From Elusimicrobiota bacterium (GTDB lineage: Bacteria > Elusimicrobiota > Elusimicrobia > UBA1565 > UBA9628): DNA of 64,000 bases. A program made the translations under genes and the position numbers. Below, piece after piece: positions 1-64,000 of the stretch. The DNA lies in the NCBI GenBank assembly GCA_027452025.1, contig DAIDHI010000010.1, positions 1-64,000 on the forward strand. The letters are read 5' to 3'. Each line of letters starts with the position of its first letter. Within the stretch, counting starts at the first letter, position 1. The notes beneath the pieces are model-generated. The model was not told the origin of the DNA and did no database searches. It was given only the letters and a program-made list of their open reading frames with translations.

Positions 1-426
1 GCCGTCGCCGTCGCCCCGCCCGCCGCGGCCGCGGTCTCGCCGGCGAAGCCGGCCGCGGTCCCCGCGGCGGCCGCCGCCGCGCCGTCCGGCTCGCCCGTCG
101 TCATAGACCGGGATCCGACGATTTCTCCTTTCGACAAGGTCCGCCTGCGGCAGATCGCTTACGAGAAGGATCTGGCGCGCCGCGAGGTCGAGCGCGCGGC
201 GCGGGCGGCCAGGGCCAAGTCGCGCCGGCGCCGCCAGCCGCCCATCGAGGCGCGCATCGACCTGGAAGGCATCGTCTCCGTCGACGGGGGCAACAAGGCC
301 ATCGTCAACGGCGAGACCGTGGGCGCAGGGGACTCCGTCCTGGGCGCCCGGGTCGTGCGCATCAGCGCGCAGGCCGTGGCGTTCTCGTATAAGGGGCACC
401 GATTTACCAAGTCGATCAGCAAATGA
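1..426 (+). CDS. PilP-like pilus assembly protein, C-terminal part (5' end outside window)
   Basis: Reading frame 1 is open from the left edge to a TGA at 424-426, giving 141 residues of a gene that starts outside the window. The visible part begins with an Ala/Pro-rich linker, then a basic helical segment (about residues 45-80), then a compact C-terminal beta domain with the pattern I-x-L-x-GIVSV...AIVNGETVGAGDSVLGARV. That pattern is typical of the PilP / GspC homology-region domain, which links the inner-membrane platform to the secretin. It sits 13 nt before the secretin gene and is surely co-transcribed with it. PilM, PilN and PilO, which normally precede PilP, would lie to the left. Assignment to PilP rather than another GspC-like protein is inferred from the secretin neighbour; the domain type is fairly clear. 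Confidence 0.6.
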   Translation, partial: AVAVAPPAAAAVSPAKPAAVPAAAAAAPSGSPVVIDRDPTISPFDKVRLRQIAYEKDLARREVERAARAARAKSRRRRQPPIEARIDLEGIVSVDGGNKAIVNGETVGAGDSVLGARVVRISAQAVAFSYKGHRFTKSISK

Positions 427-439
427 GGTTGGAGGCGTC

Positions 440-2149
440 ATGACTACCGCGAGCGACATCATCGTGAGACTGGGCCGGAAACTGCGTAGCCTCGCCTTGC
501 TGACGGCGGCCCTGGAGCTGGCCTTGGGGCCGGCGCGGCCCGCCTGGGCGCAGCGCCGGCGCGAGGAGCCGCAAGCCAACCCGCAATTCCAGCAGCAGCT
601 GGACAACTCGCCCGCCGACGCGAGCGGGGCCCCCGTCGCCGCGAGCGATCTCTCCGGAGGCGGCGCCGCGGCGCAAAATCCCAACGCCGCCGACGTCCAG
701 ATCGGGACCGCGCCCGCGCCCAAGCCCAGGCCTCGGGAATCGACCAACCCGCTCGACGCCCGGGTCACCGTGCGCGTGAAGGGGGCCCCGTTGGCCACGT
801 TCCTCGACACGATCTCGGCCCAGGCTCACGTCAACTTCATCATCACCGAGGGCCTGGAGTCCAAGCGCGTGACGGCATTCCTCCAGAACGTCTCGGTGCG
901 CGAGGCCCTGCAGGTGCTGCTGGAGATCAAGGGCCTCACCTACGAGGAGGTGGGCCACAGCAACACCTACCTGGTCACGCCGCGCTCCAAGGACGTGGAA
1001 AACCTGGTCACGAGGATCTATACGCTGTCCTATATTCCGCTCATTCCGCTCGATACGGGCTCCCCCGGCGGCCAGCAGCAGCAGCAGAACGGCCAAGGCT
1101 CGGCTCCGGGCATGACGGGCGGCAATACCGGCCAAGCCGGCGCTCCGACGACCGGCAGCCAGCCGGGCACGACGGCGGACGCCATCTCCATCTTGAACGT
1201 CCTTCGCAGCGTGCTCACGGAGAAGGGCAAGGTGGCCATCGAGCCGAGGACCAACTCCTTGATCGTCACCGACGTGCCGGAGGTCTTTCCGCAGGTCGAG
1301 CAGATCCTTTCGGAGCTGGATAAGAAGGCCCCGCAGGTCATGATCGAGCTGCAGATCGTGGAGATCGACTCCACCAAGACCAAGGACCTCGGACTGGAGT
1401 GGGGCGCCAGCGACGGCGAGCTGGCGGCCTTCAACGGCGGCCAGCGCGACACGACGTTCCCGATGCAGCTGCCCAACAACCTCTCGAGGACGCGCTTCCT
1501 CGATCCGGTGGGCGCGGGCAACATCATCAGCACGATCGGCAGCGCGGGCGCCGCGTCGGCCACGGGGTTCACGACGGGCAGCTTCATCAAGACGAGCGTG
1601 CTCGACCTGACGTCGCTCCAGGTCATCTTGCGGGCCTTGATCGAGACCGACGAGGCGCGCTTCCTCGGCAAGCCGAAGATCCTGACCCTCAACAACAAGA
1701 AGGCGACCATCCAGATCTCGCGCGAGCAGGCGGACTACGTCATCCAGACGATCACCTCCGGCCTGGGAGGGATCTCGCAGGCGGGCGCCCAGATCCATAC
1801 CGACGAGACCGGCCTGATCCTCAACGTGACGCCGCAGGTCAACAAGGACGGCTACATCACGATGCTGGTCAATCCGTCGTTTACCGACATCCAGCAGTCG
1901 GTGATCTCCAGCGCGGCGCAGCCGGTCTTCGACCCGATCACCCGCTCGGCGTCGACGCTGGTCCGGGTCAAGAACGGGCAGACCTTGGTCCTGGGCGGGC
2001 TCCTCGAGTCGAAGGACGACAAGGTCACGCGCAAGGTGCCGCTGCTCGGCTACATCCCGCTCATCGGCTGGCTTTTCACGAGCGTGACCAACACTCGAAC
2101 GAACACCGACTTGGTGATCTTCCTGACCCCGACCATCGTCAACGACTGA
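440..2149 (+). CDS. pilQ: Type IV pilus / type II secretion secretin
   Basis: Outer-membrane secretin of 569 residues that forms the gated ring through which the pilus or secreted protein passes. The start ATG has a GGAGG Shine-Dalgarno about 5 nt upstream. Residues 13-37 form a signal peptide ending in PAWA. An Ala/Gln-rich linker follows, then an N0/STN-like domain (about 110-190, VTVRVKGAPLATFLDTIS...). The next N domain carries a Gln/Gly-rich insertion (about 212-250), and the secretin beta-barrel runs from about 290 to the end, with VPLLGYIPLIGWLF and the terminal DLVIFLTPTIV. The beta-signal-like C terminus indicates a complete protein. Length is shorter than proteobacterial PilQ because AMIN domains are absent. 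GspD is the alternative name; the downstream PilB/PilC/pilin genes favour PilQ. Confidence 0.9.
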   Translation: MTTASDIIVRLGRKLRSLALLTAALELALGPARPAWAQRRREEPQANPQFQQQLDNSPADASGAPVAASDLSGGGAAAQNPNAADVQIGTAPAPKPRPRESTNPLDARVTVRVKGAPLATFLDTISAQAHVNFIITEGLESKRVTAFLQNVSVREALQVLLEIKGLTYEEVGHSNTYLVTPRSKDVENLVTRIYTLSYIPLIPLDTGSPGGQQQQQNGQGSAPGMTGGNTGQAGAPTTGSQPGTTADAISILNVLRSVLTEKGKVAIEPRTNSLIVTDVPEVFPQVEQILSELDKKAPQVMIELQIVEIDSTKTKDLGLEWGASDGELAAFNGGQRDTTFPMQLPNNLSRTRFLDPVGAGNIISTIGSAGAASATGFTTGSFIKTSVLDLTSLQVILRALIETDEARFLGKPKILTLNNKKATIQISREQADYVIQTITSGLGGISQAGAQIHTDETGLILNVTPQVNKDGYITMLVNPSFTDIQQSVISSAAQPVFDPITRSASTLVRVKNGQTLVLGGLLESKDDKVTRKVPLLGYIPLIGWLFTSVTNTRTNTDLVIFLTPTIVND

Positions 2150-2160
2150 TCCGGCCGCTC

Positions 2161-2188
2161 TTGACTTTCCGGGGGCCGCGGCTATACT
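2161..2188 (+). promoter_or_regulatory. Sigma-70-type promoter for pilB
   Basis: TTGACT (2161-2166), a 16-nt spacer and TATACT (2183-2188) lie just after the secretin stop. The predicted transcription start (about 2195) falls between the possible GTG start at 2193 and ATG at 2199, so the pilB mRNA would have almost no 5' leader. No Shine-Dalgarno is visible here. Confidence 0.65.
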
Positions 2189-2198
2189 CAGCGTGGGC

Positions 2199-3950
2199 AT
2201 GATGAACCAGCGGATGCAGCTGGGCGACATCCTGGTCGCCAGCGCCGTCATCACGACCGAGCAGCGCGACAAGGCCGCGAGCATGGCGGCCATGTCGAAA
2301 TGCCCGCTCGGCGAGGCCGTGGTGAAGCTCGGCTTCGCCAACGAGGACTCGATCGCCGTGGCCTTATCCAAGCAGCTCGGCATCCCGTATGCGTCCCGGG
2401 AGAACAAGATCCTGAAGGTCGAGCGCAGCCAGGGCCTCGACAAGACGGTCAGCGAGACCTTCGCGCGGGAGCACCTGGTGCTGCCGCTGTTCCAAGACGA
2501 GAACGTCCTGGCCGTGGCCATGGCGCAGCCCGAGGACATCCTGCTTCAGGACAACCTCCGGGTGATGGCCCGCTGCGAGATACAGCCTTTCGTCGCCACC
2601 AAGTCCCAGCTCCTGCGCGCCATCGACGAGTTCTACCAGGGCGGCGGCTCCAGCCTCATCGAGAAGACGGTGGGGGCCAACGCCGCCCAAGACGCCGAGG
2701 CCGAGGTGGCCGAGATCGATACGTCGGACGCCCGCCTGGACCTGGACCAGGTCGTGGCCGGGGCCAAGGACTCGCAAGTCGTCGCTCTGGTCAACGCCAT
2801 CCTGAAGCAGGCGATCCAGGAGCGCTGCTCCGACATCCACCTCGAGAGCTACGACGAGCGGGTCTCGCTGCGTTTCCGCATCGACGGCGTGCTCTACGAG
2901 CGCATGGCGCCGCCCAAGGCCGCTTTTCTCTCGGTGGTCTCGCGCCTGAAAATCCTCTCCAAGCTCGACATCGCCGAGCGGCGCCTGCCCCAGGACGGCA
3001 CTTTCTCGATCAAGGTGCAGAACAGGCCCATCGACCTGCGCGTCTCCATCTGCCCGACCGTCTACGGCGAGAAGGTGGTCATGCGCATTCTCGACAAGGG
3101 GGCCGTCGAGCTCAACATCGACAAGATCGGCTTCGAGCCCCGGCAGAAGGAGGACTTCCTGGCTTCGGCCAAGAGCCCCCACGGCCTGATCTTCCTGACC
3201 GGCCCCACGGGTTCCGGCAAGACGACCACGCTCTATTCCGTCCTCAACGCCATCAAGACGCCCGAGATGAACTTCATGACGATCGAGGATCCCGTCGAAA
3301 TCAAGATGGAGGGCTTGAACCAAGTCCAGGTCAAGAGCAGCATCGGCCTGACCTTCGCTTCCGCGCTGCGCTCCTTCCTGCGCCAGGACCCCGACGTCAT
3401 CCTCGTCGGCGAGGTGCGCGACCAGGAGACGGCCCAGACCTGCTTGCGCGCGGCGCTGACGGGCCACCTCGTCCTGTCGACCCTTCACACCAACGACGCC
3501 ATGGGCACGGTGGTGCGCCTCATCGACCTCGGCATCGAGCCCTTCCTGCTTTCGAGCAGCCTGCTCTGCGCGGCCGCGCAGCGCCTGGTGCGCCTGCTGT
3601 GCCCGCACTGCAAGAAACCCTACAAGCCGACCGGCCCGGAGTTGGACATGTGCCTGCGGGAGGCAGAGCTCGACAACCCTCCGGACCCGGCCTCGGTGAT
3701 CTTCTACCAGCCGCGCGGCTGCGACAAGTGCGCGCGCACGGGCTACGCGGGTCGCCGCGCGATCTATGAGATCTACCGCATCAATCCCGAGATGCGCGAG
3801 GTGATCTACAAGTACGGCGGCGACGTGACCCGCCTCAAGGAGATCGCCCGCAAATCCGGCATGTGGAGCCTGCGCGCCAGCGGTTGGCGCAAGGTCCTGG
3901 CCGGCCAGACCACGGCCGAGGAAGTCGTCACGATCACGTCCGTCGAATAG
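2199..3950 (+). CDS. pilB: Pilus extension / secretion ATPase (PilB/GspE family)
   Basis: Cytoplasmic hexameric AAA-like ATPase that powers pilin polymerisation, 583 residues from ATG 2199. GTG 2193 and ATG 2202 are alternative starts; the promoter position argues against the GTG. The N terminus is an MshEN/T2SSE_N domain (RMQLGDILVASAVIT), and the C-terminal half is the secretion ATPase. That half carries Walker A GPTGSGKTTTLYSV, the Asp box MTIEDPVE, Walker B DVILVGEVRD and the His box LSTLHTND. Near the C terminus is the zinc-binding tetracysteine region CPHC...CDKC, which is typical of PilB/GspE and absent from the retraction ATPase PilT. No pilT is in the window. It has its own promoter although it lies only 49 nt behind the secretin. 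Confidence 0.92.
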   Translation: MMNQRMQLGDILVASAVITTEQRDKAASMAAMSKCPLGEAVVKLGFANEDSIAVALSKQLGIPYASRENKILKVERSQGLDKTVSETFAREHLVLPLFQDENVLAVAMAQPEDILLQDNLRVMARCEIQPFVATKSQLLRAIDEFYQGGGSSLIEKTVGANAAQDAEAEVAEIDTSDARLDLDQVVAGAKDSQVVALVNAILKQAIQERCSDIHLESYDERVSLRFRIDGVLYERMAPPKAAFLSVVSRLKILSKLDIAERRLPQDGTFSIKVQNRPIDLRVSICPTVYGEKVVMRILDKGAVELNIDKIGFEPRQKEDFLASAKSPHGLIFLTGPTGSGKTTTLYSVLNAIKTPEMNFMTIEDPVEIKMEGLNQVQVKSSIGLTFASALRSFLRQDPDVILVGEVRDQETAQTCLRAALTGHLVLSTLHTNDAMGTVVRLIDLGIEPFLLSSSLLCAAAQRLVRLLCPHCKKPYKPTGPELDMCLREAELDNPPDPASVIFYQPRGCDKCARTGYAGRRAIYEIYRINPEMREVIYKYGGDVTRLKEIARKSGMWSLRASGWRKVLAGQTTAEEVVTITSVE

Positions 3951-3991
3951 CGCCGCCGCCGCCCCTTAACCGACAATTAATCGTCGCGGCA

Positions 3992-4020
3992 TTGACAAGG
4001 CCCGGGGCCGCTGATACACT
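3992..4020 (+). promoter_or_regulatory. Sigma-70-type promoter for pilC and the pilin genes
   Basis: TTGACA (3992-3997), a 17-nt spacer and TACACT (4015-4020). The predicted leader is about 24 nt and contains a short near-perfect dyad (TTTTCCG-T-CGGAAAA) directly before the pilC ATG, which could be an operator. This promoter would drive pilC, the pilin-like genes and hpnK. Confidence 0.65.
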
Positions 4021-4050
4021 TAGCCCAGACCGATTTTCCGTCGGAAAAAT

Positions 4051-5277
4051 ATGGCTCGTTTCGCTTATACCGTCCAGGACAGCAAAGGAGAGACGACCTC
4101 GGGAGCCCTCGAGGCCGCCGATGAAAACGAGGCCATCAGCGCGCTCCAGGGCAAGGGCTATTTCATCCTCGCCCTGGCCTCGGAGCGCTTCGGCGGCGCC
4201 GCCGCGGCCGCCTCGGCCGCCGTCAACAAGAGCTACGCGGTCGGCGAGCGCGAGCTCGTCTTTTTCGCCGAGCAGCTCGCCACCTTGCTCAACGGCGGCG
4301 TGCCCCTGGTGCGCGCGTTGTCCTTGCTCGGCGAGCACGCCAATTCCAAGGGCCTGCACTTCGCTCTCGGCCAAGTGACCAAGGACGTCGCCGGGGGCAT
4401 GGCGCTCTACAAGGCTTTGGAGAAAAGCCCCAAGATCTTCGACAACCTCTGGGTCTCCCTGGTCCAGGCCGGCGAGATGGGCGGGCAGCTGCCGAAGGTG
4501 CTCAAGCAGATCGGCTCTTACCTCGAGGCGCAGGCCGACCTGAAGGCGAAGATCATCACGGCGATGGCCTATCCCGCCGTGCTCTTCGTCATGTCCATGG
4601 GCGTGCTGACCTTTTTCATCGTCAAGATCGTTCCGGTCTTCGCCGACATCTTCAAGCAATTCGGCATCAAGCTGCCGCCGCTGACGGCGTTCATCATCTT
4701 GATCTCGGGGCTGCTCGTCAATCACCTGCCGGCCCTGATGTTCGTGACCATCGGCTTTTGGTTCGTCTGGGCCGCCTATACGTCTACCGACGCCGGCAAG
4801 GTGACGAAGTGGAAGCTCATCTTCGAGGTCCCCTTCTTCGGCGCCTTCATCAAGAACATCCTCATCGAGCGGCTGCTGACCACGCTCTCCACCCTCATCG
4901 AGAGCGGCGTCAGCATCCTCAACGCCATCTCGGTCCTGGAGGGGGTGTTCGGGTCGAACATCATCTTCGCCACGCTGCTGCGCAACGTCAAGAACGACGT
5001 GGCGGCGGGCAAATCGATCTCCGGGGCTTTCCGCAAGACGGGCGTGCTGCCGCCCCTGGTCACCGAGATGATGTTCATGGGCGAGGAGTCCGGCAAGCTG
5101 CCCGACATGCTGATCACCTTGTCGAACTTCTACCGGGAGCAGATCGACCAGTTCACCCGGCGCTTCACCGCCATCATCGACCCGATCCTCGTCGTCGGCA
5201 TCGGCGGCCTGGTCGGCGTGATCGTGCTGGCGATCTTCCTGCCGATCTTCAAGCTGTCCACGTTCGGAGGCCACTGA
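4051..5277 (+). CDS. pilC: Type IV pilus inner-membrane platform protein
   Basis: Integral inner-membrane protein of 408 residues, the platform on which PilB works to add pilins. It has the usual family length and two tandem T2SSF domains (about residues 70-195 and 275-395), each followed by hydrophobic helices (for example VLFVMSMGVLTFFIVKIVPVF and the C-terminal ILVVGIGGLVGVIVLAIFLP). The N-terminal MARFAYTVQDSKGE motif is characteristic of PilC/GspF. The stop is 2 nt from the pilin start, so translation of the two is probably coupled. Confidence 0.93.
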   Translation: MARFAYTVQDSKGETTSGALEAADENEAISALQGKGYFILALASERFGGAAAAASAAVNKSYAVGERELVFFAEQLATLLNGGVPLVRALSLLGEHANSKGLHFALGQVTKDVAGGMALYKALEKSPKIFDNLWVSLVQAGEMGGQLPKVLKQIGSYLEAQADLKAKIITAMAYPAVLFVMSMGVLTFFIVKIVPVFADIFKQFGIKLPPLTAFIILISGLLVNHLPALMFVTIGFWFVWAAYTSTDAGKVTKWKLIFEVPFFGAFIKNILIERLLTTLSTLIESGVSILNAISVLEGVFGSNIIFATLLRNVKNDVAAGKSISGAFRKTGVLPPLVTEMMFMGEESGKLPDMLITLSNFYREQIDQFTRRFTAIIDPILVVGIGGLVGVIVLAIFLPIFKLSTFGGH

Positions 5278-5279
5278 TC

Positions 5280-5819
5280 ATGCCGCCGCGGCGCCGCGCC
5301 GACTCCGGGTTCACGCTCGTCGAGCTCGTCGTCGTCATCCTGATCATCGGGATCCTGGCTGCCTTCGGCATTCCTTCCTATCTGAAATCCGTCGAGAACA
5401 CCAAGGCCCAGGAGGGCGCCTCTCTCGTCAACATGGTCGGCACCACGAATCGCATGTTCGGCCTCGACCACTCCGTTGGCGGCGCGGTCGACATGGCGCG
5501 CGGCCAGTTGACGACGGCCTGCGGCGCGGCGGCTTGCCCGGCCAATCCCGCCGTTCCCGCCAACCCCTGCGACCTCGTGGCCTGCCGATATCTTTCGGCC
5601 CAGGACTACAACACCAAGCCTTATTCCGTTTTCGCGGACGACGGCGGCGGAAATTGCGCGGGATTGGGCGCCTGGTCGCCGGGCCTGGCGGCGGGGGCGC
5701 ACTTCGTCGCCTGCGGGCAGCGCGTCGGAGGCTCCGGCCCTTATTCGAGTTGGGGTTATGGGATCGATAACCTGGGCGTCATGCACACGGCGGGCGGCGC
5801 CCCGCAGCCGACTCAATAG
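5280..5819 (+). CDS. Type IV pilin (probable major pilin), cysteine-rich
   Basis: Prepilin of 179 residues. A 10-residue leader with four basic residues ends in Gly10, and the mature chain starts FTLVELVVVILIIGILAA with Glu at mature position 5, the canonical class III signal cut and N-methylated by PilD. The helix is followed by a variable domain with six cysteines, which suggests disulfide bonding. NTKAQEGASLVNMVGTTNRM is the type of sequence I associate with Elusimicrobia-type pilins. The gene lies 2 nt after pilC and heads a run of four pilin-like genes. It could also be a GspG-like pseudopilin. Confidence 0.85.
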   Translation: MPPRRRADSGFTLVELVVVILIIGILAAFGIPSYLKSVENTKAQEGASLVNMVGTTNRMFGLDHSVGGAVDMARGQLTTACGAAACPANPAVPANPCDLVACRYLSAQDYNTKPYSVFADDGGGNCAGLGAWSPGLAAGAHFVACGQRVGGSGPYSSWGYGIDNLGVMHTAGGAPQPTQ

Positions 5820-6369
5820 GCGGGCGGGCGCGGCGGGCCGCGGGCGCGGGCAGGCCGGCTACACCCTGCTCGAGATCCTGCTGTCGGTCATGCTCACGGC
5901 CGTGCTCGTGTCCGCGGTCTTCGGCGTGGCGCTGACGGCCAAGACGTCGGGCGGCGCCGCGGAGCGCAAGGTCGTGGCGGGGCTTGCGCAGCGGCAGTTG
6001 ACGAGCCAGCTCGGAAACTACGTGACGGCTTATTGGGACTATGGCACGGGAACCTGGCTCGGCGGCACGCCGCCCAACAACCCGACCGACATCGCCGGCC
6101 CATCGAGCCTGGTGCCGGGAGCGGCCTCGTGGTATCTGTCGGGCGCCGGAGGCTCGACCGTCGAGGACGACTGCGGCACCGGCGTTTACCCCACCAGTTG
6201 CTACGCGCTCCAGACCGGGACGCATCGCCTCAAGCGCTATCTTCCGGCCTGGTTCGAGGCCGGGCCCTACAACGCGCAGATCAGCTACGTGGTCACGCCG
6301 ACGGCGAACTTCGGGACCGCCGGCGAGTCTCCGACCATCCAGGTCAAGGTGAATTGGAACGAGCCATGA
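5758..6369 (+). CDS. Minor pilin with an unusually long leader
   Basis: Prepilin-like protein of up to 203 residues. The class III signal GQAG/YTLLEILLSVML is clear, with Glu at mature +5. Between the upstream pilin stop (5819) and this signal there is no ATG, GTG or TTG in frame. The only canonical start in reach is ATG 5758, inside the preceding pilin gene. This gives a 62-nt overlap and a 33-residue basic leader, several times longer than usual. A non-standard start nearer 5826 is possible. The mature protein carries two cysteines in its globular part. The stop overlaps the next start as ATGA. Confidence 0.7.
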   Translation: MGSITWASCTRRAAPRSRLNRRAGAAGRGRGQAGYTLLEILLSVMLTAVLVSAVFGVALTAKTSGGAAERKVVAGLAQRQLTSQLGNYVTAYWDYGTGTWLGGTPPNNPTDIAGPSSLVPGAASWYLSGAGGSTVEDDCGTGVYPTSCYALQTGTHRLKRYLPAWFEAGPYNAQISYVVTPTANFGTAGESPTIQVKVNWNEP

Positions 6370-7079
6370 GGGGACGAGCCGGTTTCACCCTCATCGAGGT
6401 GATCATCGCCATCGGCTTGGCCACGATGGTCTTTCTTGGCATCACGATGATCACGGCCTCGGCGCTGCGCAGTCATTTCGAGCAGATTCGCTACGGGCAG
6501 GACAACAGCACCAATCTCGCCGGGATCGACAATATGGTCCGGGTCTTCGAGGGCACGTCGCACCTCGAGCCCTGTTATCCGCCGACGCTGCCCTGGCCGG
6601 CCTATTGCGGCGGCGCCAGCTTGGCCGCCAGGGCCGCTCACTACAGCGAGGTGCGCGCCTGCTCGGACTACTCGGCGGCCATGGGGGGGGCTCTCGACGG
6701 AGTCGTCGGCAACGTGAAATGGTACGATTTCTGCGTGTCGGTGAGCACCCTTTGGTACTATTCGGGCGGCGGCTGCCCGCCGGCCGGCGGGTGGCCGACG
6801 GCCTCAAGCCCCTGCGGTACGGGCCCCGCCCCGCATGACGCGGCGATTTTCGGCTTTTACCCGGCCGGCTCCCTGCAGGTCAGCGGCGTGCCGAATTCTG
6901 GCGATCCTGTGTTCGTGCGCCAGGACTTTTCCGACAGCATCGCGATGCAGTACATCGTGGGCGTCGCCACGCCCACGCAGAACGTCCCCATCCCCGTGCA
7001 CTACGACATGCAGATCGGCTCCGGGCTCCAGAAGAGCTACCAATCGCCGCTTTGCGCAGGGGGGGCCCCATGCGACTGA
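6366..7079 (+). CDS. Minor pilin / pseudopilin, cysteine-rich
   Basis: 237-residue prepilin. The short leader MRGRAG is followed by FTLIEVIIAIGLATMVFLGI with Glu at mature +5, so it is a normal PilD substrate. The large C-terminal domain has many aromatic and Gly/Pro residues and eight cysteines. The start ATG overlaps the previous stop (ATGA) and the end overlaps the next gene by 10 nt, so it belongs to the pilin operon. Family-level function (pilus tip or priming, like PilV/PilW/GspJ) is inferred from position and length. An 8-G run at 6683-6690 lies inside the gene. Confidence 0.75.
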   Translation: MRGRAGFTLIEVIIAIGLATMVFLGITMITASALRSHFEQIRYGQDNSTNLAGIDNMVRVFEGTSHLEPCYPPTLPWPAYCGGASLAARAAHYSEVRACSDYSAAMGGALDGVVGNVKWYDFCVSVSTLWYYSGGGCPPAGGWPTASSPCGTGPAPHDAAIFGFYPAGSLQVSGVPNSGDPVFVRQDFSDSIAMQYIVGVATPTQNVPIPVHYDMQIGSGLQKSYQSPLCAGGAPCD

Positions 7080-7483
7080 GAGCCGCGAAGGGGCAGGTGC
7101 TCGTGCACGTGCTGATCACGGCGGTGATCGTCACCATCATCTCCGCCGCGCTCATGCGCCTGGTCCTCATGCGCCTGACGATCAGCGACCGCTTGGCCGG
7201 GGGCGCGGTCGGCAAGGCGGCGGCGACGTCCGGGTATCAGCTGCTGCTCGACGATTGGGCCTGCAACGGGACCTGCCACAACCCCGCGGCCGGGCCCGTT
7301 GCGGGCTGCCCCGCGATGAGCGGAAACCCGTTCGTCTGCGCGACCGCAGGTCCCAATACCTGCGGCTGCACCTGCAGCGGCAGCATCCCGCAGCCGGCTC
7401 CGAACCCGGCGATCGTCGTCAACGTGACCACGTCCGGGGCCGCGGACTCCTGCCAGATCCAGTCGCAGGCCGTCGTCCCGTGA
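7070..7483 (+). CDS. PilX-like small membrane-anchored pilus protein
   Basis: 137 residues from ATG 7070, preceded by a G-rich Shine-Dalgarno. There is a short basic N terminus, then one hydrophobic helix (QVLVHVLITAVIVTIISAAL) after Gly9. The consensus Glu+5 is missing, which resembles PilX/GspK-type N termini more than true pilins. The rest is Ala/Gly/Pro-rich with ten cysteines, three of them in the cluster CGCTC, so heavy disulfide bonding is expected. The stop overlaps the hpnK start as GTGA. Naming it PilX-like rests on position and N-terminal helix only. Confidence 0.55.
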   Translation: MRLRAAKGQVLVHVLITAVIVTIISAALMRLVLMRLTISDRLAGGAVGKAAATSGYQLLLDDWACNGTCHNPAAGPVAGCPAMSGNPFVCATAGPNTCGCTCSGSIPQPAPNPAIVVNVTTSGAADSCQIQSQAVVP

Positions 7484-8277
7484 AGCGCCTCATCGTCACG
7501 GCCGACGACTTCGGCTTCGACGCCCAGGTCAACGCCGCCGTCGTGCAGGCCTTCCAACAGGGCATCCTGCGCTTCGCAAGCCTCATGGTCGATTTCCCGG
7601 GCGCCGCCGACGCCGTCGCCCTGGCCAAGGCCAATCCCGGGCTGGGCGTGGGTCTGCACGTCGTGCTGTGCGAGGACGAGCCGGAGAAATGGGGGGCGCG
7701 CTACTTCTTCGTGCCTCGACACCGCCGCAGCATCGAGCCCAAGATCCGCGCCCAGATCGAGAAATTCCTGTCCTTCGGGCTCAAGCCCACCCACGCCGAC
7801 GGCCACATCAACATCCAAGCCCACCCCGTCATCTTCCCGATCCTGGCGCGGCTGGCGCGGGAATACGGCATTCCCAGGCTGCGCCTGCCCGCCGGAGAGC
7901 TCGGGCTCAACCGGGGCTTCGGGCGGCCTCTCTACAAGGGTCGGCTCGTCGAGGCGGCGATGGTGGCAACGCTGGGACGCGGCCTGCGCGCCGTCTGCCG
8001 GGCCCCCTATGTCACGGCGCGCACGCTGGGTCTTCTGCGCTCGGGGCTGATGGACGAGGACTACGTGTGCTGGCTGCTGGGGCGCCTTCCCGAGGGCACG
8101 ACGGAGATCTATTTTCATCCGACCACGAATCCCGCGACGGCCGTCTCGGGGAGGCCGACGCCGGGCCATCACACGGTGACGGAGCTGCGGACCCTGACCA
8201 GCCCCCGCGTCAGGCGGGCTCTTGAGGAGAGCGGGGCAGCGCTTCTGGGGCCTTCCGACCTCTTTTTCGCTGATTGA
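7480..8277 (+). CDS. hpnK: Hopanoid-associated YdjC-family deacetylase HpnK
   Basis: 265-residue YdjC/ChbG-fold deacetylase. HpnK is known to remove the acetyl group from the N-acetylglucosaminyl hopanoid made by HpnI. The N terminus KRLIVTADDFG carries the paired metal-binding Asp residues. GLHVVL and THADGHINIQAHP supply the His ligands of the family. It starts at a GTG overlapping the stop of the last pilin gene (GTGA), so its expression is tied to the pilus operon and not to hpnJIL. Its 3' end overlaps hpnL, on the other strand, by 68 nt. A generic YdjC deacetylase is the alternative, but hpnI, hpnJ and hpnL next door support HpnK. Confidence 0.82.
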   Translation: MKRLIVTADDFGFDAQVNAAVVQAFQQGILRFASLMVDFPGAADAVALAKANPGLGVGLHVVLCEDEPEKWGARYFFVPRHRRSIEPKIRAQIEKFLSFGLKPTHADGHINIQAHPVIFPILARLAREYGIPRLRLPAGELGLNRGFGRPLYKGRLVEAAMVATLGRGLRAVCRAPYVTARTLGLLRSGLMDEDYVCWLLGRLPEGTTEIYFHPTTNPATAVSGRPTPGHHTVTELRTLTSPRVRRALEESGAALLGPSDLFFAD

Positions 8278-9211
8278 GCGCGTAGATCGCGAAACCCGCG
8301 CTGGCCCACACCAGCTCCCGGACGTGGCGCACGATGCCGAAGGACAGTCCCTGGACGGCGGGCAGGCCGAGGACGCGGAAAATGAGCGCTTTGCCCGCTT
8401 CCTGCGTGCCCAGCTTGGCGGGGACCATGAACATCAAGCCGTCGACGACGTTGGAGAGCGTCTCGATGGCGAGGGCCTGGACCGGGTCGACGGCGACGCC
8501 CATGAAGCGGCAGATGAGCAGGACCTCGACCATGCCCCAGCCGTAGCCGAGGACGAAGAAAAGGGTGCCGATGACGAAGCGCCCGCGATGGCGGTTGAGG
8601 TAGCCGTGCATGTGCCGCCGCATGGCTCGCACGCGCTCGCCGCCGAATCTGGCCAGGAAGCGGCCGCCCTCGCCGTCCTGGTCCGTGGCCGACAAGACCC
8701 ACAGCGCCAGCGAGACCAGAGCCACGACCAGCAAGGAGGCTCCGATGCTGAGAAGAAGCTCCCGCCCCGCGAGGACGTTGAAGCGCGCCAACAGCATCAC
8801 CAGGAGCCCGACCAGGATGAAGACGGGCTGGCCCAGCGACTGCGAGAGCTTGGCCACGAAGACGCTGCTGTCGACGGCTTCTTTCGGCCGCACGCCCTCT
8901 ATGATGCCGGGGCGGATGAATTCGCCCGCCACGGTGCCGCTGGGGGTCAGGTAGTTGACCCCGTCTCCGGCCATGCGGCCCTTGATGAGAGGCCAAAACG
9001 GCAGCCCGCGGGCCTGGTCCGGCGTGAAGCAGAAGCGCCACCCCAGCGCGTTGAAGCTGTGATCGACGAGCTGGAGCGGGATGATGACCAGGAAGCCCAC
9101 GGCGCCGACCTGGACCACGTCGGCCCAGATCTTGTCCGGCGAGAAGTGCCAGAGCAGAAGCGCGAGCGTAAGGGAGCCCGCGACCAGGATGGCCCGGTTA
9201 AGCCACTTCAC
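8210..9211 (-). CDS. hpnL: Hopanoid-associated membrane protein HpnL
   Basis: 333-residue inner-membrane protein of the lysylphosphatidylglycerol synthetase transmembrane (UPF0104) type, with about seven to eight hydrophobic segments (for example RAILVAGSLTLALLLWHF, GFLVIIPLQLVDH). Family features are GDGVNYLTPSGTVAGEFIRP and the C-terminal NVVDGLMFMVPAKLGTQEAG. HpnL proteins co-occur with hopanoid genes; the exact activity is unknown and transport or flipping of modified hopanoids has been suggested. The GTG start at 9211 follows the hpnI stop by 1 nt, so it is translationally coupled to hpnI. The 3' end lies inside hpnK on the opposite strand. Confidence 0.82.
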   Translation of the reverse strand: MKWLNRAILVAGSLTLALLLWHFSPDKIWADVVQVGAVGFLVIIPLQLVDHSFNALGWRFCFTPDQARGLPFWPLIKGRMAGDGVNYLTPSGTVAGEFIRPGIIEGVRPKEAVDSSVFVAKLSQSLGQPVFILVGLLVMLLARFNVLAGRELLLSIGASLLVVALVSLALWVLSATDQDGEGGRFLARFGGERVRAMRRHMHGYLNRHRGRFVIGTLFFVLGYGWGMVEVLLICRFMGVAVDPVQALAIETLSNVVDGLMFMVPAKLGTQEAGKALIFRVLGLPAVQGLSFGIVRHVRELVWASAGFAIYALNQRKRGRKAPEALPRSPQEPA

Positions 9212-9212
9212 T

Positions 9213-10469
9213 TCAGGAGGCGGTTTCCGTGCCCGCCGGCACGGCGGCGGGCACGGAAACGGCGGGCGGCAGGCCGGAGCCGACCGGCACGAGCCGTCCT
9301 TGCGGGTGCACGGCGTAGACCTCGCCGCGCCACAGCACGCGCGTGGAGCGGATGCCCGCGATCCACGCGCCGAAAGCGATCCATTCGCTGAGCGGCACGA
9401 GCAGCGCCGAGGAGCTGAGCTGCTTGTCGCCGAGCGTGCGCGACAGGCAGTACTTCGCCAAGGCCTTGGCCGCGAAGAGGTTGAGCAGCAGTATGGCGCT
9501 GGCGGGATCGAAGCCGAAGAGCAAGAGCTTGAGCGTCAAAAGCGAAAAGCCGTGGTTGATCACGCTGGCGAAATAGCCGGAGGGATTGCAGATGCGGATC
9601 GTGCGGGCCCAGCGGGCCTGGTGGCGCAGATGCTCGATGGGGCCCGCGACGTCCGGCACCGACTCGACGACGCAGTCGGCGATCTCCACGCGGTAGCCGA
9701 GCTCGGAGACCGACTTGCCGAGGATGAAGTCGTCGGCCAGGTGGTTGGCCATGTTGGCGAAACCGCCGGAACGCTCGAAGGGCTCGCGCCGCACCAGGAT
9801 CGCCGCGCCCATGGCGAAGCGCATCCCGAAAGCCGCCGCCGTGACGGCCTGGGGCAGGAAGTGCGCGTTGACGGAGAGCGCCTCCAGGCGCGACCACAGC
9901 CCGCGGGGCGTCGTGGACTGGTAGAAGCAGGTCACCAGGCCGACGCGGGCGTCGTTGAGCGGAGCCACCATGCGGCGCAGGAAGTCCCGGCGAACGCGGA
10001 TGTCGGAATCGGAAAAGAGCAGGACGTCGTGCTTGATGTAGGGCTGCGAGTTGGAGACGTTGTTGATCTTGGGGTTGTAGCCGATGCGGTTCTTCGAAAC
10101 GACGATCTCGATGTCGCATTGCGGGAAGTCCCTGCGCAGCCGCGCCAGCACGCCCAGAGCGGGGTCGTCGGGGCTGGCGAGGGTGAAGAGCAGCTGGAAG
10201 CGGGGGTAATCGAGGCGGCAGAAGGTGGCCAGGTTCTCGTAGAGGTCCCGGTCGACGCCCTTGAGAGGCTTGAGGATCGTGACGGGCGGCAGTTCCCTGG
10301 GATCGGCCAGGCGGCGCAGGCGGAAAAAGCGCACGGCGCAGGCGATGGCGACGAGCGAGAAGACGAAGGAGAAGCCTCCCGTCAGCCACGCCGCCCAGGT
10401 GAACGCCGCGGCCAGTCCCGCCTTCGCGCAGACCAGAAGCCTCAGCAGCGTCCGCCAGTCCGTGCCCAT
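9213..10469 (-). CDS. hpnI: Hopanoid-associated glycosyltransferase HpnI
   Basis: 418-residue GT2/GT21-type membrane glycosyltransferase. HpnI transfers N-acetylglucosamine to bacteriohopanetetrol. There are hydrophobic helices at residues 12-45, then the GT core with PPVTILKPLKGVD, the D-x-D region LFSDSDIRVRRDFLRR, HLADDFILGKSV and the Q/R-x-x-R-W type motif HQARWARTIR. Two to three C-terminal membrane helices follow. The sequence fits the HpnI family better than ceramide glucosyltransferase, its closest relative. It lies 6 nt downstream of hpnJ. The last 20 codons contain a perfect 16-bp inverted repeat (see 9223-9260). Confidence 0.85.
   Translation of the reverse strand: MGTDWRTLLRLLVCAKAGLAAAFTWAAWLTGGFSFVFSLVAIACAVRFFRLRRLADPRELPPVTILKPLKGVDRDLYENLATFCRLDYPRFQLLFTLASPDDPALGVLARLRRDFPQCDIEIVVSKNRIGYNPKINNVSNSQPYIKHDVLLFSDSDIRVRRDFLRRMVAPLNDARVGLVTCFYQSTTPRGLWSRLEALSVNAHFLPQAVTAAAFGMRFAMGAAILVRREPFERSGGFANMANHLADDFILGKSVSELGYRVEIADCVVESVPDVAGPIEHLRHQARWARTIRICNPSGYFASVINHGFSLLTLKLLLFGFDPASAILLLNLFAAKALAKYCLSRTLGDKQLSSSALLVPLSEWIAFGAWIAGIRSTRVLWRGEVYAVHPQGRLVPVGSGLPPAVSVPAAVPAGTETAS
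9223..9260. repeat. 16-bp perfect inverted repeat at the hpnI 3' end
   Basis: Arms 9223-9238 and 9245-9260 are perfect reverse complements separated by 6 nt. The structure lies in coding sequence, ending about 8 nt before the hpnI stop (reading leftward) and just ahead of hpnL. As RNA it would be a very stable GC-rich hairpin without a following U-run. It could protect hpnI mRNA or reduce read-through into hpnL; it is not a classic terminator. Confidence 0.7.
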
Positions 10470-10475
10470 GGCCCC

Positions 10476-11954
10476 CTAGGCCGCGGCGACGGGCTCGTCG
10501 ACCCGCGACTCGGCCGGCTTGGAGCGGCCGCGCAGGTAGTCGAGGAACTCCTTGCCCTCGCGCAGGCGGCGGCGGCGCTCCTGGGGATCCTTGGCCATGT
10601 TGACGAGCATGCGCAGGATCGGCGAAGGCCGGCCGTAGAACTTGGAGTAGAAGCGCTTGACGCCGGCCTCGATGGCCTCGGCGGGAAGATGAGGATACTG
10701 GATCGCCGACGCCTGGGTGCCGTCGTTGCGCACGAGGGTCGCCTCATCGTACCACTTGTTGGCCATGGCCTGGCGGTAGAGCTCGGTGCCGGGGTAGGCG
10801 GCGGCCAGGGAGACCTGGATCGTCTCGGGGTTGATCTCGCAGGCGAACTTGATCGACTCCTCGACGGTCTCCTTGGTCTCGCCGGGAAGGCCCAGGATGA
10901 AGGTGCCGTGGATGACGATGCCGAGCTTGCGGCAGTTGCGCGTGAACTCCCGGGCGATGTCGAGACGGATGCCCTTCTTGATGTTGTTGAGGATCTGCTG
11001 GTTGCCGGACTCGTAGCCGACGAGCAGCAGGCGCAGGCCGTTGTCCTTGAAGACCTTGAGATACTCGTAAGGGACGTTCGCCCGGCTGTTGCAGGACCAC
11101 ATGATGCCGGCGCGGCCGAGCCCCTTGGCGATTTCCGCGGCGCGCGGAAGATCGGCGGTGAAAGTGTCGTCGTCGAAGAAGAACTCCTTGACCTGCGGGA
11201 ACATCTTCTGGGCGCGCACGAGCTCGTCGATGACGGACTGCGCGCTGCGCGTGCGGTAGACGTGCCCGCCGACGGTCTGCGGCCAGAGGCAGAACGTGCA
11301 GCGCGCCGGGCATCCGCGCCCTGTATAGAGGGACATGTAGGGGTGCTTAAGATAGCCGATGTAGTAGTTCTCGATCGTCAGGTCGCGCTTGTAGACGTCG
11401 ATAACGGAGGGCAGGGCGTCCATGTCGCCGATGAGCTGGCGGTCGGGGTTGTGGACGACCTCGCCGTCCTTGCGATAGGAAAGGCCGGTGATCTGCGCGT
11501 AAGGCTTGCCCTGGGCGACCTCGAGCAGGGTGTAGTCGAACTCCTCGCGAGCCACGAAGTCGATGACGGGCGCGGCCTCCAGCGACTCGGTGGGCAGGAC
11601 GGCGACGTGGGCGCCCACAAAGCCTATGATCATGCCCGGATAGGCCTTCTTGAGGGCCTCGGCTACCTTGACGTCGTTGTCGAAGGAGGGAGTGGAGGTA
11701 TGGAAGACGCAGAGCTCGAAGCCCTTCGCCCGCTGGATGACTTCCTGCAGATTGAGATCATCGGCCGGGGCGTCGATGAGCTTGGAATTGGGGATGAGGG
11801 CCGCCGGCTGCGCCAGCCAGGTGGGGTACCAGAAGGACTTGATCTCGCGCCTGGCCTGGTAGCGCGCGCCCGCGCCTCCGTCGAAGCCGGAATAGGACGG
11901 CGGGTTCAAAAAGAGGGTGCGCATCGTCGAAACTTCGGGCATCACTGGCTCCAT
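10476..11954 (-). CDS. hpnJ: Hopanoid-associated B12-binding radical SAM protein HpnJ
   Basis: 492 residues from ATG 11954. An internal ATG at 11924 (MRTLFLNPPSYSGFDG) matches the usual family start and may be the true one. HpnJ converts the ribosyl/glucosaminyl hopanoid side chain toward the cyclitol ether. There is an N-terminal cobalamin-binding-like domain, then the radical SAM cluster GRGCPARCTFCLWPQTVGGH with the Cx3Cx2C triad, followed by KEFFFDDDTFTADLPRA and HGTFILGLPGETKET. The close match to HpnJ along its length makes this the best-supported hpn assignment. It is first in the hpnJIL operon and has its own promoter at 11991-12019. Confidence 0.88.
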   Translation of the reverse strand: MEPVMPEVSTMRTLFLNPPSYSGFDGGAGARYQARREIKSFWYPTWLAQPAALIPNSKLIDAPADDLNLQEVIQRAKGFELCVFHTSTPSFDNDVKVAEALKKAYPGMIIGFVGAHVAVLPTESLEAAPVIDFVAREEFDYTLLEVAQGKPYAQITGLSYRKDGEVVHNPDRQLIGDMDALPSVIDVYKRDLTIENYYIGYLKHPYMSLYTGRGCPARCTFCLWPQTVGGHVYRTRSAQSVIDELVRAQKMFPQVKEFFFDDDTFTADLPRAAEIAKGLGRAGIMWSCNSRANVPYEYLKVFKDNGLRLLLVGYESGNQQILNNIKKGIRLDIAREFTRNCRKLGIVIHGTFILGLPGETKETVEESIKFACEINPETIQVSLAAAYPGTELYRQAMANKWYDEATLVRNDGTQASAIQYPHLPAEAIEAGVKRFYSKFYGRPSPILRMLVNMAKDPQERRRRLREGKEFLDYLRGRSKPAESRVDEPVAAA

Positions 11955-11990
11955 GCGTCTTGAAATTGCGCTTGGCGGCGCGGAAACGCC

Positions 11991-12019
11991 ATTTTAGCAA
12001 ATCCCTGTATGGCGGACAA
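11991..12019 (-). promoter_or_regulatory. Probable promoter of hpnJIL
   Basis: On the minus strand TTGTCC (12019-12014), a 17-nt spacer and TAAAAT (11996-11991). Predicted leader about 30 nt to ATG 11954. The region also holds the start of the divergent peptidase gene. Confidence 0.5.
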
Positions 12020-12044
12020 CGCCTTTATCTGTTATCCTGGCGCG

Positions 12045-12896
12045 GTGCGGAGAATCGCCGCATTTGCCTGCCTTTTTGCCTGCCTGCCCGCCGCCGCCGC
12101 GGAATCGTCCTGGCCCCAGACCTTGACGCCTCACTTCGACGTCCACCACCAGGACGTCTGGCTGCCTCCGGGCTTCGTGATGAACATCGAGCGCATCCAC
12201 AGCCGGCTGGCGATGGACCTGGCGGCGTTTTCGCCTTGGATGGCCAACGAACGCATCGGCCTGTATCTTTACGCCAACGCGAGGCAGTATGCGGCCGGCG
12301 AGCTCGGACCGCCGGCCTGGTCCAACGGCCTGGCTGTTTACCAGAGGCGCCTAGTGGCCGTCTATGACCAGCGGCCGCAGTCCAAGCTCCTCCAGATCGT
12401 GGCCCACGAGACGACCCACCTGCTCTTCGAAAGCTACTGGGGGGAGGCCGGCAAAAGGCCGCCGGCCTGGCTCAACGAAGGACTGGCCATGCTCGAGGAG
12501 ACCGACGCCAATCACCCCGAGGATTCCCGGTGGTATCCGGGGATGAAGGACTGGGCCGTGGAGTTCGCGCCGTTTTCGAAGTTCGTCAAGATCAGCCCGG
12601 CCCGGGACATGGCCGACAGCCCGTCCAACGACGTGGCGCTGTGGTACGCCGAGGCCTACTCCGTGGTCTATTTCCTGGTGCGCAAGCACTCCCGGCTGCA
12701 GTTCGAGACGTTCAACGGACACCTGCGCGACGGCGACAGCCTGCAGCGCGCGCTTTGGGAGAGCTACGGCTACGTCTCGCTGCGCGCCTTCGAGAGCGCC
12801 TGGCGGCAGTGGCTGGGCGTCAGCGCGCCGCGCCGCCGGGGCGGTCTCGTAGGCAAGCGCTTCGGCGCCATCGACGGCTTGCCGCCGTTGCGTTGA
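12045..12896 (+). CDS. Exported zinc metallopeptidase-like protein (gluzincin, peptidase MA type)
   Basis: 283 residues from GTG 12045. I chose this start because it gives a clean signal peptide (RRIAAFACLFACLPAAAA, cut near residue 19). An in-frame ATG at 12009 would add 12 residues without a hydrophobic benefit. The zinc site is H121-E-T-T-H125 with a third ligand E145 in WLNEGLAML, the HExxH...NEG arrangement of gluzincins. The sequence downstream (SPSNDVALWYAEAYSVVYFLV) is typical of the peptidase MA / DUF1570 group. The substrate is unknown. A -10-like TATCCT ends exactly 6 nt before the GTG. It is divergent from hpnJ. Confidence 0.75.
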   Translation: MRRIAAFACLFACLPAAAAESSWPQTLTPHFDVHHQDVWLPPGFVMNIERIHSRLAMDLAAFSPWMANERIGLYLYANARQYAAGELGPPAWSNGLAVYQRRLVAVYDQRPQSKLLQIVAHETTHLLFESYWGEAGKRPPAWLNEGLAMLEETDANHPEDSRWYPGMKDWAVEFAPFSKFVKISPARDMADSPSNDVALWYAEAYSVVYFLVRKHSRLQFETFNGHLRDGDSLQRALWESYGYVSLRAFESAWRQWLGVSAPRRRGGLVGKRFGAIDGLPPLR

Positions 12897-12925
12897 AGGG
12901 GCCGCGGGGCTGCGCTGCGCAACGA

Positions 12926-15784
<2,859 letters not shown>

Positions 15785-15827
15785 GATGGCCGCCGCGCTT
15801 GCGTCACGGCAAGCGGGGCAGCCTATG

Positions 15828-15836
15828 ATTATATCA
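15828..15836 (-). promoter_or_regulatory. Extended -10 promoter element for uvrA
   Basis: Minus-strand TGATATAAT (TGnTATAAT) with no good -35, 7 nt beyond the stop of the upstream gene. Predicted leader about 35-40 nt. I see no LexA-type operator. Confidence 0.55.
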
Positions 15837-15842
15837 ACTCGA

Positions 15843-16406
15843 TCAAGGCTCGCGCCCGGTATAGGCGGATTTGGAGTCCGTGCGCACCTCGCGGATCTCG
15901 GAGGAGGGCGAGGTCAGGGGGCTGTTGCGGCGGTGGCGGTGCGCCTTGCTCTTCGGACGCGTCGGGTCGGCTTTGGTTGGGGCTCGCTGGATGCGCGCCG
16001 GCTTGGCCTTCTTCCTGGGTCTGCCGGGCTTGGCCTTGAGCGGACGCTCGTCGTTTTGGTGCTCCGCCGGCTCGCGGGCGCCGGCCACCGCGGGCGCGGC
16101 CTGCGCCGCGGCGGGGCCGCCGGTGCCCGAGCACGTGAGGGTCTGAGCCGCGGTGCAGGAGTGGGCGTGGATCTCCGCGGTCACGAGACCGTAATTGAAC
16201 AGCCCGTTGTCCTGCTCGCACTGCTTCTCCAGTTGGGCGCGTTGGCCGGCGAGGGAGGCCTCGGCCGCCTGGGAGCACGCGGCCTGGTCCGCGCCCTCGG
16301 CGAGGGGGGCCTGGCCGGAGATCGTATGCATGAAGTCCGTCGACCAAGCCGGGGCCGCCGCCAAGGACAACGCGGCTGCCGCCAGCGCCGTCGTGTAAAA
16401 CTTCAT
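15843..16406 (-). CDS. Exported hypothetical protein with basic C-terminal tail
   Basis: 187 residues, function unknown. It has a clear signal peptide ([22 protein letters not shown]), with GGAGG 5-9 nt ahead of the ATG and a TATACT -10 further upstream. The mature N-terminal half contains four cysteines (ACSQ, EKQCEQ, HSCTA, LTCSG) and likely forms two disulfides. The C-terminal third is strongly basic and low in complexity ([18 protein letters not shown]), resembling an AT-hook core, which is odd for an exported protein. It may bind an anionic polymer or lipid A. No family recognised. Confidence 0.65.
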
Positions 16407-16556
16407 GGTGTCCCTCCTCGCGCCGTGGAAACGGCGCCGGGGTCAGTATAGGCGCGCCCTCGCCGGTCGTTCCATGGCGGGCGCGTCAACGTCCTGTGAC
16501 TCTCGCTGGCGAAAGTCCAAAATGGAACTTTTTCGGGGTTGTGACGTATACCATGT

Positions 16557-17093
16557 ATGGCCGCCCCCGACCGCCTGCGCTTCTCCTTCACGGGCGGCGA
16601 GGGGCTGCTCGCGCTGCTGCGCCGGGCCCAGGAGGTGCTCCGGCACAAGTACCCGGCGGGAGATCTGGAGCTGATCTTCGAAGACGCCCTGGAGGCGCTG
16701 CTCGACCGCAAGGATCCCGACCGGCGCCTGCGGGCCAAGGAAGAGAAGCGGCTGGAAACCGGCGGCGCGGCGCCGCCGCCGCCGCAGGACTGGAGCAGCC
16801 GGCGCATCCCTCAAGCCGTCAAGGACGCGGTCTGGCGGCGCGACGGCGGACAGTGCGTCTATCGCACGCCGGAAGGCGAGCGCTGCGCCGAGCGCGGCGG
16901 CCTGGAGTTCGACCACGTCGTTCCCTTCGCGCTGGGGGGGCCGTCGAACAATCCGAAAAACATCCGCTTGCTCTGCCGCGCCCACAACCGCGCGCTCGCG
17001 GCGCGGACCTTCGGGGACTTCAACGCGCGGCGCGCGCCGCGGCCCGGGCCGCCTGGCGCGGCGACAGGGCCGCCCGCATCGCCCGGGTCATGA
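16557..17093 (+). CDS. HNH endonuclease
   Basis: 178 residues. The N-terminal helical part (FTGGEGLLALLRRAQEVLRHK) and SRRIPQAVKDAVWRRDGGQC belong to a stand-alone HNH family common in Myxococcota and relatives. The catalytic betabeta-alpha-Me motif is complete: D119-H120 in LEFDHVVPFALGG, N135 in NIRLLC and H143 in RAHN. Probable zinc ligands are Cys100, Cys110 and Cys140. Substrate unknown; no methylase or integrase lies next to it. TATACC lies 4 nt ahead of the ATG and no Shine-Dalgarno is seen. The 3' end overlaps nadB, on the other strand, by 74 nt. Confidence 0.8.
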   Translation: MAAPDRLRFSFTGGEGLLALLRRAQEVLRHKYPAGDLELIFEDALEALLDRKDPDRRLRAKEEKRLETGGAAPPPPQDWSSRRIPQAVKDAVWRRDGGQCVYRTPEGERCAERGGLEFDHVVPFALGGPSNNPKNIRLLCRAHNRALAARTFGDFNARRAPRPGPPGAATGPPASPGS

Positions 17094-18663
17094 GGCCCTT
17101 GGGCTTGCGCAGCAGGGTGTCCTGGGGCCTGCGCAGGCGCTTGGGATGGTCCAGGGTGTAATGAAGGCCGCGGCTCTCCTTGCGCGCCATGGCGGACTTG
17201 ATGACCAGCGTCGCCACCACGGCGAGGTTGCGCAGCTCGATCAAGTCGGGGGTGAGGATGAAGTCCCAGTAGTACTGGTCGATCTCGGAGTTGAGCAGCT
17301 CCATGCGGCGCAAGGCGCGCTCCAGGCGCTTGTCCGAGCGCACGATGCCGACGTAGTTCCACATCAGGCGCCGGATCTCGTCCCAGTTCTGGGAGATGAC
17401 GACGGCCTCGTCGAGCGCCCGGGCGCGGCCGGGATTCCAGGGCGTTGGGGAAAACGGCGGCAGGCCCGCGGGCCCTTCCTCGCGGATCTTGAGGAACGCG
17501 CGGTGGGCGAAGACGCAGCCCTCGAGGAGGGAATTGGAGGCCAGGCGGTTGGCGCCGTGGAGGCCGGTGTGGGAGACCTCGCCGATGGCGAAGAGCCCCG
17601 GGACGTCCGTGCGGCCCCAGTGATCCACCTGCACGCCGCCGCAGAAAAAATGCGCCGCCGGCACGACGGGCACGGGGTCGGCCGCCATGTCGATGCCGAG
17701 CTCGCGCAGGCGCGCGTAGATGTTGGGGAAGCGCTCGCGCAGGAAGTTCACGGTGCGGTGCGTCATGTCGAGGTAGACGCAGTCGTCTCCCGAGCGCTTG
17801 AGCTCGGCGTCGATGGCGCGCGCGACGACGTCGCGGGGAGCCAGCTCGGCGTCCGGATGATAGTCCTTCATGAAGCGGCGGCCGCTCTTGAGCACCAGCC
17901 GCCCGCCCTCGCCGCGCAGCGCCTCGGAGAGGAGGAACGACTTGGCCTGCGGGTGGAACAGGCAGGTCGGATGGAACTGGACCATCTCCATGTTCGCCAT
18001 CGTCGCTCCGGCGCGATACGCCATGGCCAGGCCGTCGCCGGTGGCGATGTCGGGGTTGGTGGTGTAAATGTAGACCTTGCCGGCACCGCCGGTGGCCAGG
18101 ATCGTTCGCGACGCCGTGAAGGAGCGGATGCGTCCCGTGGCGCGGTCCATCACATAGGCGCCGCGGCAGCGCCCCTCCCGGTCGAGGATGAGGTTGATAC
18201 CGATCTGGTCCTCGTAAACGCGGATGTTGGGGCTTTGGCGGCAGGCTTGGACCAGGGCGCGTTCGATCTCGCGCCCGGTGATGTCGCCGGCGTGAAGGAT
18301 GCGCCGGTGCGAGTGCCCGGCCTCCAAGCCCAGGTCGACCCCGGCGGCTTTCTCGGAGAAGCGCACGCCGAGCTCGCGCAGCTCGCGCACGCGATCGGGG
18401 CCTTCCGTGACCGTGAGCCGCACGACGTCTTGATGGCAAAGGCCCGCGCCGGCGACGAGCGTATCGCGCACGTGGCGCTCGAAGCTGTCGGTGGCCGCCA
18501 TCACGGCGGCGATGCCGCCCTGGGCGTAGTTGGTGTTGGCCTCGGCGGCCTCTTTCTTGGTGACGACGGCGACGCTGCCGAGCGCGGAGAGCTTGTGCGC
18601 GCAGACCAGGCCGGCGATGCCGCTGCCCAAAACGAGGAAATCGAAAGACTGTTCGGCTGGCAT
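17020..18663 (-). CDS. nadB: L-aspartate oxidase
   Basis: FAD-dependent enzyme that oxidises aspartate to iminoaspartate, the first step of de novo NAD synthesis. 547 residues, normal length. It has the dinucleotide motif LVLGSGIAGLVCAHKL, then TNYAQGGIAA, HRRILHAGDITGREIERAL, ATGGAGKVYIYTTNP and the active-site region MVQFHPTCL, with a helical C-terminal domain. nadA and nadC are not in the window. A -10-like TAAAAT lies in the 40-nt intergenic region shared with the divergent carbonic anhydrase gene. Confidence 0.95.
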   Translation of the reverse strand: MPAEQSFDFLVLGSGIAGLVCAHKLSALGSVAVVTKKEAAEANTNYAQGGIAAVMAATDSFERHVRDTLVAGAGLCHQDVVRLTVTEGPDRVRELRELGVRFSEKAAGVDLGLEAGHSHRRILHAGDITGREIERALVQACRQSPNIRVYEDQIGINLILDREGRCRGAYVMDRATGRIRSFTASRTILATGGAGKVYIYTTNPDIATGDGLAMAYRAGATMANMEMVQFHPTCLFHPQAKSFLLSEALRGEGGRLVLKSGRRFMKDYHPDAELAPRDVVARAIDAELKRSGDDCVYLDMTHRTVNFLRERFPNIYARLRELGIDMAADPVPVVPAAHFFCGGVQVDHWGRTDVPGLFAIGEVSHTGLHGANRLASNSLLEGCVFAHRAFLKIREEGPAGLPPFSPTPWNPGRARALDEAVVISQNWDEIRRLMWNYVGIVRSDKRLERALRRMELLNSEIDQYYWDFILTPDLIELRNLAVVATLVIKSAMARKESRGLHYTLDHPKRLRRPQDTLLRKPKGLMTRAMRAALSPRQAARAAARAAR

Positions 18664-18668
18664 TCTTC

Positions 18669-18697
18669 TTGCGGGAGGCGGCCTATTTTATCATAAT
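18669..18697 (+). promoter_or_regulatory. Promoter of the carbonic anhydrase-sensor-glycosylase operon, leaderless
   Basis: TTGCGG (18669-18674), 17-nt spacer, CATAAT (18692-18697), then exactly 6 nt to ATG 18704. With the usual 6-nt gap from -10 to +1, the A of the start codon would be the first transcribed base. No Shine-Dalgarno is possible. Confidence 0.55.
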
Positions 18698-18703
18698 CGC
18701 GCC

Positions 18704-19225
18704 ATGATCCGGTCCTTCGGCGGCAGGCGCCCTCGGGTGCATCCGGCGGCCTTCGTCCACGACGCCTCGGAAATCGTGGGCGACGTCGTCCTCGCGGCCA
18801 AGGCGTCGGTCTGGCCCATGGCCGTGCTGCGCGGCGACGTGGACGCCGTGCGCGTGGGCGAAGCCTCCAACCTTCAGGACGGCGTCGTCGTCCATTGCCG
18901 CGAGGGCCGGCCCGCCGTCATCGGGCGCGGCGTGACGGTCGGCCACGGCGCCATCATCCATGGCGCGCGGGTGGGGGACCTCTGCCTGGTCGGAATGGGG
19001 GCGATCGTGATGGAGGCGCGCATCGGCCGCGAGTGCCTCATCGGCGCGGGGGCGATGGTCCCCAAGGGCCTGGTGGTGCCGCCGCGCAGCCTCGTGCTGG
19101 GCTTCCCGGCGAGAGTGGTCCGGCGGCTGACGCCGGGGGAGCTGCGGGGCCTGCGCCAAAGCCGCGACAGCTACGTGCTTCTGGCGCAGCGCCACCGCAA
19201 GACGAGCCGCGCGGTCTTTGCATGA
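18704..19225 (+). CDS. Gamma-carbonic anhydrase family protein
   Basis: 173-residue left-handed beta-helix (hexapeptide repeat) protein. The three zinc-ligand His positions of the family are present at H64 (VVVHCREG), H81 and H86 (VGHGAIIHGA), with R43-G-D45 and Q58 also conserved. Catalytic carbonic anhydrase activity is possible; many such YrdA/PaaY-type proteins have other or unknown roles. The start is fixed by the leaderless promoter. The stop overlaps the next start as ATGA. Confidence 0.85.
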   Translation: MIRSFGGRRPRVHPAAFVHDASEIVGDVVLAAKASVWPMAVLRGDVDAVRVGEASNLQDGVVVHCREGRPAVIGRGVTVGHGAIIHGARVGDLCLVGMGAIVMEARIGRECLIGAGAMVPKGLVVPPRSLVLGFPARVVRRLTPGELRGLRQSRDSYVLLAQRHRKTSRAVFA

Positions 19226-19998
19226 CGGCCTTCTGGGCGGGGCTTGCCGCCGGAGCCCTGGCCGCGGGAGCTCTCGTGCAATGGCTCCACGTCCGCTCCC
19301 GGCGCCGGCTCGGCCGCTTCTTCTCCTTCGCCGCCCACGAGATCAACACCCCGATCACGGCGATCAACATGACGGTGTTGAATTTCTCCTCCGGCGTCTT
19401 CGGCCCCGTCGCCCCCGAGCAGGCTCCGTGGCTCGAGCTGCTGCGCGAGCAGGTGATCCGCCTGGGCGCCATGGTGGGGGAACTGCGCGACTTGGTCCAT
19501 CTCGTCATCGGCAAGGACCTCCACGTCACCATCGAGGAGGTGTCGGCCCGGGACGCGGTCAAGCGGGCGGTGGAGGCGGTGGAGAAGGGGCTGGCGCAGT
19601 CGTCCTCCGGCGTCGACTTGGCGCTGCCCCAGGACCTGCCCGCCGTGCGCGTCGACGAGGAGCGCTTCTCGCGCACGCTCGTCAGTCTCCTCCACCACGC
19701 GCGCAAGTTCAAGACGCGAGGGGGGCGGCTTTCCGTCGCCGCCCGGACGGCCGAGGGCGGGCGCGCGGTCGAGATCGAGGTGGCCTACCCCTGCCTGCCG
19801 CTGACGACCGAGGAGGCCGCGCGCAGCCTGGCCCTGCTTTATCCCGCCGACGCCGAAAAGGGAGCGGCTCGCGCCACGGGCCTCGGCCTGGGCGTGCTGC
19901 GCGAGCTCATGAGGCGCCAGGGAGGCGACGTCCGCCTCCGCCTCGACGGCGGCGGGCGGGCCGTGCTGCGCCTGACGGCTCCGGCCGCAAAAAGCTAA
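19222..19998 (+). CDS. Histidine kinase-like membrane sensor with a degenerate ATP site
   Basis: 258 residues. One N-terminal membrane helix (FWAGLAAGALAAGALVQWL) comes first, then a HisKA dimerisation domain with phospho-acceptor H39 in FAAHEINTPITAINM, then a HATPase-like domain. In that domain the N-box is degenerate: SLLHHARKF has no Asn where functional kinases have N(x)3-4N. The G1 Asp motif is not recognisable, although TGLGLGVLRELM keeps the G2 glycines. ATP binding may be lost or altered. It has no periplasmic sensor domain. It is followed 16 nt later by a receiver-only response regulator, which is probably its partner. Confidence 0.75.
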   Translation: MTAFWAGLAAGALAAGALVQWLHVRSRRRLGRFFSFAAHEINTPITAINMTVLNFSSGVFGPVAPEQAPWLELLREQVIRLGAMVGELRDLVHLVIGKDLHVTIEEVSARDAVKRAVEAVEKGLAQSSSGVDLALPQDLPAVRVDEERFSRTLVSLLHHARKFKTRGGRLSVAARTAEGGRAVEIEVAYPCLPLTTEEAARSLALLYPADAEKGAARATGLGLGVLRELMRRQGGDVRLRLDGGGRAVLRLTAPAAKS

Positions 19999-20013
19999 TA
20001 TGAGAGGGCCATT

Positions 20014-20391
20014 GTGATAGCCAAGGTGCTGATCGTCGAAGACGAGCCCGCGATCGCGGAAAACCTCGGCGCGCTCTTGCGCGCCAAGGGCTACGAGGCC
20101 CTCCACGCCGGGGATGGGGCCGAGGCCGTGGAGATCGCGCGCAAGGACCTGCCGGACGTCGTCTTGCTCGACGTCAAGCTTCCCAAGATGGGCGGCTTCG
20201 ACGTCTGCCGCATCCTCAAGGCCGAGGCCGCGACGCAGCGCATCAAGATCATCATGGTGACCGCCCTGGGCCGCATGGGCGAGGTGGAGACGGCCTTCCA
20301 GAACGGGGCCGACGACTACCTCATCAAGCCGTTCGACTCCGACCGCCTCTTCAAGAAGATCGAAAAGGTCCTGGGCCCCGCGGCGCGATGA
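20014..20391 (+). CDS. Single-domain response regulator (receiver only)
   Basis: 125 residues from GTG 20014, with GAGAGGG about 10 nt upstream. Complete CheY-like receiver: acidic pair E9/D10, phospho-acceptor D53 (VVLLDVKLP), T83 (IIMVTAL) and K105 (LIKPFD). There is no output domain, so it would act by protein contact or phosphorelay. It lies between the degenerate kinase and the DNA glycosylase, overlapping the latter by ATGA. Confidence 0.9.
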   Translation: MIAKVLIVEDEPAIAENLGALLRAKGYEALHAGDGAEAVEIARKDLPDVVLLDVKLPKMGGFDVCRILKAEAATQRIKIIMVTALGRMGEVETAFQNGADDYLIKPFDSDRLFKKIEKVLGPAAR

Positions 20392-21116
20392 GCGGCGGCG
20401 CCGCTCCCCGGCGCGTCTATGCCGACCTGCTCAAAGCCTACGGCCCGCGCGGCTGGTGGCCGGTCACGGTGTCGCGCAGGCGCGGCCCGGTCTACCGGCC
20501 GGGCTTCCAAGGGCGGCTGTCGAGCCGCCAGCGCGCCGAGGTGTGCGTCGGCGCGATCCTGACCCAGAACGCCGCCTGGACCAACGTCGTCAAGGCGCTG
20601 GCCTGCCTCCACGCCGCGGGCCTGCGCGACCTCGAGAGTCTGGCCCGCTGCCGGTCGGCGCGCCTGGCGCGTCTTATTCGATCCTCCGGCTACTTCCGCC
20701 AAAAGGCGCGCAAGCTCAAGGCCTTCGCCCGCCACGCGCTCGCCCGAGGCCCGCTCGAGCGCTGGCTGGGCGGCGCGCCGCTGCCGGCCTTGCGCGAGGA
20801 GCTGCTGTCGTTGTGGGGAGTGGGGCCGGAGACGGCGGACTCGATCCTGCTCTACGCCGGCGGGCGGGAAGCGTTCGTGGCCGACGCCTATACGCTGCGC
20901 CTGGGCCGGCGGCTGGGGTGGTTCGGCGAGGAGGCGGGCTACGAGGAAGCCCAGTCCTTCCTCATCGAGAGGCTTCCGCGCGACGCGAGGCTCTACGCCG
21001 AGGTCCACGCGCTGATCGTCGAGCACGCCAAGCGCCACTGCCGCGCCAAGCCCTCCTGCCCCGGCTGCCCGCTCAAGCCGCGCTGCCATCATGGCCAAGA
21101 GACCCCGCGGGCTTAG
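20388..21116 (+). CDS. HhH-GPD DNA glycosylase (endonuclease III-related / MagIII-like)
   Basis: 242 residues. The helix-hairpin-helix LLSLWGVGPETADSILLY is followed by the catalytic Asp D166 (FVADAYTLRL). The Lys that makes endonuclease III a lyase is replaced by Glu148. With ILTQNAAWTNVVKAL this points to the MagIII/MpgII-type alkylbase (3-methyladenine) glycosylases rather than Nth. A C-terminal 4Fe-4S site is present as C218, C224, C227 and C233, spaced Cx5Cx2Cx5C, one residue shorter than the classic Cx6 first gap. It overlaps the receiver gene by 4 nt and the next gene by 26 nt. Confidence 0.85.
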   Translation: MSGGAAPRRVYADLLKAYGPRGWWPVTVSRRRGPVYRPGFQGRLSSRQRAEVCVGAILTQNAAWTNVVKALACLHAAGLRDLESLARCRSARLARLIRSSGYFRQKARKLKAFARHALARGPLERWLGGAPLPALREELLSLWGVGPETADSILLYAGGREAFVADAYTLRLGRRLGWFGEEAGYEEAQSFLIERLPRDARLYAEVHALIVEHAKRHCRAKPSCPGCPLKPRCHHGQETPRA

Positions 21117-21699
21117 GGCGGCGGCCTTCGCCGCGGCCGCGCTGCTGCTGGCCGGGCCGGAGGCGGCGAATCTCGCGCTGACGCGGCACCCGGACGTCCC
21201 CGGCGCTTACGGCAACTGCCAGGTGCTGGTGCTGGGCTTTTCCGGCCGGGCCGACGGCAGCCCGGGCTGGATCCAGCGCTATCGCGTCGCTTCGGGCCTG
21301 GCGGCGCAGCGCAAATACGGCTGCTCGGCGCTGATCCTCTCCGGAGCCGCGGTGCGCACCCGCCAGGCGGAAGCCGACGTGATGGAGAAGGCGGCCCTCG
21401 CCTTCGGGGCGGACCCGCGGACGCTGATCCTTGACCGGCGGGCCCGCACCACGCGGGAAAACGTCGCCAATGCGCTGGCCCGGCTCGGACGGGGCCAGCA
21501 TCTCTTCATCGCCTCCGATCCCTTCCACGTCTGGCGCGCCAAGCGCGACGCCTGCCGGCTGCGTCCGGACGCCTGCCCGCTGGCGCACGACGCGAGCCTT
21601 CGGGGCCCGTGGCGCTTGGCCGGCTACCGCTGGTTGTCGGCTTATTACAACGTCGTCGCGGTGGCGCGAGACGTGCTATCGCGGCCTCATTTGAGGTAA
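21091..21699 (+). CDS. DUF218 / YdcF-SanA family protein
   Basis: 202 residues. An N-terminal hydrophobic segment (AAAFAAAALLLAGPEA) suggests export or membrane anchoring. DUF218 motifs are visible: CQVLVLGFSG, YGCSALILSGAAVRTRQAEADVM, RTTRENVANAL and LFIASDPFHVWRA. Members such as ElyC and SanA affect envelope permeability or peptidoglycan precursor use, but the activity is not established. It overlaps the glycosylase gene by 26 nt. Its TAA stop coincides with a -10-like TAAAGT placed 6 nt before the next start. Confidence 0.8.
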   Translation: MAKRPRGLRAAAFAAAALLLAGPEAANLALTRHPDVPGAYGNCQVLVLGFSGRADGSPGWIQRYRVASGLAAQRKYGCSALILSGAAVRTRQAEADVMEKAALAFGADPRTLILDRRARTTRENVANALARLGRGQHLFIASDPFHVWRAKRDACRLRPDACPLAHDASLRGPWRLAGYRWLSAYYNVVAVARDVLSRPHLR

Positions 21700-21708
21700 A
21701 GTTCCGGC

Positions 21709-23175
21709 ATGGCCAATCCCAGGGCCGGCTTTCTCGCGCTCGTGATCGCCTCGGCGGTCTGCGCCGCGCCGGCGGCCGCGGCGTTCACGGCGGCGGCGGG
21801 CAAGATCGACATCACCCCGGATTTAAAAACGGAGACGACCTACCTCGCCGGCTTCGGCGCCTCGGGCCGTCCGGCCAAGGGAGTCCACGACCCGCTCTAC
21901 GCGCGCGCCGTCGTCGTCTCCGACGGGCGCAAGACCGCGGCCATCGTGGCCGTCGACTGCATCGGCCTCTTTCGCCAGGATGTGCTGGCGATGCGCCGCG
22001 CCGTCGGCTGGAACGACGCCGATCACTACGTCTTCGTCTCGGCCACGCACGACCACTCCGGCCCCGACACGTTGGGGCTGTGGGGCCGCTTTCCGGGCGT
22101 CTCCGGGGTCAACGCGCGCTACCGAAAGCGGGTTATCGCCGCCGTCGCCAAGCTCGTCCTCGATCTTTCCCATCGGATGCGCCCGGCGCAGCTTTCTTAC
22201 GCCCGGCGCGATCTCGACGCCCGGGGACTGTGCCGCGACAGCCGCGATCCCGTCGTGATCGATCCGGAGCTGGACGCGGTGCAGTTCTTGGCGCGCTCCG
22301 GCGGCGCGCCGATCGGCACGATCGTGCGCTGGTCGTGCCATCCGGAGACGTCCTGGCGCGACAACGATGAGCTGACGGCGGACTACCCCGGGCAGCTCTG
22401 CGCGCGAGTCGAGAGCCGAACGGGCGGCGCCTGCCTGTTCCAGTCCGGCGTCATCGGAGGCCTGCTCACGCCCGATTCGGATCACGACCACGGTCCGCTC
22501 AAGGGCTACGCCGAGGGCCGGCGCATCGGCCAAGCCGTGGCCGACGCCGCGCTTTCGGCTCTGCGCGGCGCTGCCCGGGTGCGCGAGCCGAAAGTCGGCT
22601 TCGAGAGCGCCCTGGTGCGGCTGCCGATCGAGAATTCCCGCTACATCCTCTTCATGCGCAGCCTGGTTTTCGGGCACAAGCTTCAGGAGCCGGACGGCTC
22701 TCCCTTGGCGGCCTGGAAGACGTTCTGGCTGCCGCTGCGGCACCTGATTTTTTTCCCGCTGCCCGCGTCGCAGCGGCCGTGGGTGGAGACGGAGGTCTCG
22801 CGCCTCGACGTCGGCCCGGTGAGGTTTCTGGGCATCCCCGGCGAGCTGTTCCCCGAACTGGCCATCGGGGGCTACGACGGCCGCTACCGCTTCGGCCACC
22901 CCCTCGTCGATGCGAACAATCCGAATCCGCCTCGCTTGGCCGAGGCTCCGAAGGGGCCCTATCTGCGCCAGCAGGTCAAGGCGAAGCTTGGCATCCTCGT
23001 CGGCTTGGCCAACGACGAGCTCGGCTACATCGTGCCGCCCTACGACTTCCAGGCCGATGCCGACCGGTCGATGACCCCGCAGCCGCCGGGCGATCACTAC
23101 GAGGAGACCAACTCCCTGGGCCCTTCGGCGGCGCCGATTCTGCTCAAGGCCCTCTCCCGGCTGGCCCGGCAGTGA
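21709..23175 (+). CDS. Neutral/alkaline ceramidase-like exported hydrolase
   Basis: 488 residues with a signal peptide (AGFLALVIASAVCAAPAAAA). The mature protein starts FTAAAGKIDITPDL, a typical opening of the ceramidase_alk N-terminal domain. Family zinc-site motifs include VHDPLYARAVVV, VSATHDHSGPDT (His-x-His plus the SGP turn) and IVRWSCHPETSW. It is shorter than full bacterial ceramidases (about 650), lacking the C-terminal immunoglobulin-like domain, so the substrate may differ. It is coupled by GTGA to a GH84 gene, which suggests joint attack on glycoconjugates or sphingolipids. No Shine-Dalgarno is seen; TAAAGT ends 6 nt before the ATG. Confidence 0.8.
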   Translation: MANPRAGFLALVIASAVCAAPAAAAFTAAAGKIDITPDLKTETTYLAGFGASGRPAKGVHDPLYARAVVVSDGRKTAAIVAVDCIGLFRQDVLAMRRAVGWNDADHYVFVSATHDHSGPDTLGLWGRFPGVSGVNARYRKRVIAAVAKLVLDLSHRMRPAQLSYARRDLDARGLCRDSRDPVVIDPELDAVQFLARSGGAPIGTIVRWSCHPETSWRDNDELTADYPGQLCARVESRTGGACLFQSGVIGGLLTPDSDHDHGPLKGYAEGRRIGQAVADAALSALRGAARVREPKVGFESALVRLPIENSRYILFMRSLVFGHKLQEPDGSPLAAWKTFWLPLRHLIFFPLPASQRPWVETEVSRLDVGPVRFLGIPGELFPELAIGGYDGRYRFGHPLVDANNPNPPRLAEAPKGPYLRQQVKAKLGILVGLANDELGYIVPPYDFQADADRSMTPQPPGDHYEETNSLGPSAAPILLKALSRLARQ

Positions 23176-25151
23176 GCGGCGGGGCCGTCCTGGGGTTCCT
23201 GGCCGCCGCCGCGCTGGCGGCGGCGCCAAGTCCGCGGCGCTTCCCGCGCCGGGGCGTGATGGAGGGCTTCTACGGCCGGCCCTGGACCTGGGCGCAGCGC
23301 CGCGATATGGTCGCCTGGATCGGGGCTCATCACGGCAACCTCTTCGTCATCGCGCCGAAGGACGAGGCTCTCCAGCGCCGGCTTTGGCGCAAGCCCCTCG
23401 GGCCGAGCTACCTGCGAGACCTTCGCGCGCTGGCCGGCTACGCGCGCCGCCGGGGAGTGGACCTCGCCTGGGAGCTCAGCCCAGGCGTCGACTTTCGCGC
23501 CGGACGCGCGGACGAGGACGCGGCGGTGCAGAAGCTCGAATCGGTCGCCGATTGCGGCGTCCGAAGGCTGATCCTCGCTTTCGACGACACGCCGGCGCGT
23601 TTATCGCAAGTCGAGTTCGCCAACGCCGTCTTGGGGCGCCTGCTCGCCGCGCGGCCGGGCCTCGAGCTGACTTTCGTGCCCGCGCTCTATTGGGGGCAGG
23701 CGGCGGGAACGCCCTATCTCGATCATGTGGCGCGCGCCCTCGACTCGCGGTTCCGGGTGGGCTGGACCGGCCCTCAGGTGCTCAGCCGCGCGATCACGGC
23801 TCGAGACGGCGCTTCATTCCGCGCTTATATGAGGCACGGGCTCGTGCTCGGCGACAACTATCCGGTCCAAGACCGGGTCGAGGACGCGGGCCCGCTCTTC
23901 CTAGGCCCGGTGCGGGGCCGGCAGCCGGGGCTGGCGCAGTCACAGGACGCCTACCTCGCCAATGCGAGCCCTCTCGAGGAGGCGTCGAAGATACCCTTGG
24001 CCTCCCAGCTGGCCTACGCGTGGAATCCCGCCGGCTACGACCCCGACGCCTTCTGGAGCCGGCAGCTCGCGGCCGCGCGCAAGCGCTCCGCCGGGGAGGC
24101 CGCGTTCTTGGCGGCCGCCGAGCGCTCGTGGCTGGACCTGCCGCAGACGGCGCCGATGGCGCTCTCTGCGGCCGGCTTCTCGCCCTTTCTGCGCGGGCTG
24201 CTGCTCGCGCCCGAGGCCTTCGCCGACCGGCCGGCCCTGAGGCGCGAGCTGGCGCCTTGGCTTGAGCGCGCCCGCGAGGAGGCGCAGGCGGTCCTGAAGC
24301 CTCGCCGCGGCCGTCCCGCGACCTCGGAGAATCCCGCCGTGGTCGCCGGCTTTGCGATCGACGCGTTGGCGCAGGGGCGCCTGCCGCTCGGCGACGCCGC
24401 GCGGCAGGCGTTTTCCGCCGGCGCGCGGGGCCGTCTCGAGCTCGACCGGGCCTTGAGGCTCCTAGCCTCGGCGGACGCGGCGGCTAACGTGGGGTCGCGG
24501 CGAGCCTGGGGCGAGGAGCTGTCGCCTTGGTCTTGGATCCTCGCCGAGGACGCGCGGAGGGCGCGCGCCGCCCTGGGGGGCTCCTGGATCTCCGGTTCGT
24601 CTTGGGAGTCGCTGGCCTGGCGCTGGCGCGCGCGCGCGGCGTTGTTGCCCCTGCTGGCTTGCCGACGCATGATGGACGGATATCTCGAGGACCCCGCAAA
24701 CGCCAAGACCGCGGCGGCGGACCTCCCTTGGCTGCTGCGAGCCGCCGTTTGGCGCGAGCGCCGGCGCTTCGGCCGCGCCTCCTTCGCCGCCGGTCTTCAA
24801 GACGAGCTCGCCGCCGGCGATGCGGCCGCGCTGGGGCGCCGTTTCGAGGCCATGATCGCTTGGGCGCGGGAGCTGCGGCGCCCGGGCGTGCCTCAGGCCG
24901 CCTGGCCGTGGCTTTTTAAGGTAGAGGACTATGGCCGAGCCGGTCTGCTCGCGCTCAAGCGGCGAAAGGGCCGATGGTCGGCGGCCGAAGAGGCGGACTG
25001 GCGGCGACTGGGGCGGCGCCTGCGCTCCGGCAACGGATTGGAGGAGGCGGTGGAGCTCAAGCTTCTCCTCGATGGACTCGCGCGATGGGGACGCGATCCG
25101 GGTCGGCCGTTTGTGCTGCCTTGGCCCGCCCAACCGCAGGACGCCCTCTAG
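23172..25151 (+). CDS. GH84-like beta-N-acetylhexosaminidase, exported
   Basis: 659 residues from GTG 23172, overlapping the previous stop. There is a short signal peptide (GGAVLGFLAAAALAAA). The catalytic (beta/alpha)8 domain begins GVMEGFYGRPWTWAQRRDM, a hallmark of GH84 (O-GlcNAcase / NagJ), and carries the Asp pair D138-D139 in LILAFDDTP used in substrate-assisted catalysis. The C-terminal 350 residues are helical and rich in Arg, Ala and Leu, as in the helical region of GH84 enzymes. Probable substrates are terminal beta-GlcNAc residues on glycoproteins or glycans. It ends just before the palindromic element at 25163. Confidence 0.82.
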   Translation: MSGGAVLGFLAAAALAAAPSPRRFPRRGVMEGFYGRPWTWAQRRDMVAWIGAHHGNLFVIAPKDEALQRRLWRKPLGPSYLRDLRALAGYARRRGVDLAWELSPGVDFRAGRADEDAAVQKLESVADCGVRRLILAFDDTPARLSQVEFANAVLGRLLAARPGLELTFVPALYWGQAAGTPYLDHVARALDSRFRVGWTGPQVLSRAITARDGASFRAYMRHGLVLGDNYPVQDRVEDAGPLFLGPVRGRQPGLAQSQDAYLANASPLEEASKIPLASQLAYAWNPAGYDPDAFWSRQLAAARKRSAGEAAFLAAAERSWLDLPQTAPMALSAAGFSPFLRGLLLAPEAFADRPALRRELAPWLERAREEAQAVLKPRRGRPATSENPAVVAGFAIDALAQGRLPLGDAARQAFSAGARGRLELDRALRLLASADAAANVGSRRAWGEELSPWSWILAEDARRARAALGGSWISGSSWESLAWRWRARAALLPLLACRRMMDGYLEDPANAKTAAADLPWLLRAAVWRERRRFGRASFAAGLQDELAAGDAAALGRRFEAMIAWARELRRPGVPQAAWPWLFKVEDYGRAGLLALKRRKGRWSAAEEADWRRLGRRLRSGNGLEEAVELKLLLDGLARWGRDPGRPFVLPWPAQPQDAL

Positions 25152-25162
25152 AAGTGAAAGCG

Positions 25163-25232
25163 AAGGTGCCTGGCTTTAACCTTTTTAACTTGTTTGAACG
25201 GACAAGTTAAAAAGGTTAAAGCCAGGCACCTT
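25163..25232. repeat. Palindromic element, copy 1 (30-bp perfect arms), probable bidirectional terminator
   Basis: Arms 25163-25192 and 25203-25232 are perfect reverse complements around a 10-nt loop. The outer end reads AAGGTGCCTGGC, and the inner part repeats a TTAAC-type unit twice. It fills the gap between the convergent GH84 and feoB stops. On the plus strand the stem is followed by AATTTTTC, so it can terminate transcription. Its AT-rich inner arms differ from the surrounding GC-rich genes, which suggests it arrived as a unit. Copy 2 lies at 41219. Confidence 0.85.
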
Positions 25233-25239
25233 AATTTTT

Positions 25240-27153
25240 CTAGACGAGCCAAGCCGTCAGATGGTAGCCGGACCAGGCGGCGGCGTAGGCGAGGACGAAG
25301 TAGCAGCAGAACTGGATGATCGGCCACTTCCAGCCGCCGGTCTCGCGGCGGACGATGGCGATCGTCGACATGCACTGCATGGCCAAGGCGAAGAAGAGCA
25401 GGAGGCTGACCGCCGTGGGCAGGCCGTAGAGAGGCGCTCCGGAAGGCGTTTTAGCGTCGCGCAGCGCCTGGACGAGCCCCTCGGGATGGTCGGCGTTGGC
25501 GCCGCTCAAGGCAAAGAGCGATCCGAGCGTGCCCACGAAGACCTCTCGGGCCGCGACCGAGGACAGGACGCCCACGCTCAGCCGCCAGTCAAAGCCCAGC
25601 GGCGCGAACACGGGAGCGACGGACTTGCCGACCATGCCTAGAGCGCTGTGCTCGATCTGCGCGGCTGCGGCGCGGCTGGGATCGGCGGCGACGGCCGGAG
25701 GGGGAACGTAGCGCGGGAAGTTGCTCAGGGCCCAGAGCAGGACGGCGACCATAAAGATCACCTTGCCGGCGCGAAAGATGAAGTGCGAGCAGCGCACCCA
25801 CATGTAGCGCGCGAGCTCCTTGGCCTTGGGCAGGCGGTAGGGCGGAAGCACGGTGACCGGGCTCGGGAAAGGATCGTAGAGCGGGGTCTTCTTGATGACC
25901 AGAGCCAGCGCCAGGGCCGCGACGATGCCGAGGAGATAGAGCCCGGCCATGACGGCGGTTTGGGCGTGGAGCCCCAGGATGCGCCAGCTTTCCGGCACGA
26001 AAGCGGCGATGATCAGGGTGTAGACCGGGATGCGCGCCGAGCAAGTCATCAGCGGAGAGAGGAAAATGGCCGTCAGGCGGCGCTTCTCGTTGGAGATCGT
26101 GCGCGCGGCCATGACGCCGGGGATGGCGCAGGCGAACGAGGAGAGGAAGGGGATGAAGACCTTGCCGTCGAGGCCGAAGGGCCGCAGGGCGCGGTCGACC
26201 ATGGCGCCGGCCCGGGGCAGGTAGCCGCTTTGCTCGAGCAGCCCGATGAGGGCGAAGAGGATGGCGATCTGCGGCAGAAAGACCAGGACGGCCGCCACGC
26301 CGGCGATGATGCCGTCGCAGACCAGGCTTGCGAGGAGCGGCCAGGCGATCAAGGGGCGCAGCAGCGCCGCGCCTTGGGCGAAGAGCTTGGACAGCAGGTC
26401 TCCGGCCGGGCCGCCCGCGGCGAACAGCGACTCGAAAACGGCGAGAAGGGTCGCCGCGAGGATGAGCGGCCCGACAATGGGGTGGAAGAGGACGCGGTCG
26501 ATGCGAATCGAGCGCGCGACGGTGGGCAGCAAGCGGTGGCCGGGCAGGCGCACGGCGCTTTGGACCGCTTTCTCGGCGCGCTCGTGGGCGGCGTTCTGGA
26601 CGGAGGCCAACTCCTCGCGGGGGGCGCGGGTGAGGTCGCGCGCGGCCCCGGACTCGGACGGCGGCCGCGCTTCCAGGAACGCCTCGATCTCCTCGAGGCC
26701 GCGTCCCTCCCTCGCCGAGGCGAGGAAGACGGGCATGCCCAGCTCCTTCTCGAGCTTGCCCGCGTCCACGGCGATGCCGTTGTGCTCCGCCTCGTCGATC
26801 ATGTTGACGACGACGGCGGCGGGATAGCCGCAGTCCTGGAGCGCCGCGGCCAGGGCCAGATCGTTGCCCAGGTTGCTCGCCTCGGCCACGCATAGAACGA
26901 CGAGGTCCCGGTCGCGGGATTGGGAGAGAAAGCGGAAGGCGACGGCCTCGTCCTCGGAGGCGGCCAGAATCGAGAAAGTGCCCGGGAGGTCGACGATCTC
27001 CAGGGTCTGCGCGCCGATGACGGCCGTCCCGACGGCTTTTTCGACCGTGCAGCCCGCGAAGTTCGCCACGCGCTGGCGAAGGCCTGTGAGGCTGTTGAAG
27101 AGCGTCGTCTTGCCCGTGTTCGGCCGTCCCGCGAGCGCGACGACGCGGCTCAC
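25240..27153 (-). CDS. feoB: Ferrous iron transport protein B
   Basis: Inner-membrane Fe(II) transporter with a cytoplasmic G-protein domain, 637 residues from GTG 27153. G1 is GRPNTGKTTLFNSLTG, the G3 region is VDLPGTFS and G4 is VVNMIDEAE (NxxD). Helical spacer and Gate/FeoB_C membrane regions follow (SSFACAIPGVMAARTI, LTAIFLSPLMTCSARIPVYT). It is shorter than E. coli FeoB (773) but in the range of other phyla. The start overlaps the feoA stop (GTGA), and the pair is driven by the promoter at 27390-27418. Confidence 0.95.
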   Translation of the reverse strand: MSRVVALAGRPNTGKTTLFNSLTGLRQRVANFAGCTVEKAVGTAVIGAQTLEIVDLPGTFSILAASEDEAVAFRFLSQSRDRDLVVLCVAEASNLGNDLALAAALQDCGYPAAVVVNMIDEAEHNGIAVDAGKLEKELGMPVFLASAREGRGLEEIEAFLEARPPSESGAARDLTRAPREELASVQNAAHERAEKAVQSAVRLPGHRLLPTVARSIRIDRVLFHPIVGPLILAATLLAVFESLFAAGGPAGDLLSKLFAQGAALLRPLIAWPLLASLVCDGIIAGVAAVLVFLPQIAILFALIGLLEQSGYLPRAGAMVDRALRPFGLDGKVFIPFLSSFACAIPGVMAARTISNEKRRLTAIFLSPLMTCSARIPVYTLIIAAFVPESWRILGLHAQTAVMAGLYLLGIVAALALALVIKKTPLYDPFPSPVTVLPPYRLPKAKELARYMWVRCSHFIFRAGKVIFMVAVLLWALSNFPRYVPPPAVAADPSRAAAAQIEHSALGMVGKSVAPVFAPLGFDWRLSVGVLSSVAAREVFVGTLGSLFALSGANADHPEGLVQALRDAKTPSGAPLYGLPTAVSLLLFFALAMQCMSTIAIVRRETGGWKWPIIQFCCYFVLAYAAAWSGYHLTAWLV

Positions 27154-27383
27154 GGCTGGCGGCTCTCGACGACGATGCGCTCGAGCAGCCACGCCTCGAC
27201 GGCCAGCAGCTGGGGACCGACCAGGCACTCGATGGGGTCGCGCAGCGGGGTGCGCAAGAGTTTGGTGATCTGCGCTCCGGCGCGCAGGCCCAAGGCGCAG
27301 AGACGGCTTTTCTCGATGTCGTCGAGGCGCTCGAAGCCGACGATCCTCAAGGGAGTCTGCATCTCGGCTTGGGCCAGGGTCAT
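27150..27383 (-). CDS. feoA: Ferrous iron transport protein A
   Basis: 77-residue SH3-like protein that supports FeoB. Motifs: MQTPLRIVGFERLDD, KSRLCALGLRAGAQITKLLR (the usual L-x-x-LG-x-x-x-G-x-x-I) and RDPIECLVGPQLLAVE. The promoter places the A of its ATG exactly 6 nt after the -10 hexamer, so the feoAB message is probably leaderless. It overlaps feoB by 4 nt. Confidence 0.92.
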   Translation of the reverse strand: MTLAQAEMQTPLRIVGFERLDDIEKSRLCALGLRAGAQITKLLRTPLRDPIECLVGPQLLAVEAWLLERIVVESRQP

Positions 27384-27389
27384 GGGCTT

Positions 27390-27418
27390 AGTATAGCCTT
27401 ATTGAGACCGAATTTCAA
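27390..27418 (-). promoter_or_regulatory. feoAB promoter (leaderless)
   Basis: Minus strand: TTGAAA (27418-27413), 17-nt spacer, TATACT (27395-27390), then 6 nt to ATG 27383. This is the best-formed promoter in the window. The dyad at 27398-27422 covers the -35 box and most of the spacer. Confidence 0.75.
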
Positions 27419-27422
27419 TAAG
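27398..27422. promoter_or_regulatory. Palindromic operator between feoAB and the divergent TPR gene (probable metal-regulator site)
   Basis: A 25-bp dyad with perfect 8-bp arms CTTATTGA / TCAATAAG and a 9-bp centre. It overlaps the feoAB -35 and spacer, where a bound repressor would block RNA polymerase. Position upstream of feoA suggests an iron sensor (Fur, DtxR/IdeR or MntR type), but the sequence is not a textbook Fur or DtxR box. Confidence 0.6.
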
Positions 27423-27458
27423 AAAATAGCGGCCGTGCTATAATCTCGGCCTGACCGT

Positions 27459-28538
27459 ATGGCCAACGATCTCGACTTGCTGGAGCGCGCCCGGGAGCTC
27501 TTGACGAGGGGCCGGCCGGCGCGCGCGGCGGCGCTCCTCGACCGCTCCTGGCCGCCCGCGATCTCGGCCGAAGCCGCCCGCTTGCGCGCCGATGCCCTGC
27601 GGCAGCAGGGCTACTTCGACCGCGCCATCGCGCTTTACCGCGCGCCGCTCTCCCGCCCTCCGGCGCAAGACCCCGGCGCTTGGGCGGAAGCCGCGCTCGG
27701 CCTCTCCTCGGCCCTGCGCAGCGTGGGCCGCGGGCGCGAGGCGCGCTCTTGGGTGGCGCGGGGCCTCTCGGCGGCGCGCAGCAGGGCCATGGCGGAATTG
27801 GCGCAGGACCTGGAGCTCGAGTCTCTGATGCTGGACCGCGCCGAGGAGCGCTACGACGCGGTATTGCCCCGCCTGCGCGCTTTGGCGCGCAGGGCCTTGG
27901 CCGCGGGCGATGCGGCCAAGGCCGCCTATCTGCTCTGGGCCGCCGCGGGCGCGGAGCGCTTCGCGGGACGGCTGAAAGCCTCCGAGGAGACGTTTCGACG
28001 TTCCCTGGCTTTGGCGCGCCGCGCCGGTGACGCCGCCGGCGAGGCCTACGCGCTCTTCGGACTAGGCGGCATCAGCCGGATCCTCGGGCGATTGAAGGAC
28101 TCCGAGCGCTGGTATCGCGAGGCCGGCCGCCGCCTGCGCGGCGGCGACGACGTCTTCGGGCGCGCCTACGCCGAGTGCGGTCTGGCCAACGCCCTGCGTC
28201 AGTTGGGCCGCCTCAAGGAGGCCCGCGCGGGCTACGAGCGCGCGCACCGGCTTTATTCGACGCTGGGAGATCCCCTCGACTTGGCCTACGTCGATTGGGG
28301 CCTCGGCAAGATAGAACTCCAGGAAGGCCGCCTGCGGGCCGCCGAGTCGCGCCTTCGGCGGGCCCTGGCCGCCTTCGCGCGCGGCGGCGAGACCCGCGGA
28401 GTCGTCCTCTCCCGCCTGGCCCTGGCCCAGGCCCTCCATGCCGCCGGGCGCACCCGCGAGGCGGAGAAGCACTTCGCCTCCGGAGTCGCGCTCGCCCGGC
28501 GCAAGGGCAGCCACGCTCACCTGGAGTCGTTCACGTAA
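27459..28538 (+). CDS. TPR-repeat protein
   Basis: 359 residues of tetratricopeptide-like helical hairpins from end to end, with repeats such as AYALFGLGGISRILGRLKDSERWYREA, each about 40 residues and Arg/Ala/Leu-rich. No signal peptide or membrane helix, so probably cytoplasmic. TPR proteins are scaffolds; no partner can be named. A consensus TATAAT at 27439-27444 lies 14 nt before the ATG, giving a leader of about 8 nt. The gene is divergent from feoAB and shares the operator region, so iron control is possible. Confidence 0.8.
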   Translation: MANDLDLLERARELLTRGRPARAAALLDRSWPPAISAEAARLRADALRQQGYFDRAIALYRAPLSRPPAQDPGAWAEAALGLSSALRSVGRGREARSWVARGLSAARSRAMAELAQDLELESLMLDRAEERYDAVLPRLRALARRALAAGDAAKAAYLLWAAAGAERFAGRLKASEETFRRSLALARRAGDAAGEAYALFGLGGISRILGRLKDSERWYREAGRRLRGGDDVFGRAYAECGLANALRQLGRLKEARAGYERAHRLYSTLGDPLDLAYVDWGLGKIELQEGRLRAAESRLRRALAAFARGGETRGVVLSRLALAQALHAAGRTREAEKHFASGVALARRKGSHAHLESFT

Positions 28539-28631
28539 GGCGCCCGTCTTCCCTTAGACGCCCCTTCGTCACGCCGCCGCCATGGCCGCGGCCCGGCTGG
28601 CGCGCTAGAATGGCCCCTACAGGAGGGCGAC

Positions 28632-29753
28632 ATGGAGACCGCGTGGGCCAGGAGCGTCGTGGAAGGGCTGCTCGGCCAGGCCGGCATCAGGCTTGGAGGA
28701 GACCAGCCGTGGGATCTGCATGTGCAAGACGAGCGCTTCTTCGCGCGAGTCCTCAGCGGAGGCACCCTGGCCGCCGGGGAGACCTACCTGGACGGCTGGT
28801 GGGACGTGCCGCGGCTCGACGAGTTCTTCGCGCGCGTCCACGCCGCGGGCCTCGGCAGGCGCTTCACCCGGGGAGTGCGCGCGCGATGGCAGGCGCTCTA
28901 CGGACGGGTGCGAAACCTCCAGACCGTCGAGCGGGCCAAGGCCGTGGCCCGAAGGCATTACGACCTCGGCAACGACCTCTTCCAGGTCATGTTGGGCCGA
29001 CGGCTGTGCTACACCTGCGCGTATTGGAAGGGAGCGAGAAGCCTCGACGAGGCCGACGAGGCCAAGCTCGAGCTGGTCTGCCGAAAGATCGAGCTCGGCC
29101 CGGGGATGACGGTCCTGGAGCTGGGCTGCGGCTGGGGCTCCTTCGCCAAATACGCCGCGGAGAAATACGGCGCGCGCGTGGTCGGCTACAACATATCGCA
29201 GGAGCAGGTCGCGCTCGGCCGCAGGCTCTGCGCGGGCTTGCCCGTGGAGCTGCGCCAGCAGGACTACCGCCTCGCCCGCGGGGTCTACGATCGCGTCGTG
29301 TCCATCGGGATCATGGAGCACGTCGGCCCTAAGAACTACCGCGCCTACATGGAGACGGCGGCGCGCTGCCTCAAGGACGACGGCATCGCCTTCGTCCACA
29401 CCATCGGCGGCAACGTCTCCGCCACGCGTTGCGACCCCTGGTTCGACAAGCACATCTTTCCCAACGGCGTGACTCCGTCCTTGTCCCAGCTCGCGCGGGC
29501 GATGGAGGGCCTCTTCGTCGCCGAGGATTGCCACAATATCGGGCCGCACTACGACCCGACGCTGATGGCGTGGCACGAGAACTTGTCCCGCGGCTGGCCG
29601 GGCCTGGCGCAGCGCTACGGCGAGCGCTTCTTCCGCATGATGAGATACTATCTGCTGGCATCCGCGGGCACTTTCCGCTCCCGGATGAGCCAGCTTTATC
29701 AGATCGTCATGACCAAGCCCGGCCGGCGCCAGCCCGCCTGCCGCTGGACGTGA
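28632..29753 (+). CDS. cfa: Cyclopropane-fatty-acyl-phospholipid synthase family methyltransferase
   Basis: 373 residues. SAM-dependent methylation of double bonds in membrane phospholipid acyl chains. The N-terminal lipid-binding region includes GETYLDGWWD. The methyltransferase core has HYDLGNDLFQVMLG, the SAM motif VLELGCGWGSFAKYAA, GYNISQEQVALGR, VSIGIMEHVG and the C-terminal FFRMMRYYLLASAGTFRSR. All are typical for Cfa; length is normal. AGGAGGG precedes the ATG. It is coupled by GTGA to the reductase gene, a pairing that suggests methyl-branched or further-reduced lipids. Confidence 0.9.
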   Translation: METAWARSVVEGLLGQAGIRLGGDQPWDLHVQDERFFARVLSGGTLAAGETYLDGWWDVPRLDEFFARVHAAGLGRRFTRGVRARWQALYGRVRNLQTVERAKAVARRHYDLGNDLFQVMLGRRLCYTCAYWKGARSLDEADEAKLELVCRKIELGPGMTVLELGCGWGSFAKYAAEKYGARVVGYNISQEQVALGRRLCAGLPVELRQQDYRLARGVYDRVVSIGIMEHVGPKNYRAYMETAARCLKDDGIAFVHTIGGNVSATRCDPWFDKHIFPNGVTPSLSQLARAMEGLFVAEDCHNIGPHYDPTLMAWHENLSRGWPGLAQRYGERFFRMMRYYLLASAGTFRSRMSQLYQIVMTKPGRRQPACRWT

Positions 29754-30712
29754 GGGACGTCGAGACCCTGATCGTCGGCGGAGGGCCCGCCGGCAGCAGC
29801 TGCGCCTGGGAGCTGCGGCGGCGCGGGCTCGAATGCCTGATCCTGGAGCGCCAGGAGCTGCCCAAGCGCAAGCTGTGCGCCGGATGGATCACGCCGAAGG
29901 TTCTCGCCGACCTCGAGATCGCCCCGGCCGACTATCCTCATGGACTGCGGACACTCGACCGCATCCGGGTTTATCTCGGCTCCACCGCTCTGCGCGCGAC
30001 CCATCGGACGCTGCAATACTCGATCCGGCGCGTCGAGTTCGACAACTGGCTGCTGGAGCGCAGCGCGGTGGAGGTGGTGCGCCACGCCGTGCGCCGGGTG
30101 GAGTCCGCCCGCGGGTCCTTCGTGGTGGACGGGTCGTTTCGGTGCCGCAACCTGGTGGGCGCGGGTGGCACGAGCTGCCCGGTCAAGCGAGCCCTCTTCG
30201 GACCCGAGCGCGGCCGTCTCATCCTGACCCAGGAGGTGGAGTTCGAGGCCGAGCCGCGCGACCCGGTCTGCACTCTTTTCTATCCCTTCGCCGGCGCGGG
30301 AGGCTACGCCTGGTACGTCCCGAAGCGCGGGGCCGTCAACGTGGGCTTTGGCGCCGCGGCGGCGCGCCTGCGCGGCAACGTCAAATCGCACTGGGAGCGC
30401 CTGGTCCGGCTTCTGCTCAAGCGGGGCCTGCTCGACGCCGCGCCGCCGGAACCGGGCAGCCATCCCTACTACGTCGGGGACCGCGGCAAGGAGGTGCGCC
30501 GGGGCAACGCCTACATCGTCGGCGACGCCGCCGGGCTGGCGACCTGCGACCTCGGAGAGGGGATAGGTCCCGCAGTCGAAAGCGGGCTATGGGCGGCGCG
30601 AAGCATCGCCGGGGCAGGCGACTACGATTGCGGCTTGGTCGCCCCGCTCTCGCTGCGGGGCCTGGCCGGGCGCGCGATGGCGCGCTTGGTCTGCGGGCCG
30701 CTCAGATCTTGA
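29750..30712 (+). CDS. FAD-dependent oxidoreductase (geranylgeranyl reductase-like)
   Basis: 320 residues from GTG 29750. N-terminal FAD motif TLIVGGGPAGSSCAWELRRR, then RKLCAGWITPKVL, typical of the geranylgeranyl/digeranylgeranyl reductase group, and the C-terminal FAD contact AYIVGDAAGLATCDLGEG. Members reduce isoprenoid double bonds or hydroxylate lipids. The coupling with cfa suggests a lipid substrate, with hydrogenation of an alkylated acyl chain as one option. The 3' end overlaps lptB, on the other strand, by 11 nt. Confidence 0.8.
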   Translation: MRDVETLIVGGGPAGSSCAWELRRRGLECLILERQELPKRKLCAGWITPKVLADLEIAPADYPHGLRTLDRIRVYLGSTALRATHRTLQYSIRRVEFDNWLLERSAVEVVRHAVRRVESARGSFVVDGSFRCRNLVGAGGTSCPVKRALFGPERGRLILTQEVEFEAEPRDPVCTLFYPFAGAGGYAWYVPKRGAVNVGFGAAAARLRGNVKSHWERLVRLLLKRGLLDAAPPEPGSHPYYVGDRGKEVRRGNAYIVGDAAGLATCDLGEGIGPAVESGLWAARSIAGAGDYDCGLVAPLSLRGLAGRAMARLVCGPLRS

Positions 30713-31421
30713 AGTCCGCGCCAAGATAGAGCGCGCGGGCCTTGGGGTCGTTGAGAAGCTGTTGGGAGCCGCCCTCGACCAGGATCTGTCCGTCGTAGAT
30801 CAGATAGGCCCGCTCGATGATCGGGAGCGTCTCGCGCACGTTGTGGTCCGTGATCAGTATCCCGATCCCTTGAGAGCGCAGCTTGGAGATCATTCCCTTG
30901 AGCTCTCCGACGGTGATCGGGTCGATGCCCACGAAGGGCTCGTCTAGCAGGATCAGCTTCGGATTATGGATCATCGCCCGGGCGACCTCGAGGCGGCGCT
31001 TCTCTCCGCCCGACAGCGTCCAGGCCAGTTGCCGGCGCAGCTCCCACAGCCCGAACTCCTCGAGCAGGTCCTTGACTCGCCGCATCTGCTCGATGCGGCT
31101 GGGGATCGTGCGCTCCAGGATGGCGCGCAGGTTCTGCTCGACCGTCAGGCCCCGAAAGACCGTCGGCTCCTGGGCGAGATAGCCCAGCCCCAGGCGCGCC
31201 CGGGAATACATCGGCAGGCTCGTGACGTCCTGGCCGTCGATGAGGATTTGCCCCTGCTCGGGGCGCACGAAGCCGGCAAGGCTGTAGAACGTGGTCGTCT
31301 TGCCGGCGCCGTTTGGGCCCAGCAGCCCCACGATCTCGCCCGAGGAGACCGACAGGGAGAGCCCTTTGACCACCTCGCGCTGCCCGTAGCGCTTGCGGAT
31401 GCCGGCCGCGGAGAGCTTCAT
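30702..31421 (-). CDS. lptB: LPS export ABC transporter ATP-binding protein
   Basis: 239-residue ATPase of the LptB2FG extractor, which drives LPS from the inner membrane through LptC/LptA. Walker A GPNGAGKTTTFYSL, Q-loop LAQEPTVF, signature LSGGEKRRLEVAR, Walker B LILLDEPFVGIDP and the LptB-type ITDHNVRETL. Start ATG 31421 overlaps the lptA stop region. The position after lptC and lptA is the usual order. lptF/lptG are not in the window. Confidence 0.95.
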   Translation of the reverse strand: MKLSAAGIRKRYGQREVVKGLSLSVSSGEIVGLLGPNGAGKTTTFYSLAGFVRPEQGQILIDGQDVTSLPMYSRARLGLGYLAQEPTVFRGLTVEQNLRAILERTIPSRIEQMRRVKDLLEEFGLWELRRQLAWTLSGGEKRRLEVARAMIHNPKLILLDEPFVGIDPITVGELKGMISKLRSQGIGILITDHNVRETLPIIERAYLIYDGQILVEGGSQQLLNDPKARALYLGADFKI

Positions 31422-32101
31422 CGCTTGCCCTTCGCTCGCGCGGCGGGCGCGGCTTTCGGGATGAAGATCCAGCCCCGCGCGCGGCCGTCGCCGGAGATAA
31501 CGCGATCCTGGCGGGTCGCGGTGATCACGTCGGCCTTGATCGCGGCCACGGTATCGGAATCCGGGGCGGCCAGCTTCTCGACGACGGGCCGGCCCCCGGC
31601 GAGGGTGAGCAGGCCCTGGTCGTAATCGGCGCGGTCGGACCACGCCAGCACTCGCGGCCCCCAGAGGCGGACGCCGCCGCTGAGCTGCCCGCTCTTTTGG
31701 TCCTGCCACGAGGCGCGCCCGGCCTCGCCGTAGTCGACGCCGCCCTCGGCCGCCCGCCGCTCGAAGCGCACGCGGTCGCGCGCGGTGAGCTCGCCGCCGC
31801 CCGTGTCCTGCCGCAGCCTCGCGGCGTCTCCGCGGGCGATGAACACGTCCCCGCTGGAGTCCTCGTGGCGCACCACGACATGCCCCTTGAGGCGCCATTG
31901 CTTGGTCGCGTGCTTGTAAAGGGCCCAGTCGCTGGAAGCCGCGTCGGGCCCGGAGTGATAGCGCACGTCGCCGATGAACTCCTCCTCCATCTTCGCTCCG
32001 CGGTGCACGATCCATTCCTTGCTGGTCACGACGCTGCCCATCACCGGCGCGGCGGCGGGGGCGGGGGCGCAAAGCAGAGCCAGCGTCCAGGGAAGGATCA
32101 T
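31418..32101 (-). CDS. lptA: LptA/OstA-like periplasmic LPS transport protein
   Basis: 227 residues with a signal peptide (MILPWTLALLCAPAPAAA). The mature part has OstA-type beta-jellyroll repeats (RLKGHVVVRHEDSSGDVFIARGD, LTARDRVRFERRA, LSGGVRLWGPRVLAWSDRAD). It forms the periplasmic bridge carrying LPS. Identity is supported mainly by position between lptC and lptB plus the repeat pattern; the sequence is divergent from E. coli LptA. It overlaps both neighbours by 4 nt. Confidence 0.78.
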   Translation of the reverse strand: MILPWTLALLCAPAPAAAPVMGSVVTSKEWIVHRGAKMEEEFIGDVRYHSGPDAASSDWALYKHATKQWRLKGHVVVRHEDSSGDVFIARGDAARLRQDTGGGELTARDRVRFERRAAEGGVDYGEAGRASWQDQKSGQLSGGVRLWGPRVLAWSDRADYDQGLLTLAGGRPVVEKLAAPDSDTVAAIKADVITATRQDRVISGDGRARGWIFIPKAAPAARAKGKR

Positions 32102-32625
32102 GAGGGCGGCCGGCTGCCGCTGGTGACGGCGTGCTGGTGAAAGATGCGGATCTCCGAGAGATCCCGATTGGCTTCCATGCCGATGCCGTGGACGACGCTG
32201 CCGGGCCGGCGGACCACGACGGGCTCGTCGGTATGGAACTTCTGCCGCTGCGAGGAATAGTCCAGCCGGGATGTCGTCAGCGTCGAGCCGTCGGAGAGCG
32301 AGCGCACGATGACGTCCGTCGAAAGCGTGACGTCCTGGGTCTGGGTCTGCACCAATCCCGAGACGGCGCTGAGCTTGGTCGTGATCTTGCCGTCCTGGTA
32401 GAAGCTCATTCTCGGCTCATCGAGCGAGGCTTGATGGTCCTGCTCCGTCAGCCGCGCCGTCGTGGAGAACAGCCGCCAGGCCGGACGCCCGCGGTCGGAC
32501 TGGGTCATCGTCAGGTCGTGCAGGGTCTGGACGGGCTCGGCGCCGGCGGCGGCTGCCTTGCGGCGGCAGCCGGCGGCTCCCAGCGCCAAGGCCAGAGTCA
32601 ACGCCGACACCCGGGGGCGGCTCAC
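32098..32625 (-). CDS. lptC: LptC-like LPS export protein
   Basis: 175 residues from GTG 32625. The N terminus is VSALTLALALGAAGCRRK, a hydrophobic segment ending in AAGC, so it may be a lipoprotein instead of the single-pass protein typical of LptC. The mature part has LptC-fold features (GRPAWRLFSTTARLTEQ, LDEPRMSFYQDGK, TTSRLDYSSQRQKFHTDEPV). It acts between LptB2FG and LptA. It overlaps the zinc-ribbon gene stop (GTGA) and lptA. Confidence 0.75.
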   Translation of the reverse strand: MSRPRVSALTLALALGAAGCRRKAAAAGAEPVQTLHDLTMTQSDRGRPAWRLFSTTARLTEQDHQASLDEPRMSFYQDGKITTKLSAVSGLVQTQTQDVTLSTDVIVRSLSDGSTLTTSRLDYSSQRQKFHTDEPVVVRRPGSVVHGIGMEANRDLSEIRIFHQHAVTSGSRPPS

Positions 32626-32948
32626 TGAGGCTTGGGGATGATCGGCTGCGGAGGCAGGTCGTCGGGCGGGGCCTTGAGGTCGTCTTCGGGCAGATGCTTG
32701 ACGCCCGCGCGCAGCCACGGCGTCATCTCGAGGGGGATCGCGCGGATGTTGTAGGGCTGCGGCAGCTTGCGCAGCAAAGCCGTGACGCCGAAATAGAAGA
32801 CGATGACGACGGCGTAGATCGCGCCCAGCGTCTTGAGGTGCCAGCGGGCGTCGGGAAACCACGCGGGCGGGATCGTGAGGTCGCGGCCGCACTTGCGGCA
32901 GGCCTTGGCCGTGTCCTTGTTTTCCTGGGCGCAGGTGAGGCATTTCAT
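32622..32948 (-). CDS. Small zinc-ribbon membrane protein in the LPS operon
   Basis: 108 residues, function unknown. An N-terminal zinc ribbon (CLTC...CRKC, two CxxC knuckles 10 residues apart) is followed by one membrane helix (LGAIYAVVIVFYFGVTALL) and a Pro-rich tail. It overlaps kdsA and lptC by 4 nt each, so its synthesis is tied to Kdo synthesis and LPS export. It may be a regulator or an assembly factor; nothing in the sequence decides this. Confidence 0.75.
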   Translation of the reverse strand: MKCLTCAQENKDTAKACRKCGRDLTIPPAWFPDARWHLKTLGAIYAVVIVFYFGVTALLRKLPQPYNIRAIPLEMTPWLRAGVKHLPEDDLKAPPDDLPPQPIIPKPQ

Positions 32949-33802
32949 GCTCGTGTCCTCCCGTGATCCTTGACCAGGGCGTCGATGCGCCGCATCGTCG
33001 TCACGAGGGCGGGGACGTCCTTGAGAAAGACGGAGTTGGGGCCGTCGGAAAGCGCCTTGCGCGGATCGGGGTGGGTCTCCAGGAACAGCCCCGCGATGCC
33101 CACGGCGACGGCGCCGCGAGACAACGGGACGGCGTAATGGCGCTGGCCGTCGGTGGCATGCCCGAGCCCTCCGGGCAGCTGGACGGAGTGGGTGGCGTCG
33201 TAGACCACCGGGTAGCCCCACTGGCGCATGATCTCCAAGGAGCGCATGTCGACGACCAGATTGCCGTAGCCGAAGCTCGTGCCGCGCTCCGTGACCATGA
33301 TCTGGCGGTTGCCGGTGGACTCCACTTTCCTGACGGCGTTGAGCATGTCCCAGGGCGCGAGGAACTGGCCTTTCTTGATGTTGACGGGCTTGCCGGTGCG
33401 GCCGCAGGCCAGCAAGAGGTCGGTCTGGCGGCAGAGAAACGCCGGGACCTGCAGGATGTCGACGTGACGCGCGACGAGCTCCGCCTGGCCGGCTTCGTGC
33501 ACGTCGGTGAGGACCGGGACTTGGAGCTGCTCTCTCGCGCGAGCGAGGATCTCCAGGCCCTTGCGCAGCCCCGGGCCCCGGAAAGAGTCGATCGAGGTCC
33601 GGTTGGCCTTGTCGAAGGAGCACTTGAGCACGAAGGGGATGCCGAGACGGGCGAAGGACGCCTTGAGCGAGCGGCCCACCTTGAGCAGAAGGGCCTCCGA
33701 CTCCAGCGAGCAGGGGCCGGCGATGAAGGCCAGCGGCCCGTCGTTGCGGAAGACGACGGAGCCGACCTTCACGGCGACCGGCTTAGCGGCGGTCGAAGAC
33801 AT
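32945..33802 (-). CDS. kdsA: 3-deoxy-8-phosphooctulonate synthase
   Basis: Condenses arabinose-5-phosphate and phosphoenolpyruvate to Kdo-8-phosphate. 285 residues from ATG 33802. A TTG at 33811 would give three more residues but abuts the -10 box. Family motifs: FIAGPCSLES, KCSFDKANRTSIDSFRGPG, VLTDVHEAGQA, VDILQVPAFLCRQTDLL, TERGTSFGYGNLVVDMRS and YDATHSVQLPGG. The Cys of AGPCS and the absence of an extra Cys cannot by themselves settle metal dependence. First gene of the kdsA-zinc ribbon-lptCAB group, with its own promoter. Confidence 0.95.
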   Translation of the reverse strand: MSSTAAKPVAVKVGSVVFRNDGPLAFIAGPCSLESEALLLKVGRSLKASFARLGIPFVLKCSFDKANRTSIDSFRGPGLRKGLEILARAREQLQVPVLTDVHEAGQAELVARHVDILQVPAFLCRQTDLLLACGRTGKPVNIKKGQFLAPWDMLNAVRKVESTGNRQIMVTERGTSFGYGNLVVDMRSLEIMRQWGYPVVYDATHSVQLPGGLGHATDGQRHYAVPLSRGAVAVGIAGLFLETHPDPRKALSDGPNSVFLKDVPALVTTMRRIDALVKDHGRTRA

Positions 33803-33811
33803 GTTCGTCAA

Positions 33812-33820
33812 AATATATCA
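33812..33820 (-). promoter_or_regulatory. Extended -10 promoter for kdsA overlapping a stop codon
   Basis: Minus strand TGATATATT (TGnTATATT), 9 nt before ATG 33802. The TGA of this element is the stop codon of the upstream gene. The predicted leader is about 3 nt. Confidence 0.5.
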
Positions 33821-34969
33821 AATTCGCCCGCCCGGATCGGAGAGCGCGCGCTCGACGGCGACCTTGGAGCCGGAATAGACGCCGCGCGCGGCGGCGGCGC
33901 GCACTCCCTCGTTTAGCCCCGCCAGCCCGTCGCCGGCCAGCCACCGCTCGACGTCGGCCGCCGCCTCGGCCGGCTCCCGCCGCTCCGCGGTCCCGTCGCC
34001 GAGGCGGGCCGAGTAGACGGCCGAAGGGGCCTCATGGTCGCCGATGCGGCGGATGTGGAGCTTGGGGATGGGGAAGAACGCGAGCTCCGAGGGCTTGGTC
34101 ACGAGGACGTCGCTGTCGCGGATGAGGCGGTCGGTGGCGGCGACGGCCTCGAAAGAGTCCGCCGCGGTGACGACGCGCGCATCCTTGATCCCCAGCTCCT
34201 TCAAGTGCCTCTCGAGGTCCTCGGCGAGCCCGTGATGGTCGCCGGCGTTGACCACGAGGCGCAGGCGGTCCTCCTTGGCCGCGGGCGCCAGCCGGGAGAA
34301 CAGGTCCTTCAGGTAGGCGGCCTGGGCGCCGGCCCCTCCGATGGAAAAGAGCAGGCGCAGCGGCGCCCGGCGGCGCAGGCGCTCGAGCCGAGCCTGCGAG
34401 TCGGCCTCGGCGTTTTCGGCGAGCTCGGCGGGAACCCAATGGCCGGCGATGGCGGCGCGCTCGGGCGCCACGCCGAGCTTGAGGACGCCCGCGTAGGTCT
34501 GCTCGGTTTGGCAAAGGTTGAGGGCGCCCGGCACCACGCAGAACGCCTGAGGGTGGGCGTCGGGGACCAGGTTGACGACGCGGTCGAAGCCGGATTCGAC
34601 CGCGAGATGGCTGTTCCAAGGATGGGCGCCGATGAGGGGGAGGTCGCGAGGCAGAGCGTCCATGACCCGCCGGGCGGCGCGGGCCAGGGCGCGGGAGGCC
34701 GTCTGCGACGACGCTCCCCCGCTGCGCGTGATCAGGCCCCAGACGCGCTCGGCCGGGCCTCCGATCGCGGCCGACAGGCGCGAACATTCGCTGTAGATGC
34801 GCTCCATCGACTTGAGCGCGGCGGAAGCGAAAGAGCCGGTCGAGAGCGGGTCGTGGAGCAGGACTTCGGCGCCGGCGCGCTCGCTCCAGGTGATGGCGGA
34901 GCGTCCCATGCGGATGTGGCCGTAGCCCATCCGCATGAAGCCGACGATGAGCCGGTCCCGCGAAGACAC
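33818..34969 (-). CDS. Putative GT-B-fold glycosyltransferase-like protein, family unassigned
   Basis: 383 residues from GTG 34969. The N terminus RLIVGFMRMGYGHIRMGRSA resembles the Gly-rich opening loop of GT28/MurG and diacylglycerol glucosyltransferases. The middle LRLLFSIGGAGAQAAYLKDLF and LRLVVNAGDHHGL fit the start of a C-terminal Rossmann domain, with LVTKPSELAFFPIPKLHIRRIGDHEAP near the expected donor site. No signal peptide. Position between pyrG and kdsA suggests an envelope glycolipid role. I cannot assign donor or acceptor. Confidence 0.55.
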   Translation of the reverse strand: MSSRDRLIVGFMRMGYGHIRMGRSAITWSERAGAEVLLHDPLSTGSFASAALKSMERIYSECSRLSAAIGGPAERVWGLITRSGGASSQTASRALARAARRVMDALPRDLPLIGAHPWNSHLAVESGFDRVVNLVPDAHPQAFCVVPGALNLCQTEQTYAGVLKLGVAPERAAIAGHWVPAELAENAEADSQARLERLRRRAPLRLLFSIGGAGAQAAYLKDLFSRLAPAAKEDRLRLVVNAGDHHGLAEDLERHLKELGIKDARVVTAADSFEAVAATDRLIRDSDVLVTKPSELAFFPIPKLHIRRIGDHEAPSAVYSARLGDGTAERREPAEAAADVERWLAGDGLAGLNEGVRAAAARGVYSGSKVAVERALSDPGGRI

Positions 34970-34973
34970 CGCG

Positions 34974-36586
<1,613 letters not shown>

Positions 36587-36590
<4 letters not shown>

Positions 36591-37318
36591 TTTTTCCTCC
36601 TGAGCAGGGACTGGGCGCGCTTGAGGTCGGCGGGCGTGTCGATGGCGACGGGTACGTCGGAGACGAAGGCGGCGAAGATGGTCATGCCGTTCTCGAGGGC
36701 CCGCAGCTGCTCCAGGCTCTCGGTTTTTTCGAGCGGCGAGGGCGGAAGCTTCACGAAGCGCTTGAGCGCGGAGCGGCGGAAGCCGTAGATGCCCAGGTGC
36801 TCGAAGCGGCGCGCGGGACGCCCGTCGCGCGGGAAGGGGATCGGCGAGCGCGAAAAATACAGAGCGCGGCCGTCGCGCGCGACGGCCGCCTTGACCACGT
36901 TGGGGTCTTTGATGCGCTCGGGGTCCTCGAGCGGCATGACGGCCGTGGCGATGTCGGCGCCGGGATTGTCCTCGAGCAGCCGCGCCACGCGCAGGATCGT
37001 GGCCGGCCGCACCAGCGGCATGTCGCCCTGGAGGTTGATGACGAAGCGTCCGCGCCAGAGGCGGGACGCCTCGAAAACCCGGTCGCTGCCGGAGCGGCAT
37101 TGGTCGGACGTCAGCACGGCCTCGCCCCCGAAGGAGCGCACCGCCTGGACGACGCGCTCGTCTTCCGTGGCCACGACGACGGGGCCCACTCGGGCGGCCT
37201 TGGCGGCGTCGTAGCACCAGCGCACCACGGGCTTGCCGGCGAGCGGGGCCAGGACTTTGCCCGGGAAGCGCGTGGAGCCGAAGCGGGAGGGGATGACGAC
37301 CAGGCAGCGGCCCGTCAT
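36587..37318 (-). CDS. kdsB: 3-deoxy-manno-octulosonate cytidylyltransferase
   Basis: Activates Kdo with CTP to CMP-Kdo. 243 residues, normal length. [20 protein letters not shown] carries the nucleotide-binding loop, then [33 protein letters not shown] and [13 protein letters not shown]. Start ATG overlaps the heptose kinase stop (ATGA) and the end overlaps the pyrG start (GTGA). Confidence 0.96.
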
Positions 37319-38328
37319 CTGAGGAGGCGGTGCAGCTCGGGAATGCTGGCCGTGGCCGTGCCGAGCTTGCCGACGACGATGCCGGCCGCGTAGTTGGAGA
37401 CGGCCGCGGCGTGGCCGATCGGCGCGCCGCAGGCCAGCGCCAGCGTGAGTGTGGAGATGACGGTATCGCCCGCTCCGGTGACGTCGAAGACCTCCCGGGC
37501 CCGGGTCGGGATGTGACGCACGCGTCCTCCGTCTCGAAACAGGCTCATTCCGTCCGGTCCCCGGGTGATCAGCACGGATTCGCTGCGCAGGATCTTGAGG
37601 ATGTCTCGCCCCAGCCGCTCGATGGCGTCGACGCCGGCTTGTGGGGTGCGGCGCATCCCGGACCAGGCCTCGTGGAGATTGGGCGTGATGCAAGTGACCT
37701 GGCGATACCGCTTGAAGTGCTCGATCTTCGGATCGACGGTCACCGGGAGCCGCGCGCGGCGCGCCATGCCGATCGCCGTGCGCAGGACTCTGGGCGTGAG
37801 GACGCCCTTTCCGTAATCGGAGAGGATCAGCGCCTGAGCGTCCTTGAGCGCGGCCGTCAGCCGCGAGAGCAGCTTGTCCTCGAGCGCGGAATCGAGGGGC
37901 TCGGCCGTCTCGCGGTCGTAGCGCACGACCTGCTGGCGCTCGGCGATAACGCGGCACTTCTGGGAGGTCACGCGCCGCGGATCGAGGACGATCGGACCCG
38001 TGTCGATGCCCAGGCCCGAGAAGTGGGAGAGGAGCTCCTGGCCCGCGGGATCCTCTCCGACGACGCCGAGGATCGAGACGCGGGCCTTAAGCGCGGCCAG
38101 ATTGGCCGCCACGTTGCCCGCGCCGCCGGGGATGGAGGACTCCGCGGCCACGCGCACCACCGGCACGGGAGCCTCCGGCGAGATGCGGCCGACCGTGCCC
38201 CGGATGTACTGGTCGAGCATCAGGTCGCCGAGGACGAGGACGCGCTTGTCGGGGAAGGAGGAGACGAGCCGCCGCAGCTGCTTTCGCTCGGCCGAGCTCA
38301 ACATCGCGCCGTCCATACGGTCAGGCAC
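37315..38328 (-). CDS. D-glycero-beta-D-manno-heptose-7-phosphate kinase (HldE kinase domain / RfaE1)
   Basis: 337 residues from GTG 38328; ATG 38316 is an alternative. PfkB/ribokinase fold: [44 protein letters not shown], the anion hole and catalytic base [10 protein letters not shown] near the C terminus. It phosphorylates heptose-7-phosphate at C1 for ADP-heptose. The nucleotidyltransferase half of bifunctional HldE is absent, so it is the stand-alone HldA/RfaE1 form and a separate HldC is needed. A TATAAT overlaps the upstream stop codon, 5 nt before the GTG. Confidence 0.93.
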
Positions 38329-38333
38329 ACGCC

Positions 38334-38339
38334 ATTATA
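38334..38339 (-). promoter_or_regulatory. -10-like TATAAT overlapping the DUF3108 stop, ahead of the heptose kinase
   Basis: The perfect consensus hexamer on the minus strand contains the TAA stop of the DUF3108 gene and lies 5 nt before the GTG start. No good -35 at 16-18 nt. Could give an internal leaderless transcript for the kinase-kdsB-pyrG group. Confidence 0.4.
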
Positions 38340-39147
38340 ACATTTTCGTCAACTTAGCCGAGATATGCCCGAAAAAGACTTCGACCTTCATGAGGACGGG
38401 CGTGAGGCTCGGGTTTTGCGCGAGCCAAATCTGGAGCTTGCGGCCCTTCTGGATGAAGAGCCCTTCGTGGCGCAGGGCGGGTTCGAGCAGCAGGGCGTCG
38501 AAGCGCCCGGCGGGGACGCGGACCTTCCGGCTCTTGGCGACGCGCACGATCAGCGGCCAGTTCTGGCGCGTATTGACGTCCAGGATGACGCTCGCGCCTG
38601 GCCGCAGCTCGTCGCGGGTGCGGACGTAATAGAGGCTGGAGAGGACGTCTTGGACGTGCGCGGTCGTGGTGCCCGTCGCGAAGGTGAAGTTGCCGTCGCG
38701 GCCGGTGCGTTTGGCCAGGTAGGCGTGACGGGCGTGATCGTAGAGGACCCATTCGTCCCGGAAGAAATGGCCCTCGCGCAGTTTTTTGGAATATCCCAGC
38801 GATTCCAGGGTGCGCGCGTCGATCCACGACTCGTTGAGATCCCGGACCTTATAGAACGTGTCGCACCAGGCGTTGGAGACGGCGCGCGACACGACGTGGT
38901 AGGCGGCGCGGCCGTTGAAATCGACGATCTCCTTGACCTCGAGGGTCGCCTGACCCACGATGAACGGCCCCCAGGAGACCTGGAAGACGAGATCTTCCGG
39001 AAAGACCCGCAGCGGCTTGTAGCTCGGGGACATGGGCAACGCCTCGCCGACGAGCGCGTGCGGGTCGGAGATGGTGCTGGAGGACAGAGGCACGGAGAGC
39101 GCCGAGGACAAGCCGGCCGCCGCGAGAAGGACGGCCGGGGGAATCAA
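38335..39147 (-). CDS. DUF3108 family exported protein
   Basis: 270 residues from a TTG start that overlaps the lpxK stop (TTGA); no ATG or GTG gives a full-length product. N-terminal signal peptide (PPAVLLAAAGLSSALS). The mature part shows DUF3108 features: FPEDLVFQVSWGPFIVGQATLEV, AVSNAWCDTFYKVRDLNESWID, GNFTFATGTTTAHVQDVLSSLYYVR and KGRKLQIWLAQ. DUF3108 proteins are periplasmic beta-rich proteins of unknown role. Location within the LPS operon suggests an envelope function. Confidence 0.82.
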   Translation of the reverse strand: MIPPAVLLAAAGLSSALSVPLSSSTISDPHALVGEALPMSPSYKPLRVFPEDLVFQVSWGPFIVGQATLEVKEIVDFNGRAAYHVVSRAVSNAWCDTFYKVRDLNESWIDARTLESLGYSKKLREGHFFRDEWVLYDHARHAYLAKRTGRDGNFTFATGTTTAHVQDVLSSLYYVRTRDELRPGASVILDVNTRQNWPLIVRVAKSRKVRVPAGRFDALLLEPALRHEGLFIQKGRKLQIWLAQNPSLTPVLMKVEVFFGHISAKLTKML

Positions 39148-40259
39148 GCCTCCTCCAAGGCGTGCGCCGACTCCCCGGCCAAGGCGAGCAGCGTCTCGTT
39201 CCACGCGGTCTTGCCCTTGACGATATCGAGCTTGATGGCGAGCACGTAGACGGGGCCGGCCAGGACCGTTTCCCACTTGCGCGGAAACCGCGTGAAGTCC
39301 TTGAGCGTGGTGACGACCGGCAGCGTGCGGCGCAGGTGCTCGATGGAGCGCAGCTCCCCGAGGCGATAAGGATGGTGATCCGGATAGCGCCAGCGCTGCT
39401 TGACGGTCGCTCCGATCTTCGACAGCAGGCCCTCGAAGGAGCCGGGATCGGCGATGCCGGAGACGGCGACCACGCCGTGGCCGGCGATCGTGTCGAGCTT
39501 GAGCTTGCGCTGCTCGCGCACGTCGAGCAGGAAGTCGGCCTTGTGCGCGGATTCGAGGATCGGCGCCTTGGCGTTGACGCCGCGGATGCGCTTTCTGAGG
39601 ATCTCGAGCGCCTCCTCGTCGACCATGTCGACGTGGGTCAGCAGGATCATGTCGGCGCGGGCCAGGGTGGAAATCGGCTCGCGCAGGTTGCCCAGCGGCA
39701 GGACGTGCCCGCCTCCGAACGGGTCCGCGGCGTTGAGCAAGACGACGTCGAGGTCCCGCTTGAGCCTGAGGTGTTGGAAGCCGTCGTCGAGAATGACGAC
39801 GCGCGAATGATAAAACGTCACCGCCTGCTCGCCGGATTTGACGCGGTCGGGGCAGACCAGGATCGGGATGCCCTGTCCGGCCAGGGCCTGGTGCATCATC
39901 CACGGCTCGTCGCCGCAGCGCGACCAGTGGGGGACCTCTCCGTCGAGCAGCGTGACGACCTCGGCTTTCTTGAAGGCCCGGCCGTAGCCGCGGCTGAGGA
40001 TCGCCGTGGGAACCTTGCGTTTGGCGAGCGTTTGCGCGGCGAGGAGCACGGCCGGCGTCTTTCCAGTGCCTCCGGTCGTGATGTTGCCGATGCAGACGAC
40101 GCGCGCCGCCAGGCTTTTCGACTTGAGCCAGCCCCAGGAGTAGAATCGGCGCCTGGACAAGACGACGGCGGCGTAGACCATCGAGAAAAGCCACAGCAGC
40201 GCGCGGCCGGCGGACTTCTTCTTGAGCCGAGCGCGACGATGTTCCCAGTTGTTCTTCAT
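39144..40259 (-). CDS. lpxK: Tetraacyldisaccharide 4'-kinase
   Basis: Phosphorylates the lipid A precursor at the 4' position at the inner membrane. 371 residues from ATG 40259, which overlaps the upstream stop as ATGA. N-terminal membrane-association helix (ALLWLFSMVYAAVVL), P-loop NITTGGTGKTPAVLLAAQ, ILSRGYGRAF, GDEPWMMHQAL and ILDDGFQHLRLKRD carry the LpxK signatures, including the Asp-Gly-x-Gln-His catalytic motif. Length slightly above average. Confidence 0.95.
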   Translation of the reverse strand: MKNNWEHRRARLKKKSAGRALLWLFSMVYAAVVLSRRRFYSWGWLKSKSLAARVVCIGNITTGGTGKTPAVLLAAQTLAKRKVPTAILSRGYGRAFKKAEVVTLLDGEVPHWSRCGDEPWMMHQALAGQGIPILVCPDRVKSGEQAVTFYHSRVVILDDGFQHLRLKRDLDVVLLNAADPFGGGHVLPLGNLREPISTLARADMILLTHVDMVDEEALEILRKRIRGVNAKAPILESAHKADFLLDVREQRKLKLDTIAGHGVVAVSGIADPGSFEGLLSKIGATVKQRWRYPDHHPYRLGELRSIEHLRRTLPVVTTLKDFTRFPRKWETVLAGPVYVLAIKLDIVKGKTAWNETLLALAGESAHALEEA

Positions 40260-41266
40260 TGTGACTCCATCAGCCGGCTGGCGGCCTCGAACACGCGGCC
40301 GGCGGGCAGTCCGTCGAGGCATTCGAGGCGGTAGGGGCAGCGGTTGAGGCGGCAACCGATGCAAGGCAGCTCCTCCCTGCGCACGACGACATGGCGCGCG
40401 CACGGAGGGTTCCAGCTCGTCGGGTCGCTGCTGCCGTGCACGGTCACCGTCGGCACGCCGAGGGCCACGGCCATGTGCTTGGGGCCGTTGCAGTTGGTGA
40501 CCACGAGCCGGCAGCCGGAGAGCAGCTGCGCCGCTTCCTTGAGCGTGCGCGTCGGCGGCGTGGCCGAGGCCCCTTCGCCGATGGCCGAGGCGACCTCCTC
40601 GGCCAGAGGCCGTTCTCCGGGGCCCCAGAACACGAGCAGGCGGCAGCCGTAGCGCTTTCGCAGCATGCGGCCGAGTTCGGCGTAGGAAGCCGCCGGCCAG
40701 CGGCGCGTCGGCTTGCGCGAGGCGGGCACGAGGCCGATCACGTTGTCGCGTGCCGCCGGGCCCGTCAGATAGAGCTTGGGCAGGAAGTCCGCGCCGTCGG
40801 AGGGCACGCCCAGGGGCGCGAGCATGAGGATCTTTTCCAGCGCGTTGTAGACGGGCTTTTCGGGCTGCGGGAGGAGCCGATTGTAGGCCCAGCGGTGGGA
40901 GACGCGCTGCGGTCCCGCGCGGACGGCGGCCCCGCTTGCGCCCGTCAGCAGGGCGCTGCGCGGGTTTCCCAAGAGATCGATGACCCAGTCGTAGCGTCGC
41001 GCGCGGACCTTGGCGGCCCAGCGCAGCGACGACAGCAGCCCTCGGCCATCGTAGATCCAGACGCCCGCGTGCGGGTTGCCCTCGAGCGCCTGCGCGCCCG
41101 GCGCCTCGACCAGGATGTCGAGCCGCGCCTCGGGATAGCGGCGCTTGAGGGCGGCCAGCGCCGGCGTGATGAGGATCACATCGCCGATGCGGCGCAGCTG
41201 GATGACCAGGATCGCGTTGGGTGTCAGACGTTGACTTGTTGACTTCTCAACGATCGGTTCGGTCAT
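40256..41266 (-). CDS. GT9 heptosyltransferase-type enzyme with element-derived N terminus
   Basis: 336 residues. The GT9 fold is clear: ILVIQLRRIGDVILITPALAALKRRYP at the N terminus and the C-terminal donor region (PTVTVHGSSDPTSWNPP), with a Cys-rich end PCIGCRLNRCP. Such enzymes add heptose to the LPS inner core. The first 16 or so residues (MTEPIVEKSTSQRLTP) are encoded by the loop and one arm of the palindromic element at 41219-41293. The conserved GT9 start normally begins almost directly at the ILVIQ strand. No other start codon lies between the element and this strand. lpxK overlaps its stop. Confidence 0.85.
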   Translation of the reverse strand: MTEPIVEKSTSQRLTPNAILVIQLRRIGDVILITPALAALKRRYPEARLDILVEAPGAQALEGNPHAGVWIYDGRGLLSSLRWAAKVRARRYDWVIDLLGNPRSALLTGASGAAVRAGPQRVSHRWAYNRLLPQPEKPVYNALEKILMLAPLGVPSDGADFLPKLYLTGPAARDNVIGLVPASRKPTRRWPAASYAELGRMLRKRYGCRLLVFWGPGERPLAEEVASAIGEGASATPPTRTLKEAAQLLSGCRLVVTNCNGPKHMAVALGVPTVTVHGSSDPTSWNPPCARHVVVRREELPCIGCRLNRCPYRLECLDGLPAGRVFEAASRLMESQ

Positions 41267-41293
41267 AAGTCAACAAGTCAACGTCTGACACCC
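41219..41293. repeat. Palindromic element, copy 2 (27-bp perfect arms), fused to a GT9 gene start
   Basis: Arms 41219-41245 and 41267-41293 are perfect reverse complements around a 21-nt loop. The outer end reads GGGTGTCAGACG, and the arm contains a direct GTTGACTT-GTTGACTT repeat. Copy 1 has a matching layout: GGTGYCWGRC end and a twofold TTRAC unit. The element exactly fills the space between the deacetylase stop (41295) and the body of the GT9 gene. It provides that gene's ATG (41264-41266) at the inner edge of its right arm. Confidence 0.85.
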
Positions 41294-41294
41294 G

Positions 41295-42110
41295 TCAGAG
41301 TCTTGCCCGTCCCCGGGTCAGGTTGAGGTAGAGGTCGAGCATGAAGTCGTCGCCGCGCACGTAGAGCCGCCGGATCGCGCCCATCTCCGGCTTCCAGGCC
41401 GCGGGGGAGATCCCCTGCCGGAAGGCGAAGTCGAAGAAGTAGCCCGCGTCTCGCGCCGCTTGCCGGACCTGCGGCACGAAGGCGCCGGCGCCGTAAGGAT
41501 AGGCGAAGCCAACCATCTCGCGGCCCAGCTTTTCTTCCAGGCGCTTCTTGCTCTCGACGAGCTCCCAGCGGACGTCTTCCGCGGGGATCGCGGCGAGGTT
41601 GCGATGGCGCATCGTGTGCGAGCCCATCTCCATGACGCCGCCCTCCTGCATCTCGCGGATCTGGGCCCAAGTCAGCATCGGCACGTGGCGTTCCGTCGCC
41701 GGGTCGTGCCAGGCGTTGTGGCCGTCCATCATCTCGTAGACGAGAAAGATGTTGCCCTTCATCCCGAGTTCCTTGAGGATCGGATAGGCTTCCGTGTAGT
41801 TGTTGGCGTAGCCGTCATCGAAAGTCACGAGCACCGGCTTTTGCGGCAGCGGCGTCTTCGCGATCAGGGAATCTCGCCATTGGCTGAACGTGATCGTGGT
41901 GTAGCCTCGCTTCTTGAGATACTCCATCTGGCGGCGAAACTGCGAGGTCTTTACCCACAGGGCCTTGAGGCGCGAGCCCTCGGGATAATCGCCCACCTTG
42001 TGGTAGACCAGGACGGGCATTCCGCCCGAAATCTTGCGGCGCCACCAGTTCCAGCGTCCGCTGGCTCCGGCGGCGACGGCGAAAGCGGCGGCTGAGGCGG
42101 CGGCGATCAC
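41295..42110 (-). CDS. Polysaccharide deacetylase (NodB domain), membrane-anchored
   Basis: 271 residues from GTG 42110, overlapping the GT2 stop. The N-terminal hydrophobic anchor is VIAAASAAAFAVAAGAS. NodB-type carbohydrate esterase 4 motifs are complete: LVTFDDGYANN (catalytic and metal Asp pair), MGSHTMRHRNL (metal His-x3-His), VGFAYPYGAG and the C-terminal region. It probably removes N-acetyl groups from a surface glycan. Its place between core glycosyltransferases suggests LPS core or a linked polymer as substrate. Confidence 0.88.
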   Translation of the reverse strand: MIAAASAAAFAVAAGASGRWNWWRRKISGGMPVLVYHKVGDYPEGSRLKALWVKTSQFRRQMEYLKKRGYTTITFSQWRDSLIAKTPLPQKPVLVTFDDGYANNYTEAYPILKELGMKGNIFLVYEMMDGHNAWHDPATERHVPMLTWAQIREMQEGGVMEMGSHTMRHRNLAAIPAEDVRWELVESKKRLEEKLGREMVGFAYPYGAGAFVPQVRQAARDAGYFFDFAFRQGISPAAWKPEMGAIRRLYVRGDDFMLDLYLNLTRGRARL

Positions 42111-42865
42111 CCTGGGCGCTCCAACCTTTTCAGTTTGGCATATTTGAGCCAGCTGTGCCACGCGGCCAGCCGCGCCCACGTCAGCCCCGGGCCGCCGTCG
42201 AGGACTCCGAGCTTGACGAAGGCGCGCACGCCGAACTCCCAGGGGCCGATGAGATAGTGCCAAGGGCGGAAACGCCGGCCCGCCGCGAAGCGTTTTTGCG
42301 CCGCCAGGTCCGTATAGCGCTCCAGCTTGCCCATGTAGTCGGCGATGTCGTGGTAGGGCTGGTGCAGGACGCGTCCCGGCCCGCGGTAGCGCTCGACGCG
42401 CCCCTCCACGGCCGCTCCCTCGTGGACGTATCCTCCGGAAAAGCGGGCCTTCTCGCGTTTAAAGAGCCTGACGTGGCGCTCGCCGCCGAGGCCGCCGAAG
42501 CGCAGGTCGCGGCCGAGGAAGCGCACTCGGAAGGGCAAGGACCAGGCGTCGACGCCGGGCTGCCCCAGCAAGGCGGGAAGATCGCGCCGCAGCCCTTCGT
42601 CGAGGCGTTCGTCGGCGTCGATCCAGAGGACCCAGTCCTTGACGCACAGTTCCAGGGCGGCCTGGCGCTGCGCGGCGTAGTCGTCGAAGACTCGCCGCGC
42701 CGTCCTGGCTCCGGCACGGCGGGCGACTTCCTCCGTCTTGTCGGCGGTGGCGGCGTCGACCAGCACGACGGCTTCGTCGACGACGCCCCGCAGGGACTCC
42801 AGGCAGCCCGGCAGGTCCCGTTCCTCGTCCTTGGCGATGATGAGAGCGCTAAGCGACGGCGCCAT
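42107..42865 (-). CDS. GT2 family glycosyltransferase (LPS core, WaaE/KdtX-like)
   Basis: 252 residues. The GT-A core starts SLSALIIAKDEERDLPGCLESL, then VLVDAATADKTEEVARR, the DxD-type metal site WVLWIDADERLDEGL, RLFKREKARFSGGYVHEG and FVKLGVLDGGPGLTWA. This set is typical of the small WaaE-like enzymes that add glucose to inner-core heptose. It overlaps the upstream GT4 gene by 17 nt. Confidence 0.88.
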   Translation of the reverse strand: MAPSLSALIIAKDEERDLPGCLESLRGVVDEAVVLVDAATADKTEEVARRAGARTARRVFDDYAAQRQAALELCVKDWVLWIDADERLDEGLRRDLPALLGQPGVDAWSLPFRVRFLGRDLRFGGLGGERHVRLFKREKARFSGGYVHEGAAVEGRVERYRGPGRVLHQPYHDIADYMGKLERYTDLAAQKRFAAGRRFRPWHYLIGPWEFGVRAFVKLGVLDGGPGLTWARLAAWHSWLKYAKLKRLERPG

Positions 42866-43991
42866 AGACGCCCTCCATGCGCGCGGCCAGGCGCTCGAGG
42901 CCGAAGCGCCCTAGGTTTTCCAGCGCCGCTGCCGACAAGCGCGCGCGCAGCGCCGCGTCGCCCTCCAGACGCAGGAGATTGCCGGCCAGCGCCTCGGCAT
43001 CGCGCGGCGAGGACAAGAGGCCCGTGCGGGCGTCCTCGACGATCTCCGGGATGCCGCCGGCCGAGGTCGCGGCGATGGGCACGCCGCAGGCGGCGGCTTC
43101 CAGCAGCACGCTGCCCATGCCCTCGCCCCACGAGGAGAGAGCGAAGGCGTCGATCGCCTTAAGCAGCGCGGAAGGCTCGCGCTGGCCGAGGAAGAGGATG
43201 CGCTCGCCCAGGCCCATCTTGCGCACGCTGGCGATCAGGCGCGGGCCCTCGGGGCCCTCGCCGGCGATGAAAAAGCGCGCCTGCGGCCGCTTGAGCAGGA
43301 CGATGAGCGCGGCGGCGACGAGCGTGTCGTGGTCCTTGTGGGGCACCAGCGCCGCGAGATTTCCGACCCAGAAGCCGTCCTCGGGAAGGTCCCATTCGGC
43401 GCAGAGCGCGCGCCGGGCCTCGAGCCGCTGCCGCGTCGACGGCCTGGCAAAGCGCGCGGCGTCGAGCCCGGCCCAGGCGCATTCGCGCTCTCCCGAGGGG
43501 AAGGCGTCGGGCACCACCTCGACTTTGCCGTCGCCCAGGCCGTCTTGGGCGAGCACGCGGGCGATGGCCTGCGAGACCGCGACGACGCGTCCGGCCGAGT
43601 CGTATTTGAGCCGCCGCGAAAGGCCGCCGCGCAGGGGAAAGTCGACGCGCCGATGGGCGACGAACGGCGCGCCGCCGAGCGCGCGGCAAAGGGCCGCGGC
43701 CGCCGCGGCGTGGGCGGTGTGAGCGTGGACGACGGGCCGCCGCGCCGCGCGGCAGAGTACGCGCAGGCGCCAGGCGGTGACCGGGTCCCACTCGCCCCAG
43801 AAGGGAGCGAAGGCGGTCTCAAGGCCTGCCGCCGCCGCCTCGCCGGCCAGGGGCGAGCCGCGGCGACAGACGACGACGTTGCGGTGGCCGCGGGCGCGCA
43901 GGGCGCAGGCTAGATAAAGCAGCTGCCGCTCGCCGCCGCGCAGGCCGCGCTCGCCGTCGACGTGAAGGACGTCGAAGGGCGCCAAGCTCAT
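42849..43991 (-). CDS. GT4 family glycosyltransferase
   Basis: 380 residues from ATG 43991. GT-B fold: N-terminal FDVLHVDGERGLRGGERQLLYL with the acceptor-side Gly loop, VVAVSQAIARVL, then the donor domain with VGNLAALVPHKDHDTLVAAA, FFIAGEGPEG and the E(x)7E motif in LSSWGEGMGSVLLEAAACG. Probably adds a sugar to the LPS core or another surface glycan. It is coupled to the next GT4 gene by a 4-nt overlap. Confidence 0.88.
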   Translation of the reverse strand: MSLAPFDVLHVDGERGLRGGERQLLYLACALRARGHRNVVVCRRGSPLAGEAAAAGLETAFAPFWGEWDPVTAWRLRVLCRAARRPVVHAHTAHAAAAAALCRALGGAPFVAHRRVDFPLRGGLSRRLKYDSAGRVVAVSQAIARVLAQDGLGDGKVEVVPDAFPSGERECAWAGLDAARFARPSTRQRLEARRALCAEWDLPEDGFWVGNLAALVPHKDHDTLVAAALIVLLKRPQARFFIAGEGPEGPRLIASVRKMGLGERILFLGQREPSALLKAIDAFALSSWGEGMGSVLLEAAACGVPIAATSAGGIPEIVEDARTGLLSSPRDAEALAGNLLRLEGDAALRARLSAAALENLGRFGLERLAARMEGVYGAVA

Positions 43992-45049
43992 GCGGCCGCG
44001 CCCGCCGGCCGCGCCGCGGGCACCCCCTGATACACCGCTTCCGTGGAGCGGACGAAGGCCTCCAGAGTGAAGCGCTCGTCGTAGCGCGCGCGCGCGCGCG
44101 CGGCTAGGCGCGCCGCCGTGTCCGGGTCCTGGAGCAGCCGGGCCAAGGCGCCGGCGAGCGCGTCCGGATCGCCGGGCGCGACCAGCAGGCCGGTCTTGCC
44201 GTGCTCGACGACGTCGGGCAGGCCTCCCACCGCGCTCGCGACCACCGGCCGGCCCGAGGCCATCCACTCAAGCGCGGCGCGCGACACGGCCTCGGAGCCC
44301 AAGGACGGCACGCAGCCGACGCGGCAGGACGCGAGGAAGGGCCCGGGGTCGGCCACGCGGCCGAGGACCTCGTAGGAGCCCGGGCAAAGGCGCGAGCGCG
44401 CCATGCCGCGAATCGCCTCCGCAAGCCGTCCGGAGCCGGCGAAGCGCAGGCGCACGGGCGCGCCGCGCGCCTGCACGCGCGCCGCGGCGTCGATGAGGAT
44501 CTCGTGGCCCTTGACCGGGTCCAGGCGGCCCAAGAGCCCGACCACGGGCTCCTGCGGCAAAGCCGCGGGAGGGCCGGGCTGGGCGGCGACGCCCTGCAGC
44601 ACCACCTCCACGCGCGCGCCGGGGAAGGCCCGGCGCAGGTGCGCGGCGATGGCGCTGTTGGCGGCGACGTAGGCATCGGTGCGCCGCGACAGGGCTCGGG
44701 CGAGGGCGTGGCCGCGCGGCAGGCGCGCGTCGGCGCACGTGCGCACCAGGCGCGCGGTCGAGCCCGCGGCCAGGGCGGCGGCAAGGGAGTGGCTGGAGCC
44801 TGTGTGGGCGACCAGGACCTCGAAGCGGCCCTGCCGCACGACGCGACGCAGAAAAGGCAGCGACAGCCAGGGATGGAGGACTTCGCGGGTCTTGAGCCCG
44901 GCGGCGCGCGCCTGGGCCGCGGCGGGCGAGCCGGTGCGCCCGAAGAAGCCGATCGAGTGGCCTCGGGCGGCCAGCCCGGCGGCGAGCGTCACGGCGTAAT
45001 GGGCGATGCCCGAATCCCAGGGCTCGTCGTGAAGGTGGAGAATCCTCAT
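43988..45049 (-). CDS. GT4 family glycosyltransferase
   Basis: 353 residues from ATG 45049. MRILHLHDEPWDSGIAHYAVTL opens the acceptor domain, then YVAANSAIAAHL. The donor domain has VVGLLGRLDPVKGHEILIDA, LRFAGSGRLAEAI and SEAVSRAALEWMASGRPVVA, a variant of the E(x)7E motif. The C-terminal tail is Ala/Pro-rich. It overlaps the GT9 fusion stop and the next GT4 start by 4 nt, so the three are made together. Confidence 0.86.
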   Translation of the reverse strand: MRILHLHDEPWDSGIAHYAVTLAAGLAARGHSIGFFGRTGSPAAAQARAAGLKTREVLHPWLSLPFLRRVVRQGRFEVLVAHTGSSHSLAAALAAGSTARLVRTCADARLPRGHALARALSRRTDAYVAANSAIAAHLRRAFPGARVEVVLQGVAAQPGPPAALPQEPVVGLLGRLDPVKGHEILIDAAARVQARGAPVRLRFAGSGRLAEAIRGMARSRLCPGSYEVLGRVADPGPFLASCRVGCVPSLGSEAVSRAALEWMASGRPVVASAVGGLPDVVEHGKTGLLVAPGDPDALAGALARLLQDPDTAARLAARARARYDERFTLEAFVRSTEAVYQGVPAARPAGAAA

Positions 45050-46626
45050 CGAGGCGCCGGCCGGGCCGCTTCCATCATCTGCAGAGCGCTCTGCCACACC
45101 TGCTCCGTCGTGATGAGCTTCATGCACAGGAAGTGGCCGTGGGGACAGGCGCGCGAGCCGTGCAGGCCGCAGGGCCGGCAGGCCAAGTCGGCTTCGAGCA
45201 CCCGATGGGCCGGCCCGTAGGGAAAGAAGCCCAACTCTCGGGTCGTGGGCCCGAAGATCGCCAGCGTGGGCACGCCGCAGGCGGTGGCCAGGTGCATGGG
45301 ACCCGAGTCGTTGGTGACGAAGAGCGAGAGGCGCGGCATGAGGGCCTTGAGGTCGGAAAGGTCGGTCTTTCCCGACCAGTCCAGGGCCTGCGAGGAGCGG
45401 GCGATCTCCGCGCAAAGAGGCGCGTCCTTGGGACCGCCGATGAGCACGGCGCGCCTTCCCGAGGCCTCCAGGCGGCGGCAGAGCTCGGCGAAGCGCTCGG
45501 GCGGCCAGCGCTTGGTCGGCCAGGCCGAGCCGGGATGGACGCCGACCAGCGGACGGGCGGCGGACACGCCGTCTTGCGCCAGGCGCCCGCCGACGCGCTC
45601 TTGCGCGGCCGGATCGGGCGCCAGGTAGAGGCCCTCGTCGAGGCGGATGCGCAGGCCCGGCTCCAGCGGCTTGAGCAGGGCGAGGTTTCTCTCGAGGTCG
45701 TGCATGAGCCAGGTGAACGGCACCGTCTCGGTCAGGAACAATCGTCCGGCGCTCGAGTCGAAGCCGATGCGGCGGGGGATGCGCGAGAGATAGGCGAGCA
45801 GAGCGCTGCGCAGCGAGCGGTGGGGGATGATGGCCAGGTCGAAGCGCTCCTCGGCAAGTCTGGCGGCCAGCCGCCAAGGTCCGCGCAGGCCGGCGTGCGC
45901 CCCTCGCTTGTCGTCGCGGATGACGGCGTCCACCCAGGGGGAGCGCTCGAAGATCTCGGCCGTGGCGGGCAAAGTCAGCACGGTCAGCCGGCAGCGCGGC
46001 ATGACCTCCTTGATGTCGCGCGCGAGGGGAATCGTCAGCAGGCTGTCGCCCAGAAAGGCGCTCTGGATGAGAAGGACGCGAGCGGCGAGCGGCAGCGAAC
46101 CGTCCCCGGCTCCATCGGGAGATGCCTTGGGCCTGGGGACCGCGCCCGTCTCGTCGAGCGAGACGTCGGAGGCCGTGGCCAGCGCCGGCTCGGGGCGAGG
46201 CCGCAGCCCGAAGGCGGCCAGGGCGTCGAGGTAGCGCTCCACGACGTGCTTTTCCAGGACCGGCGACGTCCAGCCGAAGGTCACGAAGACCCGGCGCGCC
46301 AGCGCGCATTTGCGGTAGACGGCACGATGGGGGATGTTGGAAAGCCGGCTGAGCAGGCGCGATCGGAGGTTTCCGTGCAAGTCGAGCAGATGGGTGAAGC
46401 CTCTCGAGCGCGCCAGGCGCAGGGCTTGGCGCAGGCCGGTGAAGCGGATCACCTCATCGACGTAGGGATTGCCTTCAAGGACGCCTGCGAACTGCGGCTT
46501 GACCAGGACGGCGATGCGCGCGTTGGGCCACTGCGCCTTGAGGCTTTTGTAGACGGGGACGGTGAGGATGACGTCTCCCAGAGACGACAGGCGCACGACC
46601 AGTATCTTCGGTTCCACCGAGGACAA
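45046..46626 (-). CDS. GT9 heptosyltransferase with an extra N-terminal half GT9 domain
   Basis: 526 residues, against about 350 for the family. Residues 1-150 match only the N-terminal Rossmann half of GT9 (ILVVRLSSLGDVILTVPVYK, HLLDLHGNLRSRLLS). A Pro/Ala/Asp linker (about 160-185) follows, then a complete GT9 enzyme (VLLIQSAFLGDSLLTIPLAR ... GVHPGSAWPTKRWPPERFAEL ... VTNDSGPMHLATACGVP). The first copy lacks the ADP-heptose-binding half. TTG 46626 or GTG 46617 are possible starts; a -10-like TAAAAT abuts the TTG. Probably heptosyltransferase II-like. Confidence 0.85.
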   Translation of the reverse strand: MSSVEPKILVVRLSSLGDVILTVPVYKSLKAQWPNARIAVLVKPQFAGVLEGNPYVDEVIRFTGLRQALRLARSRGFTHLLDLHGNLRSRLLSRLSNIPHRAVYRKCALARRVFVTFGWTSPVLEKHVVERYLDALAAFGLRPRPEPALATASDVSLDETGAVPRPKASPDGAGDGSLPLAARVLLIQSAFLGDSLLTIPLARDIKEVMPRCRLTVLTLPATAEIFERSPWVDAVIRDDKRGAHAGLRGPWRLAARLAEERFDLAIIPHRSLRSALLAYLSRIPRRIGFDSSAGRLFLTETVPFTWLMHDLERNLALLKPLEPGLRIRLDEGLYLAPDPAAQERVGGRLAQDGVSAARPLVGVHPGSAWPTKRWPPERFAELCRRLEASGRRAVLIGGPKDAPLCAEIARSSQALDWSGKTDLSDLKALMPRLSLFVTNDSGPMHLATACGVPTLAIFGPTTRELGFFPYGPAHRVLEADLACRPCGLHGSRACPHGHFLCMKLITTEQVWQSALQMMEAARPAPR

Positions 46627-46644
46627 ATTTTAGCAATTTGCCCG

Positions 46645-49600
46645 TCAAGAGGGGCGGCTCACGGCGACCAGGGGCGCTCGCCCGCGAGAGGCCGCCTTCC
46701 AGAGCTTCGCCAGGGAGGCGTCCAGGCGCGCCCGCCCTGCGCTTGCCAGCAGGAGGTCCTGGAGCTCCTTCTTGGTGCCGCGGCCGCGCAGCCAGCCCTC
46801 GAAGAGGCGCACGGCCGCCTGGTCGCCGCCGCAGCCGGCGGCGTCGAGGAACGCTTCCATCAGCGGCACGGCGGCGCCCTCGTCAAGCAGGCGCCGGACC
46901 GCCTCCCAGACGCCGGTTCCTGTTGCCACGAAGGCCGGAGGATCCTCGACGAAGGCCGCCAAGCGCCCGAGGACGCGCGACAGGCCGGCCGCGGCGGGCT
47001 CCTTCTCCCAGTGCCGAGCCCCTTCCTTGAGCTCGGCCAGGGCCTGGGCGTGCAGGGAGCGCACGGCTTCGGCGTAGCCGGGCGTGTCCTGCGCGGGCAG
47101 CGGACCGACGCCCAGCGGCCTTCCGGCGCGCCGCGCCTCGTCGAGCTGCGCGCAGAGCGCGGGGCCGAGGATGGAGCGCAGCGAGGCTTCCTTATCGTCG
47201 CAGACGGCCAGCATGAGCTTGGCCCAGTCGCGAGGCTTGAGGGCGTAGCGCTTCCAGAGCGCCTCGTCGTCTCGCGCCGCGGCGATGTCGGCGGCGTCTC
47301 GCGAAAGCTCCGCCGGCGGCAGCGGCGCGTCCCAAGGCGAGATCCTGCGGTACTCGGCATAGGAGGGAAGGCCGCCGAGCCGGAGCCGGCCCTCCCGGTA
47401 GAGCCGATAGGCGGCGGGCAGGGCCAGGGCGGCGGCCGCAAAGCGGTAGCGCGCCGGCTCCTGCACGCTGGCGCGCGTGCGCACGACGGCGGTGGCGGCG
47501 GGAAAATCGAGGTTCCATCCCGCGGCCGAAAGGCCGGAGCGGATCTCTCCGGGAATGAGCGAGAGCCCGTCGGCCGGAGGGTCCTGGACGAAAAGCTCGT
47601 CGACGGTCCAGCGCGCCCGCGAGCGCGCGCCCAGGCGCGAGCGCAGGCCCGCGCGCTCGGAAACGGTCTCCAGGCCGTCGGCGATCGACTCTCCGTTGAG
47701 CGTGAGGCCGACGTCGGAGACGCCGCCCGCGTATTTGGCCGCCATGACGTGGACGTAGGCGTTCTCTACCAGGATGCGGCCGATGTTGTGCGCCGAGACC
47801 TGCTTGACCCGCACGACCTCCGTGCCCTGGCGGCCGCTTTCGGCGTCGTCGTACTCGCGCAGGCGCTCCACGCGGATGTCCGACAGGGCGCCGCTCTGAT
47901 CGCGCACCGGGACCAGGACGGCCTCGCGCAGCCGGCCGCCCGCGGCCGCGGTGCGCACGATGACCTCGTCGGCGCCCCCGAAGACCGTGAAGAAGCCGAT
48001 GCCGAAAAACCCCGCCGCGCCCTTCTTCATGCGCTGCGACAAGGCGTCGGCGATGCGCCGCGAGGCGGCGGCGTCGTCCTGGGCGAGGGATTGCCGCAAG
48101 AACGCCTTGAGCGCCTCATCGGCGACGGCGCCTTCTTCGAAGAACTCCGCGAGGACGCGTTCGAGCTTTTCCTCGGTTGCGCCCCCGAGGGCGAGGAACC
48201 CGCGGACCTCGTCGGCCAGGGTCTTGGTGGTGGCTTCCGGCACGAGCATGGCCTTGATAAGCCGTCCCAGCTTCATGCCCACTCCGTCCCTGACCGAGAC
48301 CAGCCAACGCGAGCCGTCCTCGCTGAGAAAGCTGCGCAGCCGGATGTCCGGCAGAGCGACCGGACGGCCCTCGCGCCGCGCCTCTCGCGCCGCGTCGCGC
48401 GCGTTTTGAACCAATTCGCGAATCCACACCGGCGCGGAAAGGCCCTGGTTGACGACCACGCCGCGCACCGAGGCGAGATCGGCCGCCTCGCCGGGTCCCA
48501 GCGCGCCGACAGCGCGCGCGAAGGCGTCGAGCCCGCCGGCGTCGAGCTCGCCGTCGGAGACCCGGCGGGCCGCCGCGATGAGGCGGCCCAGCGACCCGAC
48601 GTCGTCGACCGAGCGCGCGGCGGGCCCGCGGGGGGCGTCGTCGGCCTCGCGCCGCAAGAGGCTGTCGGCGCCCTCGCGAAGCATCTGGAGGTAGACCTGC
48701 GCGGCCGCGGGCAGGTCGCTGAGCGCCTTGCCGGCGGGGCCGGAGAGGTAGGCCAGGGGCTGGGCGCGCGCGCCGCCCTCGACGACGACGGGCGTCAGCA
48801 GCGCCTCGCGCAGATCATCCAGGATCTCCGGCGCGGCCTCGAGCAAGTCGAGATAGTGGGCGGCCGCCGCGGTCCGAAGGCCCGCCTCGCCGCGGTAGAG
48901 CCGGTCGGGAATCTCGAAAGCCTGCCGCAGCCAATCCGGCCGATGAAGGTTGGCGCGCGCCAGGCGCTCCAACCGCTCCAGGGTTTCCGGCTGGATGGCC
49001 GCGCGCGCGGCCTCCACGCCGAGGAACAGCCGCGCCAGGGACCAGCGCGGCATCATGACGGCGCGATAAGGCGCCGCGGCTCTCGTCTCAGGGCTCAGGC
49101 GCGCCAGCTGCGGCCCATCGGCGCGCAGCGCGCGGGAGAGCTCTCGGGCGTCTCTCGAAAGCATCAAGGGCCCCGCGCCTTCCCAGTCGTCCAGCGGCTC
49201 GAAGAGCGCCGGGGCGAGCCCCGTCGCCGCCGCGCAGGCCAGCGAATAGAGCACCTGAGGGCCGTAGGCCAGCGCAAAAGCCTTCGGCGCCGAGTCGCGG
49301 GAGACGGCGCGCAGCGCGCCGTCGTCGTTGTAGGGGCGGTAGTAGACGGTGTCGCCGTCGCGCACCGCCGCGCGGGGATGGACGCCGGCGAGCTCGGCGA
49401 TGGGCGCGCCGTCGGCGTCGCAGAAGAAATCGCGGCGGCGGCCGTCCTGCGCGCCTTCGACGAAGAACAGGTCCGGCCCGAGGCGCGAGACGTTGACGAC
49501 GGACGCGCCGTCGACGACGGCGGGCGACCAGCGCTCAAGACGCGCGTCGCAGGCCTCGACGCCGCCTTGGCCGGCGGCGAGGAGCTTGCCGCCGATGACG

Positions 49601-52600
49601 GCCAGCGGGCGTTTGTCGAGGTCGAGCGGGCCGCCGCCGTGCGCGAGCAGCCGGCCGCCGACGCGCTCGCCTTTGACGGCGCGGACGAAGGAGTAGACGG
49701 TCCGCCCGTCGATGGTCCAGGCCGAATCGAGGGCCAGGGAGGACCAGGGCAGGCGGGCCGGCATCGCGGAGACCTCCCAGCGGCCGCGATCGCCGCAGAC
49801 GGCGAGAGTCTGGGTCTCGGAGCCGTTGAGACCCCTGCTTCGCCGCACCGCGAAGCGGTCGACGCCCTCCCGGCTCTCGATGGGGACGATCTCGGCCGAG
49901 GCCGAGCTCAGGTCCATGACGACTTGAACGCGTCCCGATTCCGGCTCCAGGCGCGCCAGGCTGCGGCCGATGACGGCGTAGGAGCGCGGTCCCAGGGCGG
50001 CGACGAGCTTTGGGGTGTGCCAATAGGAGCCCAGCGTGCGCGGCCGGCCGCCGTCCAGCACGCGCAGGCGGCCGCCCGTCTTCCAGTTGTTCTGATCGAC
50101 GTAGAGGGCGCAGCGGCCGCGCACCAGCGGCTCGCTGCCGCGCACGGGCAGGGGCCGTAGCCCCGCCTCGGTCTGCGCGAAATAAGCGCCGCCCCGACCG
50201 CGGTAGACCGCTCCCCAAGGCGTCGGCCGCTTCTCGAAGGAGGACGCGCGGGCCAGGTCCCGCCACCAAAGCCAGGCCAGCGGCAGGCGCTGCCGCCGCC
50301 ATCCGAAGGCCGCCCAGGCCCGGCGCAGCGGGGAAACGCCGCGGCGCAGGCGCCACAGCCGCCACAGGGCCCGACCGACGAGGAGGAGGCTGCCGCCGAT
50401 GGTTCCCAGAAGGACGGCGAGCAGGGCCCAGGCGCCCGGGCCCGAAGGCGCGGGCTCGGAGGGCAGCGGCGGGCGAACGCGGCGCAGCCAATGCTGGAGC
50501 TCGCGCAAGACCGGGTTTGGCCTCGGCGCGTCCAGGCCTGAGATCACCTCGGGCGCCGCATGGAGCAGGGGCATCAGCGTCGTTGTCTCGACGAACTGCC
50601 ATTTCCCGTCGACGGCGACCAGGACCTTGGCGTGCCCGACGAGGTTCTGGTAGAAGACCTGCCCGCGGCTGTTTTCCAGGCCCACGTAGGCGGCGGGCAG
50701 GCCGACGTAGCGGGCCATGAGGTAGTAGTAGAGGCTCGAGGTATTGCAGATGATCGGGATGCGTTGTCCCGAGTCGAGATAGGCCTGCGCCGTCGAGCTC
50801 CAGCTGATGCCGTTGAAGACGAAGGGCTGGTCGTAGTCATAGACGAAGTCCTCGGCCATGAGGCGCTCGACGGCGGCTTTCTTGGCCGAATCGGGGGCGC
50901 TCTTGACGGGGTCGAGCGCCCGCCTCCACTGCTGGGGAAAATCTCCGAGCTCGTTGGCCGGCAGCGGCGCCGAGGCCTGCACGGCGTTGACGTCGGCGTG
51001 GAGCTCGATGCGATAGCTGACCATGGCCGGGCCCGTATAGCCGGGGACCGTCAAGGAGTCGTCGGTCTGGTCGAAGCTGAGCGTCCGCAGCGGGCGCCCT
51101 CGATCGTCCTCGACGGAGACGCCGGCGATGGCTCCATCGGGCTTGTTGAACAGCCTCTCGGCGTCTCCATTCTGGAGCCACAGCCGGTAGCGGACCTGGA
51201 TGCTGCCGATGATCGGACCGGAGGCCGGCGCCGCCCAGCGCGCGTCGTCGGGCGACCAGCCGCCGTCGGAATCCAGCCGGGCCTTGACCGAGCTGACGAA
51301 GAAGGGTCCGACGGGCGCGTCGGTCACGAAGCCGCCGAAGGGCAGGCGCGGCCGGCCATCGCGCGCTTTGGCGCCCGGGCGGGGGATCAGCGGCGCGACG
51401 TTTCCCAGGGCGTCGTCGTGGCTGGCGTGGAAGGCGGTCGACCAGGTCATCGTCTGCGGCGCGGGCTGATGCCAGGAGGGCGCGAGGCGGTAGGCCAGCG
51501 GAGCGGCAGCAAGCGTTGCCGCCAGCACGGCGGGGCCCAGCCAGCGCGCGGCGCGCGCCCGCAGGCGCGCGAGCGCTCCGGGCGGCGGCGGGGGAGCCCG
51601 CGAGGCGGCGGAGCGCGACAGCTCCCGCTCGATCCTGGCCACGAGCACCTCGGGGTCCTCGCGGCTTTCCGCCAGGGCCTGATCGATGACGACGACTCCG
51701 TCGTCGACGACGGCGAGGGCTCCGTCGGGCCGCAGGGGCCGGGAGAAGAACTTGGCCTGGGTGCGCCGCTGCAGGGCCTGCCAGGCGGGCAGGCGCGTCA
51801 GCGAGGGAGGCAGGGGCTCGAAGCCGGCGTTGGCGAAGTCGACGGGAGTAGGGGAGAAGAGCGCCTCGTCCAGGAATACGATCTTGTCGCTGACTCCGGC
51901 CAGAGGCGCCCACCGGGCCGCGTTGGGCAAGAAGGCCGCTCCGCTCTTGCGGTAATCTTCGAGCAGGCCAGAACGGGCCAGGCGCTGGCGCAAATACCAG
52001 AGCAGGTCCGTGGCCGTCGCCGCGTCGCCCCGGGTCAGGCCCTTCTCGCGAGAAGGCTGCTTGTCCCGGATGAGCGCGGCCAGGCTGTTGATGAGGGCGA
52101 AGCGCTGCGGCGAGCGGACGGAGGGGTCGGTAAGGCTCTCGATGAGAAGGCGCAGCCCGCGGACGGCGGCCTTGAGGGATTGGTCCGCCGTGACCAGCGA
52201 GACGACGCCGCGGTCCTCCGTCAGCTCCGTGTCGTGCGGCAGCTCGATGAACACGTCGCCGGCGAGATTAAGCCTGCGGCCGTCGGAATCGAGGGCATCG
52301 CGCTCGATCTCCACGCCGGCGACTCCGAGCGCGGCGTCGGGCTCGGCGGCCGGCCGGTAGAGCAGCCGGGCCGGCTCGCCGGTGGCGGCCACGGGCTTAT
52401 CGGTGCCGTAGGGCTTGAGATAGCGCTCGAAGACCTCCTTGAGCCCCATACCGCGGCCCTGGTCCTCGATCTCGTAGCCGGTGCCGTCGATTGCGACCGT
52501 CACGGCGGGAGCGGCGGCCTGGGCGACGGGGCCTTCGCGGCCCCACTGACGGAAGTCCTGCGGCCGGTTGATGGCGTCGCCGCCGGCCCAGAGGATGGGC

Positions 52601-53718
52601 CCGCGGTCGTTGGCGCGCAGCTTGCGCTCGAGGAACTCCCGGCGGTGCGCGACTTGGGCGGGCGTGAAGTCTTTGTAAAGCCGAAAGAGCGTGCCCCGCC
52701 GATTCGAGGCGGCCAGCCTGTAGTCGAAGTAGACCTCCGAGTCCTGCCGCCAGAAGACGAAGCGCGCCTGCGTGCCGTCGCCCTTGGAGGTCTCCATGAC
52801 CAGGCGGTCCTGCGGCTTGCTCAGCTCGCCTAGGACCTGCAGGCCGCCCACGCCGAATCGGCCCACCTTGCGCCCTCCGGGCGTGGTCGCGTCCTGGGCG
52901 TTGGCGACGACCTCGAGCATGGCCTGGGCGGGATCGGCGGCCTGGCGCGAAAGGAGAGTGTCCATCCGCCTGGTGTCGCCGCCGGCAAACAACGTCTCGG
53001 GATCGGCTTGGCGATAGTCTTGCTCGGTCCGCGCCAAGCTCGCGGCCAGCCGCGCCTCCATGACGGCGGCGGCGCGCGAGAGGGGGATGGCGCGGGTGGG
53101 CTGGAAGGGCAGCGGCGCGGCGGCGCCGGCCGGCGCCGGAGGGGCGCGCAGTCCGCCGAGGACGGCGTCGCCCTCCGAGAGCCGGGGGGCGGCGGGGGCC
53201 AGCCGCGGCTGCGCATGGCCCTGCGGCGAAGCGGCGACCGGATTTTCGGAGGCATCGCGGGCCCAGGACCGGCGGGCCTTCTCGATGGCGCGCGCCGAGG
53301 CGCCCGCGGCCGCCTCCAGGCGCGGCGCGCGGGCCGGGGCGAGGGCCGCGAGCAATGCGGCCCGCTGCGGCCGCGCCGCGAACTCCGCCGCGGGGGCCTC
53401 GGCCGCGTAGGCATCGGCCTTGGCCCGGACGAGGGCGGCTTGCGCCGAGACCTGGGGGAGGGCCGAAACCTCGGCGACCCCAACGCCGGCCTGCGCCATC
53501 ACGTCGGCGAAGGTCTCGGCCTGCGCCGCGGTGAGCGGGGGCAGCCCGAGCGACTGCAGCAGCGGCCGTGCCGCGGGCGAGGGCAGGAAGGCCGTCCACG
53601 CGCCGGTCGCGTCGGAAGCCCGCGACGACCCGGCAAAGGCCGCGCAGGCCAGCGGCAGAAGGGCGGCGACGAGAGCGAGACGCAGCGGCGGAGTCCGGCG
53701 CCCGGGGAGCGGGTTCAT
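46645..53718 (-). CDS. Giant exported/membrane protein with two Hsp90-type (GHKL) ATPase regions and a transglutaminase-like domain
   Basis: 2,357 residues from ATG 53718, with GGGAG Shine-Dalgarno. Order: signal peptide (12-34); Ala/Pro-rich helical region (35-210); GHKL region 1 with LEVVANAQDA (N-box, N273), GRFGVGG (286-292) and EDQGRGM (418-424) then YGTDK; helical part to about 700; membrane helix (728-745); beta-rich region, then a transglutaminase-like core with Cys991 (CNTSSLYYYLMARYVGLP), His1029 (GHAKVLVAVDGKW) and Glu1044; membrane helix (1095-1118); a propeller-like beta region (about 1165-1475); a helical region; GHKL region 2 with IRELVQNARDA (N1772), RDGVGM (1810-1815) and GFFGIGFF (1903-1910); helical C-terminal 350 residues. 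No known protein with this layout comes to mind. Codon use looks like its neighbours and there is no frameshift. Confidence 0.8.
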   Translation of the reverse strand: MNPLPGRRTPPLRLALVAALLPLACAAFAGSSRASDATGAWTAFLPSPAARPLLQSLGLPPLTAAQAETFADVMAQAGVGVAEVSALPQVSAQAALVRAKADAYAAEAPAAEFAARPQRAALLAALAPARAPRLEAAAGASARAIEKARRSWARDASENPVAASPQGHAQPRLAPAAPRLSEGDAVLGGLRAPPAPAGAAAPLPFQPTRAIPLSRAAAVMEARLAASLARTEQDYRQADPETLFAGGDTRRMDTLLSRQAADPAQAMLEVVANAQDATTPGGRKVGRFGVGGLQVLGELSKPQDRLVMETSKGDGTQARFVFWRQDSEVYFDYRLAASNRRGTLFRLYKDFTPAQVAHRREFLERKLRANDRGPILWAGGDAINRPQDFRQWGREGPVAQAAAPAVTVAIDGTGYEIEDQGRGMGLKEVFERYLKPYGTDKPVAATGEPARLLYRPAAEPDAALGVAGVEIERDALDSDGRRLNLAGDVFIELPHDTELTEDRGVVSLVTADQSLKAAVRGLRLLIESLTDPSVRSPQRFALINSLAALIRDKQPSREKGLTRGDAATATDLLWYLRQRLARSGLLEDYRKSGAAFLPNAARWAPLAGVSDKIVFLDEALFSPTPVDFANAGFEPLPPSLTRLPAWQALQRRTQAKFFSRPLRPDGALAVVDDGVVVIDQALAESREDPEVLVARIERELSRSAASRAPPPPPGALARLRARAARWLGPAVLAATLAAAPLAYRLAPSWHQPAPQTMTWSTAFHASHDDALGNVAPLIPRPGAKARDGRPRLPFGGFVTDAPVGPFFVSSVKARLDSDGGWSPDDARWAAPASGPIIGSIQVRYRLWLQNGDAERLFNKPDGAIAGVSVEDDRGRPLRTLSFDQTDDSLTVPGYTGPAMVSYRIELHADVNAVQASAPLPANELGDFPQQWRRALDPVKSAPDSAKKAAVERLMAEDFVYDYDQPFVFNGISWSSTAQAYLDSGQRIPIICNTSSLYYYLMARYVGLPAAYVGLENSRGQVFYQNLVGHAKVLVAVDGKWQFVETTTLMPLLHAAPEVISGLDAPRPNPVLRELQHWLRRVRPPLPSEPAPSGPGAWALLAVLLGTIGGSLLLVGRALWRLWRLRRGVSPLRRAWAAFGWRRQRLPLAWLWWRDLARASSFEKRPTPWGAVYRGRGGAYFAQTEAGLRPLPVRGSEPLVRGRCALYVDQNNWKTGGRLRVLDGGRPRTLGSYWHTPKLVAALGPRSYAVIGRSLARLEPESGRVQVVMDLSSASAEIVPIESREGVDRFAVRRSRGLNGSETQTLAVCGDRGRWEVSAMPARLPWSSLALDSAWTIDGRTVYSFVRAVKGERVGGRLLAHGGGPLDLDKRPLAVIGGKLLAAGQGGVEACDARLERWSPAVVDGASVVNVSRLGPDLFFVEGAQDGRRRDFFCDADGAPIAELAGVHPRAAVRDGDTVYYRPYNDDGALRAVSRDSAPKAFALAYGPQVLYSLACAAATGLAPALFEPLDDWEGAGPLMLSRDARELSRALRADGPQLARLSPETRAAAPYRAVMMPRWSLARLFLGVEAARAAIQPETLERLERLARANLHRPDWLRQAFEIPDRLYRGEAGLRTAAAAHYLDLLEAAPEILDDLREALLTPVVVEGGARAQPLAYLSGPAGKALSDLPAAAQVYLQMLREGADSLLRREADDAPRGPAARSVDDVGSLGRLIAAARRVSDGELDAGGLDAFARAVGALGPGEAADLASVRGVVVNQGLSAPVWIRELVQNARDAAREARREGRPVALPDIRLRSFLSEDGSRWLVSVRDGVGMKLGRLIKAMLVPEATTKTLADEVRGFLALGGATEEKLERVLAEFFEEGAVADEALKAFLRQSLAQDDAAASRRIADALSQRMKKGAAGFFGIGFFTVFGGADEVIVRTAAAGGRLREAVLVPVRDQSGALSDIRVERLREYDDAESGRQGTEVVRVKQVSAHNIGRILVENAYVHVMAAKYAGGVSDVGLTLNGESIADGLETVSERAGLRSRLGARSRARWTVDELFVQDPPADGLSLIPGEIRSGLSAAGWNLDFPAATAVVRTRASVQEPARYRFAAAALALPAAYRLYREGRLRLGGLPSYAEYRRISPWDAPLPPAELSRDAADIAAARDDEALWKRYALKPRDWAKLMLAVCDDKEASLRSILGPALCAQLDEARRAGRPLGVGPLPAQDTPGYAEAVRSLHAQALAELKEGARHWEKEPAAAGLSRVLGRLAAFVEDPPAFVATGTGVWEAVRRLLDEGAAVPLMEAFLDAAGCGGDQAAVRLFEGWLRGRGTKKELQDLLLASAGRARLDASLAKLWKAASRGRAPLVAVSRPS

Positions 53719-53737
53719 GGGGGGGTCTCCCGGACGC

Positions 53738-53743
53738 AGTATA
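53738..53743 (-). promoter_or_regulatory. -10 element of the giant gene
   Basis: Minus strand TATACT, 19 nt before ATG 53718 and 20 nt after the stop of the upstream gene, so the giant gene probably has its own transcript. No convincing -35 at 16-18 nt. Confidence 0.45.
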
Positions 53744-53763
53744 ACAGGGGAAAGCGGCTGCCG

Positions 53764-54957
53764 CTAGGGCCGGGCAGCGCGGAGGAGCCAGCGCGTCGAA
53801 GCGGCCATAAAGAGCGCGACGGAGGCGTCGCGCAGCAAGAGCAGCGGCCAGGGCCAAAAGGGCCGGCCGATAAAATCCCATGGCCCCAGCAGCCAGGGGC
53901 TGCCGCAGCAGTAGGCGTGGACGGCGTAGAGATATGCGCCCACGAGCGCGGCCGACGCGACGGCGAAACGGCGGCTGCGCAGCAGCCAAAACGGCGCGCT
54001 CCAGGCGAAATATTGGAACGCGACGACGCTGGAGAATGCGTAGATGAAGGCGTAGGCGCCGGCCACCGTGGCGCCGAGCTCGGGCGCGTCGCGGCGGCCG
54101 CGGCGCAGCCAGGAGTAGGCGGTCAGGCCCGAGGCCCAAAACCAGAAGGAGTGCCGCACGTACCAGAAGAGAGCGGAAACGAGCGCGGGTCCCGGCCCTG
54201 GGAGCCGCCGGCACAGCCCCAGCAGCGTGCCGATGCCCCAGACCCACGTGCCGCCGGGCGTGCGCAGCAGCTGGCCGTGGTAGAGGAATACGCGCTCGAC
54301 GACGACGGCGGGGTCGACGAGCAAGGCCGGGGCGTAGCCCGCCAGGGCCGCCAGCGCCGCGGCGGCGCAGAGGCGCAGCCGTTCGCCGGGCCGCGAGAAC
54401 GCGAAAAAAAAGACCGGAGCGGCGAAAGCCGCGGGGAGCTTGAGGGCGCAGCCCAGTCCCAAGAGCGCGCCGCAGAGGCCCGGCCGGCCGCGAGAGGCGG
54501 CGAGGACGCACAGGAGGAGATCGGCCGCGACGAGGCAGTCGACGTTTCCGTGGAACGACGACACGAGGATGCCGACCGGGTGAAGCGCGTAGGCGGCCGC
54601 GGCGGCCCAGCGCCAGCGGCGGCCTTCCAGGACCCGGCCGAGCAGCCAAGCGTTGCCGAGGTCGGCCAGGCCGAGGACCCCGCGAAAAACGGCGGGGAAG
54701 GGCAGGCCCCGGTCGCGGCAAAGGGCCCAAAGCAGGGAGACGAGCCAGCTCATGAGCGGCGGCACGTCGTTGGAGGAGGCCGGCAGCCGGTACTGCCCGA
54801 TCACGCCGAAAGCGCGGATGCCCGCGGCGACCTCGGCCCAACGCTGCATGTCGGAGGTGCCCTGCGTGGCCCAGGCGAGCGTCAGCCGCAGCGCGGCGCT
54901 GAAGATGAAGACGGCCCAGAGCCACCGCCCCGGCCGCTCCCAGAACGGCGGCCGCAT
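53764..54957 (-). CDS. Multi-pass membrane glycosyltransferase (GT39/mannosyltransferase-like, GT-C)
   Basis: 397 residues from ATG 54957, with about ten hydrophobic helices. The first periplasmic loop holds TQGTSDMQRWAEVA, where the Asp may be the catalytic acidic residue of GT-C enzymes. SNDVPPLMSWLVSLLW and LHPVGILVSSFHGNVDCLVA resemble polyprenyl-phosphate-dependent GT-C enzymes. The donor would be a lipid-linked sugar. Located 1 nt after waaA, so it may modify LPS or a glycoprotein. Exact family not certain. Confidence 0.7.
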   Translation of the reverse strand: MRPPFWERPGRWLWAVFIFSAALRLTLAWATQGTSDMQRWAEVAAGIRAFGVIGQYRLPASSNDVPPLMSWLVSLLWALCRDRGLPFPAVFRGVLGLADLGNAWLLGRVLEGRRWRWAAAAAYALHPVGILVSSFHGNVDCLVAADLLLCVLAASRGRPGLCGALLGLGCALKLPAAFAAPVFFFAFSRPGERLRLCAAAALAALAGYAPALLVDPAVVVERVFLYHGQLLRTPGGTWVWGIGTLLGLCRRLPGPGPALVSALFWYVRHSFWFWASGLTAYSWLRRGRRDAPELGATVAGAYAFIYAFSSVVAFQYFAWSAPFWLLRSRRFAVASAALVGAYLYAVHAYCCGSPWLLGPWDFIGRPFWPWPLLLLRDASVALFMAASTRWLLRAARP

Positions 54958-54958
54958 C

Positions 54959-56236
54959 TCAAAGGCCGCGGGCCGAGAGCACGGGCTCGAGCCAGGCGAG
55001 CGTGCGCCCGGCGGCGCCGCGCAGGCTTTCGGCGGTCTTTCGGGCGAGGCGGCCTTGCTCTTGCGCGCGCGCGGGGTCGCCGACGAGCTCGACGAGGAGC
55101 TGCGCCAGGCGAGCGCCGTCCTCGGCGCAGAAGGCCGCGCCGGCGCTCTCCAGCAGGCGCGCCGTCTGCGCCGTGTGCTCGGTGTGCGGGCCAAAGAGCA
55201 CCGGGCAGCCCGCCAGCGCCGGCTCGAGCACGTTGTGCCCGCCGACGGGCACGAGCGTGCCTCCCACGAACGACGCGAAGGAGTGAGGGAAAAAGGACGC
55301 GAGCACTCCGAGGGTGTCGAGCACGAGGGCGTCGGCCTGGGGCGCGAGTTCCTCGGGGCGCGACCATCTGGCGGTCTTCAGGCCGAAGCGGCGCGCCGTC
55401 GCCACGGCGTCGGCGGCCCGCTCGACGTGCCGCGGCGCGAGGACCAGCCGCAGGCCGGGGGCGCGCTTGCGCGCTTCGAGGAAGGCGGCGATGACCTGCT
55501 CTTCCTCGCCCGGATGAGTGCTCGCGGCCGTGATGACGCGAGACTGTCCCCAGCCCAGGCGCTCGAGGGCGTTCTCGGCCGGCTTCGGGTCGGCCGCGCG
55601 GAGGCGGTCGTATTTCAGATTGCCCGTGACGACGACGTTGCCGGCGCCGAGCGCGCGGAATCGAGAGGCGTCGTCCTCGGTCTGCGCGCAGACCAGCTCC
55701 AGGCGCGCGAGGAAGGGAGCCAGCAGCGGCCTGACGAGCCGGTAGCGCGCGAAGCTGCGCGGCGAGACCCGCCCGTTGACCAGGACGACGCGCGCGCCCC
55801 GGTCGCGCGAGAGCTCGATGAGGTGGGGCCACAGCTCGGTCTCGACCAGGACGACGACCGAGGGCCGCACGGTCTTGAGAAAGCGCGCGACGGCCCAGCC
55901 GAAGTCGAGCGGGGCCAGCCCCGCCGCCGACACGCCGGGAGTCTCGAGCGCGCGGTCGCGGCCCGCCGCCGTGGTCGTGGTCAGCAGCACGGCGGGATGG
56001 GACGGCCGCCCGGCGAGGCGCTCGACGAGCGGGGAGGCGGCGGCTACCTCTCCGGCGGAAGCGGCGTGCACCCAGATGGGCGCGGGCCCGCCCGGGGCCC
56101 GGCCCAGGCGCTGCGGCAGCTCGCGCGACAACGCGCGCAGCAGCCCTCGGCGGGGAGACAACGCGAAGCGCAGGACGATCGCCAGGGCCGCGAAGGGCAA
56201 GAGGGCGTCTTCGGCGAGAAGGACGAGGTTCCTCAC
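54959..56236 (-). CDS. waaA: 3-deoxy-D-manno-octulosonic acid transferase
   Basis: Transfers Kdo from CMP-Kdo to lipid IVA. 425 residues from GTG 56236, normal for the GT30 family. N-terminal membrane anchor (LLPFAALAIVLRFAL), acceptor-domain HAASAGEVAAASPLVERL, VVLVETELWPHLI and GRVSPRSFARYR. Donor domain: VTGNLKYDR, AASTHPGEEEQVIAAF, APRHVERA, and SFVGGTLVPVGGHNVLEP. Start overlaps the DUF374 stop (GTGA). With lpxK, kdsA and kdsB it completes Kdo-lipid A assembly. Confidence 0.95.
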   Translation of the reverse strand: MRNLVLLAEDALLPFAALAIVLRFALSPRRGLLRALSRELPQRLGRAPGGPAPIWVHAASAGEVAAASPLVERLAGRPSHPAVLLTTTTAAGRDRALETPGVSAAGLAPLDFGWAVARFLKTVRPSVVVLVETELWPHLIELSRDRGARVVLVNGRVSPRSFARYRLVRPLLAPFLARLELVCAQTEDDASRFRALGAGNVVVTGNLKYDRLRAADPKPAENALERLGWGQSRVITAASTHPGEEEQVIAAFLEARKRAPGLRLVLAPRHVERAADAVATARRFGLKTARWSRPEELAPQADALVLDTLGVLASFFPHSFASFVGGTLVPVGGHNVLEPALAGCPVLFGPHTEHTAQTARLLESAGAAFCAEDGARLAQLLVELVGDPARAQEQGRLARKTAESLRGAAGRTLAWLEPVLSARGL

Positions 56237-56871
56237 GAAGCCGCCTCGGCGTCGGCTTGCGCGGTGATCTCCTCCAGCGCGCGCCGCAGCTCCTCGGCCT
56301 TCGCGGCCGGATCGTCGCCGGGACCCACCTCGATGGGGGGGGCGCAGACGACGACGGCGCGGGAAAAGGGCAAGGGTACCTGGAAGCGGTCCCAGGACCG
56401 GGGAAACTCGAGCTTGCGGCTGACGCCGTTGGTGATCGGCACGATCGGAGCGCCGAGCTTCTGCGCGAGGAAGATCACGCCTTCCTTGACCTGGCGCGCC
56501 GGGCCTTTCGGCCCGTCCGGGGTAAAGCCCACGTCGAAGCCCTCGGCCATCACCGCCATCATGTCGCGCAGCCCGGCCGCGCCGCCGCGCGAGGAGGAGC
56601 CGCGGCTGGCGCGGATGCCCGAAAGGGCCATCGTGCGGGCGATGAGCTCGCCGTCCCGGCTGCGGCTGACCAGCACGCTGATCGGCTCGCCGCGGTGCGT
56701 CCAGGTGAAGAAGACCTGGCGCTGATGCCAAAATGCGTAGATGAAGCGCCGGCCGGCGCGCCGCAGGGCCTGCGGGTGCTCCCGGCCTCTCCAGCGCAGG
56801 CGCGTCGTGCGGCCGACGAGCGTGATGTAGGAGTAAGCGAGATAGGGGACGGCCGAGCGCAGCAGGCTCAA
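56233..56871 (-). CDS. DUF374 lysophospholipid/lipid A acyltransferase family protein
   Basis: 212 residues from a TTG start. DUF374 motifs: IYAFWHQRQVFFTW, VSRSRDGELIARTM, GIRASRGSSSRGGAAGLRDMM and the diagnostic FTPDGPKGPARQVKEG. N-terminal segment is hydrophobic enough for membrane association. Such genes often sit beside waaA and are thought to acylate lipid A or phospholipids. It overlaps waaA by 4 nt. Confidence 0.88.
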   Translation of the reverse strand: MSLLRSAVPYLAYSYITLVGRTTRLRWRGREHPQALRRAGRRFIYAFWHQRQVFFTWTHRGEPISVLVSRSRDGELIARTMALSGIRASRGSSSRGGAAGLRDMMAVMAEGFDVGFTPDGPKGPARQVKEGVIFLAQKLGAPIVPITNGVSRKLEFPRSWDRFQVPLPFSRAVVVCAPPIEVGPGDDPAAKAEELRRALEEITAQADAEAAS

Positions 56872-56878
56872 GAGCCGC

Positions 56879-57448
56879 TTATTTCTTGCCCTTGGCCTTG
56901 GCCTTGGCCACCCAGCTCAAGCTGACCACGGCGGAGGCCTCGGGGCTGAGCCTGCCGCCGTCGAAGGTCACGGCGATCTTGCCGGCCTCGAGCTTCTTGA
57001 CCGCCGTCTCCAGGGCGGCGGGCTCGCTGACCGGGGAGATCGGGCTCAGCTCGCAGGACTCCTTGATCGCCTCGTCCTCGATGAGCGACGCGGCGAAGCG
57101 CACGCATTCCTCCAAGGCGATTTCCCGCACGATGGGCCACACGGGGCCGCGCTCCGGGCGGGAAGCGCAGGATTGCCGGGCCAGCTCCTCGAAGGCCTGC
57201 CCGAGCGTGGCGACCACGGCGCTGTAAGCCAAGCCGCGCAGCGGGGAAAGCTGCGTCTGCTCAGGGTCGGAGTGCGGGAAGGTGTCGAAAAGGACGGCCG
57301 GAACGACGGCCTTGGCGGTCTTGTCCAGCAGGAGCTCGAGCTCTGCCTCGCCCAGGCCCGCGGCTTCCAGGTCGAGCTTCGCCTTCTTGGCGCGCCGCTG
57401 GACCTCCCGGCTCCTCAGGTTGATCTTGAACCCGACGATCTTTCTCAC
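56879..57448 (-). CDS. Hypothetical cytoplasmic protein
   Basis: 189 residues, not recognised. It opens with KIVGFKINLRSREVQRRAKKAK, suggesting a basic helical N terminus, continues with a helical middle, then has FDGGRLSPEASAVVSLSWVA and a Lys/Ala-rich tail (KAKAKGKK). No signal peptide or membrane helix. It lies between secF (15 nt upstream) and the DUF374 gene, so it is probably co-transcribed with the Sec genes. Possible nucleic-acid or membrane-surface binding is only suggested by the basic ends. Confidence 0.7.
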   Translation of the reverse strand: MRKIVGFKINLRSREVQRRAKKAKLDLEAAGLGEAELELLLDKTAKAVVPAVLFDTFPHSDPEQTQLSPLRGLAYSAVVATLGQAFEELARQSCASRPERGPVWPIVREIALEECVRFAASLIEDEAIKESCELSPISPVSEPAALETAVKKLEAGKIAVTFDGGRLSPEASAVVSLSWVAKAKAKGKK

Positions 57449-57463
57449 GCAGGCCTCCCGCGG

Positions 57464-58420
57464 CTACTTCTTGCCGGCCGTCTTGGACTTGGAGGGGGGG
57501 TTGGGCTTGTTGTTCTCGGCCGCGCGCCCCTTCTCGTGGCGCAGGTTCCACTCGTAGACCAGCGGCGCCGCCACGGCGACGCTGGAGTAGGTGCCGACGA
57601 CGGCGCCGAAGACCATCGCCATGGCGAAGTGGTGGATGACCTGTCCGCCGAAGAAAAAGAGGATCAGCACGACGACGAGAACCGTCATCGAGGTGATCAC
57701 GGTGCGCGAAAGCGTCTCGTTCATGCTCTCGTTCATGATCTTGCCCAGCGGCTCCTTGCGCATGATGTGCATCTTCTCGCGCATGCGGTCGAAGATGACG
57801 ATGGTGTCGTGGATCGAATAGCCGCCGATGGTCAGGATCGCCGAGATGATGAGCAAGTCGACGTCGGCGTGCAGGATCGAGAACAACCCATAGGTCGCCA
57901 GGACGTCGTGGAACAGGGCGACGATGCCGGCCACGCCCCAGATCGGATTGGAGAAGCGGAAGCCGAGGTAAATGATGATGCCGAGCAGCGAGAGCACGAT
58001 GGCCCAGATCGCGCGGCTGCGCAGCTGCCGGCTGACGGCCGGGCCGACGTAGGACTTGCTGTCCACCTTGAACGCGTCGTCCGGCAGCGCGGCTTGAAGC
58101 GCCGTCAGGTCCCGGTCGAGCTGCTCCGCCGAGCCGTTGGCTTGGGCCTGCACGCGGATGTCGAAGGAGTTGGTGCCGGTGTAGCTCTGGATGCCGGCGT
58201 TCTTCCAGCCGATCTTGTCGGAGGCCTGGCGCAGCCGGCCCATGGCGATCGGCTTGTCGAAGGTCAGCTGGATCGTCGTCCCGCCCGTGAAGTCGATGCC
58301 GTACTTGATGCCGCGGGTGGCCAGAGAGATGACGCTCGCGCCGAGGATCAGGCCGGAGATCGCGAAGAAGACATAGCGCTTGCCGAGGAAGTCGAAGTGC
58401 TGCTTGGGGAAAAGATGCAT
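57464..58420 (-). CDS. secF: Protein translocase subunit SecF
   Basis: Inner-membrane partner of SecD that uses the proton motive force to complete protein export. 318 residues, six predicted membrane helices. GIKYGIDFTGGTTIQLTF is the SecF hallmark, with a periplasmic P1-like region and the conserved GGYSIHDTIVIFDRMREKM and SMNETLSRTVITSMTVL. Lys-rich tail. It lies 3 nt after secD. Confidence 0.96.
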   Translation of the reverse strand: MHLFPKQHFDFLGKRYVFFAISGLILGASVISLATRGIKYGIDFTGGTTIQLTFDKPIAMGRLRQASDKIGWKNAGIQSYTGTNSFDIRVQAQANGSAEQLDRDLTALQAALPDDAFKVDSKSYVGPAVSRQLRSRAIWAIVLSLLGIIIYLGFRFSNPIWGVAGIVALFHDVLATYGLFSILHADVDLLIISAILTIGGYSIHDTIVIFDRMREKMHIMRKEPLGKIMNESMNETLSRTVITSMTVLVVVLILFFFGGQVIHHFAMAMVFGAVVGTYSSVAVAAPLVYEWNLRHEKGRAAENNKPNPPSKSKTAGKK

Positions 58421-58423
58421 AGT

Positions 58424-59869
58424 TTATCCGATGCTGATCGACGTGATCTCGCGGTTTTGCAGGTAGCTCTGGAAGATGAGCCGGGTGAAGGAGATGGCCG
58501 TGAAGCGGCCGATGAAGACGCCGAGCAGAAGCGTGACGGCGAAGCCCTTGATCGGGCCGCTGCCGAACTGGAACAGGAAGACGGCCGAGATGCCGGTGGC
58601 CACGATCGAGTCCCAGATAGCCGTCCAAGCCTTGTCGTAGCCGGTCTCGAGCGCCAGGCGCACGGGCTTGCCCAGGGCCAGCTCCTCGCGGATGCGTTCG
58701 AAGATCAGCACGTTGTCATCGACGGAGATGGCGATCGTCAGCACGATGCCGGCGATGCCGGGCAAGGACAGGGTGAAGCCGAAGTAGGCCATGAAAGCCA
58801 AGAGCAGCAGGAGGTTGAGCATCAAGCCGACGTCGGCGACGATTCCCGCGACGCTGTAGTAGACGATCATGAAGACGAAGATGAAGGCGCCGGCGATGCC
58901 GGTGGCGAGCAGCCCTTTGTGCACGGAGTCCTCGCCGACCGTCGGGCCGATCGTGCGCTCCTCGATGACGTGCACGGGCGCGGGCAAGGCGCCGGCGCGC
59001 AGCACGATGGCGAGATCGCGCGCTTCCTCGACGGTGAACTGGCCCTCGATGACGCCGGAGCCGCCGTTGATGCGTCCCTTGATGACGGGCGCCGAATAGA
59101 CCAGGCCGTCGAGGACGATGGCCATGTTCTTGCCCACGTTGGCGCCGGTGAGGTTGGCGAAGATCGTCGCGGCCTCGGGCTTGAACTTGAAGGCGACCAC
59201 GGGCATGCCGTAGTCCCCGCCGGTCTCGACGCGCGCGTTGTCGAGCTGGGCGCCGGTCAGGGGCACGTTCTGGCTCAGGAGATAGAGCGAGCCGTCCTTG
59301 CCCTTGAAGAGCTGATCGCCCTTGGGCACGAGCTTGGCGGCGGCGGGCACCACGGCCGCGGCCGTGGGAATCGTGTCGGAGCTCGTCGCCACGAACGGAT
59401 TGGGCGCGGCCTCCATGATCTTGTTGAGGGCCTTCTGCGCGGCGTCGGAGCTGTCCACCATCCGGAACTCGAGCAGGGCGGTCTTTCCGATGAGGTCCTT
59501 GGCCTGCTGGGTGTTGGTGATGCCGGGCAGCTGAACGACGATGTAGCGGTCGCCCTGCTTGGCGATCAGGGGCTCGGCCACGCCGAACTGGTCGACGCGG
59601 TTGCGGATGATCTCGATGGCGCGGGAGACGGCGTCGGAGACGTCGGCGCCCGCCGGCAGCTTGGCGACGTCGAGCTCCATGAGCAGATACGTGCCGCCCT
59701 TGAGGTCGAGGCCCAGGTTGAGCAGCCACTTGGGGCGCAGGCGCTCGGCTTCCAGCTGGGCGCGCTCGGAGGCGTCGAGCGTGTACCAATTAATGGTCGG
59801 ATAAAGGACGAAGACCGAGACCGCGACGGCGGCGACGACGACGAGCCACTTGATCTGGATTTTGCTCAT
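58424..59869 (-). CDS. secD: Protein translocase subunit SecD
   Basis: 481 residues, six predicted membrane helices. LGLDLKGGTYLLMELD near the N terminus, IEIIRNRVDQFGVAEPLI, VVQLPGITNTQQAKDLIGKTALLEFRMV and the conserved late region AGIVLTIAISVDDNVLIFERIREE are typical. The large P1 domain is shorter than in E. coli (615 residues total there), as usual outside gammaproteobacteria. It is preceded by yajC (3 nt). Confidence 0.96.
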   Translation of the reverse strand: MSKIQIKWLVVVAAVAVSVFVLYPTINWYTLDASERAQLEAERLRPKWLLNLGLDLKGGTYLLMELDVAKLPAGADVSDAVSRAIEIIRNRVDQFGVAEPLIAKQGDRYIVVQLPGITNTQQAKDLIGKTALLEFRMVDSSDAAQKALNKIMEAAPNPFVATSSDTIPTAAAVVPAAAKLVPKGDQLFKGKDGSLYLLSQNVPLTGAQLDNARVETGGDYGMPVVAFKFKPEAATIFANLTGANVGKNMAIVLDGLVYSAPVIKGRINGGSGVIEGQFTVEEARDLAIVLRAGALPAPVHVIEERTIGPTVGEDSVHKGLLATGIAGAFIFVFMIVYYSVAGIVADVGLMLNLLLLLAFMAYFGFTLSLPGIAGIVLTIAISVDDNVLIFERIREELALGKPVRLALETGYDKAWTAIWDSIVATGISAVFLFQFGSGPIKGFAVTLLLGVFIGRFTAISFTRLIFQSYLQNREITSISIG

Positions 59870-59872
59870 AGG

Positions 59873-60175
59873 TCAGGCGTTCTTCGGGGCCGCCTCCTTG
59901 GAGGAAGAAACGACGAGCTTGGACACGGCGGAGCGGGCGACCGTCAGCTTGACGGTCTGGGAGAACTGCACTTCGAGATCGTCATCCTTGAAGCCCGTGA
60001 TCGTGCCGTAGAGGCCGCCCGAGGTCAGGACCTTGTCGCCGACTTTAAGGTTCTTGAGCATGAGGTCGTGCTCTTTTTGCTGCTTTTGCTGGGGCCGGAT
60101 GATCAGCAGATAGAAGATGATGAAGATCGCGGCGATGGGGACGAGATTGAGGATCGGGTTGACTTGGCCTTGCAT
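59873..60175 (-). CDS. yajC: Preprotein translocase subunit YajC
   Basis: 100 residues from ATG 60175, chosen because AGGAG lies 5-9 nt upstream; a TTG 21 nt further up would add an unsupported extension. One membrane helix (IAAIFIIFYLLIIRPQQKQQ) with the RPQQK signature, then KVGDKVLTSGGLYGTI. A -10-like TATGAT lies at 60201-60196. First gene of yajC-secD-secF. Confidence 0.95.
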   Translation of the reverse strand: MQGQVNPILNLVPIAAIFIIFYLLIIRPQQKQQKEHDLMLKNLKVGDKVLTSGGLYGTITGFKDDDLEVQFSQTVKLTVARSAVSKLVVSSSKEAAPKNA

Positions 60176-60238
60176 AGCTCTCCTAAGAACGTCCAATCAT
60201 AGCAAAAAGATGGCAATCGATACCGCTGCTTGGTCAGA

Positions 60239-60601
60239 TCAAAAATGGCGGGCCTTGAACTCGGAGAGCAGCCGGGGCAGCGTGGTGCGCGGGGTGTCGT
60301 ACTGGCAGAGGATGCCTTCTCCCTCGCGCGCCATGGCCGCCACGGCCTGGCGCACCGTGGCGTCGCCCAAGTCGCGCACGAAGAGGATCGAGGGTCCGAA
60401 GAAGTAGGGCAGGCCCAGGCGCGCGAAGGCGGCCTCGAACCAGAAGGGCGTGGCGGCCAGGACCGAGAATTGCCGTCCATCCTTGAGGAAGACCTCGACG
60501 ACGCCGCTGGCCTTGGACAAGTCGGAGGGCTCGTCGATCTCGGCGACGGCGACTTGGGCGAGCGCCACCGCTCGCTTGCCGGCGGCGCGCTTAACGGTCA
60601 T
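60239..60601 (-). CDS. Small hypothetical protein, paralogue of the adjacent gene
   Basis: 120 residues, cytoplasmic, function unknown. The core (VEVFLKDGRQ, FFGPSILFVRDLGDATVRQAV, then CQYDTP) aligns with the upstream 97-residue protein over about 70 residues: GRPVLFVRKLDEETVGGAV in the partner. It overlaps that gene by 11 nt. Probably a small alpha/beta domain; no catalytic motif seen. Confidence 0.7.
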   Translation of the reverse strand: MTVKRAAGKRAVALAQVAVAEIDEPSDLSKASGVVEVFLKDGRQFSVLAATPFWFEAAFARLGLPYFFGPSILFVRDLGDATVRQAVAAMAREGEGILCQYDTPRTTLPRLLSEFKARHF

Positions 60602-60884
60602 AGAAGCGCAGCCAATAGCCGGACAACTCCTCGGCCATGGCCGAGACGGCGCCGCCGACGGTCTCTTCGTCGAGCTTGCGCACGAACAAGACGGGCCGAC
60701 CGAAAGAGAAGGACGTCCTGCCCTTTTTGAGCTGCGCGCCCACCTGGTCCGGGGTCTCGACGAGGATCGTCGCTCGGGGGCCGCTCTCGAGCTCCACCTC
60801 GAGCTCGAGGCGTCCGCTCTTGGCCTTTTGGAACGCCTTGGCGTCCCGCGGCTTGATCGCTTTGATCCGGGGCGAATAGGTCAT
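60591..60884 (-). CDS. Small hypothetical protein, paralogue of the adjacent gene
   Basis: 97 residues, unknown function. MTYSPRIKAIKPRDAKAFQ leads into the shared domain (LELEVELESGPRATILVETP, then FGRPVLFVRKLDEETVGGAV and LRFYDR at the end). A promoter-like TTGGTT-17 nt-TAGAAT ends 10 nt before the ATG. Tandem duplication of this gene and its neighbour is evident at protein level, though they have diverged strongly. Confidence 0.7.
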   Translation of the reverse strand: MTYSPRIKAIKPRDAKAFQKAKSGRLELEVELESGPRATILVETPDQVGAQLKKGRTSFSFGRPVLFVRKLDEETVGGAVSAMAEELSGYWLRFYDR

Positions 60885-60931
60885 GCGCGCGCGTGGATTC
60901 TACCTAATTGTCGCGCCGCAACCAAGCGGCC

Positions 60932-63106
60932 TCAAGCGGCCCGCGGCTCGCAAGCCGCGCGGAAGGCCGAGACGAGCTCGGCGCCGCTGCCGTAGCGCTT
61001 CGTCGGGTCGGGCTCCAGGGCCTTTTGGAAGAAACCGTCGAGCGCCGCCGGCAGGCCTCGGCCCGCGACGGCAGGAAACTCCCGGCGCAGCTTCTGCTCG
61101 ACGAAATCGGGGCCGGCGAAGGGCCTGGCGCCGGTCAGCATCTCGTAGGCCATGACGCCCAGCGCGTAGAGGTCCGAGGCCTTCGAGACCGAGCCGAGCG
61201 CCTGCTCGGGCGCCATGTAGGGGGGCGTCCCGGAGGCGGCGGTCTGCGTCAGGAATGTGGCCGTCTTCGACTGATGGGCGATGCCGAAGTCCATGACCTT
61301 GCAGCGGCCGTCGCGCTCGACCATGACGTTGGCGGGCTTGAGGTCCCGGTGGATCACTTTCCGGCCGTGGGCGTAATCGACGGCCGCGGCGACGTCGCAG
61401 AGAGCCTGGAAGGCCTCGGGCAGGGGGAGTTTGGAGCGGCCGCGCAGCACGGCGTCGAGGGACTTGCCGTCCATGTATTCGAAGACGAGGTAGAGGTCCC
61501 CTTCGTTGATCACGTTGTAGATCTCGACAAGGCGCGGGTGGCGCAGCTGGGCGACGAGACGAGCCTCTTGGAGGAAGCGCTCGAGGTCCTGCGCGTCGGC
61601 GCCGTCCGCGCGCTGGAGCTGCTTGACGGCGACGCGCCGCTGCAGCGCGCCGTCGAGCGCCTCGTAGACCACGCCCATGCCTCCGCGGCCGAGCTCCCGC
61701 AGCACGCGGTAATTGCCGCCGATGACCTCTCCGGCGGCCAGGACCCGCGGCGGGGGGACCGAACCCTCGTAGCGCGCGCCCTTGGTGGTGATGACGGCCC
61801 GCCGCGTGATGAGCCGGCGGCCCGTGGCCGTGCCCAGCAGCCCGGCCAGGATCAATATCAGGGAAAGCGCGATCGAGCCCGCGCGCACGAGCTTTTTCTT
61901 GGCGAGGGGCGAGAAGCCGGACGGCGCGGGCGGCGCAAGCCGCGCCAGCGCTTGGGTCGCGAAGGGCTCGAGCGACGGATCGAGCGAGGCGGCCTTTTGA
62001 TAGTCGGCGACGGCGTCTTGGGCGCGGCCGAGCTTCTCTTCGGCCATGGCACGGTAGAGATAGCCGGTGCCGTTGCGCGGCTCGAGCCGAAGGGCCGCCG
62101 CCAGGTCGGCCAGCGCCTGCGGCAGCTGCCCGGTGTGGATCTCGGCCAGGGCGCGCTCGCGCAGAGCGGCCGCGTTCTGCGGCTCGATGGCGAGCGCGTG
62201 GCCGGCGTCGCTCTGCGCCCCGGCGGAATTCGGCACGGGCTCGAGGCGGTTGTCGATGTAGGAGCGCAGGACCCAGGGCGCGGGGGAATTGGGGGCGTCG
62301 TTGATGGCGGCCGTGGCCTCGAGCAGAGCGCCGGTCATGTCGCGCAGCTCAAGCTTTCCGTAGGCGTTTTGATAGTGCGCGAAGGCGGCGCCGATGAGCG
62401 GCGGCATGCGGTAGATCGCCGGTTGCGCCGGCTGGGGAGGGGCAGGCGCCCCGGCCTGGGCCGCCCAGCTCGAGGGCGGACGCGCGCCGGAGGCGGGGCT
62501 TTTCCAAAGCCTGGCGGCCAGCGCAGAGAGCTTTCCGATCAGCCGGCTCTGCCGCCCCGCGTCCGCATGGCCGGCGATGAGGCTTGCGACAGGGTTTTTC
62601 GGGTACTGCGCCAGGATTTTCGCCGCCTCTTGGCGCGCCTCTTCCATGCGGCCTTCCTGGGCCAGGGCCAGGGCGTGGCCCGTCTGCGCCGCCTCATTTT
62701 GGGGATTTTTCCCGTCGCGCTCCGCTTGCGACGGATCGCCGGCCGGGAGAAAATCATTGCCGCCGACCTGGAGAGCGGCCTCGGAGCGCGGCTCGGTGAG
62801 CCCGGCGGCCACCCCTTCGGCGGCCTTGCCGCCGTTCTCAAGGTTTTGCCGGGCTTTCGGTGAAATCGGAGGCGAGGCTGCATTTTCTTGGGTCTGGGTC
62901 CCTAGCGGGGAGCCATCGTCGCTGGAACTTTTAGACGCGCCAACCACAATCGCCGCTAGGGTCCCGGCCTTGCCGCCGTCCCGGGTTGGCGTGGGAACCT
63001 CGTCGTTGCCTGCGCTCGGCGAGGCCGCTGCGTTCTGGCCGGTACCGCTGGCGCGGCCATGGCTTGCTAGCGCGGCAAGCAGAAGCGCGGCGAGGAAGGG
63101 CCTCAT
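60932..63106 (-). CDS. TPR-transmembrane-Ser/Thr protein kinase
   Basis: 724 residues from ATG 63106; TTG 63115 lies inside the -10 region. Signal peptide (FLAALLLAALASHGRA), a low-complexity linker, TPR-like repeats in the exported part (about 230-390), one membrane helix (408-430), then a Hanks-type kinase domain at the C terminus. The kinase is complete: LGRGGMGVVYEA, Lys495, VIHRDLKPANVMVE, VMDFGIAH and MAPEQALGSVSKASDLYALG. The order is the reverse of PknB-type receptors, whose kinase is N-terminal. It presumably senses an envelope partner through the TPRs. Confidence 0.88.
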   Translation of the reverse strand: MRPFLAALLLAALASHGRASGTGQNAAASPSAGNDEVPTPTRDGGKAGTLAAIVVGASKSSSDDGSPLGTQTQENAASPPISPKARQNLENGGKAAEGVAAGLTEPRSEAALQVGGNDFLPAGDPSQAERDGKNPQNEAAQTGHALALAQEGRMEEARQEAAKILAQYPKNPVASLIAGHADAGRQSRLIGKLSALAARLWKSPASGARPPSSWAAQAGAPAPPQPAQPAIYRMPPLIGAAFAHYQNAYGKLELRDMTGALLEATAAINDAPNSPAPWVLRSYIDNRLEPVPNSAGAQSDAGHALAIEPQNAAALRERALAEIHTGQLPQALADLAAALRLEPRNGTGYLYRAMAEEKLGRAQDAVADYQKAASLDPSLEPFATQALARLAPPAPSGFSPLAKKKLVRAGSIALSLILILAGLLGTATGRRLITRRAVITTKGARYEGSVPPPRVLAAGEVIGGNYRVLRELGRGGMGVVYEALDGALQRRVAVKQLQRADGADAQDLERFLQEARLVAQLRHPRLVEIYNVINEGDLYLVFEYMDGKSLDAVLRGRSKLPLPEAFQALCDVAAAVDYAHGRKVIHRDLKPANVMVERDGRCKVMDFGIAHQSKTATFLTQTAASGTPPYMAPEQALGSVSKASDLYALGVMAYEMLTGARPFAGPDFVEQKLRREFPAVAGRGLPAALDGFFQKALEPDPTKRYGSGAELVSAFRAACEPRAA

Positions 63107-63114
63107 GCCCGTCA

Positions 63115-63143
63115 AGGTTAGCCCGCCGCCCGCGATTTGTCAA
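63115..63143 (-). promoter_or_regulatory. Kinase gene promoter, near leaderless
   Basis: Minus strand TTGACA (63143-63138), 17-nt spacer, TAACCT (63120-63115), 8 nt to ATG 63106; predicted leader about 2 nt. Divergent from the gene at 63200. Confidence 0.65.
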
Positions 63144-63199
63144 CGAAACGACGGCTTCTTTACCGTTTTTTCACCGGGCAAAATGGTAAATTGCCCGCC

Positions 63200-64000
63200 A
63201 TGAGACGCCGCTGGCCGCGCCTGGCCGTCGGGCTCTTCCTCGCCTTCAGCGCCCTGCGCTGCGTCAAGCTCGGGGCGAGCCTGACCGAGGACGAGGGCTA
63301 CATGCTGCAGCACTACGCGGCCCAGCCCGTCTCCTTTATTCGGGCCCACTACGAGGTTCCCAATAACCACGTGCTCCTGTCGATCATCCTGCGCGAGATC
63401 GACGAGATGTGGCCCTACAAGATCATCGGCACGCTCAACTCCGTCGTGCCCATGCAGCTGTTCTGCGTCGCCTGCTCTACGGGCGCGCTGGCGCTGACTT
63501 ATCTCGTGGCGTTCGACCTTTTTTCCGCGTCCATCGCGCTCTTCGCCATGACGGCGCTGGGCGTCTGCGCCTTCGCCCTGCTCTACAGCCACATGCTGCG
63601 CGGCTACGGCTTCTCCGAGTTTTTGAGCATGCTCAACATCTGGCTCGTGCTTCAGGCTCTGCGGCGCCGCAGCCTGTGGGCCGCGCTGGCCTTGCCGCTC
63701 TCGCTTTCGGCCTTCGTCTACCTTCTTCCCGTCAACGTGCTCTTCGTCGGCGCGATCGGGCTCTGGGCGCTTTATCTCTTTCGCGAGGAACGCCGGCGCG
63801 GCGCGGCGAGCTTCGCGGCGCGGCTCAAGGCCCTCGGCGACAAGCGCTCCGGACAGAAACTCGAGAAGGCCCGGCGCGAGCTCGAGCGACAGCGGAGGCA
63901 GGAGCAGCGCCCGCTGCGACTGGCCCTGGGAGTCGTGGTCGCGGCGGCGGCGATCGGCGGCGCCTTGACCCTGTGGGCGTATGCGCCCATCGTCGGGCAG
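63200..64000 (+). CDS. Multi-pass membrane glycosyltransferase-like protein, N-terminal part (runs off window)
   Basis: 267 residues are visible with no stop before the right edge. An N-terminal helix (LAVGLFLAFSALRCVKLG) is followed by SLTEDEGYMLQHYA, where the Asp-Glu pair sits as in GT39/GT-C enzymes. Then NNHVLLSIIL and several hydrophobic helices follow, with a charged cytoplasmic loop (about 195-240, KLEKARRELERQRRQE). Probably a dolichyl/undecaprenyl-phosphate sugar transferase. A 7-bp inverted repeat (63175-63181 / 63191-63197) sits directly before the ATG and overlaps a -10-like TAAATT. Confidence 0.6.
   Translation, partial: MRRRWPRLAVGLFLAFSALRCVKLGASLTEDEGYMLQHYAAQPVSFIRAHYEVPNNHVLLSIILREIDEMWPYKIIGTLNSVVPMQLFCVACSTGALALTYLVAFDLFSASIALFAMTALGVCAFALLYSHMLRGYGFSEFLSMLNIWLVLQALRRRSLWAALALPLSLSAFVYLLPVNVLFVGAIGLWALYLFREERRRGAASFAARLKALGDKRSGQKLEKARRELERQRRQEQRPLRLALGVVVAAAAIGGALTLWAYAPIVGQ

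What the first reader, a model, noticed from the sequence alone, without database searches (positions are those of the whole stretch)
46645..53718. A 2,357-residue exported protein with two Hsp90-like ATPase regions, a transglutaminase-like domain and a propeller-like region
Seen directly: one uninterrupted gene with a signal peptide, an N-box/Gly-loop set near residues 269-441 and a second, well-ordered set near 1765-1910 (RELVQNARDA, DGVGM, GFFGIGFF). Between them are Cys991/His1029/Glu1044 in transglutaminase-like context and two membrane helices. From known families: GHKL ATPases (Hsp90, MutL, histidine kinases) are cytoplasmic because they need ATP. Two membrane helices plus a signal peptide could place the two ATPase regions on opposite sides or the same side. 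Inference: this may be a new ATP-driven chaperone or conformational machine tied to the envelope, with a cross-linking or peptidase-like activity. It sits inside an LPS gene block.
Basis: partly seen in the sequence, partly recalled or inferred. Interest (0 to 1): 0.92.

Follow-up and report, generated by a model that had tools for sequence, protein, structure and literature searches.

The report
Giant twin Hsp90-like ATPase, one permuted
A 2,357-residue protein of an uncultured Elusimicrobiota bacterium carries two Hsp90-type ATP-binding modules, one with its signature motifs in a rearranged order, plus a transglutaminase/peptidase-like domain; it belongs to a little-annotated family of giant proteins in Elusimicrobiota, Omnitrophota and two further candidate lineages, and gives those giant genes a testable function.

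Summary
The gene is on the minus strand (46645-53718), uninterrupted, and conserved over nearly its full length in two other Elusimicrobiota genomes (53% and 48% identity), so it is not an assembly join. Region II (res. ~1751-2110) is an Hsp90-type N domain plus the start of a middle domain with the catalytic-loop Arg: its profile finds TRAP1 and HtpG in the PDB (E 2.5e-9, 5.4e-9). Region I is also a Bergerat domain, but its motifs run N-box, G2 loop, then G1. Moving the G1 segment back in silico turns three broken matches to HtpG into one colinear match (171 columns, E 5e-20). A tree from region II alone groups all canonical-order members in one clade (99%); region II itself was permuted independently elsewhere. 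Relatives with enough upstream sequence carry I before II, once as two adjacent genes. A Cys/His/Glu transglutaminase-like domain and a beta-propeller lie between them here; most other members instead carry HExxH about 225-310 residues after II. Most members have signal-peptide-like starts, so where ATP comes from is unsettled. Best reading: a single-chain ATP-driven clamp coupled to a peptidase-type domain. The LPS neighbourhood is not conserved.

The parts
46645..53718 (-). Giant ORF, 2357 aa, ATG start, GGGAGA Shine-Dalgarno-like sequence just upstream
   Evidence: full-length relatives of 2357 and 2380 aa
53620..53718 (-). res. 1-33, signal-peptide-like N terminus
   Evidence: hydrophobicity scan; same type of start in most relatives with a complete N terminus (12 of 18 by the rule, 2 more by eye)
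52354..52956 (-). res. 255-455, region I: Hsp90-type N domain in permuted order (N-box, G2, GT, G1)
   Evidence: hhalign to HtpG broken in natural order, colinear over 171 columns (E 5.2e-20) after rearrangement
52888..52914 (-). res. 269-277 N-box EVVANAQDA (E269, N273, D276)
   Evidence: E and N invariant in all 17 permuted members with a recognisable N-box
52837..52866 (-). res. 285-294 G2 loop VGRFGVGGLQ, directly after the N-box
52396..52476 (-). res. 415-441 displaced G1 segment YEIEDQGRGM...GTDK
   Evidence: matches HtpG template columns 41-75, between N-box and G2
51574..52353 (-). res. 456-715, post-ATPase part of region I with conserved LPHDTxLTEDRG (R503)
   Evidence: similarity of this part alone to the HtpG middle domain is not significant (E 0.25)
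51484..51540 (-). res. ~727-745, weak TM helix 1 (R-rich N-terminal flank)
   Evidence: clear in L030 and L031
50545..50961 (-). res. 920-1058 transglutaminase-like domain, C991/H1029/E1044
   Evidence: Pfam PF01841 E 0.0081 in the window segment, best member 3e-4, window below the cut-off; hhalign to 16 transglutaminase cores E 5.6e-8
50377..50433 (-). res. 1096-1114 TM helix 2 (R-rich C-terminal flank)
49273..50205 (-). res. ~1172-1482 beta-propeller-like region
   Evidence: AlphaFold2 strand pattern (pLDDT up to 83 locally, mean 47.5); Foldseek hits to prolyl endopeptidase, DPP IV and other propeller proteins
47689..48468 (-). res. 1751-2010, region II: canonical-order Hsp90-type N domain with a ~65-aa insertion between TTK and the G2 loop
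   Evidence: A3 profile vs PDB: TRAP1 2.5e-9, HtpG 5.4e-9; finds true ~620-aa HtpGs in genomes
48391..48417 (-). res. 1768-1776 N-box ELVQNARDA
   Evidence: E1768 and N1772 invariant in the 9-row alignment
48274..48288 (-). res. 1811-1815 G1 DGVGM
   Evidence: invariant D, G, M; relative L036 has the full DQGVGM
47989..48012 (-). res. 1903-1910 G2 GFFGIGFF
47389..47688 (-). res. 2011-2110, start of an Hsp90-like middle domain with R2082 at the place of the Hsp90 SREMLQ arginine
   Evidence: hhalign of 26 members to full HtpG: 271 columns to HtpG column 334, E 1.7e-16; R2082 invariant
46648..47388 (-). res. 2111-2357, C-terminal region without HExxH; relatives outside this clade carry HExxH here

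Best explanation
The protein is a single-chain, two-headed Hsp90-type ATPase. Region I (permuted) and region II (canonical order) are a conserved pair that, like the two N domains of an Hsp90, MutL or GyrB dimer, most likely close on each other when ATP binds. This makes an intramolecular clamp without the C-terminal dimerisation domain of Hsp90. Closure probably acts on a polypeptide handled by the attached peptidase-type domain: transglutaminase-like (Cys-His-Glu) in the window's clade, an HExxH metallopeptidase motif in most other members. Shown by sequence: two Bergerat modules with the key residues conserved, the permutation, fixed order I-II, the transglutaminase-like triad. Inferred: ATP binding and turnover, I-II contact, clamp action, peptide substrate, and which side of the membrane the heads face.
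For: Region II profile finds Hsp90s in the PDB and in genomes and extends to the catalytic-loop arginine. Region I aligns with HtpG once the G1 segment is put back. E and N of both N-boxes are conserved across very diverged members. I precedes II in every ORF with enough upstream sequence, and in L123 they are two adjacent genes of 928 and 960 aa, as expected of interacting partners. 0 or an even number of scored helices separates them in 20 of 23 members. HExxH lies 226-310 aa after region II in 15 of 16 members outside the no-HExxH group, and 444 aa after it in the other, against 14 of 212 background windows. Transglutaminase match E 5.6e-8 with Cys, His and Glu in register.
Against: No biochemical data. 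The region I model is poor (pLDDT 60, pTM 0.39) and Foldseek gives only non-significant GHKL hits (best E 0.39), partly because a sequential aligner cannot follow a permutation. Signal-peptide-like starts imply export, where ATP is normally absent. L110 has lost a recognisable region I N-box. The post-ATPase part of region I has no significant match to the Hsp90 middle domain.
Confidence: 0.5

Rival explanations
1. A giant exported surface protein (adhesin or predation coat) in which the two Bergerat modules bind nucleotide or another ligand as structural or sensing domains and do not hydrolyse ATP in a working cycle.
For: Signal-peptide-like N termini in most members, several with no other membrane helix (L114, L122, L116); patchy presence (9 of 341 Elusimicrobiota genomes); giant ORFs of Omnitrophota are proposed adhesins or predation factors (PMC10066038).
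Against: The catalytic Glu and Asn of both N-boxes are conserved over very diverged members, unexpected for purely structural domains; no adhesin domains found by Pfam.
Confidence: 0.25
2. The giant protein is exported and becomes active only in an ATP-containing compartment such as the cytosol of another cell; ATP binding by the paired heads then switches on the attached peptidase.
For: Combination of export signals, intact ATP sites and peptidase-type domains; proposed predatory or parasitic lifestyles in Omnitrophota.
Against: No direct evidence of delivery into another cell. Charges around TM1 (R-rich N flank) and TM2 (R-rich C flank) in the window clade favour both heads in the cytoplasm. 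L035, L124 and L125 have no signal peptide.
Confidence: 0.12
3. MORC- or paraMORC-like GHKL ATPase of a nucleic-acid defence system.
For: Weak NCBIfam match to the BbrUII/HgiDII family at 401-435 (E 0.27); GHKL domains do occur in such systems.
Against: No PADLOC hit; no restriction or methyltransferase neighbours seen; closest profile matches are Hsp90s.
Confidence: 0.04
4. Assembly join or chance ORF in GC-rich DNA.
For: GC is 72-74% here and long spurious ORFs are common in this window.
Against: Coding-like GC by codon position (0.76/0.54/0.90); the whole protein aligns with two independent genomes at 53% and 48% identity.
Confidence: 0.01

Closest known systems
Hsp90 / HtpG / TRAP1
   Same: N-terminal Bergerat fold with N-box, G1, G2 and GT motifs, plus the catalytic-loop arginine of the middle domain (region II: E 1.7e-16 to HtpG over 271 columns)
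   Different: Two modules in one chain; one permuted; no Hsp90 C-terminal dimerisation domain seen in the alignment; fused to a propeller, membrane helices and peptidase-type domains; most members over 1,600 aa and up to 9,878 aa instead of ~620
Sacsin (SRR repeats)
   Same: A gigantic protein with several Hsp90-like modules in tandem (PMC3710099); NCBIfam sacsin N-terminal model is the best hit at 1765-1779 (E 2.5e-4, below cut-off)
   Different: Sacsin has three modules with ubiquitin-like, DnaJ and HEPN domains and, in that description, no peptidase; no permutation described in the text I read
Giant ORFs of Omnitrophota (e.g. Ca. Velamenicoccus archaeovorus)
   Same: Same phylum for many relatives; very long ORFs with few annotated domains (PMC10066038)
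   Different: The paired Hsp90-like modules are not among the domains named in that paper (searched for HATPase, Hsp90 and transglutaminase: no occurrence in the main text)
Transglutaminase-core domains (PF01841)
   Same: Cys/His/acid triad in register, E 5.6e-8 to the phylum's own transglutaminase cores
   Different: Glu instead of Asp at the third position; IICNTSS instead of the GNCEYF-type Cys motif; the window domain scores below the Pfam cut-off

Membership tests
GHKL/Bergerat ATPase superfamily (region II) | N-box ExxxNxxDA, G1 DxGxGM-like and G2 GxxGxG-like motifs in canonical order | tested here: met
   G1 is one residue short in Elusimicrobiota members, full DQGVGM in L036, which also passes the Pfam HATPase_c cut-off (30.5 vs 26.4 bits)
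GHKL/Bergerat ATPase superfamily (region I) | Same motifs, homologous to known members | tested here: met
   homologous but permuted; E 5.2e-20 to HtpG after rearrangement, no match for reversed sequence
GHKL/Bergerat ATPase superfamily (region I) | Canonical order of motifs | tested here: not met
   N-box, G2, GT, G1 in 16 aligned members; canonical in L113, L115, L120 and L126
Hsp90 chaperone | Single N-M-C polypeptide of 600-800 aa | tested here: not met
   two modules in 2357 aa; alignment to HtpG ends at column 334 of 594
Hsp90 chaperone | Middle-domain catalytic-loop Arg (R380 in yeast Hsp90) | tested here: met
   R2082 aligned with SRE, invariant in 9 members; for region I R503 by motif only
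Hsp90 chaperone | ATP-dependent chaperone activity | not testable with these tools
   needs protein
Sacsin family | Hsp90-like repeats with UBL, J and HEPN domains | tested here: not met
   no such domains by Pfam
Transglutaminase-like superfamily | Cys-His-Asp/Glu triad in register with known members | tested here: met
   at sequence level
Transglutaminase-like superfamily | Transglutaminase fold | tested here: inconclusive
   predicted model too poor in this region
Known defence systems | PADLOC model match | tested here: not met

The most novel reading that the evidence does not exclude
The Bergerat ATPase fold tolerates a topological permutation (G1 strand and loop moved behind the domain), which arose at least twice within one family of giant, exported, two-headed ATPases, and these work with a linked peptidase outside the producing cell or inside a prey cell.
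Probability: 0.15. Interest if true: 0.94.

Novelty: new variant of a known kind. Interest (0 to 1): 0.8.

Why it matters
Giant ORFs of Omnitrophota and Elusimicrobiota are described as having few annotated domains and unclear roles (PMC10066038, PMC12057145). A conserved pair of Hsp90-like ATPase modules with a linked peptidase-type domain gives part of them a defined, testable core. A naturally permuted Bergerat domain, with unpermuted relatives in the same family and a second independent permutation in region II, would be an unusual natural experiment in fold evolution; my searches of open papers found no described case. The combination of a signal-peptide-like start with intact ATP sites raises a clear question about where these proteins work.

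Tried and rejected
Assembly join: rejected. LPS function from neighbourhood: not conserved. Defence system: no PADLOC hit. Plasmid and viral carriage: no relatives found in plasmids or viral contigs. Pfam on the whole protein: nothing. Single-sequence PDB search: only HtpG at E 0.02. First genome-contig scan with the single protein found nothing; the alignment-based scan found 9 loci. AlphaFold2 of region I and of the middle gave poor models, so Foldseek neither proves nor refutes the Bergerat fold of region I. Profile of the transglutaminase region against PDB sequences: nothing. My first regex-based extraction of transglutaminase controls failed and was redone. Relatives obtained only through the genome search were not handed to the structure predictor, following its stated rule.

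Full report
What is there. The ORF 46645-53718 is on the minus strand, starts with ATG and encodes 2357 aa. Its GC by codon position is that of a real gene. Its closest named relatives are Elusimicrobia records. Two other genomes hold the whole protein: G219/L030 (2357 aa, 48% identity) and G028/L031 (2380 aa, 53%). An assembly join is therefore excluded.

Region II. Residues 1768-1776 (ELVQNARDA), 1811-1815 (DGVGM), 1830-1832 (TTK) and 1903-1910 (GFFGIGFF) are in canonical Hsp90 order. A 9-row profile (A3) finds human TRAP1 (2.5e-9) and HtpG (5.4e-9) in the PDB. In whole genomes the same profile reaches ordinary ~620-aa HtpGs at about 1e-4. The Omnitrophota relative L036 passes the Pfam HATPase_c cut-off. 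With 26 members the alignment to HtpG covers 271 columns, E 1.7e-16, and puts window R2082 on the Hsp90 SRE arginine.

Region I is permuted. The window shows N-box 269-277, G2 loop 285-294, GT at 342-343, and only then G1 (419-424) and GTDK (438-441). I split 16 members into N-box, G2-to-end and G1 segments and compared them by hhalign with 16 HtpG N domains. Natural order: three separate pieces (102 columns 3.1e-10; the G1 piece on template columns 41-75, 2.6e-6; 15 columns of N-box). Rearranged N-box, G1, G2: one alignment of 171 columns, 5.2e-20. G1 placed first: 149 columns, 1.3e-14. Reversed sequences: nothing. Against region I of relatives that are in canonical order the result is 1.7e-29 rearranged vs 1.5e-19 natural; against region II, 4.1e-12 vs 2e-7 (there the G1-first control scores about as well, 2.2e-12).

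Both orders exist in the family. Region I is canonical in L113, L115, L120 and L126; region II is permuted in L114 and L117. In a tree from region II only, the members with unpermuted region I (L119 and L121 labelled with them from their fragmentary matches) form one clade (UFBoot 99), and L114+L117 another (100) elsewhere in the tree. With Hsp90 as the canonical outgroup, the simplest history is one permutation of region I and an independent one of region II. Deep branches have low support.

Architecture. In all ORFs with enough 5' sequence, region I precedes region II; in L123 they are two adjacent genes. Between them the window protein has a transglutaminase-like domain (C991, H1029, E1044; hhalign 5.6e-8 to the phylum's own transglutaminase cores, reversed control nothing; Pfam hits weak) and a propeller-like region (low-confidence model). 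A relative of the transglutaminase-like domain is also in L108 (E 1e-7). The window's clade has no HExxH after region II, while 15 of 16 members outside the no-HExxH group have one 226-310 aa after region II, and L115 has one at 444. So a peptidase-type domain or motif accompanies the ATPase pair in both branches, of different classes.

Distribution. 9 of 341 Elusimicrobiota genomes, 43 of 384 Omnitrophota genomes including a minority of plain HtpGs, and a few in the phyla of L035 and of the Firestonebacteria record L032 (G816, 5580-aa ORF). Hit ORFs reach 9878 aa. Only two of the many genomes searched in the window's family carry it, so it is an accessory gene. It was not found in plasmids or viral contigs.

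Topology. Signal-peptide-like starts are seen in 12 of 18 complete N termini by a simple rule, and in L034 and L111 by eye. L114, L122 and L116 have no other scored helix, which would put both ATPase regions outside the cytoplasm. In the window clade the charges around TM1 (N flank +4 to +6 in the relatives) and TM2 (C flank +2 to +5) point the other way. I cannot resolve this. In either case the heads most likely share a side: no helix or an even number lies between them in most members, odd in L110 and L120; in the window protein itself TM1 falls below the threshold.

Mechanism. I infer ATP-driven closure of the two heads on each other, as in Hsp90, MutL and GyrB dimers (established for those families), here within one chain, coupled to the linked peptidase-type domain. 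This is not shown.

Prior knowledge. Papers on giant ORFs in Omnitrophota and Elusimicrobiota report few annotated domains and uncertain function (PMC10066038; PMC12057145). The bioRxiv survey of giant genes (West-Roberts et al. 2023, cited) is not held, so I cannot say what it lists. Sacsin is the nearest known giant with repeated Hsp90-like modules (PMC3710099). Searches for a permuted GHKL or Bergerat domain found none, within open papers only.

Noticed in passing
L032:4672-10980: Directly downstream of the Firestonebacteria relative lies a 2103-aa bacterial alpha-2-macroglobulin.
   Followed up: no
window 40256-46626 and 53764-56871: LPS-type block (GT9 heptosyltransferases, GT4, polysaccharide deacetylase, GT87, KdtA, DUF374) around the giant gene; the giant gene has its own TATACT-like box and Shine-Dalgarno-like sequence upstream.
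   Followed up: partly
G343 (L035 and L125): One genome carries two members of the family, both without a signal peptide.
   Followed up: no
L021 (G202) N-terminal ~600 aa and its upstream neighbours in L022: QDVHWNIDAQRNL-type N-terminal domain shared in style with L034; the upstream gene matches the Tiki/ChaN family weakly (6e-4).
   Followed up: no
L030:11832-12905: Convergent papain-family cysteine protease gene next to a close relative.
   Followed up: no
region II of the window clade, res. ~1835-1900: ~65-aa insertion between the TTK motif and the G2 loop, shared by members without HExxH except L118.
   Followed up: no
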